A stretch of 64,000 nt of DNA from Mesostigma viride (Eukaryota > Streptophyta > Mesostigmatophyceae > Mesostigmatales > Mesostigmataceae): assembly GCA_009746045.1 (NCBI GenBank), contig RPFO01000076.1, positions 3,048,420 to 3,112,419 on the forward strand. Direction: 5' to 3'. The position numbers and the translations under genes were made by a program. The notes beneath the pieces were generated by a model. That model was not told the origin of the DNA, did not search any database, and saw nothing but the letters and a program-made list of their open reading frames with translations. Within the stretch, counting starts at the first letter, position 1; each line of letters starts with the position of its first letter. Positions 1 through 64,000 of this stretch are shown here, one piece after another.

Positions 1-1
1 A

Positions 2-385
2 CGTCGTGTTTTTACTGCGCCTTCCCATTCATCTAGTGATAATAGCTTAGCTAAATATTACGTAGTTATTACCCCTCAATGGTCAGCCATTTTCCTCTCT
101 TGGTCAGATGCTAGGAAGATAGTGCAAAATCGTACATATAATGTAATTAGGTATAAGAAATTTGTTACCTTCGAGGAAGCTCAACAATTCCTTATAGACC
201 ATAGTGTATCAGATCTAGGCCTACACGTACGTTCTACTCCTCATGGTCGCCCTCCTGTAGAAGCTCTAGATTTTGCTACCCCTCCTTCGTCTCCCCCTAA
301 GAGGGCTGCATCCTCATCTAGCTTAGATACTCCTCTCACCTTAGAATTCGGTTCCCTATCCATTACTGTTGTTAAAAAGGATTGA
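2..385 (+). CDS. ORF upstream of gag with viroplasmin-like / RNase H1 hybrid-binding domain, partial
   Basis: The frame is open from the first bases of the window, so the start lies upstream; 127 codons are visible. Residues 19-64 show YYVV, then SW with an acidic residue following, a valine, then YKKF-x-TFEEAQQFL. This is the pattern of the small N-terminal hybrid-binding domain of eukaryotic RNase H1 and of the caulimovirus viroplasmin family (PF01693). The domain binds RNA/DNA hybrids or dsRNA. The tail (residues 75-127) is rich in Ser and Pro and probably disordered. A 122 bp T-rich gap separates it from gag. A role in handling the reverse-transcription hybrid is inference. No RNase H catalytic core is attached here. 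Confidence 0.7.
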   Translation, partial: RRVFTAPSHSSSDNSLAKYYVVITPQWSAIFLSWSDARKIVQNRTYNVIRYKKFVTFEEAQQFLIDHSVSDLGLHVRSTPHGRPPVEALDFATPPSSPPKRAASSSSLDTPLTLEFGSLSITVVKKD

Positions 386-507
386 TTTAAATTGTTTCCT
401 TCTTTTAAGCCATTAAAAGCTTTTTCTTTTCTTTCCTTGCCTTAAATTAGGCCTTGTCCTTTATCCTTGTTGCTTTCAGTTAGATCTGATCATTTACTTA
501 AATAAAA

Positions 508-2245
508 ATGGATCCAGTGGGTGGTAACATGTCGCCTATACCTACCAATACTCCTACTATGAGTAATAATAATAATAATACTAACAACCATAACAACAAT
601 CGTGGTAACCGACGGGACTCACTTGAAACGGTGCACCATCTCACTCCTCAAGGTAATCTTCGTACCTCACCTCCTTCTCCTATTGCTGGTGGTCGCCGTC
701 GTCCCTCACTTACCCCTCCTACCTATGAACAACGTCAACGTATGCAAGTCAGATTTAGTGATGACCCTTCCCTTACCCTGAACCAGGCCCCTGCTCCTGC
801 AACCTTGGCTCAACCCTCCAGCAGGTCCTCACTAACTAACAATGTTTCTAGGCCTCCTTCCCACCCTGTGCCTTCCATGCCTGCTCTTAACACGGGTCGT
901 GCCTCTGCCCCTGTCGGTCCTTCTGGGCGCCCTAGTGCAGTTCCCTTTTACCCACCTGCTTCCTGGTCCTACCCTGAGACGGCCTATGAGGCAGCCCAGG
1001 TCCCTACCCGTGTGGCTGATTTAGAAGTTAACAGTGATTTCAGCACCATGCCCTAGATGATAGAAATTATGATCATTTTGCCTATTCCTCTCTTCGTGAG
1101 CAATATACTGTCCCCTTCTCTTATGGGCACCAGCCTGAAACGGTGGCCCCTTCTAGACCCCTACCCAAGACTTTTCCTCTTCCTTCCTTCTATCCCGCTT
1201 ATGTAGCAGTGGAAGATAGTGGCCCTATGGGAAAAACTGACTCTTCTAATCCCCCTAAGCCCCCTGCTCTTCCCCTCTTTGCTAACCTTCCCAAGCTGGA
1301 TGTCAAGTCTACCCCTCAACAGTTTTTCACCTTTATTATAATGCTTACCCAGAACACGGAGTCGTGGCAGAATCATAATAGATGGCGTCTTTCTGATGCT
1401 GTATTAGTTCCTCACTATCTTACAACCTGTATTACTCCTGAGCTTGCTAACCTCATTCAGTGTGAGTCTTTGGCCTCTCATGCCTACCCTAACTCTGTAG
1501 CAGAATTGTTTAAGCGTTTAGAGAACCATTTAGTCCCTCCTGATTCAGATTGGCAGGATAGATTAGCCTTTGGTACCTTGCAGCAGGGTACTAAATCATT
1601 TAAGGAGTATATGAAAGAGTTTGATGCTCAGATGGTACGAATTAGGGATTTGTCGGGTGCAGAAGTACGTGCTCGCTTCCTCCAAGGCCTCAGTAGACCC
1701 TTATTACGTGAAGTCAAGCGCCAGTTCTCTGCCTACCGTTTTACTGATCTGCCCCTCAAGCATGTGCGCCAGCATCTCTTGCGTGTAGCAGATTTCTTCA
1801 CCACCCCTTCTCTTCCTACCCGTTCCCGTATTAATAATATTATCCTTACCCCTGAGGAGGAGAACTCCTATGTAGAAGAATTAGATATCTGTGTTACTGA
1901 CCTTTCAGCCCTTGATGTCTCTCATATCACATGCTATCATTGTAAGGAAGTAGGTCATCTTAAACGTGAGTGCCCCAAGTTCCTTTCGGGTGCTCCCCCT
2001 CATCCCGACGCTCGCCCTCCTCGTACCCCTCAGCGTGCTCCTATATTCGTCCTACTTCAGGACGCATTCCCTCAGCTACCCCTAGTAGGCTGAATGCTGT
2101 GCAGGCAGGGCCCCCAGGGTTCCCCTATGATAATCAGGCTCCCGCACCCTCTTCGCTCCCTCGTGACCCTCCAGCAGTGGCTTTTTCGCCAGGGTCTTCT
2201 TCGGGGTTAGTTCCTATGGATTTGGGGGGGGAGGGGGAACAATAG
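508..2245 (+). pseudogene. gag: gag of the gypsy element, frameshifted
   Basis: ATG at 508 opens a Pro/Ser/Asn-rich N-terminus with an Asn run near residue 20. The frame stops at 1056, but continuation is clear in another frame from about 1045. A capsid-like helical segment of the Retrotrans_gag type follows (about 1560-1800), then one zinc knuckle C-x2-C-x4-H-x4-C at 1932-1973. A second frame change near 2045 leads to a Pro-rich tail ending at TAG 2243-2245, just after a run of eight G. Each change moves the frame in the same direction (equivalent to loss of one base). The two internal changes look like decay; the last one, at the G-run, could instead be a gag-pol frameshift site. Confidence 0.8.
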
Positions 2246-4542
2246 GCCTGTCAGCCGGGGGTAACCTGGACAGGTCCTTAGATAGTACCCCAGATAAAAA
2301 TTTTTGCCTGCCTGTTTTTATAACCTCTGTAGGAGCTGAATCTTCCCTACCACTACGTGTGCGTCCTCTTATGTTCTTGAATGGTGGTTTAACCGTCCCT
2401 CACACTGTTGTAGACCCCTTCTTGCATGCTGATGAAATCTTGAATGTCTCTGTGTTGGTAGATAGCGGTGCGGCTAGCTCCTTTGTGAGCGAGGCCCTAG
2501 TTAGGCGTTTAGGACTAGTCCCTACCCCTCACACCAAACCCGTCACTGTTCATTATGCTGATGGTCGCACCAGTCATTCCCCGGGTACGGTGTCCCTTCC
2601 CATGGTTATACAAGGACGTACTGTCAACCTGACGGCCACTATAGGCCCTATCACTACCGCTGATGTATTACTAGGATTAGATTGGCACCAGGATAATAAG
2701 ATTACTATTAATTATGATACCATGGTCATCTGGTTTCCAGATAGCTCTTACTGGGTACCGGAACGTCATTATAGATTGGAAAATTTATCCTTGGTAGATA
2801 TTACTCCTCCTACACCTGTTGATCCTCCTGTAAGACCTATACCTGAAGTATTAATGTCCAATGATGAGTTGCGTTCTGAACTAAAGGAATATGGATATTT
2901 ATTATGTATGAACCTTCAGTTAGAAGTACAGGAGATACCTATCACTAATAATAGTGTGGATATAGATATAAACACAGTGGATACAATAGGAGTGGGATTT
3001 ACTGAAAATGAAATAGTAAGATACATGGCTGTGATAGATTCCTCAAAGGTTTTTGAAGAAAGGACTCCTTCTTATCCTCCTCCTCGTTCTGTTTTACACC
3101 GTGTAGTTATCAAGGACGGTGCAGTTCCTACGCACTCTCCGATGTATAGAATGGGCCCTACCGAATTAAAGGAACTAAAACAGATTTTAGTGTCGCTATT
3201 AGAAGCAGGATTGATAGAGCCTAGTAACTCTCCCTACTCAGCTGGTGTCCTGTTAGTTCCTAAGCCAAATGGCGAGTTTCGCCTAGTTACTGATTATAGG
3301 AAGTTGAATGATATTACTGTGAAGTCTAAATACCCTCTACCTCGTATTGATGATATATTTAATAAGGTTAAAGGTTCCACTTGTTTCACAGTACTGGATT
3401 GTGCGGATGGGTTTTGGCAGTTGCGGATAGCTCCCGAGGATTGCCATAAAACCGCCTTTGCCACCCCTTTTGGTCATTACCAGTTTAGAGTAGCGGCTAT
3501 GGGACTCTGTAACTCGCCTGCCTCTTTTCAAATGTTAATGGCTGAAAATTCTTTGTGGGCGCGCCGTGCTAAAGTCCGTTCGGGTAGGAGTGTCCCATTT
3601 TTAGGGCACGTTCTGTCAGATGCCGGGGTCGCTACCGACCCGGATAAAACTAAGTCAATTCAGGAATGGCCTACCCCTACCGACGTTAAAGGTGTACGTA
3701 GTTTTCTAGGAATTGCTTCTTACTATAGGCGCTTCATTCCGCGTTTCGCAACTATAGCAGCCCCTATTAATCATTTATTAAAGAAGGATATCCCCTTTGT
3801 TTGGAGTAGTGAATGTCAGTCGGCTTTTCAGTGCCTAAAATCCCTACTCCTTTCCCCTCCTGTACTCATCCTACCGGATACTACTAAACCTTTTGTTGTG
3901 GCTACAGATGCTAGTAAGGTAGCTATAGGTGGCGTCCTTCTCCAGGATCAGGGTCAGGGCTTACAGCCAATTGAGTATATCTCTAGGACAATGCTTCCTG
4001 CGGAGCGTAACTATCCCGTACACCAGCAGGAACTCTTAGCGGTGGTGTATTGTTGCCACGCGTGGCAGCACTTTCTTAAAGGTGCTCAATTTGATGTCTG
4101 CCTGAATGAACCCTGTGAGCTAGATCCTTATAGATTAGTTATCCAAACGGATCACCGTCCCCTTACCCATCTTCTCTCCCAACCCAACCTTACCCCTCGG
4201 CAAGCGCGCTGGATGGAATTTTTAGCACAGTTTTCCCCTTTCAAACTTCAGTATGTCAAGGGTGTAGATAACATAGTACCAGATGCACTCTCTCGTCGTG
4301 CAGACTACTCCTTTTTCGAGGACCTTGATGTTCTCAATACTACTCTAGTTCCTACTACTATGGGTGTAACCCCTTATGGTGAACTACCTGATGATGAATC
4401 CTATGCCTACCTCTTTCATACAGCTGTTCGCATGCCTGATCTTCTTTCTCACGTAGGACTCTCTCTCCCGTGTGAGGCCCTTCCCGTGGCCTCGGTGGGG
4501 GGGAGGGGAAAAATAAAATTTCTGTACCGCTTAGCCATATAG
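2233..4542 (+). pseudogene. pol: pol part 1: aspartic protease, reverse transcriptase lacking its YxDD box, RNase H
   Basis: The frame opens inside the G-tract ending gag. Protease: active site D-S-G-A at 2461-2472, with the LLGLDW flap-side motif near 2680. RT: VTDYRKLN and the first catalytic Asp in VLDCADGFWQL (about 3405) are present, then PASFQMLM at about 3517-3540 runs straight into the segment that normally precedes VPFLGHV. Roughly 40 codons that should hold the Y-x-DD box are missing without loss of frame. RNase H shows the four acidic positions: VATDAS (about 3904), QQELLAVV (about 4030), TDHRPL (about 4150) and PDALSRR (about 4280). The frame ends soon after a second G-tract at 4497-4508; integrase continues in the -1 frame. 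Confidence 0.9.
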
Positions 4543-6179
4543 CGACTAGGTCAGGAAAGTCTTACGAAAACGTAGTCCCTCTAGGACCTCCCCTTCTCTT
4601 TGGCAAGGCGGTAGGAGATCTCTTTAAACCTGTTCTGGATACCTCTGTAGCGATGCCTACCTCTGATCTTGAACGCCTTATTAGTAGATTTACGGCCACT
4701 GAGCCGGAAGCATTAGCTGCCATTGCTGCACATCCCCAACAATTAGGCAAGCATCCTTGTAAATTTGTAGGTGGGTTTTTATATGTGCAGGTAGCAGATT
4801 CTCCCCCTCAATGGCGCCTGTATGTCCCTCCTATCTGTCGCTCCTCCTTGCTCTTTGAGTTGCATGACTTAGCTGCTCATCAGGGTGGTAAACGGGTACG
4901 GGACTTAGTAGCCCGCTCTTATTACTGGCCTTCCCTTTATAAGGATGTAGATGAGTATGTTAGAACTTGTCAATCTTGCCAGGAGATGAAACCCAATAAC
5001 GTAGGACAGATAGCAGAACCTAGGACCTTGCCTGACCCCATCATGCCGTGGGATTCTATCATGATGGATTTTGTAGGACCTTTTAGAAAGAATGATAGGG
5101 GCAATGCCCAAATCCTTGTGTTCATAGATCGTTTTACTCGTATGTGCCATCTTGTGCCGTGTCCTTTAGAACTCACAGCACGTGATTGCGCACGCCTATA
5201 CCTCAATAATGTATATAGATATCATGGTTTGAGTAGGCAGTTTATTAGTGATAAGGATAAATTATTTACCTCAGATTTTTGGCAGCAGTTTTTCGCTGCC
5301 ATCGGTACCAAGGTTACCTACGGTACTGCCTACCACTCCTCCTCCTCTCATTTAGTAGAGCGTCTTAATAGGGTAGTAGAAGAAGCGCTTAGGCACTATG
5401 TTAATGGCTCGGGTAGTGATTGGGAGGATTATTTATGTTTGGTAGAGTTCTCCCTCAACAATTGTCCCCAAGCTGCGCATGGATATACGCCCTTCTTCTT
5501 AGATACTGGTAGACAGCCTCTTACTCCTACCTCTCTCTTAGCTAGTCCTCTACGGGACAAGGATGATGTGTCCCGAGATACTGTAGAAGGTGTACGGTCC
5601 TTACTAGATAGAATGAAAACTGCTCATGACCACGCGATCTCAGGGTACCAAAAAGCTCAGTCTAAGTACCTTGCTAGGTTGCGTGCCTCCTTAGATAGAA
5701 GAGCACCTGAGATAGAAATAGGAGATCTAGTATTAGTAGAAGGCCCTCGTGTTGGCCGTTTTGCTCATAAGTTTGAAGCAGAACTTAAGGTCAAACTTAG
5801 GCCCGCCTTCTTAGGACCCTTCCATGTTTTGTCTAGAGTAGGAAATTTCCTATATAAAGTCGATATCCCTACCTCTTGGCAGACACATTCGAACACCTTC
5901 CATAGGAGCCAGCTGAAACTGTACCACCCTAGTACGTTCGCTGGTAGAGAGCTAGCGCCTGCCCCTTTAGAGCATAACCCTGACACTGGGGAAGTAGAAG
6001 ACGAAGTAGAAAGCATCGTGGCCCATAGAGATATCAAAAAGGGCCGCGGTACCCAGCGTCAGTATAAAGTGAAGTGGATGTATGCTCGTAGTGAAGTAGA
6101 TAAGGTCTGGTATACGGAGAGTGAGCTAGATGGGTGTAGTCGCCTGCTCCAGGAATATAAAACCCTGCACAAGCTCTAG
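4509..6179 (+). CDS. pol: pol part 2: integrase with C-terminal chromodomain
   Basis: The frame is open from the A-run after the second G-tract; the first ATG is at 4653. The zinc-binding H-x-H...C-x2-C segment spans about 4860-4980. The catalytic D-D-E is visible as WDSIMMDFVGPF (about 5055), FISDKDKLF (about 5243) and HLVERLNR (about 5350). A GPF/Y-like linker (AFLGPFHVLSRVGNFLYKV) follows near 5800-5860. The last 60 residues (about 5990-6165) have the chromodomain pattern VESIVAHRD...YKVKWMYA...VWYTESEL...LLQEYK, though the usual second aromatic W is replaced by Y. Chromodomains in chromoviruses direct integration to particular chromatin. The reading frame is intact from here to the stop. 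Confidence 0.9.
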   Translation, partial: KNKISVPLSHIATRSGKSYENVVPLGPPLLFGKAVGDLFKPVLDTSVAMPTSDLERLISRFTATEPEALAAIAAHPQQLGKHPCKFVGGFLYVQVADSPPQWRLYVPPICRSSLLFELHDLAAHQGGKRVRDLVARSYYWPSLYKDVDEYVRTCQSCQEMKPNNVGQIAEPRTLPDPIMPWDSIMMDFVGPFRKNDRGNAQILVFIDRFTRMCHLVPCPLELTARDCARLYLNNVYRYHGLSRQFISDKDKLFTSDFWQQFFAAIGTKVTYGTAYHSSSSHLVERLNRVVEEALRHYVNGSGSDWEDYLCLVEFSLNNCPQAAHGYTPFFLDTGRQPLTPTSLLASPLRDKDDVSRDTVEGVRSLLDRMKTAHDHAISGYQKAQSKYLARLRASLDRRAPEIEIGDLVLVEGPRVGRFAHKFEAELKVKLRPAFLGPFHVLSRVGNFLYKVDIPTSWQTHSNTFHRSQLKLYHPSTFAGRELAPAPLEHNPDTGEVEDEVESIVAHRDIKKGRGTQRQYKVKWMYARSEVDKVWYTESELDGCSRLLQEYKTLHKL

Positions 6180-6255
6180 TTGTAGGCTTTCTCCTCTCTT
6201 ATGTTATGTCTGCTGTCGACGGGTGGTTGGTTGTCCCCTCCCCTCCGCAGCCGTC

Positions 6256-8574
6256 ATGTCAGAGCCTACCCCTCCGGCTGAGAGCCCGCTGCCGTCCCTG
6301 CCCCTACCGGACCCTGAGCTGTACTTCGAGGCCCTTCCGGGCCGCTGGGTGTCGCGGTCCAGTTATCCGGGTGGCGTTGTGCAGCCGGCCCTCCAGGCCC
6401 AACATGCGAGTCTAGTCCGGGCTGCTCTCTTCACGGTCACGTGGTACGGTCCTTCCCCTGACGAGCCGCATCAGCTTGTTTTGCACGGGTTCGACGATGC
6501 CGGGCACTGTTTGTTGGGGTGTGGTTCCCGCTGTCCAGCCTTGGGACAGATAGATGCGGTTCTCCAGTGCTCCCGTGTGTTCTCCTACCTTTCCACCCCT
6601 GTGGGCCGCTCCTGCCTACGGGATGTGTTCCCCTGGCTTCCGGCTGAGGATGATGCTGAGGTAGATGAGAACCCCTGCGACCTTCTGCGGGCCGTAGAAT
6701 TCATGGAGATAGCTGATCAGTCGGCGGGAGTAGCAGTTGGTGGTCCTGCCCCTACGGGCGCCCCATCCGAGGTACATTATACTCCAGAATATTCTGCCTC
6801 GAGCGCTGCGTCCGCCTCCTCGGCGTCTGCTCCTCCCTCTCCGGTCCCGTCGTCCCCTCGGTCGACCCGGTGTGTTGCAGTGGAGCCTACCCCTTCGGGT
6901 TTGCCTGATCCTCTTTCGGCGACAGTTTCTGCGATGCAGGCGCAGATCCAGTCCCTGACGGCGGCCTTCGGGGCCTTCATGGCGGCCCAGGCGCACGCTC
7001 CAGCCACGCCAGGTGGGGTGTCTGTTGCAGCTGTGCCCCCTTCCCCTTCGGTCGCCTCGACGTCTACGGGTCCGACCGTGTCGCACGAGCCCTCGGCGGC
7101 TGCGGTTCCCTCTGGTGCTGCAGCTCCTACGCCTTCGGCTACCGCTGCGCCTGCTACTGACGTACCTGCGCCTCGGCGCGAGTCCGCCGTCCCAGTGGCC
7201 GCGCCCGCCGCCGCCGCGTCCGAGCCGCCCACCACGTCAGCGCCGCCCTCGCGGGGTTTCTTCAGCGACCCGGGCGGTCTTCCCAGGCTTTGGGAGGGCG
7301 GTCCTCCGCAGAGGATCCCGGTGCCTGACTGGAGCTTGGACGGTAACCAGTCGTATGCCGGATTGCCTGTCCCCACGGGTCCTATTTTCAACATGTGGCC
7401 TGGTGGTGCTCCACCCCCAGAGACCGGCGCGCCAGTTGCGGAGGCGGGTCCGTCGCGACCCCCTGCGGCATCGGGTCCGACGCGGCCCCCTGTTGTACCG
7501 GCGCCTTCTGCGCCTGTGCCGGTTCCTACCCCTTCGTCGGCCCCTGCCCCTTCGGCCCCGCGGTCTTTGGCTGCGGTTGTTCGGTCCAGTGGCTCTGACC
7601 CGCGCGCCACCCGCGCTGCCGATTCCCTTCGGGAGTTGTCAGAGGGCGATCGGGATCGGGCCCCTTCTGTGGTGCATGCGACTCCGGAGTCGCGCGACAC
7701 GCCTGTCTTCGGGTATGGTATGTCTGCGCTCGCTTGCCGCCAGTGTGACCTGCCGCGCGCCTCCGCCGAGCTTGCCATTTCGCCCATGTCCTACGGGTTC
7801 TCCCAGGTGTGTCGGGCGCCGCGGGACCGTGGCCTACCAGTTGAGACTGATCGGCCTCCTTTCGACATGGTTATTTTAGCTGATCCGGTGTTCCAGGGTG
7901 AGATCCTGGTTCGGCGCGTCCTGTACCGCTGGGCTCGGCGCCACAATGACTTGGACACCTACGGCGGGTTCCAGTGGGCTTACCCTCCGCCTCTGGGCAT
8001 TATGGCCTCAGATGCTCTTACGGTAGATTTTCCTGCGGTGCCGGGTGCCACGTACAGCACCGTCCTTCAGCCCATCCTAGAGTGGGATGCCCGTCGTCCA
8101 GCGCCCATCCCGGGCCAGGGTTTGGACTCTCGGGGTCATCCTCCTCCCCGGGCTAGCGACTACCTCGAGACGTTCGGGTCGCGACAGTGTGCCCGCCGGT
8201 GGCGCTCCCGCGAGATTCGGCATATCCGGTTGTGGCCGTCCAACGTGGAGCCCCTGGTAGATCTGTTTTTCCCGACGGGTATGCGCCCTCGGATCCGGTA
8301 TCATCGCCTGCTCCTTCGGGCTCTCTGCCTGATCGCGGTAGAGCCTTTCCTACGCCTCTTTGCCTGCGGTTTCCTGGACTGGGCCCGGGGCCAGGTCGTT
8401 CTTACACAGCATAGGTACTACTGGGCCTTCCTGGGACTTTTCCCTGACGGCGTGTGGGCCGATGTTTTCCTCACTGTAGATAGGCACGACAATGCTGAGG
8501 ATGTGTCTCACTACCAGGCTTACCTGGATGTCCTGCTGGCCTCCCGTGGTACCTACCAGACGGATGGCCATTAG
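6256..8574 (+). CDS. ORF3 of the gypsy element: Pro/Ala/Ser-rich protein with an unrecognised globular C-terminus
   Basis: The frame is open upstream into the integrase stop, but ATG 6256 (MSEPTPPAESPLPSLPLP) is the best start, 76 bp after pol ends; it gives 772 codons. Residues 1-165 look folded and acidic near the end. Residues 175-470 are a low-complexity Pro/Ala/Ser/Thr linker. Residues 475-772 form an Arg/Trp/Tyr-rich, Cys-containing globular region without a family I recognise. One moderately hydrophobic stretch (LCLIAVEPFLRLFACGFL) lies late, but there is no signal peptide or clear membrane anchor, so a classical env is unlikely. Base composition is far more GC-rich, especially at third positions, than gag-pol, which suggests separate acquisition. 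It lies between pol and the LTR, where env or accessory genes sit in other elements. Confidence 0.65.
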   Translation: MSEPTPPAESPLPSLPLPDPELYFEALPGRWVSRSSYPGGVVQPALQAQHASLVRAALFTVTWYGPSPDEPHQLVLHGFDDAGHCLLGCGSRCPALGQIDAVLQCSRVFSYLSTPVGRSCLRDVFPWLPAEDDAEVDENPCDLLRAVEFMEIADQSAGVAVGGPAPTGAPSEVHYTPEYSASSAASASSASAPPSPVPSSPRSTRCVAVEPTPSGLPDPLSATVSAMQAQIQSLTAAFGAFMAAQAHAPATPGGVSVAAVPPSPSVASTSTGPTVSHEPSAAAVPSGAAAPTPSATAAPATDVPAPRRESAVPVAAPAAAASEPPTTSAPPSRGFFSDPGGLPRLWEGGPPQRIPVPDWSLDGNQSYAGLPVPTGPIFNMWPGGAPPPETGAPVAEAGPSRPPAASGPTRPPVVPAPSAPVPVPTPSSAPAPSAPRSLAAVVRSSGSDPRATRAADSLRELSEGDRDRAPSVVHATPESRDTPVFGYGMSALACRQCDLPRASAELAISPMSYGFSQVCRAPRDRGLPVETDRPPFDMVILADPVFQGEILVRRVLYRWARRHNDLDTYGGFQWAYPPPLGIMASDALTVDFPAVPGATYSTVLQPILEWDARRPAPIPGQGLDSRGHPPPRASDYLETFGSRQCARRWRSREIRHIRLWPSNVEPLVDLFFPTGMRPRIRYHRLLLRALCLIAVEPFLRLFACGFLDWARGQVVLTQHRYYWAFLGLFPDGVWADVFLTVDRHDNAEDVSHYQAYLDVLLASRGTYQTDGH

Positions 8575-8930
8575 ATAGAGGGCCTTAGGCCCGACCTGAG
8601 GGTGTTGTCCCTCCGGTATATAGAGTCGCCCTCATGTTCTGGCCAGTTGGCTGGTCGTTCTTGGTCCTTGGTACTGATTTGTTTACTCTGTGTGTCCTGC
8701 CCAGTGCCGTTCCCCCCCGGCAAGGACTTTGTTCCAGGCAGTTAGGGGAACCTACCACCAGGCTTGGTGCTGGCTAACCCTACACCTCCCGGCGTGGTGG
8801 TGGAGACCGAGTTAATACGTTGGTGTCTTGTATCTTGGACGGTCTGCCGACTGTGTTAGTGTGTGCTGGGTGCATTAGGTTTCCTACCCCTTGTTTTCCT
8901 CCCTGTGCGTAGGGAGAGGGCTCCCTACCT
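8575..8930 (+). other. Non-coding stretch between ORF3 and the polypurine tract
   Basis: About 350 bp without a credible ORF. It is mildly G/T-rich and presumably the 3' untranslated part of the gypsy element's genomic RNA. I see no other structure in it. Confidence 0.5.
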
Positions 8931-8945
8931 TTGTGGGGGGGGAGG
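8931..8945 (+). promoter_or_regulatory. 3' polypurine tract
   Basis: A T-flanked run of eight G followed by AGG abuts the TGTTACG start of the LTR. This position and composition fit the primer for plus-strand DNA synthesis. Two similar G-tracts occur inside the element, at 2224-2237 and 4497-4508. Confidence 0.75.
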
Positions 8946-9558
8946 TGTTACGTCGCGTAACAATTCGTTGTAGTTACGGACGTAAATTAGGTCTTTTGCC
9001 TCGGTTGTCCCTAGGTTTACGTTTAGGCTCCTACCGGGACATTATTGTCCTCGTAACAGTACTGTGGTACATTGGGTGCCGTTGGGCGCCGCGCCGCGTA
9101 CTTTACTAGTGGTCCTGATCCTGTGGTAGAATGTAGTGGACCAGCGTGCATCAGTAGATGTAGTGGACCAGCGTGCATCTGTAGGCGAGGGCCATGTCGG
9201 CCCGAGCGTGTTGGACCGTTGGTGACCATTTATGCGCGTTCTACCCCTTGTGTGTGCACTCGGCGTGTGTTAAATGAATTAACACATTTAGGCTTGGGTC
9301 ACGGCAGTGTAGTTGTGTTTCCTTCCTCTATTCCTGGAGTAAACGGGTTTTGGTAAATGGTTGTATGGCGTATTATAGTAACACATACGTTAATGCATTG
9401 AGATCAGCTCCGTCACGTTCGTCTTTCGCCAGAGGTTTGAGTAGAGGAGGCCTGACCAGTTTAGGTAGTATCAGGCCCATTAGAGGTAGAGGTGGAGGTA
9501 GATATCCGCGGCGTAACAGTCTCTGGGTTCACAGTGGTCTTCTTGTTCCTCAGTAACA
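8946..9558 (+). repeat. 3' LTR of the gypsy element (613 bp)
   Basis: It begins TGTTACG directly after the polypurine tract and ends CAGTAACA, giving TGTTAC...GTAACA inverted termini with canonical TG/CA ends. The boundary was set from these termini only, because the 5' LTR is outside the window. It contains a 27 bp direct duplication (9131-9157 and 9158-9184). Confidence 0.75.
9131..9184 (+). repeat. 27 bp tandem duplication in the LTR
   Basis: Two adjacent copies of a unit beginning ATGTAGTGGACCAGCG differ by one base. It could duplicate an enhancer-like segment in U3, but that is speculation. Confidence 0.85.
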
Positions 9559-10735
9559 AACCTCCGATACCATGTTTGAATTGGGAGAGGAAACTAATGG
9601 GTTTTACACAATGCCTTGTGCTTGGCCTTGCTACCCACACACCTTGCAGGTGCTGAAAGAAAGAGAGGTTGAAGACAATTTACGTGGAAGAATAAATGGC
9701 TTTATTAGAATATAATAGTTGGAGAAGAGCTTGAATGGAGGTTGAATGGAGGTTGAATGGAGGTTAAATGGAGGTTGAATGGAGGTTAAATGGAGGTACC
9801 TGCCCTTAGGGGGCAGTTTCCTTTTATACCTTTTAGGCTAGGAAGGATGACATCAGCAATGACATCATCACAGAAGCTTGTAGAAACATCCTAGCATATT
9901 CCTAGCATATTCCCAGCATATTCCAGGAATATTCCTGGCATATTCTTAGAACATTCCTAGAACATTCTAGACATGATCCAATTTGAGCTGGCATAATAGC
10001 TAGATGCCAAGTGTCTACGTAATAATGTGCCACATAACATGATTAATAAAGTGACACATCTCTTCTCCTTGGAGTGACAAGTGCCATACAATGAGTCTAC
10101 CCACTTGTCATCATGTAAGTCATAACATGTGTCATCATGAGCTTTCAACACTTGTCAGCTCATGGACCAAACACTTGTCCAATAGGCCATAGCACCACTT
10201 GTCAATCAAATACGTGATGCCACTAGGCTGACTCAGGGTACAAGTCATCCATGTCCAAGAATAGGACTATGGCACATGAATATTGATCAGCTCATTGAGT
10301 CCAATCCATCTAGCTCATCATAGCTATCAAATTCCCAGTCCATATGGAATAAATCCAACAAGAAATAAATCAGGCTGGGATATATTGTGGCCAGGTGGAT
10401 ATAATATCCCTAACAATTACCTCCGGTCTGCACCTAATTTCCCCAGCTTGGGGTCTTTGGTGGGCCGGGTGCCGTGACAGGTGCTCATCTGTCGCTCGGT
10501 CGGCCCAGTGCGCGAGCTGGTGCTCCGTACCTGGGGATGCTTGCACCCCGGGTTGGAGCCGGATGGCTGGCACTGGCGACCCATGTCTCGGTCCGCGGCC
10601 TGAGGCTTTTTTTTCGGAACTTGCTGCTGGCCAGCAAACTTTGCAATTGCCTTCCGCCGAGGGGGGGGGGTTGGGGCTGGGGACGGCGATGGGAAAAGCG
10701 CCTAAGCTAGAAATTTTTTCCCCACGCATAGAAAC
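9559..10735. other. Gene-free flank with short tandem repeats
   Basis: No ORF with recognisable similarity. It holds six copies of an 11 bp unit (TTGAATGGAGG and close variants) at 9731-9796. At 9893-9970 lies a run of degenerate CCTAGCATATT/AGAACATTCC units. An eight-T run and a G10 run flank 10605-10670. I see nothing else. Confidence 0.6.
9731..9796 (+). repeat. 11 bp tandem repeat, six units
   Basis: Units read TTGAATGGAGG or TTAAATGGAGG head to tail, with only the third base varying. Confidence 0.9.
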
Positions 10736-10928
10736 CACTAGGAAGTCGGGTTCTGAGATTTTTCTCAGGAATCCTGAGATTTCCTGATTTTTTTCTCAGG
10801 ATTCCTGATATTTTTCTCAGGATTCCTCTCCTGATTTTTTTCTCAAAAAATGCTGAGACATCCTGAGAAAACCTGAGATTTTCTCAGGATTCCTGAGATT
10901 ATATCAGGACTTTCTCCTGATGTCTATT
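10736..10928. repeat. Left cluster of CTCAGG/CCTGAG inverted repeats
   Basis: Dense copies of TTTTTCTCAGGATTCCTGA-type palindromic units run up to the left edge of the piggyBac-like element. A related cluster in mainly opposite orientation lies on its right (13495-13690). The segment starts at a CACTA sequence (10736). Short repeated motifs in both orientations are typical of CACTA subterminal regions, so this may be the 3' terminus of the CACTA element whose gene starts at 13824 on the minus strand. I could not find the matching terminus at the right, so this is a guess. Confidence 0.5.
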
Positions 10929-13494
10929 TGTCCAGAGGCCTCAATTGAGGCTTTTTGACTCAATTTAGGCCTTTTTCACCAAGACCACCTGGGGACGGTC
11001 ATTTTGGCGGGAAGGACCGGTCCTATGGGTTGCATCCGGCCCCAGTGGCGCGAATCTGGTATATGTGCTGAGCGTCCCGACCCATTGGGGTCGACAGGGG
11101 TCGACGGTTACAGAAAGATATGTGAGGTGGAAAAGTACCTATTTTTGTGGTTTTCATGCAACGAGAGCGTGCAATTTCGTGAATGTGCGGCCATGGCGTC
11201 GTACACTATAAACGACCGTGTGTCGACGTTTGCACGAAATTTCGACGAGGCAGGGGCTCTACGTGCAGACAAATGGTCCGTGCAGCTAGCCCGACGCCTC
11301 AGAGTGTCGGCAGTGGATTTACAGATTCACGGAACTGTGATAAGCGTAATTAGTGACAGTTCCGTCAAGGTGCGATGGGGCATAGATGGGGATGAGAACG
11401 TGATAGCCACCCGGCTGCTGCTCCCATATGCTGGGCCAGCGACCGGGGGAACCGAGGGGGGGGGTGTTGGGGCAGGCGCGAATGAACGGGCACTGGCTAT
11501 TTTGCATGAATCTGATGGGGAACCGGAGGATGAGGAAGAGGGGTTTTCTGACCCCGATGACTCCGATTCCGGCGATGAGCGCGCGCGCGCGCCCGCGCTC
11601 TGGGAGCGCTTATACACGATGGCCCTCCCCCCGTCTTCGTACCTCAATGGTCGACCACGCCAGCAACTGTCCGACAGGATGAGCGCTCGGCACTGTACCC
11701 AGACAACTTCAACAAGCCGCATCTCAACGGCTTTTCCAACGCAGCCACCTCCACTGCTGGCGAATATGTGCGCTTCATGGTGCCGGGAATCGATGAATTT
11801 TGTGCGAAGATGACTGCCGCCGGCCGGGAGAAGGGGTATGGTGACGAATGGACAGTGACGCCGCCAGTTTTTTGGCAATTCATCGGCATTCGGTGCCTCA
11901 TGATGGCATACCCTGCTGCCGGCGGCTTCCGCGCCTACTGAGAGCAAAGCAACGTCGTCAACTACAATTTTGGCCGCTTCATGCCCCGTCACCTTTTCGA
12001 GAAGCTGTCCTGGACTTTTTCGTTTCCTGCACATGATGTGGGCGCCGAGAGCGACCTTTTTGCCGGCGTGAGAAGGTGGTATGAACCTGTCAATGCCCAC
12101 CTGGCGGAGCGCATTACCCCTGGCACGGTTTTCGTGTGCGACGAGTCCATGATCACCTGGCAGTGGGCAAGGGCATGCCTGGGCTGATGGTGGTGGCCCG
12201 CAAGCCCAAGCCCATCGGCCGTGAGTTGAAGACGGTGGCGGATGGCTGCTCCAAGATGCTCCTGGGCATGGAGATGCAGGAGGGCAAGGAGCACATGAGG
12301 GACAAGGAGTACAATGCAGAATGGGGCAACTCTACCGGCGTGGTGCTTCGCTTTGTCAGGTCCCTCTTCGGCACGGGCCGGGTGGTCATCGCTGACTCGT
12401 GGTTCGGCAGCGTGAAGACGGCGGTGGCGCTGAGGGAGCACGGCCTGTATGGCGTGCTGAACGTGAAGACTGGGCACCGCAACTTCCCCAAGGATGCCCT
12501 CTTCGCTGGGCTGAAGAACCGCGGGGACCACGTGGCCTACACAGCGACGGCCGAGCAGCCTGTCCGATGGCACGGACATGAACCTGTTTGCATGCGGCCA
12601 TCAGTCCAAGCTGCCCCTGCTCTTGGTGGCATCCTGCTCCACCACCCTGGCCGGGAAGCCCCGTGTGAGGTGAAGAACTGGACCACCACAGATGGTGTGC
12701 TGCACAACATCACCACCCCGCAGCCCAAGGTGGCGGAGCTGTATCGCACCTACATGGGGATGATTGACCACCACAATGCCCTGCGCCAGGGTGGGGTCGC
12801 CATGTCCGACATCTGGGGTACCAATTAAGGACCCAGTTGTACGCGAGATTAGCGAGTCTCTGTCAATGCTGATCACCAATGGCTTCTTTGCCATGCGCCA
12901 GTTTGTCCCCGGCTTCACCAAGTCGTACCGGGACTACCTCGTGGAGGCAGGGCTGGACCTGGTGAATAACGAGCGCTTGAGGGAGGCCAGGGCCACTATG
13001 GCCACTCTCGAGCTTGACCGCGAGGACCCCGATGGCCACACACTCCAAAAACTGGACTGTCAAAGTGGGTGCAGCCAGTGTGAGTTCAAGGCAGGGTTTT
13101 ACTGTGTGCAGTGCTCCGCGGCCGGCCCCCGCCGTGTGACCGTGTGTGCACCCTCCGGCAAGCATGCCAGGGCCTGCTATGCTGACCATGCACGTGGCGG
13201 GCAAGCCTAGCAAGGCCCGCAAGTCACGTTAAATGCATAGGGAACTCGGTTATAGTGCCTTTTTCATGCATGTGTACATGGGCATGTTGTGCTTATGGTG
13301 CCGCCGCAGCGACACCCTGTTTTATGAGGTCATAATTTAATAGGTATTGGGCCTATATGACTGATGTTAAGTGCTGGGAACCCCAAAATAATCATAATAA
13401 TGCATGGCCTGTGCCCATATTTGGAATAAAGTTTGTTTTGCTATATGCAATTATCAATATAAAAAAGGCCTCAATTGAGGCCTTTTCCTGGACA
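10929..13494 (+). mobile_element. piggyBac-like DNA transposon (2.57 kb), inactivated
   Basis: Both ends read TGTCCAG followed, directly or after a few bases, by the palindrome AGGCCTCAATTGAGGC(C); the right end is the inverse. The interior carries a piggyBac-type DDE transposase with frameshifts. No TTAA lies directly at the TGTCCAG edges, so the true ends may be further out or the target preference differs. A shorter copy with the same ends and N-terminal region lies at 51839-53585. Confidence 0.75.
11193..13210 (+). pseudogene. piggyBac-like transposase, frameshifted
   Basis: ATG 11193 (MASYTINDRVSTF) opens an N-terminal region with an acidic Glu/Asp/Ser segment near residue 120, as in many piggyBac proteins. 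Frame changes fall near 11685 and 12170, an in-frame TGA lies at about 11939, and further changes fall near 12595-12610 and 12820. The DDE_Tnp_1_7 signature is otherwise plain: FVCDESMITW (about 12135) with the first Asp, RVVIADSWFGSVKTA (about 12380) with the second, and MGMIDHHNALRQG (about 12757) with the third. The C-terminus (about 13055-13200) is Cys/His-rich (CSQC...CVQC...H...CYADH), matching the zinc-binding tail of the family. The transposase cuts and pastes the element; this copy cannot make a complete protein. Confidence 0.85.
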
Positions 13495-13823
13495 TTGGGA
13501 CACTGAGAATCTTGAGAAGTGCCTGAGATGCGTCTCGCCAAACACTGAGAAACACTGAGAATCCTGAGAAAATCCTGAGATCCTGAGAAAAATGTCGGAA
13601 CAACACAAAAAATCTCAAGATCTTGAGAAAACCCGCTGAATCAGAAAAAAATCAGGAAAATCAGGACACTGAGCATGACACTTGAGAACTCTCAAGTGCA
13701 TGAAGACAGGACACTTATGCATTATATGTGGATGCAGAAATGATGCAGTTGACACACATGTTCATTGGAAATAAAGAAATATAATAGTGTGACAAGCAGA
13801 CAACAAGTTACATCAATCCATCA
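13211..13823. other. Non-coding: piggyBac 3' end, CTGAG repeat cluster, CACTA 3' untranslated region
   Basis: 13211-13494 is the tail of the piggyBac-like element, ending at the inverted palindrome. 13495-13690 is a cluster of CTGAGAA/CCTGAGAAAA units, the counterpart of the cluster left of the element. The remainder up to 13823 is AT-rich and would be the 3' UTR of the minus-strand CACTA gene. Confidence 0.6.
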
Positions 13824-15045
13824 TTACCAGGAATATAATCCATCCCACTCCTCATCAGTGTATGCAGCACTGTCAGAGTCCGCATAATTTACTACCACAC
13901 GTTGCCTCTCACTTCTCCTTTGTGTGGGAATGCATGCCTCACCGTTGCTGCTCAGCGACAAATCACTAGCTATGTCATCAGGGCTTGATGCGCTGCCACT
14001 AGCCGCTGCCATGGACTTGCCAGCAATGCTCTTGCCACGCGAGCGGTTTGGTGCAGCGGCTGTGTGTGTTTCTACCAATGTGTCCGCAGTGCGCTTGCCA
14101 CGCGAGCGGCTTGGTGCAGCGGCTGTGTGTGTGTTTCTACCAATGTGTCCGCAGTGCGCTTGCCACGCGAGCGGCTTGGTGCAGTGGTTGCTTCTGGTTC
14201 TACCAATGTGCCAACAGTGCGCTTGCCACGTGATCGAGCGACTTGGTGCAGTGGTTGCTTGTGGCTCTACCAATGTGCCAACAGTGCGCTTGCCACGTGA
14301 GCGATTAGGTGCAGTGGTTGCTTGTGGCTCTGCAGCCGTGCGTGCAGTGGTTGCTTGTGGATCTATGGGTGCAGTGCGATTACCTTGTGAACGACCTCGT
14401 GTTGTCATGTCTCTTCGCTTAACACAAAGTGTCACCTTGCGCTGCAGGTTCATATCAGCATACACGTCTGTGGTTCTCAGCTGAGCACCCGCAGCACGGG
14501 ACAATACATGCTGGGCTGCACTACACGTTTCCTTTACCATCTGCCATGGCAATTTACAGTGCACGATGGCTATCTCAGGTGCATACTCTGGATCAACTAC
14601 AAAACCAACTGAACATACACTCCCGGGAAGGACTAAAGCATCCTGCTTGGGCGCTCGCTCCCCTAAAGGTATAAGCGTCAATCCCTCTAAAGGGAGCTCT
14701 TTCACAGAACCGACATCAAACAAAGCGACCTTTAAAAGAACTTGCCTACTCCATCCTTCCGTCGGGGCACGGAGGAAACTATGCAGAATGTGTGTGATGC
14801 GGCCATACCTAACCCCCTCTTTACCATAAACCATTACTCCAGAGTTGCGATGGCGAACAGTTTGTCGAAGGTCGGCGACTGCAGTTCGGTAATTGCTGCC
14901 ATTGATGTGGATTGAGTCATGCTCGTCACAAGCAGGCTCCATGCCACACACCGCCGCCGTAATCATCGTGGGGAGGCGTGGCTCCTGGTTTTGCGTGATC
15001 CACTGCTTAAGCCACACCAGGTTGCCAACGTGAATGAGCCGACGC
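13824..15045 (-). CDS. CACTA transposase terminal exon (DUF4216-like segment and repetitive basic tail)
   Basis: The exon starts after a TTGCAG acceptor (CTGCA at 15046-15050 on the plus strand) and runs to the stop at 13824. Early residues include a YGRITHIL...QVLLKVALFDVGSV segment, resembling the YYG...VVLFKCDWFD pattern of the C-terminal DUF4216 region in plant CACTA transposases. The last third is built of repeats of the type RSRGKRT-x-GTLVE-x-QATTAP, encoded by a 60-66 bp minisatellite (14030-14390), giving a basic tail that might bind DNA. The end is acidic (YADSDSAAYTDEEWDGL). The frame is open throughout, though two repeat units look frame-shifted relative to the others. Confidence 0.65.
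14030..14390 (-). repeat. Coding minisatellite in the CACTA terminal exon
   Basis: About five copies of a unit of roughly 60-66 bp, each containing TGCGCTTGCCACGCGAGCG or a variant on the plus strand, encode a Arg/Lys-rich peptide repeat on the minus strand. Copies differ by point changes and small indels. Confidence 0.8.
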
Positions 15046-15397
15046 CTGCAAGTGACAACATAGGCGAATAACGTACATCACATTGCAAAATCAATTAAAC
15101 ATACAATTAAACATAGTTGTCCCACTTCATACAATTATCAACATAGTGAAAAAAACATCTTCATCATTGCATGCACCACCAGATATTGCGTGTAGACAAG
15201 GACACAAGAATGTCACTGTGAAATCTAAAAAATCAACCACATTAAGCACGAGTAAGCAATTCAGAAGAATGCAGGAAACATATGATAATCCTATGTACAT
15301 GCGTTGCAAGATTACACCCTCCTTTTGGCTGAACTGAATTAAAATTGCCAATGCGGAGGGTGTACGACTGTAGCATCGGTTTCTACAAGAAACTCAC

Positions 15398-15585
15398 CAG
15401 AATTCAATTCCATATCCGGGCTCGTATGTTGCATGCTGAAGTGCAAAGTCAAGCATCAGTTGTAAGGCCTCAAGCTTCTCGACCTCAGAGAGAGTATATG
15501 CTTGTTGACGAAAGCGCTTGCTCGGCAGAATACACTTGGACGGATCAGTTTCCAGAATGTCCCACACAGATGGGAAGCCTTGACC
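15398..15585 (-). CDS. CACTA transposase exon
   Basis: Bounded by a T-run/CAG acceptor at 15586-15600 and a GTGAGT donor (15392-15397) on the minus strand. It encodes a helical segment beginning GQGFPSVWDILETDPSKC and ending EPGYGIEFW. I recognise no domain. It lies between the DUF4218-like exon and the terminal exon, with flanking introns of 147 and 352 bp. Confidence 0.65.
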
Positions 15586-15732
15586 CTGAAAAAAAAAAAC
15601 ACATGAACCAAATAGAAAAAAAAAGAACGTAAGTACATGTTTTGCATACACTTAACCTGCTAGAAACACTCGCTGAAACATGGGAAATGTGCATGCAGCC
15701 AAGCAAACACAAAGTTTGTTTAAAAAACTTAC

Positions 15733-16253
15733 CCACACAGTCTGGCGCGTGAAGTAGCTCAGGATGTTCAATGCCTCGAAGTCCATGAAGAAGTTCCCCA
15801 TGGAGCATTCCACGTTCTTGTTTGACAACGGGCCAGAAGTAATCACCGCCATTTGGCGCTCCCCCCAAGTCATGCTCCGGCCATCAGGAAGGCCAGCATA
15901 CCGGATCTGTTCCGCCAAGTGAGATGCAGCATGGACTGATCTTGACATTTCTGACGCTGGCATAACACACTCTAATGCTACCACCGCACGCACCATCATT
16001 TCGCCCACTTCAACTAACTGCGATTGAGTGAGGCACCTTGCTGAAAATACACAATTAAAGGCCACAGACAGCTGGACAAATGCCGCGCGGGCATCCGGAT
16101 GCAAACGATTGCGCAACACGACCGGCAACAACAAGCACATGTACTTGTTTTTGTCACTTGTTTTCATCGTTTCATCGCTTTTCCCGTCAGCGGCTAGTCC
16201 GTGGTATCGCCCAGGCACATAGTCCGGGAGGCGGTCGAACGCCTTTTCCACAT
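15733..16253 (-). CDS. CACTA transposase exon with DUF4218-like domain
   Basis: The acceptor is GAATGCAG (16254-16261) and the donor GTAAGT (15727-15732). The protein runs DVEKAFDRLPDY, then LLPVVLRNRLHPDARAAF, then FNCVFSARCLTQSQLVEV, then HAASHLAEQIRYAGLP. This matches the DUF4218 pattern found beside Transposase_21 in CACTA elements (LPVALR..L....R..I..L..FF..I, L..L...V......E..FPPSFFD.M.HLLVHL..E...GGP). The helper role of this region in transposition is not known in detail. The frame is intact. Confidence 0.75.
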
Positions 16254-16643
16254 CTGCATTCAACAGAAACATGGTATGATACACAGATGTAAACGATCAC
16301 ATTGACAATTTGATTAGAAAATTATGTCAGAGGCGAATTCTCAGAGTGGCCAAACACTGTCAGCCCAAATGCTCCGGCAAATCCTGACACTAACCCCATA
16401 AATAGTTATTGAAAAAATGAAAGCAAGTCTTACAAGCAACATGTTTACCCTAACAAGGGCACTTGGTTTGATGTGGTACACAGAAATCTCTAATGACAGT
16501 GGACTACGTCATGGGATCTATGGACCAACACAGCAATTAAGCAATCTTGGCAGATGACAACATGAAACACTTTATATAAAATACCAACAAATAACATCCA
16601 AACCAATTCCAATAAAAAAGCATATACACATCCACAGACATAC

Positions 16644-16830
16644 CACGGGTGGCCGCTTTCTCCTCCGACGTGAGTTGACATCATTGGTGGTTGTCGAGAG
16701 TTTTTTTTAATGCTTATTGTCCGGACACCGTTCTTCGCCACTTTCTCCACCTCTTCCGTGGTAACCCAGAGCTCCTGATTAAGGCCCAGTTGTTGCAGCC
16801 TTGCTCGAACAGCAGGGGTATGAGCTTTCC
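16644..16830 (-). CDS. CACTA transposase exon (end of Transposase_21 core)
   Basis: The acceptor is TTATGTGCAG (from 16831) and the donor GTATGT (16638-16643). It begins with GKAHTPAVRARLQQLGL, corresponding to the GKTKD...AR.DL..MGIR.EL stretch that follows the catalytic core in tnp2 proteins. A 390 bp intron separates it from the DUF4218-like exon. Confidence 0.7.
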
Positions 16831-16991
16831 CTGCACATAATAAAAAAGGCCACAAAGGACAACACAATATCAACGAAACGCACAATCAATAATCAATCAA
16901 CAAGTATGTAACAAAAATTTGTCCCTTGCATATGACAAAGTTTACAAACTGCACACTAGAAAAAAAAAGAACACTGTCGCGTGCTACTTAC

Positions 16992-17340
16992 CGCTGGTGC
17001 AGTTGACTATCCGGAGCAGGCAGTTGGGGCCAAGGTGAAACTCATCCACCAGATGTCGAATTAACAGCTTGGTCCAGTACGGCAGCTTGCCGAATATTTC
17101 AGGTTGCACCCCCAACTCTTCCCGACAATATTTCAGGTACCCATCATAATCCATTTCTGGAGGGGCAGCTCCAGTTCCGGATGGTCGCGCAGGGTCACCT
17201 TCCTTCAAAAGCGTAGAGTGCCCTAAGTACACAAGCTTCCCATCGGAAAAAAAAGTTGCTTCCCATTCTGGCCCATGTAACATGCAGCCGCAGTATCCAG
17301 CATCTGGGATGTTTAGTGACTTTGCAAAAGCTGGGTAGTC
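16992..17340 (-). CDS. CACTA transposase core exon, 3' part (left of element A)
   Basis: It carries HDYPAFAKSLNI, the Cys pair YCGCMLHG, GKLVYLGHSTLL and PYWTKLLIRHLVDEFHLGPN. These correspond to the tnp2 motifs NDFPAYG.LSGW, C..C, YMGHRRFLP and PYW..LLLRH.LDVMH.EKN. The donor is GTAAGT at 16986-16991. The exon's upstream continuation was cut off by element A at the GTGGA target site. Confidence 0.8.
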
Positions 17341-17345
17341 GTGGA
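17341..17345 (+). repeat. Target-site duplication of element A, left copy (GTGGA)
   Basis: GTGGA here and at 34269-34273 brackets element A exactly. Removing the element and one copy restores an unbroken CACTA coding phrase (...VWVIHDYPAF). Confidence 0.9.
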
Positions 17346-17999
17346 AGTTAGCATATTGGGGCACCAATGTGCTAGATGGATGCAGGTTGAGGAGACCTTT
17401 CCAACGCCGTGTCAACCGCCTAGAACAGACAAGGGACTAGAAAGATATCAGGTCCCGAAGTACTGCCGACCGGTGGGCGAGGGCGGTGCACTCTCAGGGC
17501 ATAGTGGACAGGACACGTGGCAGGCCGTGCCTGCACAGGCTTAGCCTGAACTCTCACGTGACTGGGACACAGTGTACTGAGGGCTCAACGGTCCTGTGGC
17601 TGGTAGAAGCCAGTAGCCAGCCAGCAGGTCTGCAAGGATGTAAGTCCATGCAGGACTGTGGCAGGTCCTGTGCTGTCCTAGACACAGGATAGCCAGAGAT
17701 TCCTGTATGCTGCCTGCAACAAGGATGCAGGGCAGCGATACGAGGCTCTGGCAATGTAGCGTTGCCCAGCGTTGCTCATGACCGAGGAACAAGGATGGAA
17801 CGAGGTTGCATATAGCTCGAGGCTCAACGAGGCAACGAGCGTCTTCACACACGAACCTTGGTCGTCACGACGAGTGGCGAGCCTATCGAGGGTCGTAGGC
17901 CTGGTGTGAGGATAAAGGTTGCTAGCCAGCAGCCTAGGGTCATTCCAGCCGGCAAGGACCAGGAGCTCACAAGCTCTGCTGACGTGTTGCTGCGCAAAT
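17346..17999 (+). repeat. 5' LTR of element A (654 bp)
   Basis: It matches 33615-34268 at nearly every position and has the same length. It starts AGTTAGC and ends CAAAT, not TG...CA. The boundary is fixed by the GTGGA duplication. Confidence 0.9.
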
Positions 18000-18024
18000 C
18001 GTACTATTGCTTCCAAGCGCTTTC

Positions 18025-19093
18025 ATGTCTGGTTCATCGTCAAGCAGCCACGGTGCTGGTGAGGCGAACGAGCAGAGAGACGCGCAAGCGTTTTTCCCCT
18101 ACCGTAACCAAGCAAACGCTCCTACATTCGTGCAAGCGGCCTACGTAGCGAGGCACTTGGCAGAAGAGGGGTGGGTGGCGGTGAGTGGGGGAGGCAGCAG
18201 GCCAGCGGCGGCGGACCCGATTATACAACGGGCTCGCGTCGTGATTTCTCCGGGTGAGACGGGGCGAGTGGCGGTGGAAGAGTTGGTGCGCATTCGTGAC
18301 GCGCTAGCTGAAACTGCTAATCGTGTGGAGGTCGCCTACCAGGGCGCCCATATCACGCTAGCCGGTCTCGACCTTGCCAGGGAGGCGCTTAGCCAGATCG
18401 TGGCAACAGCGCTCGGCAGCACCAGACTGTTCAACCACTGTGTGGCGACAGCAGTGCTAGGAGAGGGGGTACCAGACGCCGACATAATCCGGAACGCCCG
18501 AGCTCGCGAGGCGGTGAATCCTTGGAGCACGGCGGAGGTATTTGCTCAGACCATTGAGAATCTTGTTGCTGTCCTTTTGCAAGAGTCGAGAGGGTACGCA
18601 GACAGGTTCTATATTACCACGCAGCCTTTCGGAGTGTACTCCAGGCTTGATACACCGAGGCCGGAAACCACCACTGCGTGGGGTCCGGAGGTGGAGATTG
18701 TCACGGGGGTCGAGAAGACGCCTGAAGACGTCCATTTTGAGTGGACTGACAAGCCAGAGGGCTCCGTCAAGCGCTCGGCCCAGCAGATAAACGAGGGCGA
18801 CGGCACTACAGAAACCTACGAGGAGAGGCAGAGAGCTGATCTGCATATCCCTCGTGAGGTGACTCACGAGTACGATCGTTACGGCCGAGGCGAGCAGAAC
18901 GAGCTTGTCGGCGGCGGTAAGCGGTGGGTACGCGATCTTGCTTGGCATCGCAACCCAGGTGAGACACAACATCCAGTCGAACGCAAGGCAGACGGGCGAC
19001 CTGTGACCTGCGTGCTGGGAGAGTTTAACCCAAACCTCCAGATTGACGCAGAGGCAGCAGCAGCCACACCGGTTGCTGAGGGTGTTGAGCAGC
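18025..19093 (+). CDS. Element A ORF1, 5' part (interrupted by element B)
   Basis: ATG 18025 (MSGSSSSSHGAGEANE) opens 26 bp after the 5' LTR. The protein is helical through residues 60-200 (ETGRVAVEELVRIRDAL and following), then charged and hydrophilic. I recognise no family. The frame runs into element B, which inserted with a GCAGC duplication at 19089-19093. Beyond B the same frame resumes at 27615 and stops at 27682, giving a pre-insertion ORF of about 378 codons. It precedes gag, where most Copia elements have only a leader. Confidence 0.65.
19089..19093 (+). repeat. Target-site duplication of element B, left copy (GCAGC)
   Basis: GCAGC at 19089-19093 and at 27610-27614 brackets element B and lies within ORF1 of element A. 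Confidence 0.85.
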
Positions 19094-19551
19094 AGTTAGA
19101 TGAGATGCTTAGGCTGACACACGGATTTCCGGCCTGCGCGCCGCGTATTGCCTACCGCGGCTGAGCGGGACACCTCAGTACAGTACGGCAGGGTGTACGG
19201 TACTGAGGTGTCATGTGGACCGATGTGCGGTTAGTGCCAGACTGTGCCTAGACTCTAGCTCGACCCGCCAGACCCGGGTTATCCGGTTCTGGACGGGCCG
19301 AGTGTAGTTGATGCTAGTGACGTGGTCGCATGGCATTGCAGTGTACAGTTGTCCACTGGTGAGGTGCTGCAGGTAGCACCGCCATAGGCATATAGGCGTA
19401 GCACTGGGGAGTGCCGCAGCACCCGAGTTTGCCCAGACGTTCCATTCTGAGCCCTCAGCTTCCATTGCTCTCTCATTGTATTATTGATAATACAATCATC
19501 ATTCGCTCTCAGCTTCAGCAGTTGTTCGTCGTCCCTAGTCTCCATCCAACT
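19094..19551 (+). repeat. 5' LTR of element B (458 bp)
   Basis: It matches 27152-27609. The ends are AGTTAG and CCAACT. A 22 bp palindrome with a 2 bp centre lies at 19475-19496 (ATTGTATTAT/ATAATACAAT arms). Confidence 0.9.
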
Positions 19552-19595
19552 TGGACTGAAAAGTTCGTTATTTTTTTTTCGACAAGCAAAAAAAT

Positions 19596-21156
19596 ATGGC
19601 TTCCAACAACGGCAACAACGGCAACAACAACAAGGGGAAGGCGCCTGCAAGGCGCACCTCACCCCGACTGTCGCCGGAGGGCACGCCCTCCACCAACGAT
19701 GCGAGGGTGACGCCCAACGTCACCTTCCGCACGGTGGTCGCCGACCACCCCAGGCGTCGGACCCCGCAGGTGGGGCCCGGCGCCCGGGGGATGGCGAGCG
19801 GTCGCCGTTTGCCACTGGCGGTTCGTCCGCCATGGCACCTGGGGGGCAGGTCCCCCGGGCACGTAATTCCCCCGTCGCAGGTGACGGGGGTCGTGAGCGG
19901 AGTGATTCCTCGGAGGAGGATGGGGAGGTGCAGCCTGCGAGGCCACGGCCTTCGCTCGAGATTTCGACACAGACGCCTGCGACGTCTGGTAATCTTTCCG
20001 TGGGCCGACAGATGGCCATCATGGACATTGACCGGTATGGGGAACATGTTCCGCCCCCGGTCGCGTTCGGGCGCCCACCCCATTTTCTCCCCATTGGGGA
20101 GGACGACATCCCAGCGTTCATTTCGGTGAACGGCTGGATCACATCAACGTTTTCAGCTGCTTCCAGATGAGGAGATACACGCGATAGAGGTTCATCGGGT
20201 GCAAACGCAGATCGAGGGGCGTTTGAGGATGCAGTTCCCCCTGGTTCAGGTGGCAGTTTGGCTGTACTGTTTCGCCAATCGGCCGAGGCGCAATCCCGGC
20301 ACTGTTGATCAGTGGGCGTCCAGGCAGCGTCAGAGAGAGGCGCTGCGCGTGGTCGCCAGACAGGAGATCACGCTGACTCCGTTGGGGCCGTGGCCCCAAG
20401 TCACGCCAGTTGGCTGGGGCCCGGATAGGCGTGAGGCGGCTGCGATGCCGCCTGCGACGGAGCGCGGGGCGGCAGACGCCCCCACCACGCCTATGGGTGG
20501 TGAAGCCACCCACCAGGACCCTCTGGCAGGTCAGAGGGTCCAACCTCAGCCGCGGGCTCCCCCGCCCATGCAGCGTGGGGGGCCAGGTGGCTGAGGAGGC
20601 CACCGGGGTCGCAGGGACCCCGGCGGCGACACAAGCGCCCGGGGTCGCAGGGACCCCGGCAGCGACGCCGGCGCCTCCGGCGCTGGCGGGGGATGCAGCC
20701 CCCATGGAGGGTGTCACGGGCACCTCCAGCGGCTCTGGGGGGCAGGCCCCCTCTAGCCGCAACAAGGACAAGGCCCTGGCAGGGCCGGAGGGGCCTCAGG
20801 GTCCCACCGCAGCTGGGCAGCAGCCAGCACTGCTGGAAGGCGACCTGGAAGGTCGGGACTTCATCACCCTGGGTGATGAGGCCGTGTGGCGTGCCATACA
20901 GACAGCCACAGCCTCCTTCCGTGGGCTGGCCGACCGGAGCCAGCAGATGCACGTCGCGGAGGCGGGCAGCCTGGTGTGTGCGATTATCACGCACATCCTG
21001 GGCCTGCCCAACCTCCAAGAGGGCACACGCAGGGTGTGCGACGACCTGCTGCCTGCCCTGCAGGCTCTCCTCTCAGGGAGGAGGGTGCAGGGCAGCAGGG
21101 TGCGTCTGGTGCGACTCCTGGAGCTCCTGCACAATGCCATCCTGAGGGGCGGGTAG
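19596..21156 (+). pseudogene. Element B ORF1, frameshifted, unrecognised
   Basis: ATG 19596 (MASNNGNNGNNNKGKAPARR) follows the 5' LTR by 44 bp. The GC-rich reading continues through three frames: changes near 19790, 20150 and 20590. The first half is Pro/Arg/Ser-rich and probably disordered. A short folded piece around 20170-20290 contains IHAIEVHRVQTQIEG and VAVWLYCFANRP. The last 100 residues are helical (LGDEAVWRAIQTATASF ... LLELLHNAILRGG), ending at TAG 21154-21156. No known family. It occupies the same place as ORF1 of element A, but I see no clear sequence match between them. Confidence 0.5.
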
Positions 21157-21207
21157 GTGGTTGCCTACCTGGCTGCATCATGATTTACTAACCCTACTGA
21201 CGATGAA

Positions 21208-22266
21208 GTGTCCCTCTCTCCCACCTTCCATGATTGGGAGGAGGCCCGCAGCAGGAGGCGGGAAGTGACACACACTCACACCCCCACCCAGCCCACCCCT
21301 ATGTTGTCTAACCCTCCTACACAGCCCATGTTTGCCCATCCTGCTCAGCTCACTCAAGTAGCACTTCCCTCTCAGCATGTCTCTCCTGTGAATGCTGCAG
21401 CAGCAACACCATCTTCTCCCTCTCCCCCTGCATCCCCCTCTAGGTTGCCCACTTACAATGAAAACCGTCCTGTGGATAGGATTAATGTCAGGGGGCTGCC
21501 TGAGGGGTATACTAGGGAGCAGGGGAATCATGCACTTCTCTCTCTTCAGCTGGCTAGGGAGGAACTGAATGTCAAGAATTGGTTTGGATCTCTCATGCAG
21601 GGGGATTTCTACCATCAGTCCTCTCTCAGATTCAGAATCTCATTCTTGTCTTCCAGCGTAGGTATCCCAAGTGGCAGGACACGCAGGCTAGGGCAGTTTG
21701 GGAGGCTTTCATGAAGGAGCTAACTGACCTCCTCTCCACCCCCTCATCTGTGGACATATATGGGGCATTCAGGTGGGTAGAGGAATACAGGGTCACATCA
21801 GTGGACTATGTGGCTGAGACAAAGAAATATGAGCTAGCCATCAAAGCACGTCCTGATGTCCAGCAGCTAGATCACAAGTTCTTGCTGCGTTCTTCCTTGA
21901 GAAACTCAAACTTGACAAAAACACCTACGCTATGCTTGCACAGGAATGGCAAAGTACTGGGAGGACATGAAGGAGGCATTGGATTATATCAAGCTGGCCT
22001 TGGCTCCCCTTAGCCAGGGGGCCATGGGCACCTCTGTAAAGAGGGTCAGGGGGGAAGAGAGGGAGGAGGAGGATAGGGAGAGGGAAGACAGGAGCAAGAG
22101 ACCTGTCACTATGGCAGAAGTCAAGTCCCTGCTGGGACAAATGTTTAAGGGCAAGGGCAAGGGCAAGGGCAAGGGCAAGGGCAAGGGCAGGGGCTGGGGC
22201 AAGGGCAAGGGTAAGGGGCAGTCTCCCTCCAAGGGGGGCAGCTCCAGCAACAACAACAACAACAGC

Positions 22267-22349
<83 letters not shown>

Positions 22350-22700
22350 GCAGGACAAGGAGGACAAGTCTTCTCAGCGGTGCACCCGCTGTGGCATGAA
22401 GTACCACCTGCGGCCCACCTGCCGCAAGAACGTGGACGAGCTGGGGCATTTGGACGTCCTGTGCCACAAGTGCCACGGGCCGCCCCACGGTGACCCCAAG
22501 GACTGCAAGCGGCCTCCTTACGGCAAGAAGTGTGAGTCTCCCTCTCATGCTGGCTTGAGTGTGCCTGCTTCACCTCTTTCATCTGCATGCCCCACTGTCA
22601 GAGCAGTGAGCAGTTCTGGAAAGGTGCTACAGCTGGTTTCAGAAGATTATGTCTCTAAACCAACCTTCACATCTATGGTTCCCAAGGTGTGCAGAGTGTC
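21208..22700 (+). pseudogene. gag: Element B gag, frameshifted
   Basis: The capsid-like region matches the gag of element C: NRPVDRINVRGLPEGYTREQ, then QLAREELNVKNWFG, then FQRRYPKWQDTQ. Frame changes fall near 21620 and 21900. A Lys-Gly repeat (22148-22215) and a run of about 33 Asn codons (22249-22349) precede two zinc-knuckle-like motifs: CTRCGMKYHLRPTC (about 22381) and CHKCHGPPHGDPKDC (about 22465). Gag forms the particle and packages RNA. The frame then changes again near 22695, where the pol frame takes over. Confidence 0.75.
22249..22349 (+). repeat. (AAC)n microsatellite coding poly-Asn
   Basis: About 33 nearly uninterrupted AAC codons in gag, absent from the related gag of element C. 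Replication slippage is the simplest source. Confidence 0.95.
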
Positions 22701-24736
22701 CCCCAGAGGATGCTCAGATCAGTTTTCAGGAGCTTGCTTTGCAGTTGCATTTCCTTTATGGGCATGAAGTGAGTGCAGAGGTGGTGGCAGCAGCAATAGG
22801 GGGGGCAGCACTCAGACGTGCATGCCAGGTGGTCAGATCCCACTGCCAGCATTGTCAGTTCAATGCACCCAAACCCCCTAAGTGGCATGTAGCTACCCCA
22901 CCTAAGTGCAAGGGCAGGGTGGTAGGAGATGTCTTTCATATCAAAGGACAATCTTACTTGGCACTTAAAGATGCATGGTCAAGGTACACAACCATTGAAC
23001 CATTACCTGGAATGGACAAGACACAGTTGCTCAGGGCTCTCTTGATTGCTCAGGCCAGGTACTACCCTGTGGAGGCATTGTTACTGGATCAGCAGTTCAC
23101 GTGTCTTGCCAATGAACCAGGGTGTGAGGCTATTGATCTGGCTGGGCTAGAAGATCATGAGAGGCAAGGCATTATTGAAAGGGCCATCAGGTCCATTAAA
23201 ACCCTTGTAGCCAAAGAAGATGGCAATCTGCTGGCTGACAGTGGGTCATATGCTGACAGAGCTCTGTGGTCCACCAGGTTGTGCCAAGTCCTCAACAGGA
23301 GGCCACTCATGAAAACCCCACAAGGGGTGATCATTACACCAGATGGATTGCATGCAGGCATTTATCCACCTGAGGTACTAGCCCTATACAACGCACAGCG
23401 AGCACAGACAGCTAGCAGGTTAGCTGTCAAGGATGCAAAGCATCCACGTCCCACCTTCAGAGAAGGGGATCAGGTCCTATTCTACAAGGAGTCGGGACTA
23501 GGCAAGGTGGGTACCTGGCATGGGCCAGCCACCATCCTAAAGTTTAACACCACTGGCAGGACAGTGTTAGTTAAACACAATGACACGGGAAAGATTCACA
23601 GGTGTTCACCTCACAGGATGAAATTGTATTTTCCAACTGTGTCAGACGTGGCAGAGGAGGAAGAGCTGTTGGCCGACAGCCCTGTACAGTTGCCTGGCAT
23701 CCCAGCGTTGCCCAGTGAGTGGTTGTTTGGAACACCCACTGGTGAGTGTGAGAGCCACACCCACTGTGACACCCAGGTCACCCTTGATGATTGCAGGCAG
23801 TCACTGCAGGCTTGGCCCCCTGCAGCAGAGGGTCACATTGGCAAAACAGGTGATCAGCAACCTATCACCTCTTCAAGTGTGAACATAGCTCAGCCACTAG
23901 CTGCACCTTCCAAACGCAGCCTAGCAGACGCTGTTCGCATTTTACAAGCAGCTCATAGAGCCAAAGCTCAAACTGCTGCAGGATCAGCTAAGGTGGGGAA
24001 GGTTGGGCAGAATGACAATAGCCCATTTATGGTTGCAGTGGACACACAAGCCCAGGTCAGCATTATCAGTGCCCTGGCTGTGCCCCATATGCCTTTGGAA
24101 CCTTCACCCTGGCACCATGTGGCTGATTTCTCAGGGCAGTCATCCCTCAAGGTATTAGGTCAGGTCATGTTGACTATACTCGGTATCCCTACTCCTTTTC
24201 AGGTCTTGGAAGGTTATAAAGGGAATGCTTTGTTGGGGGATCCTTTTCTCTGTTACCCTGGTGTCCTCATCTCCAGTGATAGACTATCCATCCAGGACAT
24301 GGGTGGTGTTGATCTGAATCATTTCAAAATTTCTCTTGAAAAACTTCTTAACACCAACATTGCTTCTGTAAAATTTGCTACACCCAAGTATGCCCCAGGG
24401 CAAGAACCCTGTGTGGCAGACTTGGTTCACAACCAAAAACTTCATCCCAACTCATTTGGATTGGGCAAGCATGATGTGGCTAAAATGTCTCCTCTTTCTT
24501 ATGAACAGATAGAGCAAGACTGTCGCACACACATAGGATTCCTAAAATGGGTGGAGGCCTTTAACAAGGCCAGGGAAGAATGGGTAGTGCCAGATCCTCT
24601 TAGTCCTTCTCATACTCCACCTGTCACACCTATTGACAAAAAGCCTGCAGGGTGCAAGCACTTGCGCCTGAAGTTTGTGTGTAAACATAAGCCAGCAGCA
24701 GATGGGTCAGTCATTTTCATGCTAGACCTTGTGTGA
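22649..24736 (+). pseudogene. pol: Element B pol part 1: integrase then protease-like domain
   Basis: Integrase zinc-binding H-x4-H (LHFLYGHE) and C-x2-C (SHCQHCQF) lie near 22750-22860. The catalytic Asp is in VVGDVFHIKG (about 22930), the second in LLLDQQFTC (about 23085) and the Glu in GIIERAIRSIK (about 23175), with 29 residues between the last two. A retropepsin-like domain follows at 24035-24290: VDTQAQVSII (Asp codon 24041), ADFSGQSSLKVLGQV and ALLGDPFLCYPGV. This is after integrase, not before it. The frame is lost at 24725-24736, before RT. Confidence 0.85.
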
Positions 24737-26087
24737 CAGAGTTCAAGGGCACCACTGATCTGACAGAGGCAGAGTTGTACACGCCAGGCATTCAGCAAAC
24801 ATCCTAAAAATCTTGCTGTCTGTCTTTGTGGGTCATCTCAATGATGGGGATGACTATGTATGTAAGGCTACAGACATTAAAAGGGCTTTCCTGAAAGGCT
24901 CACCTGAGATAGCACAACAAGTGTGGCATGGTCAGGTGTATGTAGTCTCCACTCCCAGAGTTTGGGCAAAACACATCCCTCAGCAGTACCTGAAAGCTAA
25001 CATAGGTGTTGAAGGGCTGCAATCAGCTCCTCGCATTTTCAGGATGTCAGCTCAGGCTGTGTTTGAAAAGCTAGGGGCTAGATATGATGACATAGACCCT
25101 TGCTTCTTTGTGGTCCCACACCCTCATGGCATTCTCACCTTTGTGTGGCATGGGGATGATCAGCTGATTGCTGGGCCAAGGCGTGCTGTGGATGATTTTA
25201 TTCAACAAGTGTCACAGCATTTTGAGATTGGCAAGCAAGTAGAGCTGGGCACCACTGCCATAAAATTTTGTGGCACAATGTTACAACTCCAGCAGCATCA
25301 AAACCAGTGGGTGTGTGCACTTTACTCTCCCAATGATTACATGCACAGCTGCTTGGAGGTTTTGCAAACAAAAATCAAACCTGGAGCCTGTCCTACCATT
25401 AGAGGCAAGCTGGGGTGGTTGTGCTCAACGTGTGCACCTCACCTGGCTGTGGTTAGCAGAGTTGATGATGATGTCTTGATGCAAGTAGGTCACAAAGCCA
25501 TCACCAAAACTCTCCAGGAAGGCCCTCCCCTTATCTTGCACTCCTTGGATCTCCACAAAACCATTCACATCCAAGCTATGATGGATAGTTCCATGGAGTC
25601 CAGGCAGATTACCAAGTTGCAGGCAAGGGAGTCAGGCTTGTATTTTGTGCAGAATGATGATGCACCCTTGTCTCTCATTTCATGGTACAGCCGGTTGCAT
25701 AGACGCAAGGCTGTCAGCAGCAATGCTGCTGAGTGCAGGGCAGTGGTGTCAGCAGTGCTTCATGCCAGGTACTTGAATCATGTGCTGGTTTGGTTGCAGA
25801 TGCAAGCAGGCAGCAATGCTGGGGTGGTGGCACACTTGCTCACTGACAGTCAGTCAGTCCTCAGTTTCCTTGCTAACCCCTATGCTGTGCACACTGATCT
25901 TGACTGGGTGGTCCTGAAACAGGAGTCCACCTACTGGGAGTCCACCCGTCACGTGGAGGACAAACACAACGCTGCTGATGCACTCACTAAAGTGCCTCAG
26001 CAGGCAGCTGACCAATACCAGCTGTTGTACCACTTGATGAACCCCTATGGCAAGCAGGCAACCCTGCCCCATAGGGGGGACGCCTAG
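24700..26087 (+). pseudogene. pol: Element B pol part 2: reverse transcriptase and RNase H
   Basis: After frame changes near 24725 and 24800, the frame open to 26087 carries the Copia-type RT: CKATDIKRAFLKG with the first catalytic Asp (about 24860), GVEGLQSAPRIF, and HGDD at 25149-25160 in place of YVDD. RNase H acidic positions are visible as MMDSSMESR (about 25580), NAAECRAVVS (about 25720), LTDSQSVLS (about 25840) and NAADALTKV (about 25970). Element C has the same motifs, so HGDD is a family trait rather than decay. Confidence 0.85.
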
Positions 26088-27151
26088 CAGGGTCCTGTTC
26101 ACCAGGGCCGCCTAGGTCACCCAGTACCCCTTGGGCAGGTCCAAGGGGTAGGTTGTGGCTTCCAGCAAGGGGGGTTGGTTGGAGTCTGTTTTTATACATC
26201 TGCGTGCCCTATGCCCAATAAAATCTGTTTTGATTTTTTCAACACCATGGAATTTCGTTATGCACACCTTCATAGGTGGGCATGGGATGTATCTCACATT
26301 TTTCTCCACTAGGGCGTATGCCTTGGTGGATTGGCCTTGAGCTCAGTGGCTCAGGTGCCCCCATTCAAGTGGAGGGTCAAAGCTCCCTTGACAGGTGGTT
26401 ACCCAGGACCCCAGTTCACTGTGGATATCCTGGGCCACCTGGCCTCACTGTTCAGTGGCAGTAAAGGCATGGGTGCTGTCATGTTGTCTAGTACAACGTG
26501 CTCAGCACAGGTGCAGGATGAAATATTCCTGTCACCTGTCACCAGGACTTCAGTCACCCATGTGCAGGGCAGGGGTGGCTGGTCCCACACGTTGTGCAGG
26601 TGCAACGTGGCCAGGTCCAGGATGTCATAGTCCTGTCACCTGTCACTAGGACTTCAGCCCCCTCTGTGCAGGGCAGGGGTGGCTGGTCCTCACATGTTGT
26701 GCAGGTACAACATGGACAGTGCAGGGTGCAATAAACCTGTCCACTGTCACTCCTCAGGTTGCAGGTAACCTGAGCTCAGTTGACCCAGCCTGGCTGGGTA
26801 TTTTTCTCTGAGTGGGCGATGATGATGGAACAACATGGAACCTCTTAAACGGTTACCTTGGCATTTTTTACAATGGCTCTCTTGGCTGGTGATGCACTCC
26901 CTGGATAGGCAGACAGGCATAGCTATCTCCCTTGTGAGCTCGCGAGGAGGAGGAACTCCCCGGGCATGTTGAGCTAAACGTGATGCCATCACAAGTATTG
27001 CACGAGTTCTGGGGCCCATCTTTTTCAGTCCAGATGTTGCAGTATGGGTGTCAGTTGCTCAGCACCTCAGTCAGCTTGGAGTCAGTCTCCTAGCTGGGCA
27101 GGGTCAGGCTTGAAGTCGCTAGCCTTCAACCTGAAAGGAAAACATAATGGG
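26088..27151 (+). other. Non-coding 3' region of element B with a 105 bp repeat
   Basis: An AATAAA lies at 26217-26222. About two and a half copies of a unit of roughly 105 bp (containing CCTGTCACCTGTCAC and GCAGGGCAGGGGTGGCTGGT) fill 26505-26735. The last bases before the LTR (CTGAAAGGAAAACATAATGGG) are purine-rich and shared with element C, so they probably include the polypurine primer. Confidence 0.6.
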
Positions 27152-27609
27152 AGTTAGATGAGATGCTTAGGCTGACACACGGATTTCCGGCCTGCGCGCC
27201 GCGTATTGCCTACCGCGGCTGAGCGGGACACCTCAGTACAGTACGGCAGGGTGTACGGTACTGAGGTGTCATGTGGACCGATGTGCGGTTAGTGCCAGAC
27301 TGTGCCTAGACTCTAGCTCGACCCGCCAGACCCGGGTTATCCGGTTCTGGACGGGCCGAGTGTAGTTGATGCTAGTGACGTGGTCGCACGACATTGCAGT
27401 GTACAGTTGTCCACTGGTGAGGTGCTGCAGGTAGCACCGCCATAGGCATATAGGCGTAGCACTGGGGAGTGCCGCAGCACCCGAGTTTGCCCAGACGTTC
27501 CATTCTGAGCCCTCAGCTTCCATTGCTCTCTCATTGTATTATTGATAATACAATCATCATTCGCTCTCAGCTTCAGCAGTTGTTCGTCGTCCCTAGTCTC
27601 CATCCAACT
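27152..27609 (+). repeat. 3' LTR of element B (458 bp)
   Basis: Matches the 5' LTR with two differences; flanked on the right by GCAGC (27610-27614). Confidence 0.9.
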
Positions 27610-27614
27610 GCAGC

Positions 27615-27682
27615 GTCCAGACCGTGAGGAGGGGCAGGCGAGTGCAAGCCAGGAGGCGGCCTCGTCTGGAGTAAGTGCGTGA
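27615..27682 (+). CDS. Element A ORF1, 3' part
   Basis: Directly after element B's right duplication, the ORF1 frame resumes for 22 codons (RPDREEGQASASQEAASSGV) and ends at TGA 27680-27682. The phase is correct if B and one GCAGC are removed. Confidence 0.6.
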
Positions 27683-27736
27683 GCCTGAGTGGGTTCCAGC
27701 AGCCATATCTGCGTGTGTTGTCTGCAGTATTTTATA

Positions 27737-29085
27737 ATGCTTCGTAACACGCGCGGGACGGCAGCGGGAGCGGGGCGGGAGCGGGGGATGGCGGTGGTGA
27801 GGCAAGGGCAGATACAGGAGGCCCCGCCAGCGTCGTGCCAGAGGGACAGGCAATCCCAACGGCAGAGGGCGCCAATGGCAGGAGGGCATCCATCCGGAAG
27901 AGGAAGGAGGTGGCACAAGGAGAGGAGCGTGCAGGGTGGCCAACCGACGGCGTGGTGCTGACGGGGGAGGGCCAGAATGATGCTGAACGTCAAGCACCTG
28001 GTAAGAGACCATGTGTGCCTGAGTCTGGTGTTCCTGCAGCTAGTGTTCCTGCGCCATTAGCACCTGTAGGAGCTGCAGTCATTGGCAGTGACCCTCGTGC
28101 TTTGCCTGGAACTAGACCTCATATGAGTGCTGTGGCTGTGATGAATGGCCAGAAGCCTCTCAAGCCTCCTGTGGGACAGGAAAAGCTAGACAAGTGGTTG
28201 GAGGATATGGAGCTAGTCTCTTGCTCTGTAGATCCCACTGTCAACCTTGTGCAGGTATTCCACACATCCACGACTAATAGGGATTCCAGTGAGCGTGTGA
28301 GGGACAAGGCTAGGCAAGCTGTCAAGGACAAGCTGACTTGGTCTCAGTTCCTAGAGGGCCTACGTCAGGAGTTCTCTGATAAGGTACTCAACCTCACTAA
28401 TCACTATAAGCTCAGCTATGATACCTTTGAGATCAAGGGCACGGTAGCTGAGGAGCTGCAGCGGCTCACACGCATCAGGGAGAAGGGAGCCAAGCATGGC
28501 TTCAATCTGACTGACAGAGCAGTGGCAGATTACTTCCTGGATCGCATGGGGCTGAGTGTGGATGGGAGAAATGCAGCTAGGATGTTTGCTGATCAGACAG
28601 ATGGGACGTGGCCAGCCTTGCAAAAGGTTATTTTCAATATCCGTCCATCTGACAATGCTGCTTGCAAGGCAATCCAGGTGACTGGTGCCCCTTCAGCCTC
28701 CGCTCATCAGGTCCATGGTGACGCCCCTGGGCAGGGTGCTCAGGGAGAAACCAGACCTAGTAGGCGTCAGAGGGCTAACAGGCGCAGGCAGAATGGTAAC
28801 CAGGGTGGCAAGGGCCAGCAGCAGGGATCCAAAGGCAAGGGTCAGCAGCAGGCTGGTGGTCACCAGGGTGGTCAGCAGAACAAGGGTGGCCAAGGGCAAG
28901 GCAAGAGCCAGGGCCAGGGCACCCAGGCCAGTCAGAGCAGCCAGAACCAGGGTGGCCTGAAGAAGGCTGCTGCTGGGAAGGATGACAAGTGCTTTGGATG
29001 TGGCAGGACGGGTCATTGGCGACGTGACTGCCCAGACCAGGCCAAGTCTGCTGGAGCAGGCTCTGGCCAGGTGGGTAAGCCATGA
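27737..29085 (+). CDS. gag: Element A gag with zinc knuckle
   Basis: ATG 27737 (MLRNTRGTAAGAGRERG) starts in one frame; the main frame takes over near 27830, so one indel separates them. The capsid-like middle (about 28140-28640) has VGQEKLDKWLEDMELV, WSQFLEGLRQEF and ITREKGAKHGF-like helices. A Gln/Gly/Lys-rich linker (28700-28970) leads to CFGCGRTGHWRRDC (28990-29031), a classical C-x2-C-x4-H-x4-C knuckle. Gag ends at TGA 29083-29085. A second TGA (29088-29090) stands in the pol frame, so how pol would be reached is unclear. Confidence 0.75.
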
Positions 29086-29090
29086 CTTGA

Positions 29091-30310
29091 GTGTTGTCCC
29101 CTGTAAATAGTCAATCACCCCTAGTGGGACGAACAGTTGTACATAGTAATGGGGGTGTCCCTCTTGTGCAGCAGCAAGGGGTTGGGAATGATGAGGTGCT
29201 TCCACTCAATGATTGCAATAACGCTGCTGCAGCAGTGGAATTCCCTGTGCCTGTGGCAGGTGCAGGGTCTCCAGTTGTTGGGGTTGACTCTGGGAGTCAA
29301 GCCGCCAGACTGGAAGGACCTGCAGCTTCTGTGGGAACCGGGGCTGGCTCTGGGAGCCGAGCTACCTTGGAGGAGGTCCCTGGAGCAAGAGAACAGCAGG
29401 TGGGTCGTGCTATCCCAAGCACACAGTCTTTGTCACGTTCCTCTCTGTGCAGCCAGGCTGACAGGGGGTTGAGCTATGCTCAGGCTGGAAACACTCTACA
29501 CCATATCTTTGGCCACTCTAAGCAGGCAGAGATGTTTGCTTGGAAGATTGGCAAGGAGCCTTTGCTAGAGGCCTGCAGTGCAGCTGCTCAGAATTGTGTC
29601 TGTCAGGAGAATGCTGTTCGCCTCCCACAGTCCCATGCCAGAGAACCTGCTAGAGAGCGGGGGGATATCCAGGTGGACATCCAACACATCAGGGGCATGT
29701 ATCTGTTGGTGGGGGTGGATAGGTTTAGCAGATATAGGTTGCTGACCATTCTTCCTGGAATGCAGGAGCATCAGCTGTTGATGGGTCTCCAGTCTTTGTT
29801 GCCAGGCTTTGGGGTGTACACCAAGGTGCAAGCTGACTTGCAGTTTGACTGCTTGATCAAGCTGGCTGACCAGCTTCCTTGTAAGTTGGTAGTGGTCCCT
29901 AGGGAATGCCATGGGCAGCAGGGAGCTGTAGAGAGATCTATACGTGAAGTAAAAACAGTGGTGCTAGCAGCTAGGAGTGTGCCTGTTGTGGCATCAGCTC
30001 TAGAGAAAGCAGCTTGGTGTAAGGGGATTGAGGAGCAGCTTAACCACAGGGTAACCTATTACTATGATGGTGTGGCAGTCTCTCCCCTGGCATTGCAGTT
30101 TGGTATGCTATCACAGGACGTGGTGGCAGCCTGCCTGAAGAAGGCAGACAGGGTGTTTTCCAGATTGAGGCGTAAGGACAAGGGTTGGAAAATGCTGAGG
30201 CCCCAGGTGGGACTGAGGGTCAGGATGTGGAAGGAACCGTCATTACCAGGCAAGCGTGGCAAGTGGCAAGATGGGCAGGTAACCCATGTTGAGAAGCTAA
30301 CCATTCTTGT
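29091..30310 (+). CDS. pol: Element A pol part 1: integrase
   Basis: After a variable Val/Ala/Gly-rich lead, the integrase zinc segment shows H-x4-H in LHHIFGHS (about 29498) and C-x-C in NCVCQ. Catalytic residues are IQVDIQHIRG (about 29675), VQADLQFDCL (about 29830) and GAVERSIREVK (about 29925); the last two are 31 residues apart. No convincing protease precedes it, apart from a lone VDSGSQ (about 29283) without a matching second half. The frame closes near 30310, and the downstream domains continue in another frame. Confidence 0.75.
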
Positions 30311-32677
30311 CTGGTGGCTTTGGAGAGTAATCCCAAGCACGTGTACAGGCTATCCTGGGCTCACGTCAAGGAGAGAAGGCCAACTGCAATCTGGCCTGAA
30401 GACGGCCCTGATCCTCCCTTGGAGGGAGATGAGCAGGATGAGAGCCAGGCAGCAGATGCTAACCCACCATGCTTGGATTATGGTCTGTCCTGGATGGATG
30501 AGGGTGAGCAGGAGTCTGCTGAGACGTCTGTCACAAGGCCAGAGGTGGCCAGGGCTGCACCACAGTCCAGGGGGCTGCTTATGGCGGACATCATTCGAGC
30601 TCTGCAGAACAGCAAGCGTGATCCCAAGGTATCTAAGCTCACGGGATGGGGGTCATGTGGGGCACCAGCACTAGAAGTGGATACCAACTCACAGGTGTCC
30701 ATTCTAAGGGTAGAGGATGCTGCAGGCTTGCAGTGGTCATCCCCTAGCTGCCTAGCTGTGTCTGATTTCTCTGGGAATGTGTCCATGAAGATCTTGGGAG
30801 AAGTGAGTGTGCCTATCCTGGGGGTGCCCACCACGTTCAGTGTGGTTGAAGGGTATCAGGGGCCTGCCATTCTAGGTCAGAACTTCTTGTGCTTACCAGG
30901 GGTGAGGATATCCTCTGAGGAGCTAGCATTAGAAGGGCAGGGCCGCCTTCCCTTGCAGAGATATCGCTACTCCCAGGGTCTTAGTGTGGCTGTAAGGGCT
31001 GTGAGGGGTCTAGAGGCAGAGGGTCCTGATACAAAGGAGCCCATTGCTGGGGACCTGCTGATCCTCCCTACTACGTTTGACCCACGTGAGTTGGGTGTGC
31101 AGAGGTACCAGATCCCAGGAACGAGTCCTGTACCTTGGCGCAAGCTAGTGGAGATGATGCAAAGCCCCAAGATGGCTAAGGCATGGACTCTTGGCTTTGT
31201 TGCTTCTGGGCATGAGTGGATAGTTGCCAACTGTGCAGAGCCTGTGGATGTCCTCCCTGAGGATCACCAGCTGCTCAGATTGATGTTTGTCCTCAAGCTC
31301 AAGGAGGTAGATGGCGTGCAGGTGCCACATGTTAGACCAGTTGTGACTGAGTACCATGGCACTGGACAGTTAGCAGATGAGGAGCTTTACACACCAGGGA
31401 TGCTGCATGATACATGGAGGATTTTGTTGTGCATTTACTTGTCTTTTCTGCAGAAGGGGATACCCTATAGCTCTGTGTTGGTAGATTTCAAGAGGGCTTT
31501 TCTTAAGGGTGATCAGCAGGAAGCACAGGATACTTGGCGCACAATACCCCCTTTCTTTGTTAAGGTGCCTGCAGTGTGGAGGGCAGAGCTGAAGACGAGG
31601 TATTTGAGGATTCTCAAAGGCGTGGAAGGCCTTAGATCGAGTCCCATCATCTGGAGGAAGAGCTTGGAGAAGTACCTCAGGTCTGTCTGTGGTCTCTCAG
31701 TCTCTCCAGTTGATCCTTGTCTGTTTCAGGGTAGCTATGAGGGGCTGCCAGCGTTTGCCTCCCTGCATGGTGATGATCTGCATCTCCTGGGCCATCCCAC
31801 TTGGCAAGAGTTGACTCTGGCCAGGATCCAGAAACGGTTTGAACTGGGTAAGATCCAGTACATGGTTGAGAATGAGCCCATGGTGTTTTGTGGAATGCAG
31901 GCGACCTTGGTCCATCAGCAGGGTACATGGTCCATCCAGCTGGAGGGTGGTAAGGATTATCCTCAGCAGATCATAGATGCCTTGCAGGAGCCCATCACCC
32001 AGGCCAGATGTGCAACAATACGAGGTATGTTGGCATGGCTGGCCAGCATTTGTGCTCCTGACCTGTTGGTACTGAGTCGGTTGACCGATTCCCAACTGGT
32101 TGAGGTGGGTGCTGAGAGAGTGGTAGAGGCTGTTCGCATGTCTCCCCCTCTCATGCTGGGTCCTTTGGATTTGTACAGGCCTTTTGACATGATGCTCTAT
32201 GTGGACAGTTCTATGGATAGTAGGAAGGTCACAGAGGTCAGGGGCCGTGCAGCAGCATTAATATCCCTGGTGCAGGAACAGTCCTCTCTGGTCTGCTGGT
32301 ACAGTCGGTTGCAAAACAGGGTAACTCCCAGCAGTGACATTGCTGAGTGCAGGGCAATCTGTGAAGGGCTTCATACTGCTCTTTACTTGAGGGAGCTATT
32401 TTACCAGCTATGTCAAGTGGCTTCCTGTCGGTTGCAGATGCACACACTGGTAAGAACTGACAGCATGGGCATGGTGCAGTTTGTGCACAGGCAGCTGGCC
32501 AGGAGCAGGGACCTTGATTATTTGTTGCTCAAGGAAATGTCTTGCTTAGCTAACATTGAACATGTGGCTGGCGTGGACAACCCTGCAGATGCTCTCACCA
32601 AGCTGGAGGAGAAGGCTGAGCTGCAATACCCTTTGCTTCGTGGGCTCATGGCCTCCAAGGGGGGAGGGCCAGAGTAG
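30311..32677 (+). CDS. pol: Element A pol part 2: protease-like domain, reverse transcriptase, RNase H
   Basis: The frame runs 780 codons without a stop. First comes a retropepsin-like domain (about 30665-30950): EVDTNSQVSIL with Asp codon 30680, VSDFSGNVSMKILGEV and AILGQNFLCLPGV. RT follows, with VLVDFKRAFLKG (about 31483), GVEGLRSSPIIW and HGDD at 31766-31777. RNase H has LYVDSSMDSRK (about 32200), DIAECRAICE (about 32338), RTDSMGMVQF (about 32455) and NPADALTKL (about 32580). The stop is at 32675-32677. Joined to part 1 across one indel, the order is IN-PR-RT-RH. Confidence 0.85.
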   Translation: MVALESNPKHVYRLSWAHVKERRPTAIWPEDGPDPPLEGDEQDESQAADANPPCLDYGLSWMDEGEQESAETSVTRPEVARAAPQSRGLLMADIIRALQNSKRDPKVSKLTGWGSCGAPALEVDTNSQVSILRVEDAAGLQWSSPSCLAVSDFSGNVSMKILGEVSVPILGVPTTFSVVEGYQGPAILGQNFLCLPGVRISSEELALEGQGRLPLQRYRYSQGLSVAVRAVRGLEAEGPDTKEPIAGDLLILPTTFDPRELGVQRYQIPGTSPVPWRKLVEMMQSPKMAKAWTLGFVASGHEWIVANCAEPVDVLPEDHQLLRLMFVLKLKEVDGVQVPHVRPVVTEYHGTGQLADEELYTPGMLHDTWRILLCIYLSFLQKGIPYSSVLVDFKRAFLKGDQQEAQDTWRTIPPFFVKVPAVWRAELKTRYLRILKGVEGLRSSPIIWRKSLEKYLRSVCGLSVSPVDPCLFQGSYEGLPAFASLHGDDLHLLGHPTWQELTLARIQKRFELGKIQYMVENEPMVFCGMQATLVHQQGTWSIQLEGGKDYPQQIIDALQEPITQARCATIRGMLAWLASICAPDLLVLSRLTDSQLVEVGAERVVEAVRMSPPLMLGPLDLYRPFDMMLYVDSSMDSRKVTEVRGRAAALISLVQEQSSLVCWYSRLQNRVTPSSDIAECRAICEGLHTALYLRELFYQLCQVASCRLQMHTLVRTDSMGMVQFVHRQLARSRDLDYLLLKEMSCLANIEHVAGVDNPADALTKLEEKAELQYPLLRGLMASKGGGPE

Positions 32678-33614
32678 ACCAAACAGCCTTGCTCTAGGTG
32701 GGAGGCATCCCAGTGGGCTGGGCAGCCACGTGGTGGCTGACAGCAGGTCCTTCAGAGTTCAGACACACTCTGCTGGACAGGGGTCAGGGTGGAGTCACTC
32801 CCCTGGCTGAGAATTTCGCCTGGCTCTGTCATGGAGCTGCAGAAGAGTCTTAAGGACTTTGTAATGGGCCTTGGGTCTTCATGGAATGGACCCTGCAAGG
32901 GCAGCCCAAGTGTTGGCTCTAACAGGTTGCTGTACATTTGTATATATTCTCTGTAACCAACCTGTTGCATGCTAATAAAATCCCTGGTTGTGTGACCATG
33001 TTGGACGTGGTTGCCAGGGGCCTCACTATGGGTTATACTTCTTTATAATAAAACATAATCTTGTTATTGTCATGTCTTGTTGTTTGTGATGCTCAGTTCC
33101 AGGAGCTGATCCAAACCTGGAGGATATGGGGTGGGGTTCGATTCCCCAGCTGACCTCAGCCTGGCATGTATGAATCCTGAGTTTATCCCTCAGTGAGGAC
33201 ATGGGCTCCCCATGTGTTGGCTAACATTTGTCAGGGCTCTCTCAGTCTTTGGAAGGATTTAAAAGATAAAGGAGGCTCCGTGGCGGGCGCCATATGAACG
33301 GGCGCCTGTGATAACTGGATGACCAGGAACTCACAATAGTACGTTCATGGACTCCTCTATCCAAACTCCTCTGACTAAGTGAAGACCTAACTTTAATCTA
33401 CACCAGGTTCCCAAAGAAAGGGTTGGGATGTCATGTGGGTCAGAGGGCAACCTTTGAACCAATGAGCAGGCCTAGCTAATATTTGGAGGCACCTCAGGTT
33501 CCAAAAGAAAAGGCAGGTCTGGTCTCTGGGAGGGATCAGATGTCTGAAGGCTTGTGGGGACAGTGGCTGATAGGTTCTCAGGCTGGTCCAAGCTCCAAAA
33601 CAAGAAAGGGTTGG
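32678..33614 (+). other. Non-coding 3' region of element A
   Basis: No credible ORF. AATAAA occurs at 32974-32979 and again near 33047. Two similar purine-rich strings (CCAAAGAAAGGGTTGGGA near 33410 and ACAAGAAAGGGTTGG immediately before the LTR) could be polypurine primers. Confidence 0.6.
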
Positions 33615-34268
33615 AGTTAGCATATTGGGGCACCAATGTGCTAGATGGATGCAGGTTGAGGAGACCTTTCCAACGCCGTGTCAACCGCCTAGAACAGACA
33701 AGGGACTAGAAAGTTATCAAGTCCCGAAGTACTGCCGACCGGTGGGCGAGGGCGGTGCACTCTCAGGGCATAGTGGACAGGACACGTGGCAGGCCGTGCC
33801 TGCACAGGCTTAGCCTGAACTCTCACGTGACTGGGACACAGTGTACTGAGGGCTCAACGGTACTGTGGCTAGTAGAAGCCAGTAACCAGCCAGCAGGTCT
33901 GCAAGGATGTAAGTCCTTGCAGGACTGTGGCAGGTCCTGTGCTGTCCTAGACACAGGATAGCCAGAGATTCCTGTATGCTGCCTGCAACAAGGATGCAGG
34001 GCAGCGATACGAGGCTCTGGCAATGTAGCGTTGCCCAGCGTTGCTCATGACCGAGGAACAAGGATGGAACGAGGTTGCATATAGCTCGAGGCTCAACGAG
34101 GCAACGAGCGTCTTCACACACGAACCTTGGTCGTCACGACGACTGGCGAGCCTATCGAGGGTCGTAGGCCTGGTGTGAGGATAAAGGTTGCTAGCCAGCA
34201 GCCTAGGGTCATTCCAGCCGGCAAGGACCAGGAGCTCACAAGCTCTGCTGACGAGTTGCTGCGCAAAT
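33615..34268 (+). repeat. 3' LTR of element A (654 bp)
   Basis: Same length and ends as the 5' LTR, about eight mismatches; followed by the GTGGA duplication at 34269-34273. Confidence 0.9.
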
Positions 34269-34273
34269 GTGGA

Positions 34274-34342
34274 TTACCCACACGAAGCGCCTGCAGGCGC
34301 ACAGGTTGTAACTGGCCGCCCTGGTCATCCACGATGTCGCAT
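34274..34342 (-). CDS. CACTA transposase core exon, middle fragment between elements A and D
   Basis: Only about 70 bp of CACTA sequence separate the two retrotransposons. On the minus strand it reads DIVDDQGGQ..., then RFVWVIH, corresponding to the V.TYD...F.LRA.LLWTINDFPA stretch of tnp2. One small frame change appears inside it. Its right end is the CGCAT target of element D. Confidence 0.7.
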
Positions 34343-35056
34343 TGTAACAAGCAAAAATGACTTTGTTGTTACATCCTTTGTTTTGTGAATGTTTGACTTT
34401 TATTCGAGGACTTTTGGATCAGTATTGGGAAAGTTATGAGGTTTCCAAGAAGGCGGTACTTGAAACTTGTAATTTGTCAACCGACTGTTAGAAGCCCTTA
34501 TTGGTCGTGGCCTGATCCACGTGGGGTTATAGTTTGTTGGTCGGTACTACCAAGTCTTAAATGTTCCTTTGGGACTTTGGTGCTTACTACAGATTCAGGA
34601 TCTCATGTACAGATTCTGCCAGGCTGTTGGCGTTGTTGTTCTGTTTTGTGTGACTAGGATGGATACGAGGATCTTGTTTAGAATTCCATGATTTTGATTG
34701 GTTCTTTTCAGGCTAAGGTTGAGGCATGCTCGACAAGCACGTCGATATCAAGGACGTGGGGTCGCCATTGTTGCTACGTTGGTTTTGATTCATCATGGTA
34801 TAATAAAGCTTGTCTTTGTTGTCCATTCATAAGAGCCCCTTGGCTATAGACGTCCTTCAGTTCCACAGAGGTCGTCTATACACGAGCTTGTCTTTGTGTC
34901 TACAAGGGGTTGTGATTCCCTAAATCACGTGCTGTGGAATTTCCATCTCAACGTTGCTCGGATACTTGAAGTTCTGCAACTCAAGAAAGCAACCCAGGTA
35001 AAAGATCTTTCATATTGGACTGTGGATGATGCTGATGATCATTTTTAGTCGTTACA
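34343..35056 (+). repeat. 5' LTR of element D (714 bp)
   Basis: Reads the same as 48085-48798 throughout. A 73-codon frame inside it (34436-34657) occurs equally in the other LTR and is not treated as a gene. Confidence 0.95.
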
Positions 35057-35074
35057 TTGGTATCGGAGGATCTC
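35057..35074 (+). promoter_or_regulatory. Primer-binding site of element D
   Basis: TTGGTATCGGAGGATCTC begins directly after the LTR's final CA. It resembles the TGGTATCAGAGC complement of the 3' end of initiator methionine tRNA used by many plant retrotransposons. Confidence 0.65.
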
Positions 35075-35284
35075 TACTTTGGTGTTTCTCTTGAAGTTGT
35101 AACCTTCCGGGTAGTACAACGTTGATCAGATGTCTGTCATCCGAGAAGATTCATAGAGTTGCGGAAAACTTACGGTGATACAGAGAGAGACACATCCTTA
35201 TGTGACTGTCTTGCTCTTTAACACTGGAAGTCAGCCGTAACCGTTGTCTCTACTAGGCAGACGATCGCGACTTCATGTGGTAGT

Positions 35285-35518
35285 ATGAGTAGTTCGAAGA
35301 CACAATCACCTTTACCCCCTACTAATCAAGGTGCAAGCGACCCGTCATCATCTCTTGAACCCATTGCTAGGGAAGGTGCTGAGACAACTACTCATACTCC
35401 ACGGCGTCAACTTAATTTCAATCGTACTTCTATGACTGAAGTGAGGCGGGTTACACAATCACCTTCATCCCTACGGAACCAGGTGTGGGCGAACTTCTTC
35501 TCCTTCACCTCTCCCTAG
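35285..35518 (+). CDS. Short gag-like ORF of element D
   Basis: ATG 35285 (MSSSKTQSPLPPTNQG) gives 77 codons rich in Ser, Thr and Pro, ending FFSFTSP. It is where gag should start, 210 bp past the primer-binding site. No capsid or zinc-knuckle motif follows, so it may be a truncated gag N-terminus. Confidence 0.4.
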   Translation: MSSSKTQSPLPPTNQGASDPSSSLEPIAREGAETTTHTPRRQLNFNRTSMTEVRRVTQSPSSLRNQVWANFFSFTSP

Positions 35519-38500
35519 AAAAGGGTGTTGCATAAGCCATTATTAACGCACCACTAAGTCACCGTCCCTTTCTTTAAATTCGTGCAATATTTCATTGACA
35601 AGCGTCCTTACTTACGGGCTTTCGGCTGGCTGGCCGCATCGTGCTGAAGTCCGACCACCGCCCTGTCTGTCGTGGCTGCTGACGCCGCAGTCTCTGCCTA
35701 GCTCCAAACATCTTTATATATTAGCATTACGCAAGTTTTGCTACGTTTCGAGCAGGGCCATGCGGAGTGTTGGGCCAGTAGCTCAGCAGGTCCGGCTCCA
35801 GAATTCTGCTAGGAGCTGTCTTTTTTCCCTGCAGGCTCTGTTTTCTGCCAGGCCGACATGGCGCTACGGGTTATGGCTGAGCCGACGCAATGTTGCTGCC
35901 GACGGCACCTATCACCCGGTTTCCGGGTTGCGGCTGCACGCACGACCACCACCGCGACCGCCTGACGACGTCGCCGTCTAAGGTTGTTTTTTTTTCCCGG
36001 TGCTGCTTTTCTTTGACGACATTTTTACGGTGTGGCTCAGGTTACACCTCGTGTCTTTTGAGGGTGGCTCCGGATGAGCGGACAGTAGGGATTCATGGCT
36101 GCCTTTTTTACGCAAGGTTCCTTTTGCACTCACTTGACAATCTTTCAGGATCCTTTTCTTCGGTGCATGGGCAGCCTACCCTTGCTGTTTAAGGACTGTG
36201 GCACGTCCTTAATTCACGCGTCGCCAAACATTTGTTTCAGTTGTGGGGGAAACTCTTCCTTTTCTTGTTGAGCATCATGACAGTGGAGGCGTTCTAGGTT
36301 GAGCTTTGGTTCCTCCCACGTGTATGGTGGTTTGGTTTTGGTGGGGAGGAGAACAACGGCATTTGTGTTGTTCCCACTATCATCATGGTACTATGGGTAG
36401 GGCGAGCTCCCTAGGAGTTGTCCAGATTGGTGGCAGCTACGTCTGGTTACCCTGAGCAATTTTTTGCGGGGGAGTGGACATCCTGGATGTCTGCAATGTA
36501 ATTTCCAGACGGCATCACACATGCCAGGGCAGAACAACAGCATTTACGGGGTTTCCACTATCATACTTGGACAGCTGTGTCTAGTTACCCTGAGAAAATT
36601 TCTGCGGGGGAGTGGATATCCCAGGTCTGCCAAAAGGGTGCCAGATGCTATCATGGAGGCATATGGCATGGTAGATGCCACCACATCAGGGGACATCGGG
36701 ATACCTGCAGTGGGTTGTCCCCTAGAGGGTATCACACGTGCACCCATGAGTTGCCAGGTGTCTCTTGCATGGGTTGCCCACTTGCTAGACGGTGTCCTTT
36801 GACAGATGTTCCCAGAGGGGGTGGACCACTTGCTTGACAACGTCCCTTCACAAGTGGGGTGTGGGTCACTTGCCAGTTGGGGCCCTTACCTGCGCCAGAC
36901 CATTGTGACCACGCATTTACTTCTCCCAGGACATGATGGTTACCACTGCTTGTTGGCAGATGGTCCCTGTTGGGCCTAGGAGGTGCACTAGGACAGCAAG
37001 TATGGACACCAGGGCTGCTGTCATAGTTCTTATCTGTGAATATATCTGATATAGTTCTCAGATCAGAATTTTTGACACTGGTCAAGGCATTTTTAGGCCC
37101 ATTTTTTCGACTTTTGGGCAATTCTGCTGGCTGTTGGACCACCTCAGGCCCTTGTGCTCCTCCGGCTTAGGAGTTCTGGCTACCTGGCACTTGGTAGTAG
37201 CCCTGTTCGAGTCTGCTATCTTAATAGGTTGGCAGTCTGTGGCTTGCCTACTAGGCAGTTTTTCTGAGTGCCATAGTGAAGAGTGCTGGCTCCTTCCTGC
37301 AGCCTGATTGACGTTTAGTCCGGGCAGTTGACAGCATGTGGTCCTTCTTCCAAGCAGCTTCTGGAGCCAGGCTCATTGGTGTCCGTCCCAGGCCTCCTTA
37401 AAGCAGCTTAGTCACTTCCCCATAGCGTGATCGGCGCAAGCAGCTAGTCTTGGTTGTCCAGTCAGGCAACAGCTGTGTTGGATACCCACATGTGGGGGTG
37501 GTCCAACGCTGATTGGGCGTGGTGGCAGTAGCCTATTGGGGGCTTGGGGCCAGTGGGGGATTGGGAACATGTCTATGGCGGGCATGGTGCATGGAGGCTA
37601 CGTTGGAGAGTACCCTGGTAGTGGACTAGTGCTGTTGGTGGCAACTGCAAGCACTCATGGTGACGAGTGCCAGCACTCCTGGTGGCGACTACCAGCACTC
37701 ATGGTGGGGCCTGAGAGCACTCGTGGTGGCGACTGCAAGCACTGCATGGTGGCCGCGGGCGACTCTGGTGACTTGGGGACGCCCAAGTGACGAGTATCTG
37801 TAATGCTGGTGCCTGCTCCTGACGCAGTGCTGGGTCCTGCCTGCTGGTGGACATCAAGCCAGCCTTGTGCAGATGAGTAACCTCCTACCCTTGCTTTGCC
37901 CTGCTATGGACCTATCCTTGCTTGCATGGTGCCAGGATGGCTTGTTGTCTTGATAGTACACCATCCGCCCTTGAGCTGATTGCTTGCACAGCATGATGGT
38001 TGTATGAATGGGACTGCTTGCACGGGGGGTCTGGCATCATGTTTGCATGGGTAGGATGTCCTTGTGGGTTGGATGATGGGCGGGATCAACGGAGCTACAA
38101 CTGTGGGGCCGGCTGGAATCTTTGGCATGACAGTGATGACAATGGTGCCCACTCCGTTGACTCTTAATTGAGGAGTTGGACTACTTGGTGCTGGGCAGGG
38201 GCTCACATGAGCTTAGAGGTGTGGGTTAGTCGGGGGACCCATTCAGCCCTCTACCACCCTTACAACCTGCCTCATGTGCATCAGTATCCGTGGTACACTG
38301 ACATTAATACCATTTGGCAGTCTACGTGGTCCACGGACATGGATACTACTTTCCATGCTTTGACTAGGGGGACATGGTTCAGTTTACTTGCTAGGGCCCT
38401 GCCAAGCTGAGGGTGTATCTGTTTGATGACTGATGGCCTCATCCAGCATACCCTTACGCTGCCCTACTTGTGCAACCTTGTCTTGGGCTCCTTCGATCCT

Positions 38501-38650
38501 AATGCCCACATTACCTTGCATGGTAGTGCCACCTGGATGGTTGCGGGGAGTGATGTTGTTGCTGGGGCCCTGCCAAGCTTGGGCACATCAGTTGGCTGAT
38601 TGGTGATTGCTTTCAGTCTGCTCTCAAGCTGCCTTGTATGCAACTCTGTC
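35519..38650 (+). other. Non-coding interior of element D, left of element C
   Basis: Three kilobases without a recognisable domain. It contains local duplications: a GCGGGGGAGTGGA-containing segment repeated at 36441-36485 and 36577-36620, with AACAACGGCATTTG/AACAACAGCATTTA nearby; about five GCACTCATGGTGGCGACT-like units at 37640-37760; and GGGCCCTGCCAAGCT repeated near 38393 and 38567. Multiple small duplications suggest spacer DNA rather than decayed pol. Confidence 0.5.
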
Positions 38651-38983
38651 AGTTAGCTGAGATACCTCGAGGCTGACTTGTGGCCGGAGCCACACAGGGG
38701 AACATACAATGTGACCGGAGTTATTCTGGCGGAGACAGAATAACGGTGCCGAGCGCCGGTTGTGGCGCGACGCACACACGTGTACGCAAGTTACGTAGCT
38801 AGCAACTAGTCTAGTGGACGTTGTGCGTAGTAACGTTGCTCCAGGTCTAGAAGCCTCTAGAACCTGGACACGTGGCGGACAAGTGAGCGTAGTCCAGTTG
38901 TCCTAGGGATCTCGTGTGAGTGATGTGTCCACGACATATAATGTGTGCCCACATATGGAGTGAATAATGATCATCTATATATC
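38651..38983 (+). repeat. 5' LTR of element C, truncated
   Basis: Matches the 3' LTR with one mismatch up to AATAATGA (38970), then lacks about 70 bp present at 45032-45104, then shares CATCTATATATC (38972-38983) before diverging. The normal end AACT is missing. Confidence 0.8.
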
Positions 38984-39895
38984 AGGCAGGTCTTCTTCGC
39001 CCTCTCCCTCTTCACCCTCTCATGATTGGCAAGTCTATAATGAACATAGGCCAATTGACAGGATTATGGTGAGGGGGCTGCCAGAGGGGTACACTAGGCA
39101 GCAGGGTGCTCAGCTTCTTCTCTCTCTCAAGCTCGCTAGGGAGGAGCTGAATATCAAGAACTGGTTTGGGGCACTCATGCAGGGTGATTTCTTCCACCAA
39201 TCCAATCCCTCCATCCAGCACTTGGTATCCATATATCAGCAAAGGTATCCCAGGTGGCAGGATACACAGGGTAGGGAGCCATGGGAGAATTTTCTGCGTG
39301 ATCTGCATGACCTGCTGTCTGCTCCCACCACTGTTGACATGTACTCTGCGTTTAACTGGGTAAAAACCTATAAGGTAGAAACTCAGAACTATGTAGCAGA
39401 GATCAAGAAGTGGGAACTTGCAGTGAAGGCCCACCCCGAGGTTAGCAAGCTAGATCACAAGTGGCTTGTTCATTCCCTGCTCGAGAAGCTTAACCTTGAT
39501 CGTAACACCTTTGCCATGATCACCACAGGCTTGGCCACCCATTGGGAGTCGATGAAAGAGGCTCTCGATTATGTTAAGCTAGCCCTGGGTCCACTGTGTC
39601 AGGACTCAGCCCCTCCCCCCTCTACCTCTTCCCCCCCTGCTGTCAAGCGGGCCCGGGGGGAGGAATCAGATGAGGAGGGTAAGGCCAGGAAGGCCAAGGA
39701 CAAGCGTCCTGTGACGCTAGGGGAGGTGAAGACTCTTATGAGTCAGTTTGTTAAGAGCCTCAAGGGCAAGGGCAAGGGCAAGGGCAAGGGCAAGGGCAAG
39801 GGGCAGGGGAAGGGGAAGGGTAGGTCATCCCCCCAGGGGGGAACGCTAACAAGTCTTCTGGGGCTGGGTCCTCCACCCCCAAGAAGGATGTGAAA
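38984..39895 (+). CDS. gag: Element C gag, N-terminally truncated
   Basis: The frame starts within the damaged LTR (ATG 38970) and enters SSPSPSSPSHDWQVYNEHRP at once, so the normal start and leader are lost. It shares RGLPEGYTRQQGAQ, KLAREELNIKNWFG and YQQRYPRWQDTQG with element B's gag. A Lys-Gly repeat (39763-39800) precedes a C7/G6 run (about 39826-39841), where the frame changes to that of the zinc knuckle and pol. The poly-Asn tract of B is absent. Confidence 0.7.
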
Positions 39896-42800
39896 TGTGT
39901 GCGTTGTGGGCGTCGTGGACACAGCAAGGACAAGTGCCACAAACACAAGGAGCACCTGGCGCACCTGGAGGTGCTCTGCCACAAGTGCCTGGGACCGCCT
40001 CACGGGGACCCCGCCAAGTGCACCAAGGAGCCGTGGCAGCCTCCTAAATGTAAGTCCTCACACCCTCACACGTGTCATGATGAGTCGTGTCCCCTACACC
40101 ACCCAATATCCAGCTCCACTGCCCAGGCAGGGACACAGGATGGGAGGATGTTGACAGGATGTCAAGTTAACTCTGTTACCTCTCACTCTCCACCTTCATG
40201 CTCAGCTGTCAAGGCTGTAAGCAAGGTTGGCAAAGTGTTGAAGTATTACACAGAAACCTCTGACAGTGAACCCAGGTTCACCTCCTTGATACCCAAGGTG
40301 TCCAGGGTCATGACCCAAGCTCTTAGTAACATCAGTTATGAGGAGCTGGCATTGCAACTGCACTTACTGTATGGTCATGAGACATGTGCAGAGGTGGTAG
40401 CAGCTGCATTGGGAGGTACGGCACTCAGGAAGGCATGTCAGCTGATCAGAAAACACTGTCAGCACTGCCAAATGTATGCACCTAAACCACCCAAGTGGCA
40501 TGTAGCTACACCACCTAAGTGCAAGGGCAGAGTGGTCGGGGATGTGTTCCATATTAAGGGACAGCCCTATCTGGCTTTAAAGGACGCATGGTCCAGGTAC
40601 ACAGCAATAGAACCTCTCCCTGGTATGGACAAGTCTCAGTTGCATAGAGCTATATTAATAGCACAAGCCAGGTACTACCCAGTAGAAGCACTGCTGTTAG
40701 ATCAGCAATTTAGTTGCCTTGCTGGGGCAGAGGGCTGTGAAGCTATAGACCTGGCTGGGCTAGAAGATCATGAGAGACAAGGTATCATTGAGAGGGCAAT
40801 TAGGTCTATCAAAACCTTGGTAGCCAAAGAAGGTGAGAACCTGTTAGCTGACAGTGGGTCATACGCTGATAGGGCACTGTGGGCTACTAAGATATGCCAG
40901 ATACTCAATAGACGACCACTCCTGCAGACACCCTATGGTATTATCACACCAGATGGGTTACAGGCTGGGATATACCCACCTGAGGTACTAGCTGTGTACA
41001 ATGCACAGCGTGCCCACGCTGCCAGCAGATTGGCAGCCAAGGATGCCAAGCATCCACGCCCCTCCTTCAAGGAAGGGGACACAGTTCTCTTCTATAAGGA
41101 GTCAGGGCTAGGGAAGGTTGGGACATGGTTAGGCCCAGCCACTATCCTTAAGTTTTCCAGCACAGGCAAGACTGTGCATGTGAAACACAATGACACTGGG
41201 CATGTGCACAAGTGCTCACCTCACAGGATTAAATTGTATTACACTCCACTGTCAGACGTGGCAGAGGAGGAAGAGCTGATGGTCGACAGCTCAGTACAGT
41301 TGCCTGGTATATCTGGAGTACCCAGTGAGTGGTTGTTTGGAACACACACTGGTGAGTGTGATAGCCACAACACATGTGCACCCCAGGTCACCCTCAGTGA
41401 GCCTAGCCAGCCACAGCAGGTTAGACCACCTGTCAACGAGGGCACTAACCAAGAAGGTGGTCAGCAAGACAGCACACCTTCAGCGGTACCAGCTCAACCC
41501 ATACCTACCGTGTCCAAACATGGGCTAGCAGAAGCGGTCCGCATACTGCAAGCAGCGCATAGAGCCAAAGCTCACACTGCTGCAGGGTCAGCCAAAGTGA
41601 GTAGGGCAGGTCACAGCGACAACAATCCAGCTCTAGTCGCGGTTGACACCCAAGCTCAGGTTAGCATCATCAGTGCATTGGCTGTACCACACCTAGAGTT
41701 AGAGCCTTCCCCTTGGCAACGGGTGGCTGATTTCTCTGGGCAGGCTAGCTTGACTGTTAAAGGTCAGGTTACCTTAAACATTCTTGGTATCCCCACACCT
41801 TTTCAGGTACTGGAAGGATACACAGGAAATGCTTTGTTGGGTGATCCATTTATTTCTTACCCAGGTGTCACCATCTCTTGTGATAGGCTTGAGGTACAGG
41901 GCCTGGGTGGGGTGTCACTTGATCATTTTCAGGTACCACTCCAGACTTTGGTTGACACACAGCCAGCCACTGTCAAATTTGTTGCACCAAAGTATGCACC
42001 TGGGCACGAGCCACGTGTGGCAGATTTGGTGCACAGTCAGAAACTGCACCCCAAAGCATTTGGATTGGGAAAGTATGATGTTGCAAAAATGTCTCCCCTC
42101 TCCTATGAGCAGATTGTCCAGGACTGTCAAACTCAGGAAGGTTTCACTAAGTGGGTTGAAGCTTTTAGAAAGGCTATGGATGAATGGGTGGTTCCAGATC
42201 CACGTAGTCCCACCCACACACCTCCAGTCACTCCCTTAGAGCGTAAGCCCAACGGGAGCAAGCACCTAAGACTTAAGTTCGTGTGCAAGCACAAGCAAGC
42301 AGCAGATGGCTCTGTCATTTTCCATGCTAGGCCTTGTGTGACTGAGTTTAAGGGATCCACTGATTTGACAGAGGCAGACCTGTATACACCTGGCATTCAG
42401 CAAACTTCTCTTAAAATTTTGCTGTCTGTTTTTCTAGGGCACATCAATCAAGGTGATGATTATGTGTGCAAAGCCACTGACATTAAACGTGCATTTCTGA
42501 AAGGCTCACCTGAAATAGCTGAGCAAGTTTGGCATGGGAAGGTGTATGTGGTCAACACACCTCAGGTGTGGTCTAAGGATATCCCACAACCATTTCTGAA
42601 AGCCAACATAGGAGTGGAAGGTCTGCAATCTGCTCCTAGAATTTTCAGAATGTCAGCTCAAGCTGTGTTTGAGAAGCTAGGTGCTCGGTATGATGACATA
42701 GACCCTTGCTTCTTTGTTGTCCCTCACCCTCATGGCATGATCATGTTTGTGTGGCATGGGGATGATCAGCTTATTGCTGGGCCTAGGCAGGCTGTGGATG

Positions 42801-43516
42801 ATTTTATTGCCAACGTGTCTAAGTCTTTTGAGATTGGCAAGCAGCTAGAGCTGGGCACCATTGCTATTAAGTTCTGTGGCACAATGTTGCAGCTTCAGAA
42901 GCAAGCAGATCAGTGGGTCTGTGCAATGTACTCTCCATCAGATTACATGCACAGTTGTAAGGAGGTGCTGCAGACTAAAATCAAACCTTGTGACTGTCCC
43001 ACCATTAGGGGCAAGCTGGGGTGGTTGTGTTCTACTTGTGCACCACACTTGGCAGTAGTCAGCAGGGTTGATGATGCAGTTCTTATGCAGGTAGGCCACA
43101 AGGCTATCAACAAGCTCCTGCAGGCTGGTCCACCCCTTATCTTGCATTCCCTGGAACTCTTTAAGCCCATTCACATTCAGGCTATAATGGACAGTTCCAT
43201 GGAATCACGGCAGATTACTCAACTGCAGGCTAGGGAGGCTGGCTTATTTTTTGTACAAAATGCTGACAACCCATGTCACTCATCTCATGGTATAGCAGGC
43301 TACATAGGCGTAAAGCTGTTAGTAGCAATGCTGCTGAGTGCAGGGCAGTTGTGTCAGCTGTGCTACATGCCAGGTATCTCAATCATGTCCTGGTTTGGTT
43401 ACAGAAGCAAGCAGGCAGTCAGGCTGGGGTGGTGGCTCACTTGCACACCGACAGTCAATCTCTCCTCAGTTTCCTTGACAACCCTTATGCTGTGCATACT
43501 GATTTGGACTGGGTGA
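39890..43516 (+). CDS. pol: Element C pol: zinc knuckles, integrase, protease-like domain, RT, start of RNase H
   Basis: A single frame of 1,208 codons. CVRCGRRGHSKDKC (39896-39937) and CHKCLGPPHGDPAKC follow one another. Integrase: LHLLYGHE and KHCQHCQ zinc ligands, catalytic Asp at 40541 (VGDVFHIKG), Asp at 40700 (LLLDQQF), Glu at 40790 (GIIERAIR), D-x29-E. Retropepsin-like domain: VDTQAQVSII with Asp 41645, ADFSGQASLTVKGQV, ALLGDPFISYPGV (about 41835). RT: CKATDIKRAFLKG (about 42465), GVEGLQSAPRIF, HGDD at 42755-42766. RNase H begins with IMDSSMESR (about 43185), and the frame breaks near 43285. This is the best preserved copy of the family here. Confidence 0.9.
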   Translation: MKCVRCGRRGHSKDKCHKHKEHLAHLEVLCHKCLGPPHGDPAKCTKEPWQPPKCKSSHPHTCHDESCPLHHPISSSTAQAGTQDGRMLTGCQVNSVTSHSPPSCSAVKAVSKVGKVLKYYTETSDSEPRFTSLIPKVSRVMTQALSNISYEELALQLHLLYGHETCAEVVAAALGGTALRKACQLIRKHCQHCQMYAPKPPKWHVATPPKCKGRVVGDVFHIKGQPYLALKDAWSRYTAIEPLPGMDKSQLHRAILIAQARYYPVEALLLDQQFSCLAGAEGCEAIDLAGLEDHERQGIIERAIRSIKTLVAKEGENLLADSGSYADRALWATKICQILNRRPLLQTPYGIITPDGLQAGIYPPEVLAVYNAQRAHAASRLAAKDAKHPRPSFKEGDTVLFYKESGLGKVGTWLGPATILKFSSTGKTVHVKHNDTGHVHKCSPHRIKLYYTPLSDVAEEEELMVDSSVQLPGISGVPSEWLFGTHTGECDSHNTCAPQVTLSEPSQPQQVRPPVNEGTNQEGGQQDSTPSAVPAQPIPTVSKHGLAEAVRILQAAHRAKAHTAAGSAKVSRAGHSDNNPALVAVDTQAQVSIISALAVPHLELEPSPWQRVADFSGQASLTVKGQVTLNILGIPTPFQVLEGYTGNALLGDPFISYPGVTISCDRLEVQGLGGVSLDHFQVPLQTLVDTQPATVKFVAPKYAPGHEPRVADLVHSQKLHPKAFGLGKYDVAKMSPLSYEQIVQDCQTQEGFTKWVEAFRKAMDEWVVPDPRSPTHTPPVTPLERKPNGSKHLRLKFVCKHKQAADGSVIFHARPCVTEFKGSTDLTEADLYTPGIQQTSLKILLSVFLGHINQGDDYVCKATDIKRAFLKGSPEIAEQVWHGKVYVVNTPQVWSKDIPQPFLKANIGVEGLQSAPRIFRMSAQAVFEKLGARYDDIDPCFFVVPHPHGMIMFVWHGDDQLIAGPRQAVDDFIANVSKSFEIGKQLELGTIAIKFCGTMLQLQKQADQWVCAMYSPSDYMHSCKEVLQTKIKPCDCPTIRGKLGWLCSTCAPHLAVVSRVDDAVLMQVGHKAINKLLQAGPPLILHSLELFKPIHIQAIMDSSMESRQITQLQAREAGLFFVQNADNPCHSSHGIAGYIGVKLLVAMLLSAGQLCQLCYMPGISIMSWFGYRSKQAVRLGWWLTCTPTVNLSSVSLTTLMLCILIWTG

Positions 43517-43692
43517 TCCTGAAACAGGAGTGCACCTACTGGGAGTCTACCAATCATGTGCCGGACAAGGCCAACGCCGCGGATGCGTTGACCAAGGTGC
43601 CCCAGCTAGCACCTGAGCAGTACCAACTGCTCTATCACATGATGAACCCCTACGGCAAGCAGGCCAGCCTGCCCCCGCCGGTAGACACCTAG
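43273..43692 (+). CDS. pol: Element C pol, RNase H remainder after a frameshift
   Basis: Continues RNase H from SLISWYSRLHRRKAVS, with acidic positions in NAAECRAVVS (about 43325), HTDSQSLLSF (about 43448) and NAADALTKV (about 43573), to the stop at 43690-43692. One base appears to be missing from the CATGTCACTCATCTCATGG stretch near 43280 relative to element B. Confidence 0.85.
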   Translation: MSLISWYSRLHRRKAVSSNAAECRAVVSAVLHARYLNHVLVWLQKQAGSQAGVVAHLHTDSQSLLSFLDNPYAVHTDLDWVILKQECTYWESTNHVPDKANAADALTKVPQLAPEQYQLLYHMMNPYGKQASLPPPVDT

Positions 43693-44714
43693 TCCACCCC
43701 TCCCCAGGGAGGGTGGCTAGTCTCCCCACCCCTACTATGGGGCAACCCCTGTCAGGGGGTAGGGGTACCCAGACCCGGGCCCAGGCCACGGGGTGTCTTA
43801 TCATCAGCACTAGCTCCTGGGGAGGAGCTGAACCTGTATGCCTTGTAAGCCCTGTTTTATGGTGAATAAATGGAGTCTCTTTGACCTCGTCTCTCTCATG
43901 GAATTTCGTTAGCTCATCTCTTGGGAGGTGAGCTGTCAATCCTTCACAAGTGTGTCATTGTGTCAGTCATGGTGACAGTACTTGTACATGGCATTGTTAT
44001 GTGGCTGGGTCATGTTCATGGTTACCTTGTACATGTGCATGTGCATGTGCATGTAACGTGTGACAGTCTTAGTCTTGTGACTGTGCCTGTTGTGTCTTAT
44101 GCTGCCATCTGGTCCCAGGACCTGTGGTAGGGTGATGGGCAGTCCACCCATTCGCCATGTGCAAATCAAGTGGAGAACCAGTTCCCACTTGTCAGTTGCC
44201 TGTGCTTACCACCATGTGGCACTCACAGGTATCTGGCTGCTCTGGCCCAGGTCAGCAGTGGCGAAACATCAGGTCCTAAGCACCTGGGGAAGACCTCTGG
44301 TTTCACTAGAGTCATCCCATTGGTTTTTGGGAAGTGGATGTTGCATGGGGTTCCATCCACAAGTGGCAATCAAGCCCCCCTTTTTCTACCATCTGCAGTG
44401 ACAGATGCCAGGGAAATGACGACAATTCGCTCCTTCAAAGATGGAAACTGGGCACTCCTTATATGCTGTGACATGTGACTTGCATGACGTCCTGTGTGAC
44501 GAATGGCCGCAGTACCTCATTTATGTTTTCCCCACTATTGAGGGGGAGGAACCCCCGTAGTGCTTGGCAGGGTTAAATCAGCAGTCAGCATCAGTATAGT
44601 CCGTTTCTGGGGCCCTTCTCTAATCCAGTTGTGACTGTATGGGCTCTGGTTGCCTTGCAACGGTTGGTAGGTCAGACTTGGAGCATGTTCCAATCTGAAA
44701 GAAAACATAATGGG
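43693..44714 (+). other. Non-coding 3' region of element C
   Basis: AATAAA at 43865-43870, a GTGCAT hexamer run at 44035-44053, and a purine-rich string (CTGAAAGAAAACATAATGGG) immediately before the LTR that is nearly identical to that of element B. No ORF of note. Confidence 0.6.
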
Positions 44715-45122
44715 AGTTAGCTGAGATACCTCGAGGCTGACTTGTGGCCGGAGCCACACAGGGGAACATACAATGTGACCGGAGTTATTCTGGGGGAGAC
44801 AGAATAACGGTGCCGAGCGCCGGTTGTGGCGCGACGCACACACGTGTACGCAAGTTACGTAGCTAGCAACTAGTCTAGTGGACGTTGTGCGTAGTAACGT
44901 TGCTCCAGGTCTAGAAGCCTCTAGAACCTGGACACGTGGCGGACAAGTGAGCGTAGTCCAGTTGTCCTAGGGATCTCGTGTGAGTGATGTGTCCACGACA
45001 TATAATGTGTGCCCACATATGGAGTGAATAATGACAAGGAACGCCCGATCCCTGGCGTTGCTGCAGCCATCATTCTCACACTGAGTCCCCAACGTCTCCG
45101 ACGTACATCTATATATCTAACT
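44715..45122 (+). repeat. 3' LTR of element C (408 bp)
   Basis: AGTTAGCTGAG...ATCTAACT, with inverted AGTTAG/CTAACT ends. The right boundary is fixed by the CTGTC duplication at 45123-45127. Confidence 0.85.
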
Positions 45123-45127
45123 CTGTC

Positions 45128-46912
45128 TTGGACACTTTGCTGTAGTTCCCACCCCATCTCTAGTCATGAGGTGCATAGGACGTCTTAATAGAGCGACCCT
45201 GCAGGCCACCTGTGGTTTAGTGGGCTGAGAGACTTGCCTCCCCCACCCTTCTCTGGTTGGCTGGGCCTCTGTCTTCATGCGTATCCCATGGCGTTTCTTC
45301 CTGCTAGGTCATGCTGTCAATCTTGGGAAGCTGATACCAGGATTATTACAGCTTATTCTACGTGGAGGGGTGGAATTATTAGGCATGCTGGTAGTCTCCA
45401 GTTTACCAGTTATGCTGAGGGGGATTTGTGTGGGAAGCAGGGCGTGCAGGGGATTGGGCTGCATCTAATCCTTGCATGGAGGTAGCGTGTGCTACGATTT
45501 ACAAGTTGGGGCATACCGTTCATAATGCTGGTGAGGCATTACTGATCTTCTGCTATCCCTCTCAAGGCTGTGGATGGTTTTCCCAGGCATCTTATGGAGA
45601 AATAGCGTGCCTTGTGATTATCATAGGCCACTGGCTATGGGTTTGAGTGTACTAGCTACTAAGGAGATGTGGCTTTACCTCACTCTCACTCCTTGGGTGC
45701 GGCTGGAGGGGGGGAATTTTGTTCTGGTGGGGAGGAGATCTGTGAGGATCATAGCGTGGATTCACCCTGGGATTTCAGTTCATCCTGTCGGGCTCACCTC
45801 ATAGATCCCTGACTATGTGGTATCCTGATTTCGCTGGCCATCGGTGGGCTATTTTGGCTGTGCTTTGTGGCACCACCCCAACCTGCTGACGGGTACCCAC
45901 TGGTGACAACCCTGTCCACGGCCTCTCTTCATCAAGGGTGTACTTCTGAGATACCCTTGCTCTTCCTGAGGCGACCCTGTTGGCAACGTCTTCCTGCTGG
46001 ATTGCTCCTGCCTCTTGGTGACTGCACTTCCACCTGGGGCGCTGTTGACGTTTCCTCGTTCCAGTTTGCGTGGACTGACGGGTGTCAGCAGGCCTTGGAC
46101 TTGCTGCAGCAGAAGCTCACGCCAGCCCCTGTGTTAGGATTGAGCATTCTTGGAATCCATCCAGCCTGCTATGACCTGTTGGTGATCTGAGGGAGGTCCC
46201 CAGTTGGGATGGATTGGGGATTTATTATGGCTCGGTTACCTGCCACTCTGTTGTGGTGATACAGCATCTGTCCCTGACTACCTCTTCCCTTGAGAAGGGC
46301 TGGAATCTTTGGGTGTGCTGTGGTGACTAGCTTTGATGAGCCTTGGACCCTGGCAGCCCAGTTAGTTATGGGGGGTTGGCTGTATAGAGGGTTAGCCTTG
46401 CTACATGACACTCTGCTTCCTGCCCTGATCAAGCAGTGAGAGTTGTCAGTATTTCGTGGCATGGATCCCTGTGGATGACCCGTTATCCCTGGGAATGTCA
46501 GGCTTGTCTTTCACCCGTGGACTCTAGCTGAGGGAGGGTGGTGTCCCAGAACATGGAGTGGCCTCGCCTTGTTTGGCTTAGGTGCCTTGATCCTGTTTAC
46601 TCCTTCTTGGATTCATGTGGACTCATTGAATCCGACGGGGATCTGAGTTGAGTGGGATGGACTCTGGTGGGAGTTTGGTTGGACTAAGCTGAGATGACAT
46701 CCAGATTTTGGTGACCAGTTTCTGAGGATGGTTGAGGGGATCTGAGCTTGGATGGCACATGGAGAGTGACTTCTGTGTTGTACCCTCGACATATGGAGTG
46801 GTTCACCTAGGGCTTGATTCCTGGTATGACACGTGGTTCATGTCCTGTATGCACGTCTTCGTGTACCAGACCAATAGTATATACCTGGAGGTTTCTACCT
46901 TGGTGCTGCTGA
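45128..46912 (+). other. Mostly non-coding interior of element D, right of element C
   Basis: No intact ORF. A gypsy RT/RNase H scrap lies at 46059-46143 (listed separately). Other frames are short and give no motif. Confidence 0.5.
46059..46143 (+). pseudogene. Gypsy RT-RNase H connection remnant in element D
   Basis: FAWTDGCQQALDLLQQKLTP followed by APVLGL matches the F.WT.ECQ.AF..LK..L..APVL pattern at the junction between RT and RNase H in Ty3/gypsy Pol. The downstream CDAS-type catalytic motif is not present. This is the only pol trace I can support in D and is the basis for calling it gypsy-like. Confidence 0.55.
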
Positions 46913-47725
46913 GTGGCCTATGTGGATCATAGGAACTGCACGGGCCCCTGTGACCACTATGAGACTTTAGCCAAGGCGTTGGCTGCACCCAACAGAGAGG
47001 AGGGGGAGGTGAGCTCTGAAGGCTATGTGGAGGAGGTCCCATCTCAGCTGCACACAAGCCTGTATGAGAGTGGCTCCCCTTTTGTGGCTCATCTGCTGCA
47101 TAGGATGTATGCATTGTCACCAGGACCTGAGATTGACATGAGGCCTGCTGAGGGGCAGGACATGCTGGCAGCCTTACCTGAGGCCTTGAAGGAGGCATTT
47201 ACTCAGTTGCAGCCAGTGAGTATGGGAGAGGCTTCCTACATGGAGCTGTTGGAGTTTTCAGTTCAGAAGGGTGACTTTGATTTGGTTCCTTCTTCCTCCA
47301 GCTCTGCCAGAAGGTGTTTTCCTTTGGAGACTTCTAACCTCTTTTGCAATCCAGGGTTGCCCAAGTACACTGTGGAACTCAAGGTCCGTCAGACGCCACT
47401 AAGGGTGCTGGTGCCTCTGATAGGTGCTAAGTGGTCGGTGGTCAAGACCTTTCTGCAGTTCTGGTGGGCGTACAGATCATGGGTGAGCAGGCACAAGACG
47501 TCCTCTACTTGGGTGATGGACCCTGAGAGTCAGTCTGTGGTGCTCCTCTCCTATCCAGGGGCATGCCTTCGCTATGCTGCCCAGATGGTGGCAGGAGCTG
47601 CTGAGACTTGCGTGGTGTTGCAGGTCAGCAGGAACTGGCCAGACTTGGTTCACATGGTGGAGCAGTTTCCCATGTGTGGACTCAAGGGCAAGGATGGCCT
47701 GAATGGGGATTGGCATAGCCTGTGA
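46913..47725 (+). CDS. Unidentified 270-codon ORF of element D
   Basis: Open from a TGA at 46910 to TGA 47723-47725; no early ATG, so the start is uncertain (first Met is near codon 64). The N-terminal half is acidic, with ALPEALKEAFTQLQPVSMGE. The C-terminal half has WSVVKTFLQFWWAYRSWVSR, SVVLLSYPGACLRYAAQMVAG and CVVLQVSRNWPDLVHMVEQF, and looks folded. It lies 359 bp before the 3' LTR. I recognise no family; a captured gene or an accessory protein are both possible. Confidence 0.45.
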   Translation: MAYVDHRNCTGPCDHYETLAKALAAPNREEGEVSSEGYVEEVPSQLHTSLYESGSPFVAHLLHRMYALSPGPEIDMRPAEGQDMLAALPEALKEAFTQLQPVSMGEASYMELLEFSVQKGDFDLVPSSSSSARRCFPLETSNLFCNPGLPKYTVELKVRQTPLRVLVPLIGAKWSVVKTFLQFWWAYRSWVSRHKTSSTWVMDPESQSVVLLSYPGACLRYAAQMVAGAAETCVVLQVSRNWPDLVHMVEQFPMCGLKGKDGLNGDWHSL

Positions 47726-48084
47726 GGAACAGGGCTGAGAAGGAAAGGGGGCTTTGGATTGTGGTGTGAGGGGGGGATTCCAGGATGGATGATGGGGGGG
47801 CTCCATTCCAGTTCTGATGTTTCAGTCCAGAGTTCCAGAATTCCAGAATGATGACGGGATGACTTCCAGTATTGCTGTGTTTATCTGGGCTTGTAGTGGA
47901 TAAGGATGTGACTTGTCTTCTCCCACCTGTGACTAGATGTTTATGAGATAGGAGGCCCTGGCTTCAGGGATGTAAAAACCCACCTGCTTTTCCCAAGAGA
48001 TGGTGGATTTCTGTTCAGTGTCACTCCTCCTTAAAGAGTAGTTGATTTTGGGGAACTGGTGGTTCCAGTCTTGAGGGGGAGATA
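47726..48084 (+). other. Non-coding stretch and polypurine tract before the 3' LTR of element D
   Basis: G-rich, without ORF. It ends CTTGAGGGGGAGATA immediately before TGTAAC, which fits a polypurine primer. Confidence 0.6.
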
Positions 48085-48798
48085 TGTAACAAGCAAAAAT
48101 GACTTTGTTGTTACATCCTTTGTTTTGTGAATGTTTGACTTTTATTCGAGGACTTTTGGATCAGTATTGGGAAAGTTATGAGGTTTCCAAGAAGGCGGTA
48201 CTTGAAACTTGTAATTTGTCAACCGACTGTTAGAAGCCCTTATTGGTCGTGGCCTGATCCACGTGGGGTTATAGTTTGTTGGTCGGTACTACCAAGTCTT
48301 AAATGTTCCTTTGGGACTTTGGTGCTTACTACAGATTCAGGATCTCATGTACAGATTCTGCCAGGCTGTTGGCGTTGTTGTTCTGTTTTGTGTGACTAGG
48401 ATGGATACGAGGATCTTGTTTAGAATTCCATGATTTTGATTGGTTCTTTTCAGGCTAAGGTTGAGGCATGCTCGACAAGCACGTCGATATCAAGGACGTG
48501 GGGTCGCCATTGTTGCTACGTTGGTTTTGATTCATCATGGTATAATAAAGCTTGTCTTTGTTGTCCATTCATAAGAGCCCCTTGGCTATAGACGTCCTTC
48601 AGTTCCACAGAGGTCGTCTATACACGAGCTTGTCTTTGTGTCTACAAGGGGTTGTGATTCCCTAAATCACGTGCTGTGGAATTTCCATCTCAACGTTGCT
48701 CGGATACTTGAAGTTCTGCAACTCAAGAAAGCAACCCAGGTAAAAGATCTTTCATATTGGACTGTGGATGATGCTGATGATCATTTTTAGTCGTTACA
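48085..48798 (+). repeat. 3' LTR of element D (714 bp)
   Basis: Reads the same as the 5' LTR; followed by CGCAT (48799-48803). Confidence 0.95.
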
Positions 48799-48803
48799 CG
48801 CAT

Positions 48804-49102
48804 ACATAAAAACCATTCCACATCGCCACAAGCGGCATCAACCGCCAACTCCCAGTACACCTGCATTCTTTTTGGAGCCTTGCCCTTGGCGGCACTTATC
48901 AGCAGAACCATAGGTGAGAAGTTCTTGTTGACAAATACCCACTCAGGTAAATTGTAGCAAGCCATAAAAGCTGGCCAGCAAGAATAGTTTCCCATAAAGC
49001 TATGCGGACACACTCCGTCAACCGCCATCCCGAATATAAGATTACGCAGCTCAGTACGAAACTGCGGGTAAAGATTTTTTACATGTTGTACAGCCGGACA
49101 GT
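48804..49102 (-). CDS. CACTA transposase core exon, 5' part (right of element D)
   Basis: The acceptor is CTTTTTGCAG (from 49103). The exon reads DCPAVQHVKNLYPQFRTELR, then LIFGMAVDGVCPHSF, SCWPAFMACYNLPEWV and SPMVLLISAAKG. These match the tnp2 phrase LRFGLA.DGFNPF...YS.WPV....YNLPPW....  ...LLIPGPK. This is the Transposase_21 catalytic region. It is cut at the CGCAT target of D and continues in the fragment at 34274-34342. Confidence 0.85.
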
Positions 49103-49197
49103 CTGCAAAAAGAAACAGGCAAGGAAAGAACAAACCACAGAGAATGCATTGAAGCAACGGTAAGAAATACAGATACATCACTTAACACGACACTGAC

Positions 49198-49238
49198 CTT
49201 GCCAGGCTTCAATGGCAAGATTCAGGGTTACTAACGTT
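49198..49238 (-). CDS. Small CACTA transposase exon
   Basis: Between an AGCTAG acceptor and a GTCAGT donor the minus strand encodes TLVTLNLAIEAWQ, whose last codon completes in phase with the DCPAV start of the next exon. It is too short to prove by itself; the phase agreement is the support. Confidence 0.5.
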
Positions 49239-49407
49239 CTAGCTCTACATACCAAAGTAACGCGGCGTTGTGTAACTCTATCGGCAAGCAAAGATAAAAA
49301 AAAACAAGCAATGGCCAGATGTAGAGGCTATGGATTACGAACCTTTGACTCCGTCAACCGTCCGCGTCGGCGAATCTGCATCCTTGTTTTCTTTCTCTCC
49401 TGCATAC

Positions 49408-50155
49408 CTCAGTGCCCTTGACATCTTCTCCAGTCTGAACCACCCCCGAACCCTGTCCAGCAAAGAAAACACTCTGACTTGCCGATAGGGCTTCCTCGTA
49501 TTAATCACCATGCCGTCTGGGGTCGCACGCCTCACCAGCTCGTACGCCGGCAATGCTGGCCTCTTCAGCGCCTCGCGCACCCGTGCAGCGTCCTTCATCT
49601 GCTGCGCCCTCTCACGTGACCGCAGGTCCTGCCGCCTCTCCTCCGCGGACTCCTGCTCCTGCAGGCGACGTGCAATGACGGCGTCTGCTTCCACCTGCGC
49701 CGATCGTGCCTCATCTGCCGACGAGGGCTGCATGCCAAACAGGCCGAGAGAGCTGGACTCTGACTCCTCGCCCGACTCCTCGCCAGACTTCTCACCCGAC
49801 GAGGTGGCATTGCTCGGCCCCTCACCACACGGCGCATATGGCGGACCCCTCGGGACCCGTGCCACCACCCGGCGGTGTCGAGCCCCTCATGACCCGACGC
49901 ATGAAAGGGATGCGCACGACTTCCCGCACAACGTCCCGGTAAGACGGGTCATCCTCCTCATCCTCGGCCACCATCTCCTCCTGGCACGCCCTATCCGAAA
50001 TCTCCTGGCGCAGACTCGCCAGAATCGAGTCGGATGTCCCCGAGTCCGAATACAGGGGAGATGAGGATGACTGATACTGTACCTCCTCTTCTGAAGATGC
50101 TTGGCCCATGCATGGGGGCCTTACCCTTGTTGTTCGGGTTGGTCTTGGGAGCCAT
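49408..50155 (-). pseudogene. CACTA transposase N-terminal exon(s), frameshifted
   Basis: ATG at 50155 (MAPKTNPNNKGKAPMHG) is followed by frame changes near 50105 and 49850. The segments are a Ser/Glu-rich acidic part (ASSEEEVQYQSSSSPLYS), a DPSYRDVVREVVRIPFMRR part, and a Glu/Arg coiled-coil-like part (EADAVIARRLQEQESAEERR). The exon probably ends at a GTATGC donor (49402-49407). No catalytic motif; such N-termini often bind DNA in CACTA proteins, but nothing here proves it. Confidence 0.5.
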
Positions 50156-51838
50156 TTTTCGAAAATGTGGGTAAAAAATGGAGAGAGTGAAAAGAGGTTG
50201 GTTTTGCTCGTCGTAACAACGCGTGTTTTCACAGGTGTTTTTTTAAATGCAAGTTATGGCCTACACAAAGCTGGAAATGCTCAGGCAGTGCCAAATGGCG
50301 TGTGTGTGAACGACGAGACACCTTGGCATTAGGATAGAATGGCACATATACTGCTGGCCAGCCATCGTTGACGGCTGGCCAGACTTTGCGTAAGTTAACA
50401 CTAACTTACTGATCCTGGACGGACTAGCCTATCAGTTACAACCTGATCTAGTCAGTCCTAACATGACAACTACAGTCCCGGTACTGAGGTACCGGCTCAT
50501 CACATACTGAGTATAGCCACGTGTCCATGCCACGACTGCTCTATAGTCCAGCACCGTCCCAGTACCCAATTGGGTGCTGGCGGTGCTGACACGTGTCCAC
50601 TTAGGCTACAGGCAGGAGACTTAGACTAACTACAGTGCGTATGCTACCTGCTGTTCGGCAGCAAACGTCCATATGTTTGCGCGTGGATAGACTTGTTACG
50701 TTATTCTTGACATGTTTTATTAGCGATGACGGCCAGGAAAGGTTTGAGGCTATGTCCGTGAGGTGGGAGTGATGGCTCCCGCACAGCAGGTAATCTGCGG
50801 TTTCGACCTGCTACGTATTAACATGTTAGCGTTTATACATTACAGTACCAAGTCGTCCTATCGTTTATAAACTGGTTGTAGACATGTAATCGAAGGTTTT
50901 TGCTTGTCGTTTTGTTGCTTTAGTGCTTGTACGCGTTCGCTTGTGGTGGTTGGGGAATGCCGCTATGTCACGCAGATTTTGGACCAGATTTGATTGCTAT
51001 TAGCTGAGGCTTGAACGAAACCAGTGAAGTAGCGTTTGTTATTGTCTCTAAATATGGTGGGCTTGATAACGGGATGCTTTTCCCTGCACAGACATAGCGA
51101 GACAAGTGGTTTTCTGGCCAGCTCTAGGCATGGCTTCTTGGTTTGCTGGCCCAAGTTATCCTTCTGCTTGTGCGTCCATAGTGCATGCATGCAAGAAATA
51201 TGAATGGCCGGGGCCTGCTTGCATGGAAGCATAACCAGGTTAGTTCTTTTGTTTTTTCTATCATTGCCAATCATCGGAATTGCTTTTTTAGTGTGTTGGA
51301 TGCATTGATAATGTAGCTCCTTGTGAACCCCTTTAACGCTTGGTTTTGGGCCTTGGCACCAGCTTTATACTTGTTGTATAGCATGCTGTTGTGATTTTTA
51401 AGCTGGAAATGTGTTCGGGAATCCATGTGTGGCCATCTATGATGTTTTGTGCCACGTTGGAATTGAACGCCTATACGGTAGTGCTAGCAAAACACCCCAA
51501 AATAACTGCACCCTTTATAACGGTCTGAGCTATTTTGGGCTGTATGCTAGCTAGCATGTGCAGTTCTATGGCATGGCATGTTGTGAATGCATCTATGGCA
51601 TGCCTGTGATTATCTTAAGCTCCCCTCAAAGGGCCAGGGTCAGCAGATTTTGAGAAATGGTCCATATTGCATTATATATCTCTTGAACCCCATCTGCACC
51701 ATACCCCCTTGGGGGGGGGGGCTATTTATAGTAGCTGTGGGGCATAGATATGTGACCAATGACATGACCCCAAAGTTATTTGATATAAAAGCATCCTTGG
51801 TGGGCCATCCTTGGTGGGTCATGCTGGTGGCCTGGGAG
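50156..51838. other. Gene-free stretch right of the CACTA gene
   Basis: No supported ORF. It includes a hairpin at 50354-50382, near-palindromes around 50475-50585 (CCGGTACTGAGGTACCGG, ACCCAATTGGGT) and a G10 run near 51711. The CACTA 5' terminus should be here, but I could not find a TAGTG end matching the left candidate. The last 50 bp hold CATCCTTGGTGGGCCA repeats, the left arm of the next element. Confidence 0.5.
50354..50382. repeat. Hairpin with 10 bp perfect arms
   Basis: CTGGCCAGCC, 9-base loop ATCGTTGAC, GGCTGGCCAG. Just upstream of the CACTA start codon on the minus strand. Confidence 0.8.
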
Positions 51839-53585
51839 TGTCCAGAGGCCTCAATTGAGGCCTTTTGGCTCAATTGAGGCCTTTTTTACCAAGATCTCAC
51901 AAAGTACGGTATTTTGGCGGGAAGGACCGGTCCTATGGGTCGTCCGGCCCCAGTGGCGCGAATCTGGTACATGTGCTGAGCGTCCTGACCCGTTGGGGTC
52001 GACAGGGGTCGACGGTTACTGAAAAATACGTGAGGTGGAAAAGTACCTATTTTGGCCACTTTCGTGCAACGGGACGAGGAATTTTCACGAATGCACGACC
52101 ATGGCGGCCTCGAGTAAAATGGACCGTATGGCCACGTTCGTGCATCATTTCGAGCAGTATGGAGCGCGTTGGGCAGATAAATTATCCTTGAAGCTAGCCC
52201 GACCGCTAAATGTGTCAAAAGTCGATTTATAAATTCGTGGGGTCGTTATTTGTGTGCTGAATGCCAGGTTAGTGAAGTTCAGATGGGGCGTAGATGGCGT
52301 TGATAGTGCGCCTGCCAGCAGGACGATGCTTCGATATGTTGGGAAGGAGACTAGCGGAACGGCGGGGGGGGTGTTGGGGCAGCCGTGACTAAAGGGGCGC
52401 TGGTTATATTTGAGCCTTTTGTCGTGAATCCATAGGTAGAGGAAGGGGTGTTTTTAGCTAGGAAAAACTGGGTTGCGGACAATAAACGCGCGCGCGCCCC
52501 CAGATATGGGAGCGCAATTATGCGAACAGCGCTGGTGAGGCCGCTGCAGCCGCTTTCATACGTCAATGGACGACGCATGGAGCGTCTGTCCGGCCAGATT
52601 TGCGGGCTGCATCGCTTCTGGACAACTTGAAAACGCCGAGCTTGAACAGCTTTTCTGATGCAGCCACGTTCAGCGCCAACGCATATGCGTGCTTAGTGAT
52701 CCCGGGTGTGACGGGTGTGAAAGGTAAGTGCGTCCTGGTGGTAGAAAGGGAATGGCATCGATTTGCTTGTGATATCGCCAGTTTTTAGCTGCCTATCGGC
52801 GCCTAGTGCCGAGGTGACGTAAGGCAGGCTATATTACTTCGTGCAGTGCTCTGCGGCTGGCCCCCACCGTGTAGACGTGTTTGCTTTCCATAAGAAGCAT
52901 GGCAGTTCCTGCCATGCTGGCCATGTCTCAGGCAACCCTTGCAAAGCTTAAAATCAAGCTACTAGTGCAAATGGTGTCCAGTTATGCTTGTATATCTTGC
53001 CATGTGCTGTTCATCTGCTGCCGCGGCAGCAAACCCCTGTCAGAATATACCGTAACAACGTAGATATTGGGGCTATGTGAGTGAAGCTGAGCGCTTGGAA
53101 GGTCACACCTATCATTATAATGCATGATCCTTGTGCGTGTTAATAGAGGCTTTGGATTCCTCATGGTTACGTGCAATACCCATGGCAGGCTGTTGCTGCC
53201 TGCAGTGCTGCGCGACAGCCCCGGCCGTGCAATTGTGTATGAGGCGTCCCTTGGGGAGCATGCCATGTCATGCCATGCTTACCGTGTTGTGGGGAAACCT
53301 CGTAAGGTCCAAAAGACACCTAAGAGGCAGAGGGAACTGAGTACTAGCGCCTTTTTTCTGCTTGCATCTATGGTCATGCTGTGTTTATGGTGCCACCGCA
53401 GCGACACCCTGTTTTGTTAAATCATAATTAAATAGGTATTGGGGCTATATGACTGATGTTAAGTGCTGGCAACCCCAAAACAATCATAATAATGCATGGC
53501 CTATGCTCATATTTGGAAAAAAGTTGTTTGGCTGCATGCAACACCCAATATAAAAAAGGCCTCAATTGAGGCCTTTTCCTGGACA
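51839..53585 (+). mobile_element. Second piggyBac-like copy, internally deleted (1.75 kb)
   Basis: Same ends as 10929-13494: TGTCCAGAGGCCTCAATTGAGGCC on the left (written here in two parts, TGTCCAGAGGCC and TCAATTGAGGCC) and the inverse with CCTGGACA on the right. The first 500 bp and last 400 bp align with the other copy. The transposase core with the CDES and ADSWF motifs is missing, and only the N-terminal scrap and Cys-rich tail scrap remain. Confidence 0.8.
52102..52231 (+). pseudogene. Transposase N-terminal remnant in the second piggyBac-like copy
   Basis: MAASSKMDRMATFVHHFEQY aligns with the N-terminus of the first copy, and the stretch ends at a TAA after LNVSKVDL. The downstream part is non-coding in all frames. 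Confidence 0.65.
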
Positions 53586-54222
53586 TTGGGCCCACCAAGG
53601 ATGGCCCACCAGCATCCTGGGTGGGCCAGAAAATGTTATTTGGCTAGACACTCTCATACTTTCTTAGATACCCATACTCAGTCCGTTCTGGTGGTAATTC
53701 CAGTTGACACAATTGAAGGGATATGGGTTTTTTACAACAAAACACTTGGATTTTCTGCTACTGTAGCTCCCTGTATGTTCGGAATCTTGAAACGGACAAA
53801 CTGATGATAGCACTTGGCGAGCTGAACCCAAATCTGCAATCAAAATTTTGGCAGGTACCATAGAGGCGGGGGGGGGGTTGCTCGCAAGATGGTGCTGCCC
53901 CTAGGCACAGAAGTATGCTGCCGTCTGCCACCACTACTACAAGGCTTCAGCTCTCCAGCGTCGCGCCGTGCCAGTATCTCGTCGCGCCCGGCCGGCCGGC
54001 CAACGACCCATTTTAGAAAAACGGAATTTTCCCACACACCAATATGCTCAAACGGTAGAGCTCGCGGAGCTGATCAGTCATTTTGCTCCCTATCTCGACC
54101 CCCAGAACTCCTGGCTTCACAAGGTTTTGCTATGTAAAGCGCCCGAAAGCTAGGTAGGTAGGGTCCAAGGGCCAACTTTTGGAAATTTTCAGCGTTAGTG
54201 TCTGATATTTATGTTTTGAGTA
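53586..54222. other. Gene-free stretch between two DNA elements
   Basis: It starts with inverted copies of the GGTGGGCCATCC repeat (53590-53635), then has short unassignable frames, including IEGIWVFYNKTLGFSAT near 53730. A G10 run lies near 53868. Nothing else supported. Confidence 0.5.
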
Positions 54223-54594
54223 CAGTCATACCCGCGTTAAGTTACGATCGCCGCCAATTTCAGGGCGTCGTAACTTAACGCGGGTACGTATAACTTAACG
54301 GTAGAATTAGGCTAGCGGCCCACCCCCTCCTCCTCTGACGGACTTCTATACGGCGATCGACAGCTCTCGTCAAGCCCGATCCAGCTGCAGCATCAAAGTC
54401 GCCGAAAGTCCATTTTTCAGGCTAGATATTTTGGTCAAGGCCCCGGCGGTGAGGTATATGTATACGCCGGGTGTAGCCGGCCACACAGTGCCTGCGTTTT
54501 TTACCAAAGCTACCGTGTTTCAACCCCTAAACCGACAGGACTTCGTAGCGGATCCCTATTTCCAGCCGGCCTCACATTTGCTTGTGGCAAAACC

Positions 54595-54741
54595 ATGGGG
54601 ACAGTGGTGAGGGAAGCGTCCTTCAGTGCGGTCAATGCCCTGCATGTCAACAATAATAACGTTGCAGCTGACGGCGAGGCATGCGTCCTTGTCAGGGAAC
54701 GGGACAACCCGTATGACGAAAATGCCATACTGGTTACCTAA
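54595..54741 (+). pseudogene. HIRAN-like domain fragment inside the TIR element
   Basis: ATG 54595 leads 48 codons ending in CVLVRERDNPYDENAILV and a stop. The RE-x-DNPYD-x-NAI core is the signature of HIRAN domains, which bind single-stranded DNA ends in HLTF/Rad5-type repair helicases and also occur standalone. No helicase follows. It looks like a captured fragment. Confidence 0.5.
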
Positions 54742-55051
54742 ATACCAGCAAATTCCTTTTCTTCGTTACCCCGATATTCACAGTCTCCTTTCCCACACAG
54801 CAAAATATGGTGTTGTTCTTAGTCAGTTACATCTTTTTTCCCGTCTTTGTTCTTATCGTGTTGATTTCATCACGACTCTTGTTGAACTCTTGCAGCGTTT
54901 ATTGGTCAAAGACTATGACCGAGACATTATGCTCCGTCAAGTCAGATGTTTTTTGCAACGTCACCCACATCTGTTCGGTGCTGCCCCTTGGCACAAGCTC
55001 TACAAACAGGTCGTGGACCGGCTGGATCGCATAGTATCTCCGCACATCTGA
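54716..55051 (+). pseudogene. Retroelement RT-associated fragment inside the TIR element
   Basis: The frame carries SHTAKYGVVLSQLHLFSRLC, then DFITTLVELLQRLLVKDYDR and LRQVRCFLQRHPHLFG. This resembles the helical segment after the RT of some Penelope-like or non-LTR elements (KYGV..GQLHRF.R.CS...DF...L..L...L...GY). I cannot see the RT catalytic part. The assignment is from general pattern memory and is tentative. Confidence 0.4.
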
Positions 55052-56097
55052 ACCCTGTGATGCCAGATCTCCTTTGCGGCCGTTCCGAGCTTGGCACTGG
55101 ATTCGTTGTCCACATCGTCGCGTCGCTGCAGCAACACGATGTTTTCTGGCATCCGCGGGCTTTTGGTTCCCGCCGCACATTTGAAAGTGCTGTCCTCCGG
55201 CTTTTTGCCTTTGCACCGTGTGCAGTTCTTGGACGTTTGGAATCATGGCATGGCTAACGTGATGACTGACTAGCTACCTTTTCAGTGGTTTTCCATTTGC
55301 GGGTATTTCCTCGTAAATGGTGGGAGAGCGATCGCAGCAATGGTGCTCACCACTAGACACTCCCGGCCAGTTAGGCTCGAAACACACGCCCTGATCAAGC
55401 ATGCTGTTTCCGGCCCCACCGTCTAGGTCATCTAGTCGCTCTACACGTAAGCCAGCCATAATTTCAATGCACAAGGCTACACATTTCCATCACCATTCAT
55501 CTTCATCATCCTGAACGACTTGAACACGCGGACAAGATAACGGCAGGCTCGAGCTACCATGGTCCGGATTCTCCCGATTTCTGGCCTGCGCTGGTCGTCT
55601 CCTTGATACCATGGTTCTCAAGGCTAATGACGACAGCCATATAGGCCGGGTAGCTAAAAGCCTGGCAGCGCCACTGACTTAGCCCTTTGTTGGACAAGGG
55701 CAGCGTGGTCGTTACAGAGCTTTCTGGAACCGCAGACTACATGCAGGGCCTGGAAGGACCGTCTGAGCTCCGTTCGGCATGACGATAGACTAGTGTGATG
55801 TGACTTGCCTCATTGCATGCGGGCAACTGACCTGCATGCACCGGGCTAAAAGGATTATTATCAGTTGATATCAGTTGTACTTTGCCGCCGAAACGTCACA
55901 TTGCAAAACCATCACAGTTGGCGGGTTCCTTCGTCCGGACTTGTCCATTTTCGCGGTCAAAAGTGGCCTTACGCCCAGGTTACGCCTTCAAATTGGGCCA
56001 TACCCGGGCACCCAGGCTGTTACGGTGGCACCCAGGCTTAAGTTACGGTCGCCGCCCAAACTTCGGCGTCGTAACTTAACGCGGGTACGTAACCTAA
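55052..56097. other. Non-coding remainder of the TIR element
   Basis: No supported ORF. The last 130 bp contain inverted GTTAAGTTACG/CGTAACTTAAC units mirroring the left end. Confidence 0.5.
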
Positions 56098-56130
56098 CGT
56101 AACTTAACGCGGGTATGACTGTACCCCCCA

Positions 56131-57371
56131 CAGGTCGGACAAATAAAATAAACATTTATATATTTACCCATATTTTATTTATAAATTTTGGATATTTAGT
56201 CCCCTAAATATTATTTGCTTCGTTCGCCTAACTTGTGGGGAAATTTTTAAATATATTTATGACGGAAGTGCCTTAGGCGGAAAAATATTTAAATATATTT
56301 GTCCAGAAGTCTCGTTCGCCGGTAAAATATTTAAATATATTTGCAGTGGATTGGCCGCTGGGGCTAATTATTTAAATGTATTCAAGTACCATTTAAATAT
56401 CAGGTATTTATAAATGTATTTAAATGTATCAGTATATTTAAATATATTTAAACATTTAAATACATGCCTGTACTAGTTGCGCCCTATCCGGAGCGCCCTC
56501 CCCCCTTTCCCGCCGTCCGTCACCCGCAGGCCGAAGCCCCTCCTATAACAGTCAGTCGGTCAGTGAGTCAGTCAGTTTGCTCTCGAAGCTTCATGACCAG
56601 CCTCCGTTGGAGTATTGGAGACAACTATTTAAATTGATTTACTAATTAAAGGGTATTTAAATATCAAGTAAACTAAATATATTTATAAATATATTTGGTT
56701 TGCTTGATATTTATAAATATATTTAAATATATTTATTAATAATATAATTACTTACAGCAGAGTGAAATCACTCAAACCAAAGCAAACGCCCAGCTATAAA
56801 CCTCTACACAGAGCCATGTCAAATCTCTATACTACGATAAGACCAATGGAAACTCCTAACGGGAGGAACCTAATAGCCCTGCTGCACCGCAAAATCAGCC
56901 CGCGTACGGCGGAGCATGATGTCAGCCATGGCCCGAGTCAGCGCCACCGACAAGCGCTGACGCCAATATGACGTCCAGGTCCGCGCCGACCATGGGGCCC
57001 GCTGGCCCTCCAGGTCCAGCCGGTCCTCCCGGAGCCGGCAACACTCCTTGAAGAAGGCGGAGGTCAGGGGCCCCATGGCCCCAAACTCCTCCAGGACAAA
57101 GGGCACCACACGATGGTGCCCGACGTCGTTTAAATATATTTGCCTCGAAGGGCCCTTTGGCAGAATTTATTTAAATGTATTTGTCACGAAAGGCAGTTGC
57201 GCTGGAAACTATTTAAATATATTTGTCCAGAAGTCTCGTTTGCCGGAAAAATATTTAAATATATTTGCCTTGCTCCCCAGTTTGTGTGAAAATATTTAAA
57301 TGTTATTTGACCTTGTTTTGGTACCTGCCAGAAGTATTTAAATGTTATTTAAATATTATTTGTCCGACCTG
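56131..57371. mobile_element. AT-rich TIR element (1.24 kb), non-autonomous
   Basis: CAGGTCGGACAAATAA (56131-56146) is repeated inverted at 57356-57371. Both outer thirds are filled with ATTTAAATATATTTG units. No transposase. I could not find a target duplication, and the left edge nearly abuts the preceding element. Family unknown. Confidence 0.65.
56870..57109 (-). pseudogene. GC-rich coding fragment in the AT-rich element
   Basis: The minus strand encodes VVPFVLEEFGAMGPLTSAFF, then a Trp/Arg-rich stretch (SARTWTSYWRQRLSVALTRA) and a short basic end. It resembles the C-terminal tails seen after RT in some algal retroelements, but I cannot name the family. Its GC content contrasts sharply with the ATTTAAAT repeats on either side, as expected of a captured sequence. 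Confidence 0.4.
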
Positions 57372-58148
57372 CGGTATCCACCCCCCTTCTTCCCGTCCAA
57401 ATTTTTGCCGACGACGGAGGGTCTCGGGTTGGGTACGACCATTTGGCTTGATGTCACCCCTCCTCAGTTGTTGTTGTTGTTGTTGTTGTGTCTAACGCCG
57501 CACATGGGCAGCAGAGAATCTATACTCGAGTGGCCGAGGGCCGGATATATTCTACAGTACAATACAGGCTGGTTAGGCTATAGTGACCCTTTTAGTGTCA
57601 GCATGATTTCCTGGACTATAGTGACCGAATCTCGAGATTCTGAAAACACATCTCCTAGGCAGTTTTTCATGACGGATGCAACTGCTGAAGGGGCTGTCAG
57701 AAAAAATTATATCTACTAGTAGTTGTAGCAGCTTTGACTCAACAAATCAGATTTCTGCAAGGAACATACGGATTTCTACCTGACAAGCCGGTATATTTTG
57801 CGGCCGCCCTCTCAGCAGTTGAATCTGGCATGAAAAACTGCTTGGCAAAAGTGGTCTCGGATCCTTGAGATTCTAAGTAGATTGTTCAGGAAGTCAAGTT
57901 ATGTTCAGCTTTAGTTCATTGGCTGTAACTGCCAGCTATATCCTTACTTTGTGAATAACTGCCAGATTCATGGGAATCTTGTCCTTGTCCCGCAGGAACT
58001 TATTTCTTATTTCTGATTTCTGATTTGATGAATATTTTTCCAGAGTTTTTTGACCTGCCACACTACTGGCTGGAGCTGTGGGCTTGTCTCCATGTTAACT
58101 TAAGCAGGGGAAGCACAATATGCTTGTTTAGCCCTAGTTTGGTCAGCA
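57372..58148. other. Gene-free stretch with (GTT)n and a long foldback
   Basis: (GTT)8 microsatellite at 57467-57490. Imperfect inverted repeat 57620-57700 / 57800-57880. No supported ORF. Confidence 0.6.
57620..57880. repeat. Imperfect foldback, arms about 80 bp, loop about 100 bp
   Basis: GGCAGTTTTTCATGACGG and CAACTGCTGAAGGGG on the left pair with CCCTCTCAGCAGTTG and CATGAAAAACTGCTTGG on the right. Pairing extends outward through the GAATCTC/GAGATTC regions. It could be a foldback MITE or a source of a small-RNA precursor. Confidence 0.65.
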
Positions 58149-58620
58149 ACAAGAAAAAAGTGGGGGAGGGGGGGCTATCGCCCCCCCTCCCCGACTTGAG
58201 AGGACGTGACTCGCCGCTAGCGGCCCAGAGGCCGATAGTCGACCTTCTGGGCGCCAACCGCACCGGCCCGCGCGACGCGCCAAGACCCTTCCACGGAGGA
58301 CGCGCGAGCGGACGATTCCGACCGGGACGAACCGCCGCCGTGCGCCACGCGCAACGGACCCTTCCCCGTGAACACCGTGGAAGCTCTCCGAGCGTGAGAT
58401 ACTTGGAAATTTCGTCACGTTCGTATCGAAAATGAAATTTCTGACAAATTTGTCAGCTCGGACAGAACCACAATGAATTTCCAGGTAAATAGGTGTACGT
58501 TTATTCCAAACAACCACAATGAATTTCAGCATACCATTCGATACAACAATGATATTTCGGCGTCGGATACTTGGAAATTTCGTTACGTTCGTATCGCCAG
58601 TGAAATTCTGACAAATTTTA
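58149..58620 (+). repeat. Module E, copy 1, with G7/C7 hairpin
   Basis: About 310 bp nearly identical to 62125-62430, then looser similarity. It starts AAGAAAAAAGTGGGGG and holds a perfect 13 bp hairpin (58163-58175 / 58180-58192, loop TATC). A GC-rich part follows, then the motif GATACTTGGAAATTTCG. Its open frames occur on both strands and are not treated as genes. Confidence 0.85.
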
Positions 58621-59219
58621 TCCTGAACTATTTCGCATCATAACATGACTCCGTTGGGAGATCATCATGTAGCACTGGCTAACATATTCCCTTGCTGGAT
58701 GGATGGAGGTAGGTGAAGAATTAAACCTTTTTGAATGACCTTATTTGTCTAATTGTAATTGCCTAGCACAGTCTACCTAGAGGAGGGCCCTGATTGGCAC
58801 AATTGTGGCCATGTACGTAATTATGCTACATGTCGTACATGATCTCCCAACTAGTCATGTTATAATTTAATTTCATTTTAATGCTAGCATGTCTTGTTGC
58901 ATGCCCTCAAAGCTAAAATTGTTTATCACATGCAGAGAGAGCCCGCACAATGAATTTCAGCGTACCATTCATTAATTAATTATACCATGCGATATACTTT
59001 ACAGATATTTCGCTGTCAAATGCTTCGAAATTTGGGTACTGCTTTTTGCAAGCCAGCCATAAGGACCAAACACTCCCATGCAAACTCCCATTTTCATCAT
59101 TAATTAATATTCATTGAGTGGCAATCCTTTCATTCCTTTGTTCACACATGCACCATCCGTCATTCCCATTATTAAATTGAAAAAATTAAAACATAGCATG
59201 ACTCCGTGGTGCCCACTAT
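58621..59219. other. Gene-free AT-rich stretch
   Basis: No ORF. 58986-59030 is a partial copy of the start of module F (CATGCGATATACTTTA). 59040-59219 resembles 63560-63710 (module G, with ATTCATTGAGTGGCAATCC and GCCCACTATGACTTCATG), which precedes the minisatellite in both places. Confidence 0.6.
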
Positions 59220-59227
59220 GACTTCAT

Positions 59228-60560
59228 GGGGGGGGCTGGCATGCTTGCGTGGGTGTGGGGGGGCCTCGCATGCGTGCGTGGGTGTGGGGGGGGCTCGCAT
59301 GCGTGCGTGGGTGTGGGGGGGAGTGGCATGCATGCGTGGGTGTGGTGGGGGGCTGCCATGCATGCGTGGGGTTAGGGGGGGCTGGCACGCGTGTGTGGGT
59401 TCGTGGGGTGGCTGCCATGCGTGCGTGGGTGTGTGGGGTGGCTGGCATGCGTACGTGGGTGTGGGGGGTGGCTGGCATGCATAAGTGGGTTTGTGATGGG
59501 CTGGCATGCGTGCGTGGGTTGGTGGGGTGGCTGGCATGCATGCGTGCATGTGGGGGGTCGCTGGCATGCATGCGTGGGTTTGTGGGGTAGCTGGCATGCA
59601 GGCGTGGGTGTGGGAGGGGCTGGCATGCATGCGTGGGTGTGGGGGATGGCTGGCATGCATGCCTGCATGTGGGGTGGGGCTGGCATGCGTGCGTGGGGTG
59701 TGGGGGGGCTCGCATGCGTGCGTGGGTGTGTGGGGGGGCTCGCATGCGTGCGTGGGTGTGGGGGGGAGTGGCATGCATGCGTGGGTGTGGTGGGGGGCTG
59801 CCATGCATGCGTGGGGTTAGGGGGGGGCTGGCACGCGTGTGTGGGTTGGTGGGGTGGCTGCCATGCGTGCGTGGGTGTGTGGGGTGGCTGGCATGCGTAC
59901 GTGGGTGTGGGGGGTGGCTGGCATGCATAAGTGGGTTTGTGATGGGCTGGCATGCGTGCGTGGGTTGGTGGGGTGGCTGGCATGCATGCGTGCATGTGGG
60001 GGGTCGCTGGCATGCATGCGTGGGTTTGTGGGGTAGCTGGCATGCGGGCGTGGGTGTGGGAGGGGCTGGCATGCATGCGTGGGTGTGGGGGGTGGCTGGC
60101 ATGCATGCCTGCATGTGGGGTAGGGCTGGCATGCGTGCGTGGGTGTGGGGGGGGCTGCCATGCGTGTGTCGGGGGGCTGGCATGCGTGGGTGGTTGGCGG
60201 GGGGAGTGGCATGCATGCGTGGGTGTGGTGGGGAGCTGCCATGCATGCGTGGTTTTAAGGGGGGGCTGGCACGCGTGCGTGGGTTCGTGGGGTGGCTGCC
60301 ATGCGTGCGTGGGGGTGGGGGGTGGCTGGCATGCGTAAGTGGCTGTGGGGGTTGCTGGAATGCATAAGTGGGTTGTGGGGTGGCTGGCATGCGTGCGTGG
60401 GTGTGGGGGTGGCTGGCATGCGTGCGTGGATTGGTGGGGTGGCTGGCATGCATGCGGGCATGTGGGGGGTGGCTGGAATCCATGCGTGGGTTTGTGGGGT
60501 ATAGCTAACATGTGTGCGTGGGTGTGGGAGGGGCTGGCATGCATGCGTTGGTTGACATGC
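59228..60560. repeat. 30 bp minisatellite with about 440 bp higher-order period
   Basis: Units of about 30 bp (consensus GGCTGGCATGCATGCGTGGGTGTGG plus a G-run) repeat head to tail. A distinctive GAGTGGCATG unit recurs at 59321, 59766 and 60204, so blocks of about 15 units have been duplicated. Because the unit is a multiple of three, frames stay open on both strands for up to 419 codons; these are not credible genes. Another array of the same type begins at 63788. Confidence 0.9.
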
Positions 60561-61471
60561 CATGGATGAAAAACGCCAAGAAGAGTATATGGCCCCGCTG
60601 CCACCAAAAATCACCTGGTTGATCAACCAAGGGGATAGCCTGCACAGTGAGACACAAACACAGCAGACCCAGCAAAGCAAAATTCAGGTTGTAAGCGAGT
60701 GGAGATTACTTTTGACATGCTTGATGAAGAAATATATAACACACCTTCTATTGTCACACCTTCTATAAACAAATGGTTGATTGATCACCTTATACACCAC
60801 GTAAACATGCTACCAGACGCGCTCTTCAGTCCAGTCAAAATCCACGTGCGAAGCAAGTCAGCTTACGCAGAAAGCACCATGAATGTCAGCCAGTACAGCA
60901 GTAAATGACGCCCCAAACCCGTGACCAGGCAAGCATCCAGAGGGGCTTTCACCGCCCAGTATATTCCAGAAAAAAGCATCACAGATCCTTGGGCAACGGA
61001 CGTTCACACAGGACATGCGAAGGACCATGAAGATGGCGTCCTGCACGGCTAAGAAAATAAAACGCAGACCCTTGCTACGCTATGTCTTTGCTGCGACTAG
61101 GTGGATTCGGCGAAATGGAAAGAACGCAACCATGAAAATGCATCAGAAAGAGAGCAGGTACTACCCCGGTCATCGAAACAAACGCCTCACCATCGGCATC
61201 GCCGGTTACGTCCCGTGGCAAAAAATCCAGCGTTCTTTCCAATATGATGTGGCGACAGCAGAAGCTCGTTGGCCACACCCCAAGCCTAAAACCATGGCTG
61301 CGCATTCCCCATCCCAATTTTCTAGCCTACGTTGCCTGCCATCGCCAGCCAGCACAAGGAAAATTGCTCGCGCAGCACGTCACTTTGTTTTTCGCCCCGA
61401 GCATGCCGCACGCTTTGCCAATAATTCCCAGTTCCCACTGCCCAGCAAGACTTTTTTCCATGCGATTATAC
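60561..61471. other. Stretch without a supportable gene
   Basis: Short frames on both strands (for example minus 60858-61046 and 61075-61317) give no recognisable motif and could be exons of an unknown gene or chance. No repeats seen. Confidence 0.4.
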
Positions 61472-62118
61472 CATGCGATATACTTTAGAGATATTTCGGT
61501 GGAAGATACTTGGAAATTTCGTTACGTTCGTATTTCCATTGAAAATGTGCCAACTTTCGGCCTGAACTATTTCACCCCACCCTGACTGAACGCCTGTTAG
61601 GCTCTGAACCTTCCACCCGTCCTGAAAATTGGATCCATCCGTTCAGAAAATCGCATTCTATATTTTTCGAACTGAACATACCGTCGTTCCACCGTTGTGA
61701 AATTTATCGACTCCTTATTTAAACTACTCGACCATTAAGTAGGCGTTCTTGTGCGCCAGCTCGTATCCTCTACTAAATTCTACAAAGGCCTGGGATGTTT
61801 GGGAGAGATTGGTTCGCGACTTTTTGTTTGACGATTAAAAAAGTCAACGCGCCGTACCGTCCTGAGGCCGCGCGGATTGGCGAGACGCCCCACCTGCCCG
61901 CGAAAGTCTGAACGTGTTCAGCATTTCAGCACCCGTTCAGGAAAACACGACACTCGATCTCCAAGGTTTGGGGATTTCTTTGTACTACGCCGATTGGCCA
62001 TCTCGCAACGGTCCTGGACGTCTTCCGCTCCCGCGCTAGGGGGCGCGGGGGACGGCCCCACCTTCGGCCTACGGCCGCGGCCAAAGTTTTCGGGCGTCAT
62101 AAATCGTAGTTACTAGTA
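61472..62118 (+). repeat. Module F, copy 1
   Basis: About 640 bp nearly identical to 62584-63230: CATGCGATATACTTTAGAG at the start, GATACTTGGAAATTTCG, a middle AT-rich part, and a GC-rich end around CCTACGGCCGCGGCCAAAG. Module E follows it directly. Confidence 0.9.
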
Positions 62119-62124
62119 GGGGAC

Positions 62125-62560
62125 AAGAAAAAAGTGGGGGAGGGGGGGCTATCGCCCCCCCTCCCCGACTTGAGAGGACGTGACTCGCCGCTAGCGGCCC
62201 AGAGGCCGATAGTCGACCTTCTGGGCGCCAACCGCACCGGCCCGCGCGACGCGCCAAGACCCTTCCACGGAGGACGCGCGAGCGGACGATTCCGACCGGG
62301 ACGAACCGCCGCCGTGCGCCACGCGCAACGGACCCTTCCCCGTCAACACCGTGGAAGCTCTCCGAGCGTGAGATACTTGAAAATTTCGTCACGTTCGTAT
62401 CGAAATTAAAATTTCTGACAAATTTGTCAGCTCGGACTTAACCACAATGAATTTGAGCATACCATTCGATACAACAATGATATTTCGGCGTCAGATACTT
62501 GGAAATTTCGTTACGTTCGTATCGCCAGTGAAATTCTGACAAATTTCTCCGCTCGGACTG
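62125..62560 (+). repeat. Module E, copy 2, with G7/C7 hairpin
   Basis: Matches copy 1 apart from an insertion of about 50 bp in copy 1. Hairpin arms 62137-62149 and 62154-62166, loop TATC. Confidence 0.9.
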
Positions 62561-62583
62561 AACCACAATGAATTTCAGCATAG

Positions 62584-63230
62584 CATGCGATATACTTTAG
62601 AGATATTTCGGTGGAAGATACTTGGAAATTTCGTTACGTTCGTATTGCCATTGAAAATGTGCCAAATTTCGGCCTGAACAATTTCACCCCACCCTGACTG
62701 AACGCCTGTTTGGCTCTGAACCTTCCACCCGTCCTGAAAATTGGATCCATCCGTTCAGAAAATCGCATTCTACATTTTTCGAACTGAACATACCGTCGTC
62801 TTACCGTTCTGAAATTTATCGACTCCTTATGTAAACTACTCGACCATTAAGTAGGCGTTCTTGTGCGCCAGCTCGTATCCTCTACTAAATTCTACAAAGG
62901 CCTGGGATGTTTGGGAGAGATTGGTTCGCGACTTTTTGTTTGACGATTAAAAAAGTCAAAGCGCCGTACCGTCCTGAGGCCGCGCGGATTGGCGAGACGC
63001 CCCACCTGCCCGCGAAACCCTGAACGTGTTCAGCGTTTCAGCACCCGTTCAGAATACCTCAGACTCGATCTCCAAGGTTTGGGGATTTTCTTTGTACTAC
63101 GCGATTGGCCATCTCGCTACGGTCCTGGACGGCGTCCGCTCCCGCGCTAGGGGGCGCGGGGGACGGCCCCACCTTCGGCCTACGGCCGCGGCCAAAGTTT
63201 TCGGGCTTCATAAATCGTAGTTACATTAGG
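62584..63230 (+). repeat. Module F, copy 2
   Basis: Matches 61472-62118 with scattered substitutions; the two copies are about 1.1 kb apart, separated by module E copy 2. Confidence 0.9.
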
Positions 63231-63480
63231 GGACTAGTGGGGGGGCCAAGGCCCCCCACTTATTCGGACGCACTACGCCACCAGGGGCCCTGAGGCCCCC
63301 GCCGAAAGCTTCGACCCGCCGGGTTGAGCCCGCCGACCGGCCCGGCCTACTACGCCGGGGGGCGAACGCTCGGCGGCCTTCCTTTGGGGGCCTCCCATCG
63401 CGCGCGCTCGCGCCGGCCCGCCGCACCGTCGATCCCACGCTCCGTACCTCACGGGCACGTCCAGCACGCGTCCTACTACT
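63231..63480 (+). repeat. Module E-like segment, diverged (E3)
   Basis: It takes the place of E after the second F module. It has its own G/C hairpin (GTGGGGGGGCC AA GGCCCCCCAC near 63237-63259) and a GC-rich body, but its sequence differs from E1 and E2. Confidence 0.6.
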
Positions 63481-63787
63481 AGTCCGTTCATTGCATGCAA
63501 GTATTTCCTTACTCATTACTTCATAACAACTGGAACTCACAATGAAGCTATGCCATGCAGGACACAATGTGGGTACCGCTTTTTGCAAGCGGCAGCCATA
63601 ACGACCAAACACTTCCATGCAAACTCCCATGTTCATCATTCATTAATATTCATTGAGTGGCAATCCTTTGTAAACACATGCACCATCGGTCATGCCCACT
63701 ATGACTTCATGCAGACAATGTTTTGTACATGACTCGACAGTGCCCTTGTGCGCGACCGTGGGGCGCGGCAGGCCAGCCCTGTCCATT

Positions 63788-64000
63788 CGTGGGTGTGGTG
63801 GGGAGCTGCCATGCATGCGTGGGTTTAGGGGGGGGCTGGCATGCGTGCGTGGCTGTGGGGGGTGGCTGCCATGCGTGCGTGGGTGTGGCGGGTGGCTGGC
63901 ATGCGTATGTGGGTGTGGGGGGTGGCTGGCATGCACGTGCATGTGGGGGGTGGCTGTCATGCATGCGTGCATGTGGGGGGTGGCTGGCATGCATGCGTGG
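63788..64000. repeat. Second 30 bp minisatellite array, runs off the window
   Basis: Same unit family as 59228-60560 (GGCTGGCATGCGTGCGTGG and variants), at least seven units to the window edge. Confidence 0.9.

Follow-up and report, generated by a model that had tools for sequence, protein, structure and literature searches.

Introduction

In the literature drawn on here, Copia elements of plants, diatoms, crustaceans and other organisms are described with the pol order PR-IN-RT-RH (PMC6317226, PMC2806351, PMC3587641). The canonical Copia order is given as GAG-PROT-INT-RT-RH (PMC6317226), the diatom CoDi elements follow PR, IN, RT, RH (PMC2806351), and the integrase of the Copia elements described has DD35E spacing (PMC3587641). 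Among Gypsy elements, the Gmr1-like lineage has its INT in a Copia-like position (PMC2774666). The order IN-PR-RT was not found in the portions of the literature that were searched, subscription journals and Repbase entries being outside that scope. A plant reference survey always removed elements of unexpected domain order as likely mispredictions (PMC6317226), so that absence from curated sets does not equal absence in nature.

Here we describe three elements, A, B and C, in a 64,000-nt window (the whole stretch of DNA analysed) from Mesostigma viride. We consider it probable, at about 0.8, that they represent a Copia-related LTR retrotransposon lineage in which pol is ordered IN-PR-RT-RH behind gag.

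Results

The window is eukaryotic in character and consists of nested LTR elements, with self-comparison placing A inside B and C inside a further element, D:

19094-27609, + strand: element A, inserted in B; LTRs 19094-19551 and 27152-27609, 99.6% identical by self-comparison, ends AGTTAG...CCAACT, 5-bp target duplication GCAGC
17346-34268, + strand: element B, split by A; LTRs 17346-17999 and 33615-34268, 98.6% identical by self-comparison over 17342-17999 and 33612-34268, ends AGTTAG...GCAAAT, 5-bp target duplication GTGGA
38651-45122, + strand: element C, inserted in D; 5' LTR 38651 to ~38970, shortened; 3' LTR 44715-45122; ends AGTTAG...CTAACT, target duplication CTGTC at 38646-38650 and 45123-45127
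34343-48798: element D; LTRs 34343-35056 and 48085-48798, 714 bp, 100% identical

The 5-bp target duplications exactly bound the LTRs in all three of A, B and C, within the 4-6 bp that is a Pseudoviridae trait, and the two LTRs of C are 99.7% identical over their common 320 bp (38651-38970 / 44715-45034). TG...CA ends are absent; A and C have AG...CT and B has AG...AT. TG...CA forms the LTR ends of most LTR retrotransposons (PMC12440569) and of 23 of 26 diatom families, the other 3 being exceptions (PMC2806351).

Element D has LTR ends TGTAAC...GTTACA and a CGCAT target duplication. No pol was found in it, its longest own ORF (46913-47725) is without a Pfam match, and it looks like a young non-autonomous element with C as cargo. 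Its 5' LTR is followed by TTGGTATCGGAG, which we take to resemble an initiator-tRNA primer site. Elsewhere in the window, positions 1143-6179 hold Ty3/Gypsy chromovirus-type pieces (a knuckle gag, PR-RT-RH, and IN with a chromodomain). A direct-repeat pair of ~330 bp at 58149-62454, 98% identical and ~4 kb apart, is possibly another LTR element, with no clear coding capacity. A long array of ~30-bp units occupies 59249-60561 and 63731-63984, with open minus-strand frames at 59224-60483, which has no Pfam match, and 59372-60607. Two dispersed repeat pairs (10929-11198/51839-52106, 86%, and 13087-13499/53181-53590, 80%) share the same spacing of ~40 kb and may represent two older copies of a single element. 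Rfam gave 0 matches across the window.

In each of A, B and C the order is gag/zinc knuckle, IN, retropepsin-like domain, RT and RNase H, with A and B reading across frame breaks:

Element C
38967-39893, + strand: gag remnant frame with a Lys/Gly-rich C-terminus
39896-39937, + strand: zinc knuckle CX2CX4HX4C, in frame with IN, read directly
40361-40792, + strand: IN zinc site HX4HX26CX2C (40361-40468) and DDE core (D40541, D40700, E40790)
41120-41239, + strand: presumed IN C-terminal domain, GTWLGP...CSPHRIKLY, from sequence inspection
41615-41926, + strand: retropepsin-like domain with VDTQAQVSII (Asp 41645), VADFSG at the flap position and NALLGDPF
42170-43270, + strand: RT and start of RNase H, HGDD 42755, RNase H Asp 43190
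Element A
22748-23179, + strand: IN, HHCC 22748, 22763, 22844, 22853, core D22928, D23087, E23177
24011-24322, + strand: retropepsin-like domain, Asp 24041 (DTQ)
24759-26087, + strand: RT and RNase H, HGDD 25149
Element B
28990-29031, + strand: zinc knuckle at the end of gag, zf-CCHC 2.6e-5
29499-29933, + strand: IN, HHCC with a CX1C second pair, core D29676, D29835, E29931
30653-30962, + strand: retropepsin-like domain, Asp 30680 (DTN), AILGQNF
31241-32677, + strand: RT and RNase H, HGDD 31766

In C, one ORF of 1,208 codons (39890-43516) carries IN, the PR-like domain and RT uninterrupted by a stop codon, in the succession knuckle, HHCC, DDE core, presumed IN C-terminal domain, linker, PR-like domain, RT and RNase H start. 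This frame had been claimed in a preliminary description of the locus, as had its catalytic residues (IN 40541/40700/40790, PR-like Asp 41645, HGDD 42755) and the recurrence of the order in A and B. The frame exists and every residue lies where it was placed, the last ~85-90 codons, after about 43250, being out of frame relative to the RNase H of A; the order recurs in A and B, though across frame breaks. That the order is a lineage trait was likewise confirmed, in that it is common to two divergent sub-lineages, A/C and B. B has diverged far from C, to 32-44% identity depending on the domain, and was inserted separately; the order is therefore a trait of the lineage and not of one rearranged copy, and the shared order together with the AGTTAG start and the short D-E spacing argues for a single gag-IN-PR-RT-RH lineage. 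Neither the Pseudoviridae order PR-IN-RT-RH nor the Metaviridae combination of PR-RT-RH-IN with an RVT_1 RT was seen in any of the three.

Owing to frame breaks in A, B and C, all copies are broken and 0 of 3 is intact. A has IN and the PR-like domain together and RT-RH separate, with breaks between gag and IN and near 24735, while B uses three frames (gag, IN, PR-RT-RH), the first break separating gag from IN and the second falling within the IN C-terminal domain. C is broken ahead of the knuckle and within RNase H; most of its gag is upstream in another frame (38967-39893), its 5' LTR is shortened relative to the 3' one, and its 5' sequence is ~1.9 kb less than that of A. Gag and pol were probably one frame formerly.

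The gag remnant of C is 56% identical over 108 aa to the gag/knuckle frame of A and has no Pfam match to a gag family, and its knuckle gives a negligible Pfam score (zf-CCHC_4, E 2.1). In the gag of A, at 22215-22380, a Lys-Gly repeat is followed by a long (trinucleotide) run of Asn; the Lys-Gly repeat also occurs in C, where the Asn run is absent.

The putative integrase identity is based on Pfam rve matches below cut-off in A (E 0.01-0.027) and B (E 0.028-0.043) that share their first profile column, together with the HHCC and DDE residues and the homology of C to A and B. C itself has no rve match in Pfam, nor does its presumed IN C-terminal domain have a Pfam match, and its IN is 84% identical to that of A. 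The D-E spacing is D-29-E in A and C and D-31-E in B. An hhalign result for IN, in which the IN frame of the window's Gypsy element ranked 1st and 2nd of 493 unrelated segments, was discarded; the alignment spans 23 columns, which end at the first Asp on the C side and on the Gypsy side reach at most the start of the zinc domain. The catalytic cores are not aligned to each other, and the ranking is therefore not counted.

Judged by the RVT_2 profile, the RT is of the Copia type. The Pfam match is above cut-off in C (E 5.4e-10) and below the curated cut-off in A (1.7e-4) and B (4.8e-4 to 1.2e-3), and RVT_1 has no Pfam match in A, B or C. The catalytic Asp pair of the C HGDD is at 42761 and 42764. 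RNase H, for which Pfam gives no clear match (RVT_3 at E 0.25 in B), is presumed in all three elements from position and motifs.

The active site of the retropepsin-like domain reads DTQ in A and C and DTN in B, in place of D-T/S-G. In retropepsins, a hydrophobic-hydrophobic-Gly motif is expected about 60-70 residues after the Asp; it is present as ALLG in A and C and AILG in B, and the Gly in C lies 65 residues past the Asp. No part of pol is better conserved between C and B than the PR-like domain, at 43.9% identity over 98 aa compared with 34.9% over 312 for RT and 31.6% over 272 for IN, and the flanking linkers show no significant match (lowest E values 2.4 and 0.95). For the pair A and C, the domain has a dN/dS of 0.098 (bootstrap 0.048-0.187), against 0.042 in IN, 0.081 in RT and 0.433 (0.255-0.714) in the upstream linker, a contrast that is softer than it appears because dS is near saturation and lower in the linker; dN is 0.170 for the domain, 0.233 for the upstream and 0.067 for the downstream linker. 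The comparison with B is stronger evidence of constraint than the A vs C dN/dS.

These data bear on the possibility that the domain is a non-catalytic retropepsin relic, retained because it serves folding, dimerisation or RT function, with another protease, or none, cutting the polyprotein. The D-T-Q and D-T-N sites and the broken state of all copies fit such a relic. However, the Asp and Thr, the flap and the LLG/ILG positions are kept in both sub-lineages, and the domain is the most highly conserved portion of pol between B and C; we regard this explanation as unlikely. The domain may be catalytically active with D-T-Q or D-T-N, in which Q or N replaces the active-site Gly. Some foamy-virus proteases also deviate from D-S/T-G.

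The preliminary description proposed that profile searches would place 41600-41900, and its counterparts in A and B, among retropepsins. This held in part: the domains of A and C were placed with retropepsins, below cut-off only, and that of B was not placed. Pfam PF13975 matched C at E 0.012, covering profile positions 7-89 of 92, and A at E 0.084; with the trimmed domain the values were 0.039 and 0.22, and PF12382 matched C at 0.13. The B domain had no retropepsin match in Pfam, and none of 7 shuffled controls produced a match at E values up to 10. The PR-like Asp and the DSG Asp of the Ty3-type element in the window occupy one profile column, and in hhalign the protease of that element ranked 6th of 790 unrelated segments, with Asp aligned to Asp. 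The window's own Gypsy element matches PF13975, and we take PF13975 and PF12382 to cover Gypsy-type proteases also or mainly.

A PDB sequence search with the PR-like alignments returned 0 matches. Foldseek, run with two independent low-confidence models, gave retropepsins as 50 of 50 and 48 of 50 among the PDB matches listed, and with VIA aspartic proteases made up 46 of 50 among the matches listed. The models suggest that the domain folds as a retropepsin. Structure matching, motif register and conservation are consistent with a retropepsin-like domain at 41600-41900, and the case that the segment between IN and RT is a retropepsin-like protease domain is good but indirect.

The absence of a protease between gag and IN in B and C, also asserted earlier, was upheld. 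In neither C nor A does D[TS]G occur between gag and IN; B has a lone VDSG at ~29286 in this interval, followed by low-complexity sequence and then integrase, and B 29091-29700 has no Pfam match. A D[TS][GA] pattern scan of the + frames of the elements gave 3 candidates. Two are LADSGSY within the conserved IN of A and C, with no subsequent retropepsin motifs, and the VDSG of B was rejected as a protease for the same lack. Outside the IN-RT interval, Pfam found no aspartic protease in the gag frames or in others 80 codons or longer, a scan that left out the 3' ends of B and C. Finally, scans of viral contigs for relatives gave 7, 35 and 72 pattern matches, none confirmed, and scans of prokaryotic/viral genome contigs gave 50 and 72 with no confirmed relative, which says little because the collections are viral or prokaryotic; relatives of the Gypsy element were not found in viral contigs either.

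It is quite improbable, in our estimate, that the domain is another small beta domain, in elements that lack a protease or carry a highly diverged one elsewhere. The sub-threshold profile matches and low model confidence would allow this, but lines of evidence that are independent, though each weak, point to retropepsins, with the Asp in register, and the scanned frames hold no other aspartic protease. That the order is an artefact of nested insertions, misassembly or a single rearranged copy, as the nesting of A in B and of C in D might invite, we dismiss almost entirely, given that A, B and C each have an LTR pair and a 5-bp target duplication of their own, that the two sub-lineages are 32-44% identical by domain, and that C is uninterrupted from IN to RT.

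Discussion

For a lineage ordered gag-IN-PR-RT-RH, we envisage that a gag-pol polyprotein would be made and packed into particles, where the retropepsin-like domain, joined to IN and RT by variable linkers, would dimerise and cut it. The RNA would then be copied by RT-RH, and IN would insert the cDNA, whose ends here are AG...CT/AT and whose target duplications are 5 bp long. To give this order, the ancestral PR or IN may have been relocated, or PR may have been lost and replaced. Replacement is weakly hinted at, since only Gypsy-type retropepsin models come up. In its fullest and rather doubtful form, the lineage would have lost the gag-IN protease and gained another retropepsin, Gypsy-type or cellular-like, between IN and RT, active with DTQ/DTN, plus a short-spaced IN that processes non-CA ends.

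Pol order is the basis of superfamily definition and of arguments on the divergence of Copia, Gypsy and retroviruses. A third order that is inherited would mean that relocation or replacement of PR (or IN) is possible in a Copia-type element, as is a PR placed behind IN. It bears on the evolution of LTR elements by module reshuffling. If active, DTQ/DTN would broaden the accepted retropepsin active sites. Curated surveys may overlook such lineages.

The elements resemble canonical Ty1/Copia in their RVT_2-type RT, IN upstream of RT-RH, gag CCHC knuckle, 5-bp target duplications and HX4H...CX2C zinc site (A, C). They differ in having PR after IN, a DTQ/DTN site, D-E spacing of 29/31 rather than 35, and no TG...CA. 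GalEa-like Copia elements share the Copia-type pol and a similar HX4H zinc site; however, they have PR-INT-RT/RH, DTGC/DSGA, HX30C and DD35E (PMC3587641). With Ty3/Gypsy the elements share a PR immediately upstream of RT-RH, and PF13975 and PF12382 are the sole retropepsin families matched in Pfam by the A/C domains; in contrast, the RT here is RVT_2 and not RVT_1, and IN stands before PR, not after RH. The 2002 paper of Goodwin and Poulter reportedly concerns a Gypsy lineage with INT in a Copia-like position. Gmr1-like Gypsy elements offer a precedent for one pol domain changing place, but the outcome there is the Copia order, whereas here it is a third order in a Copia-type element.
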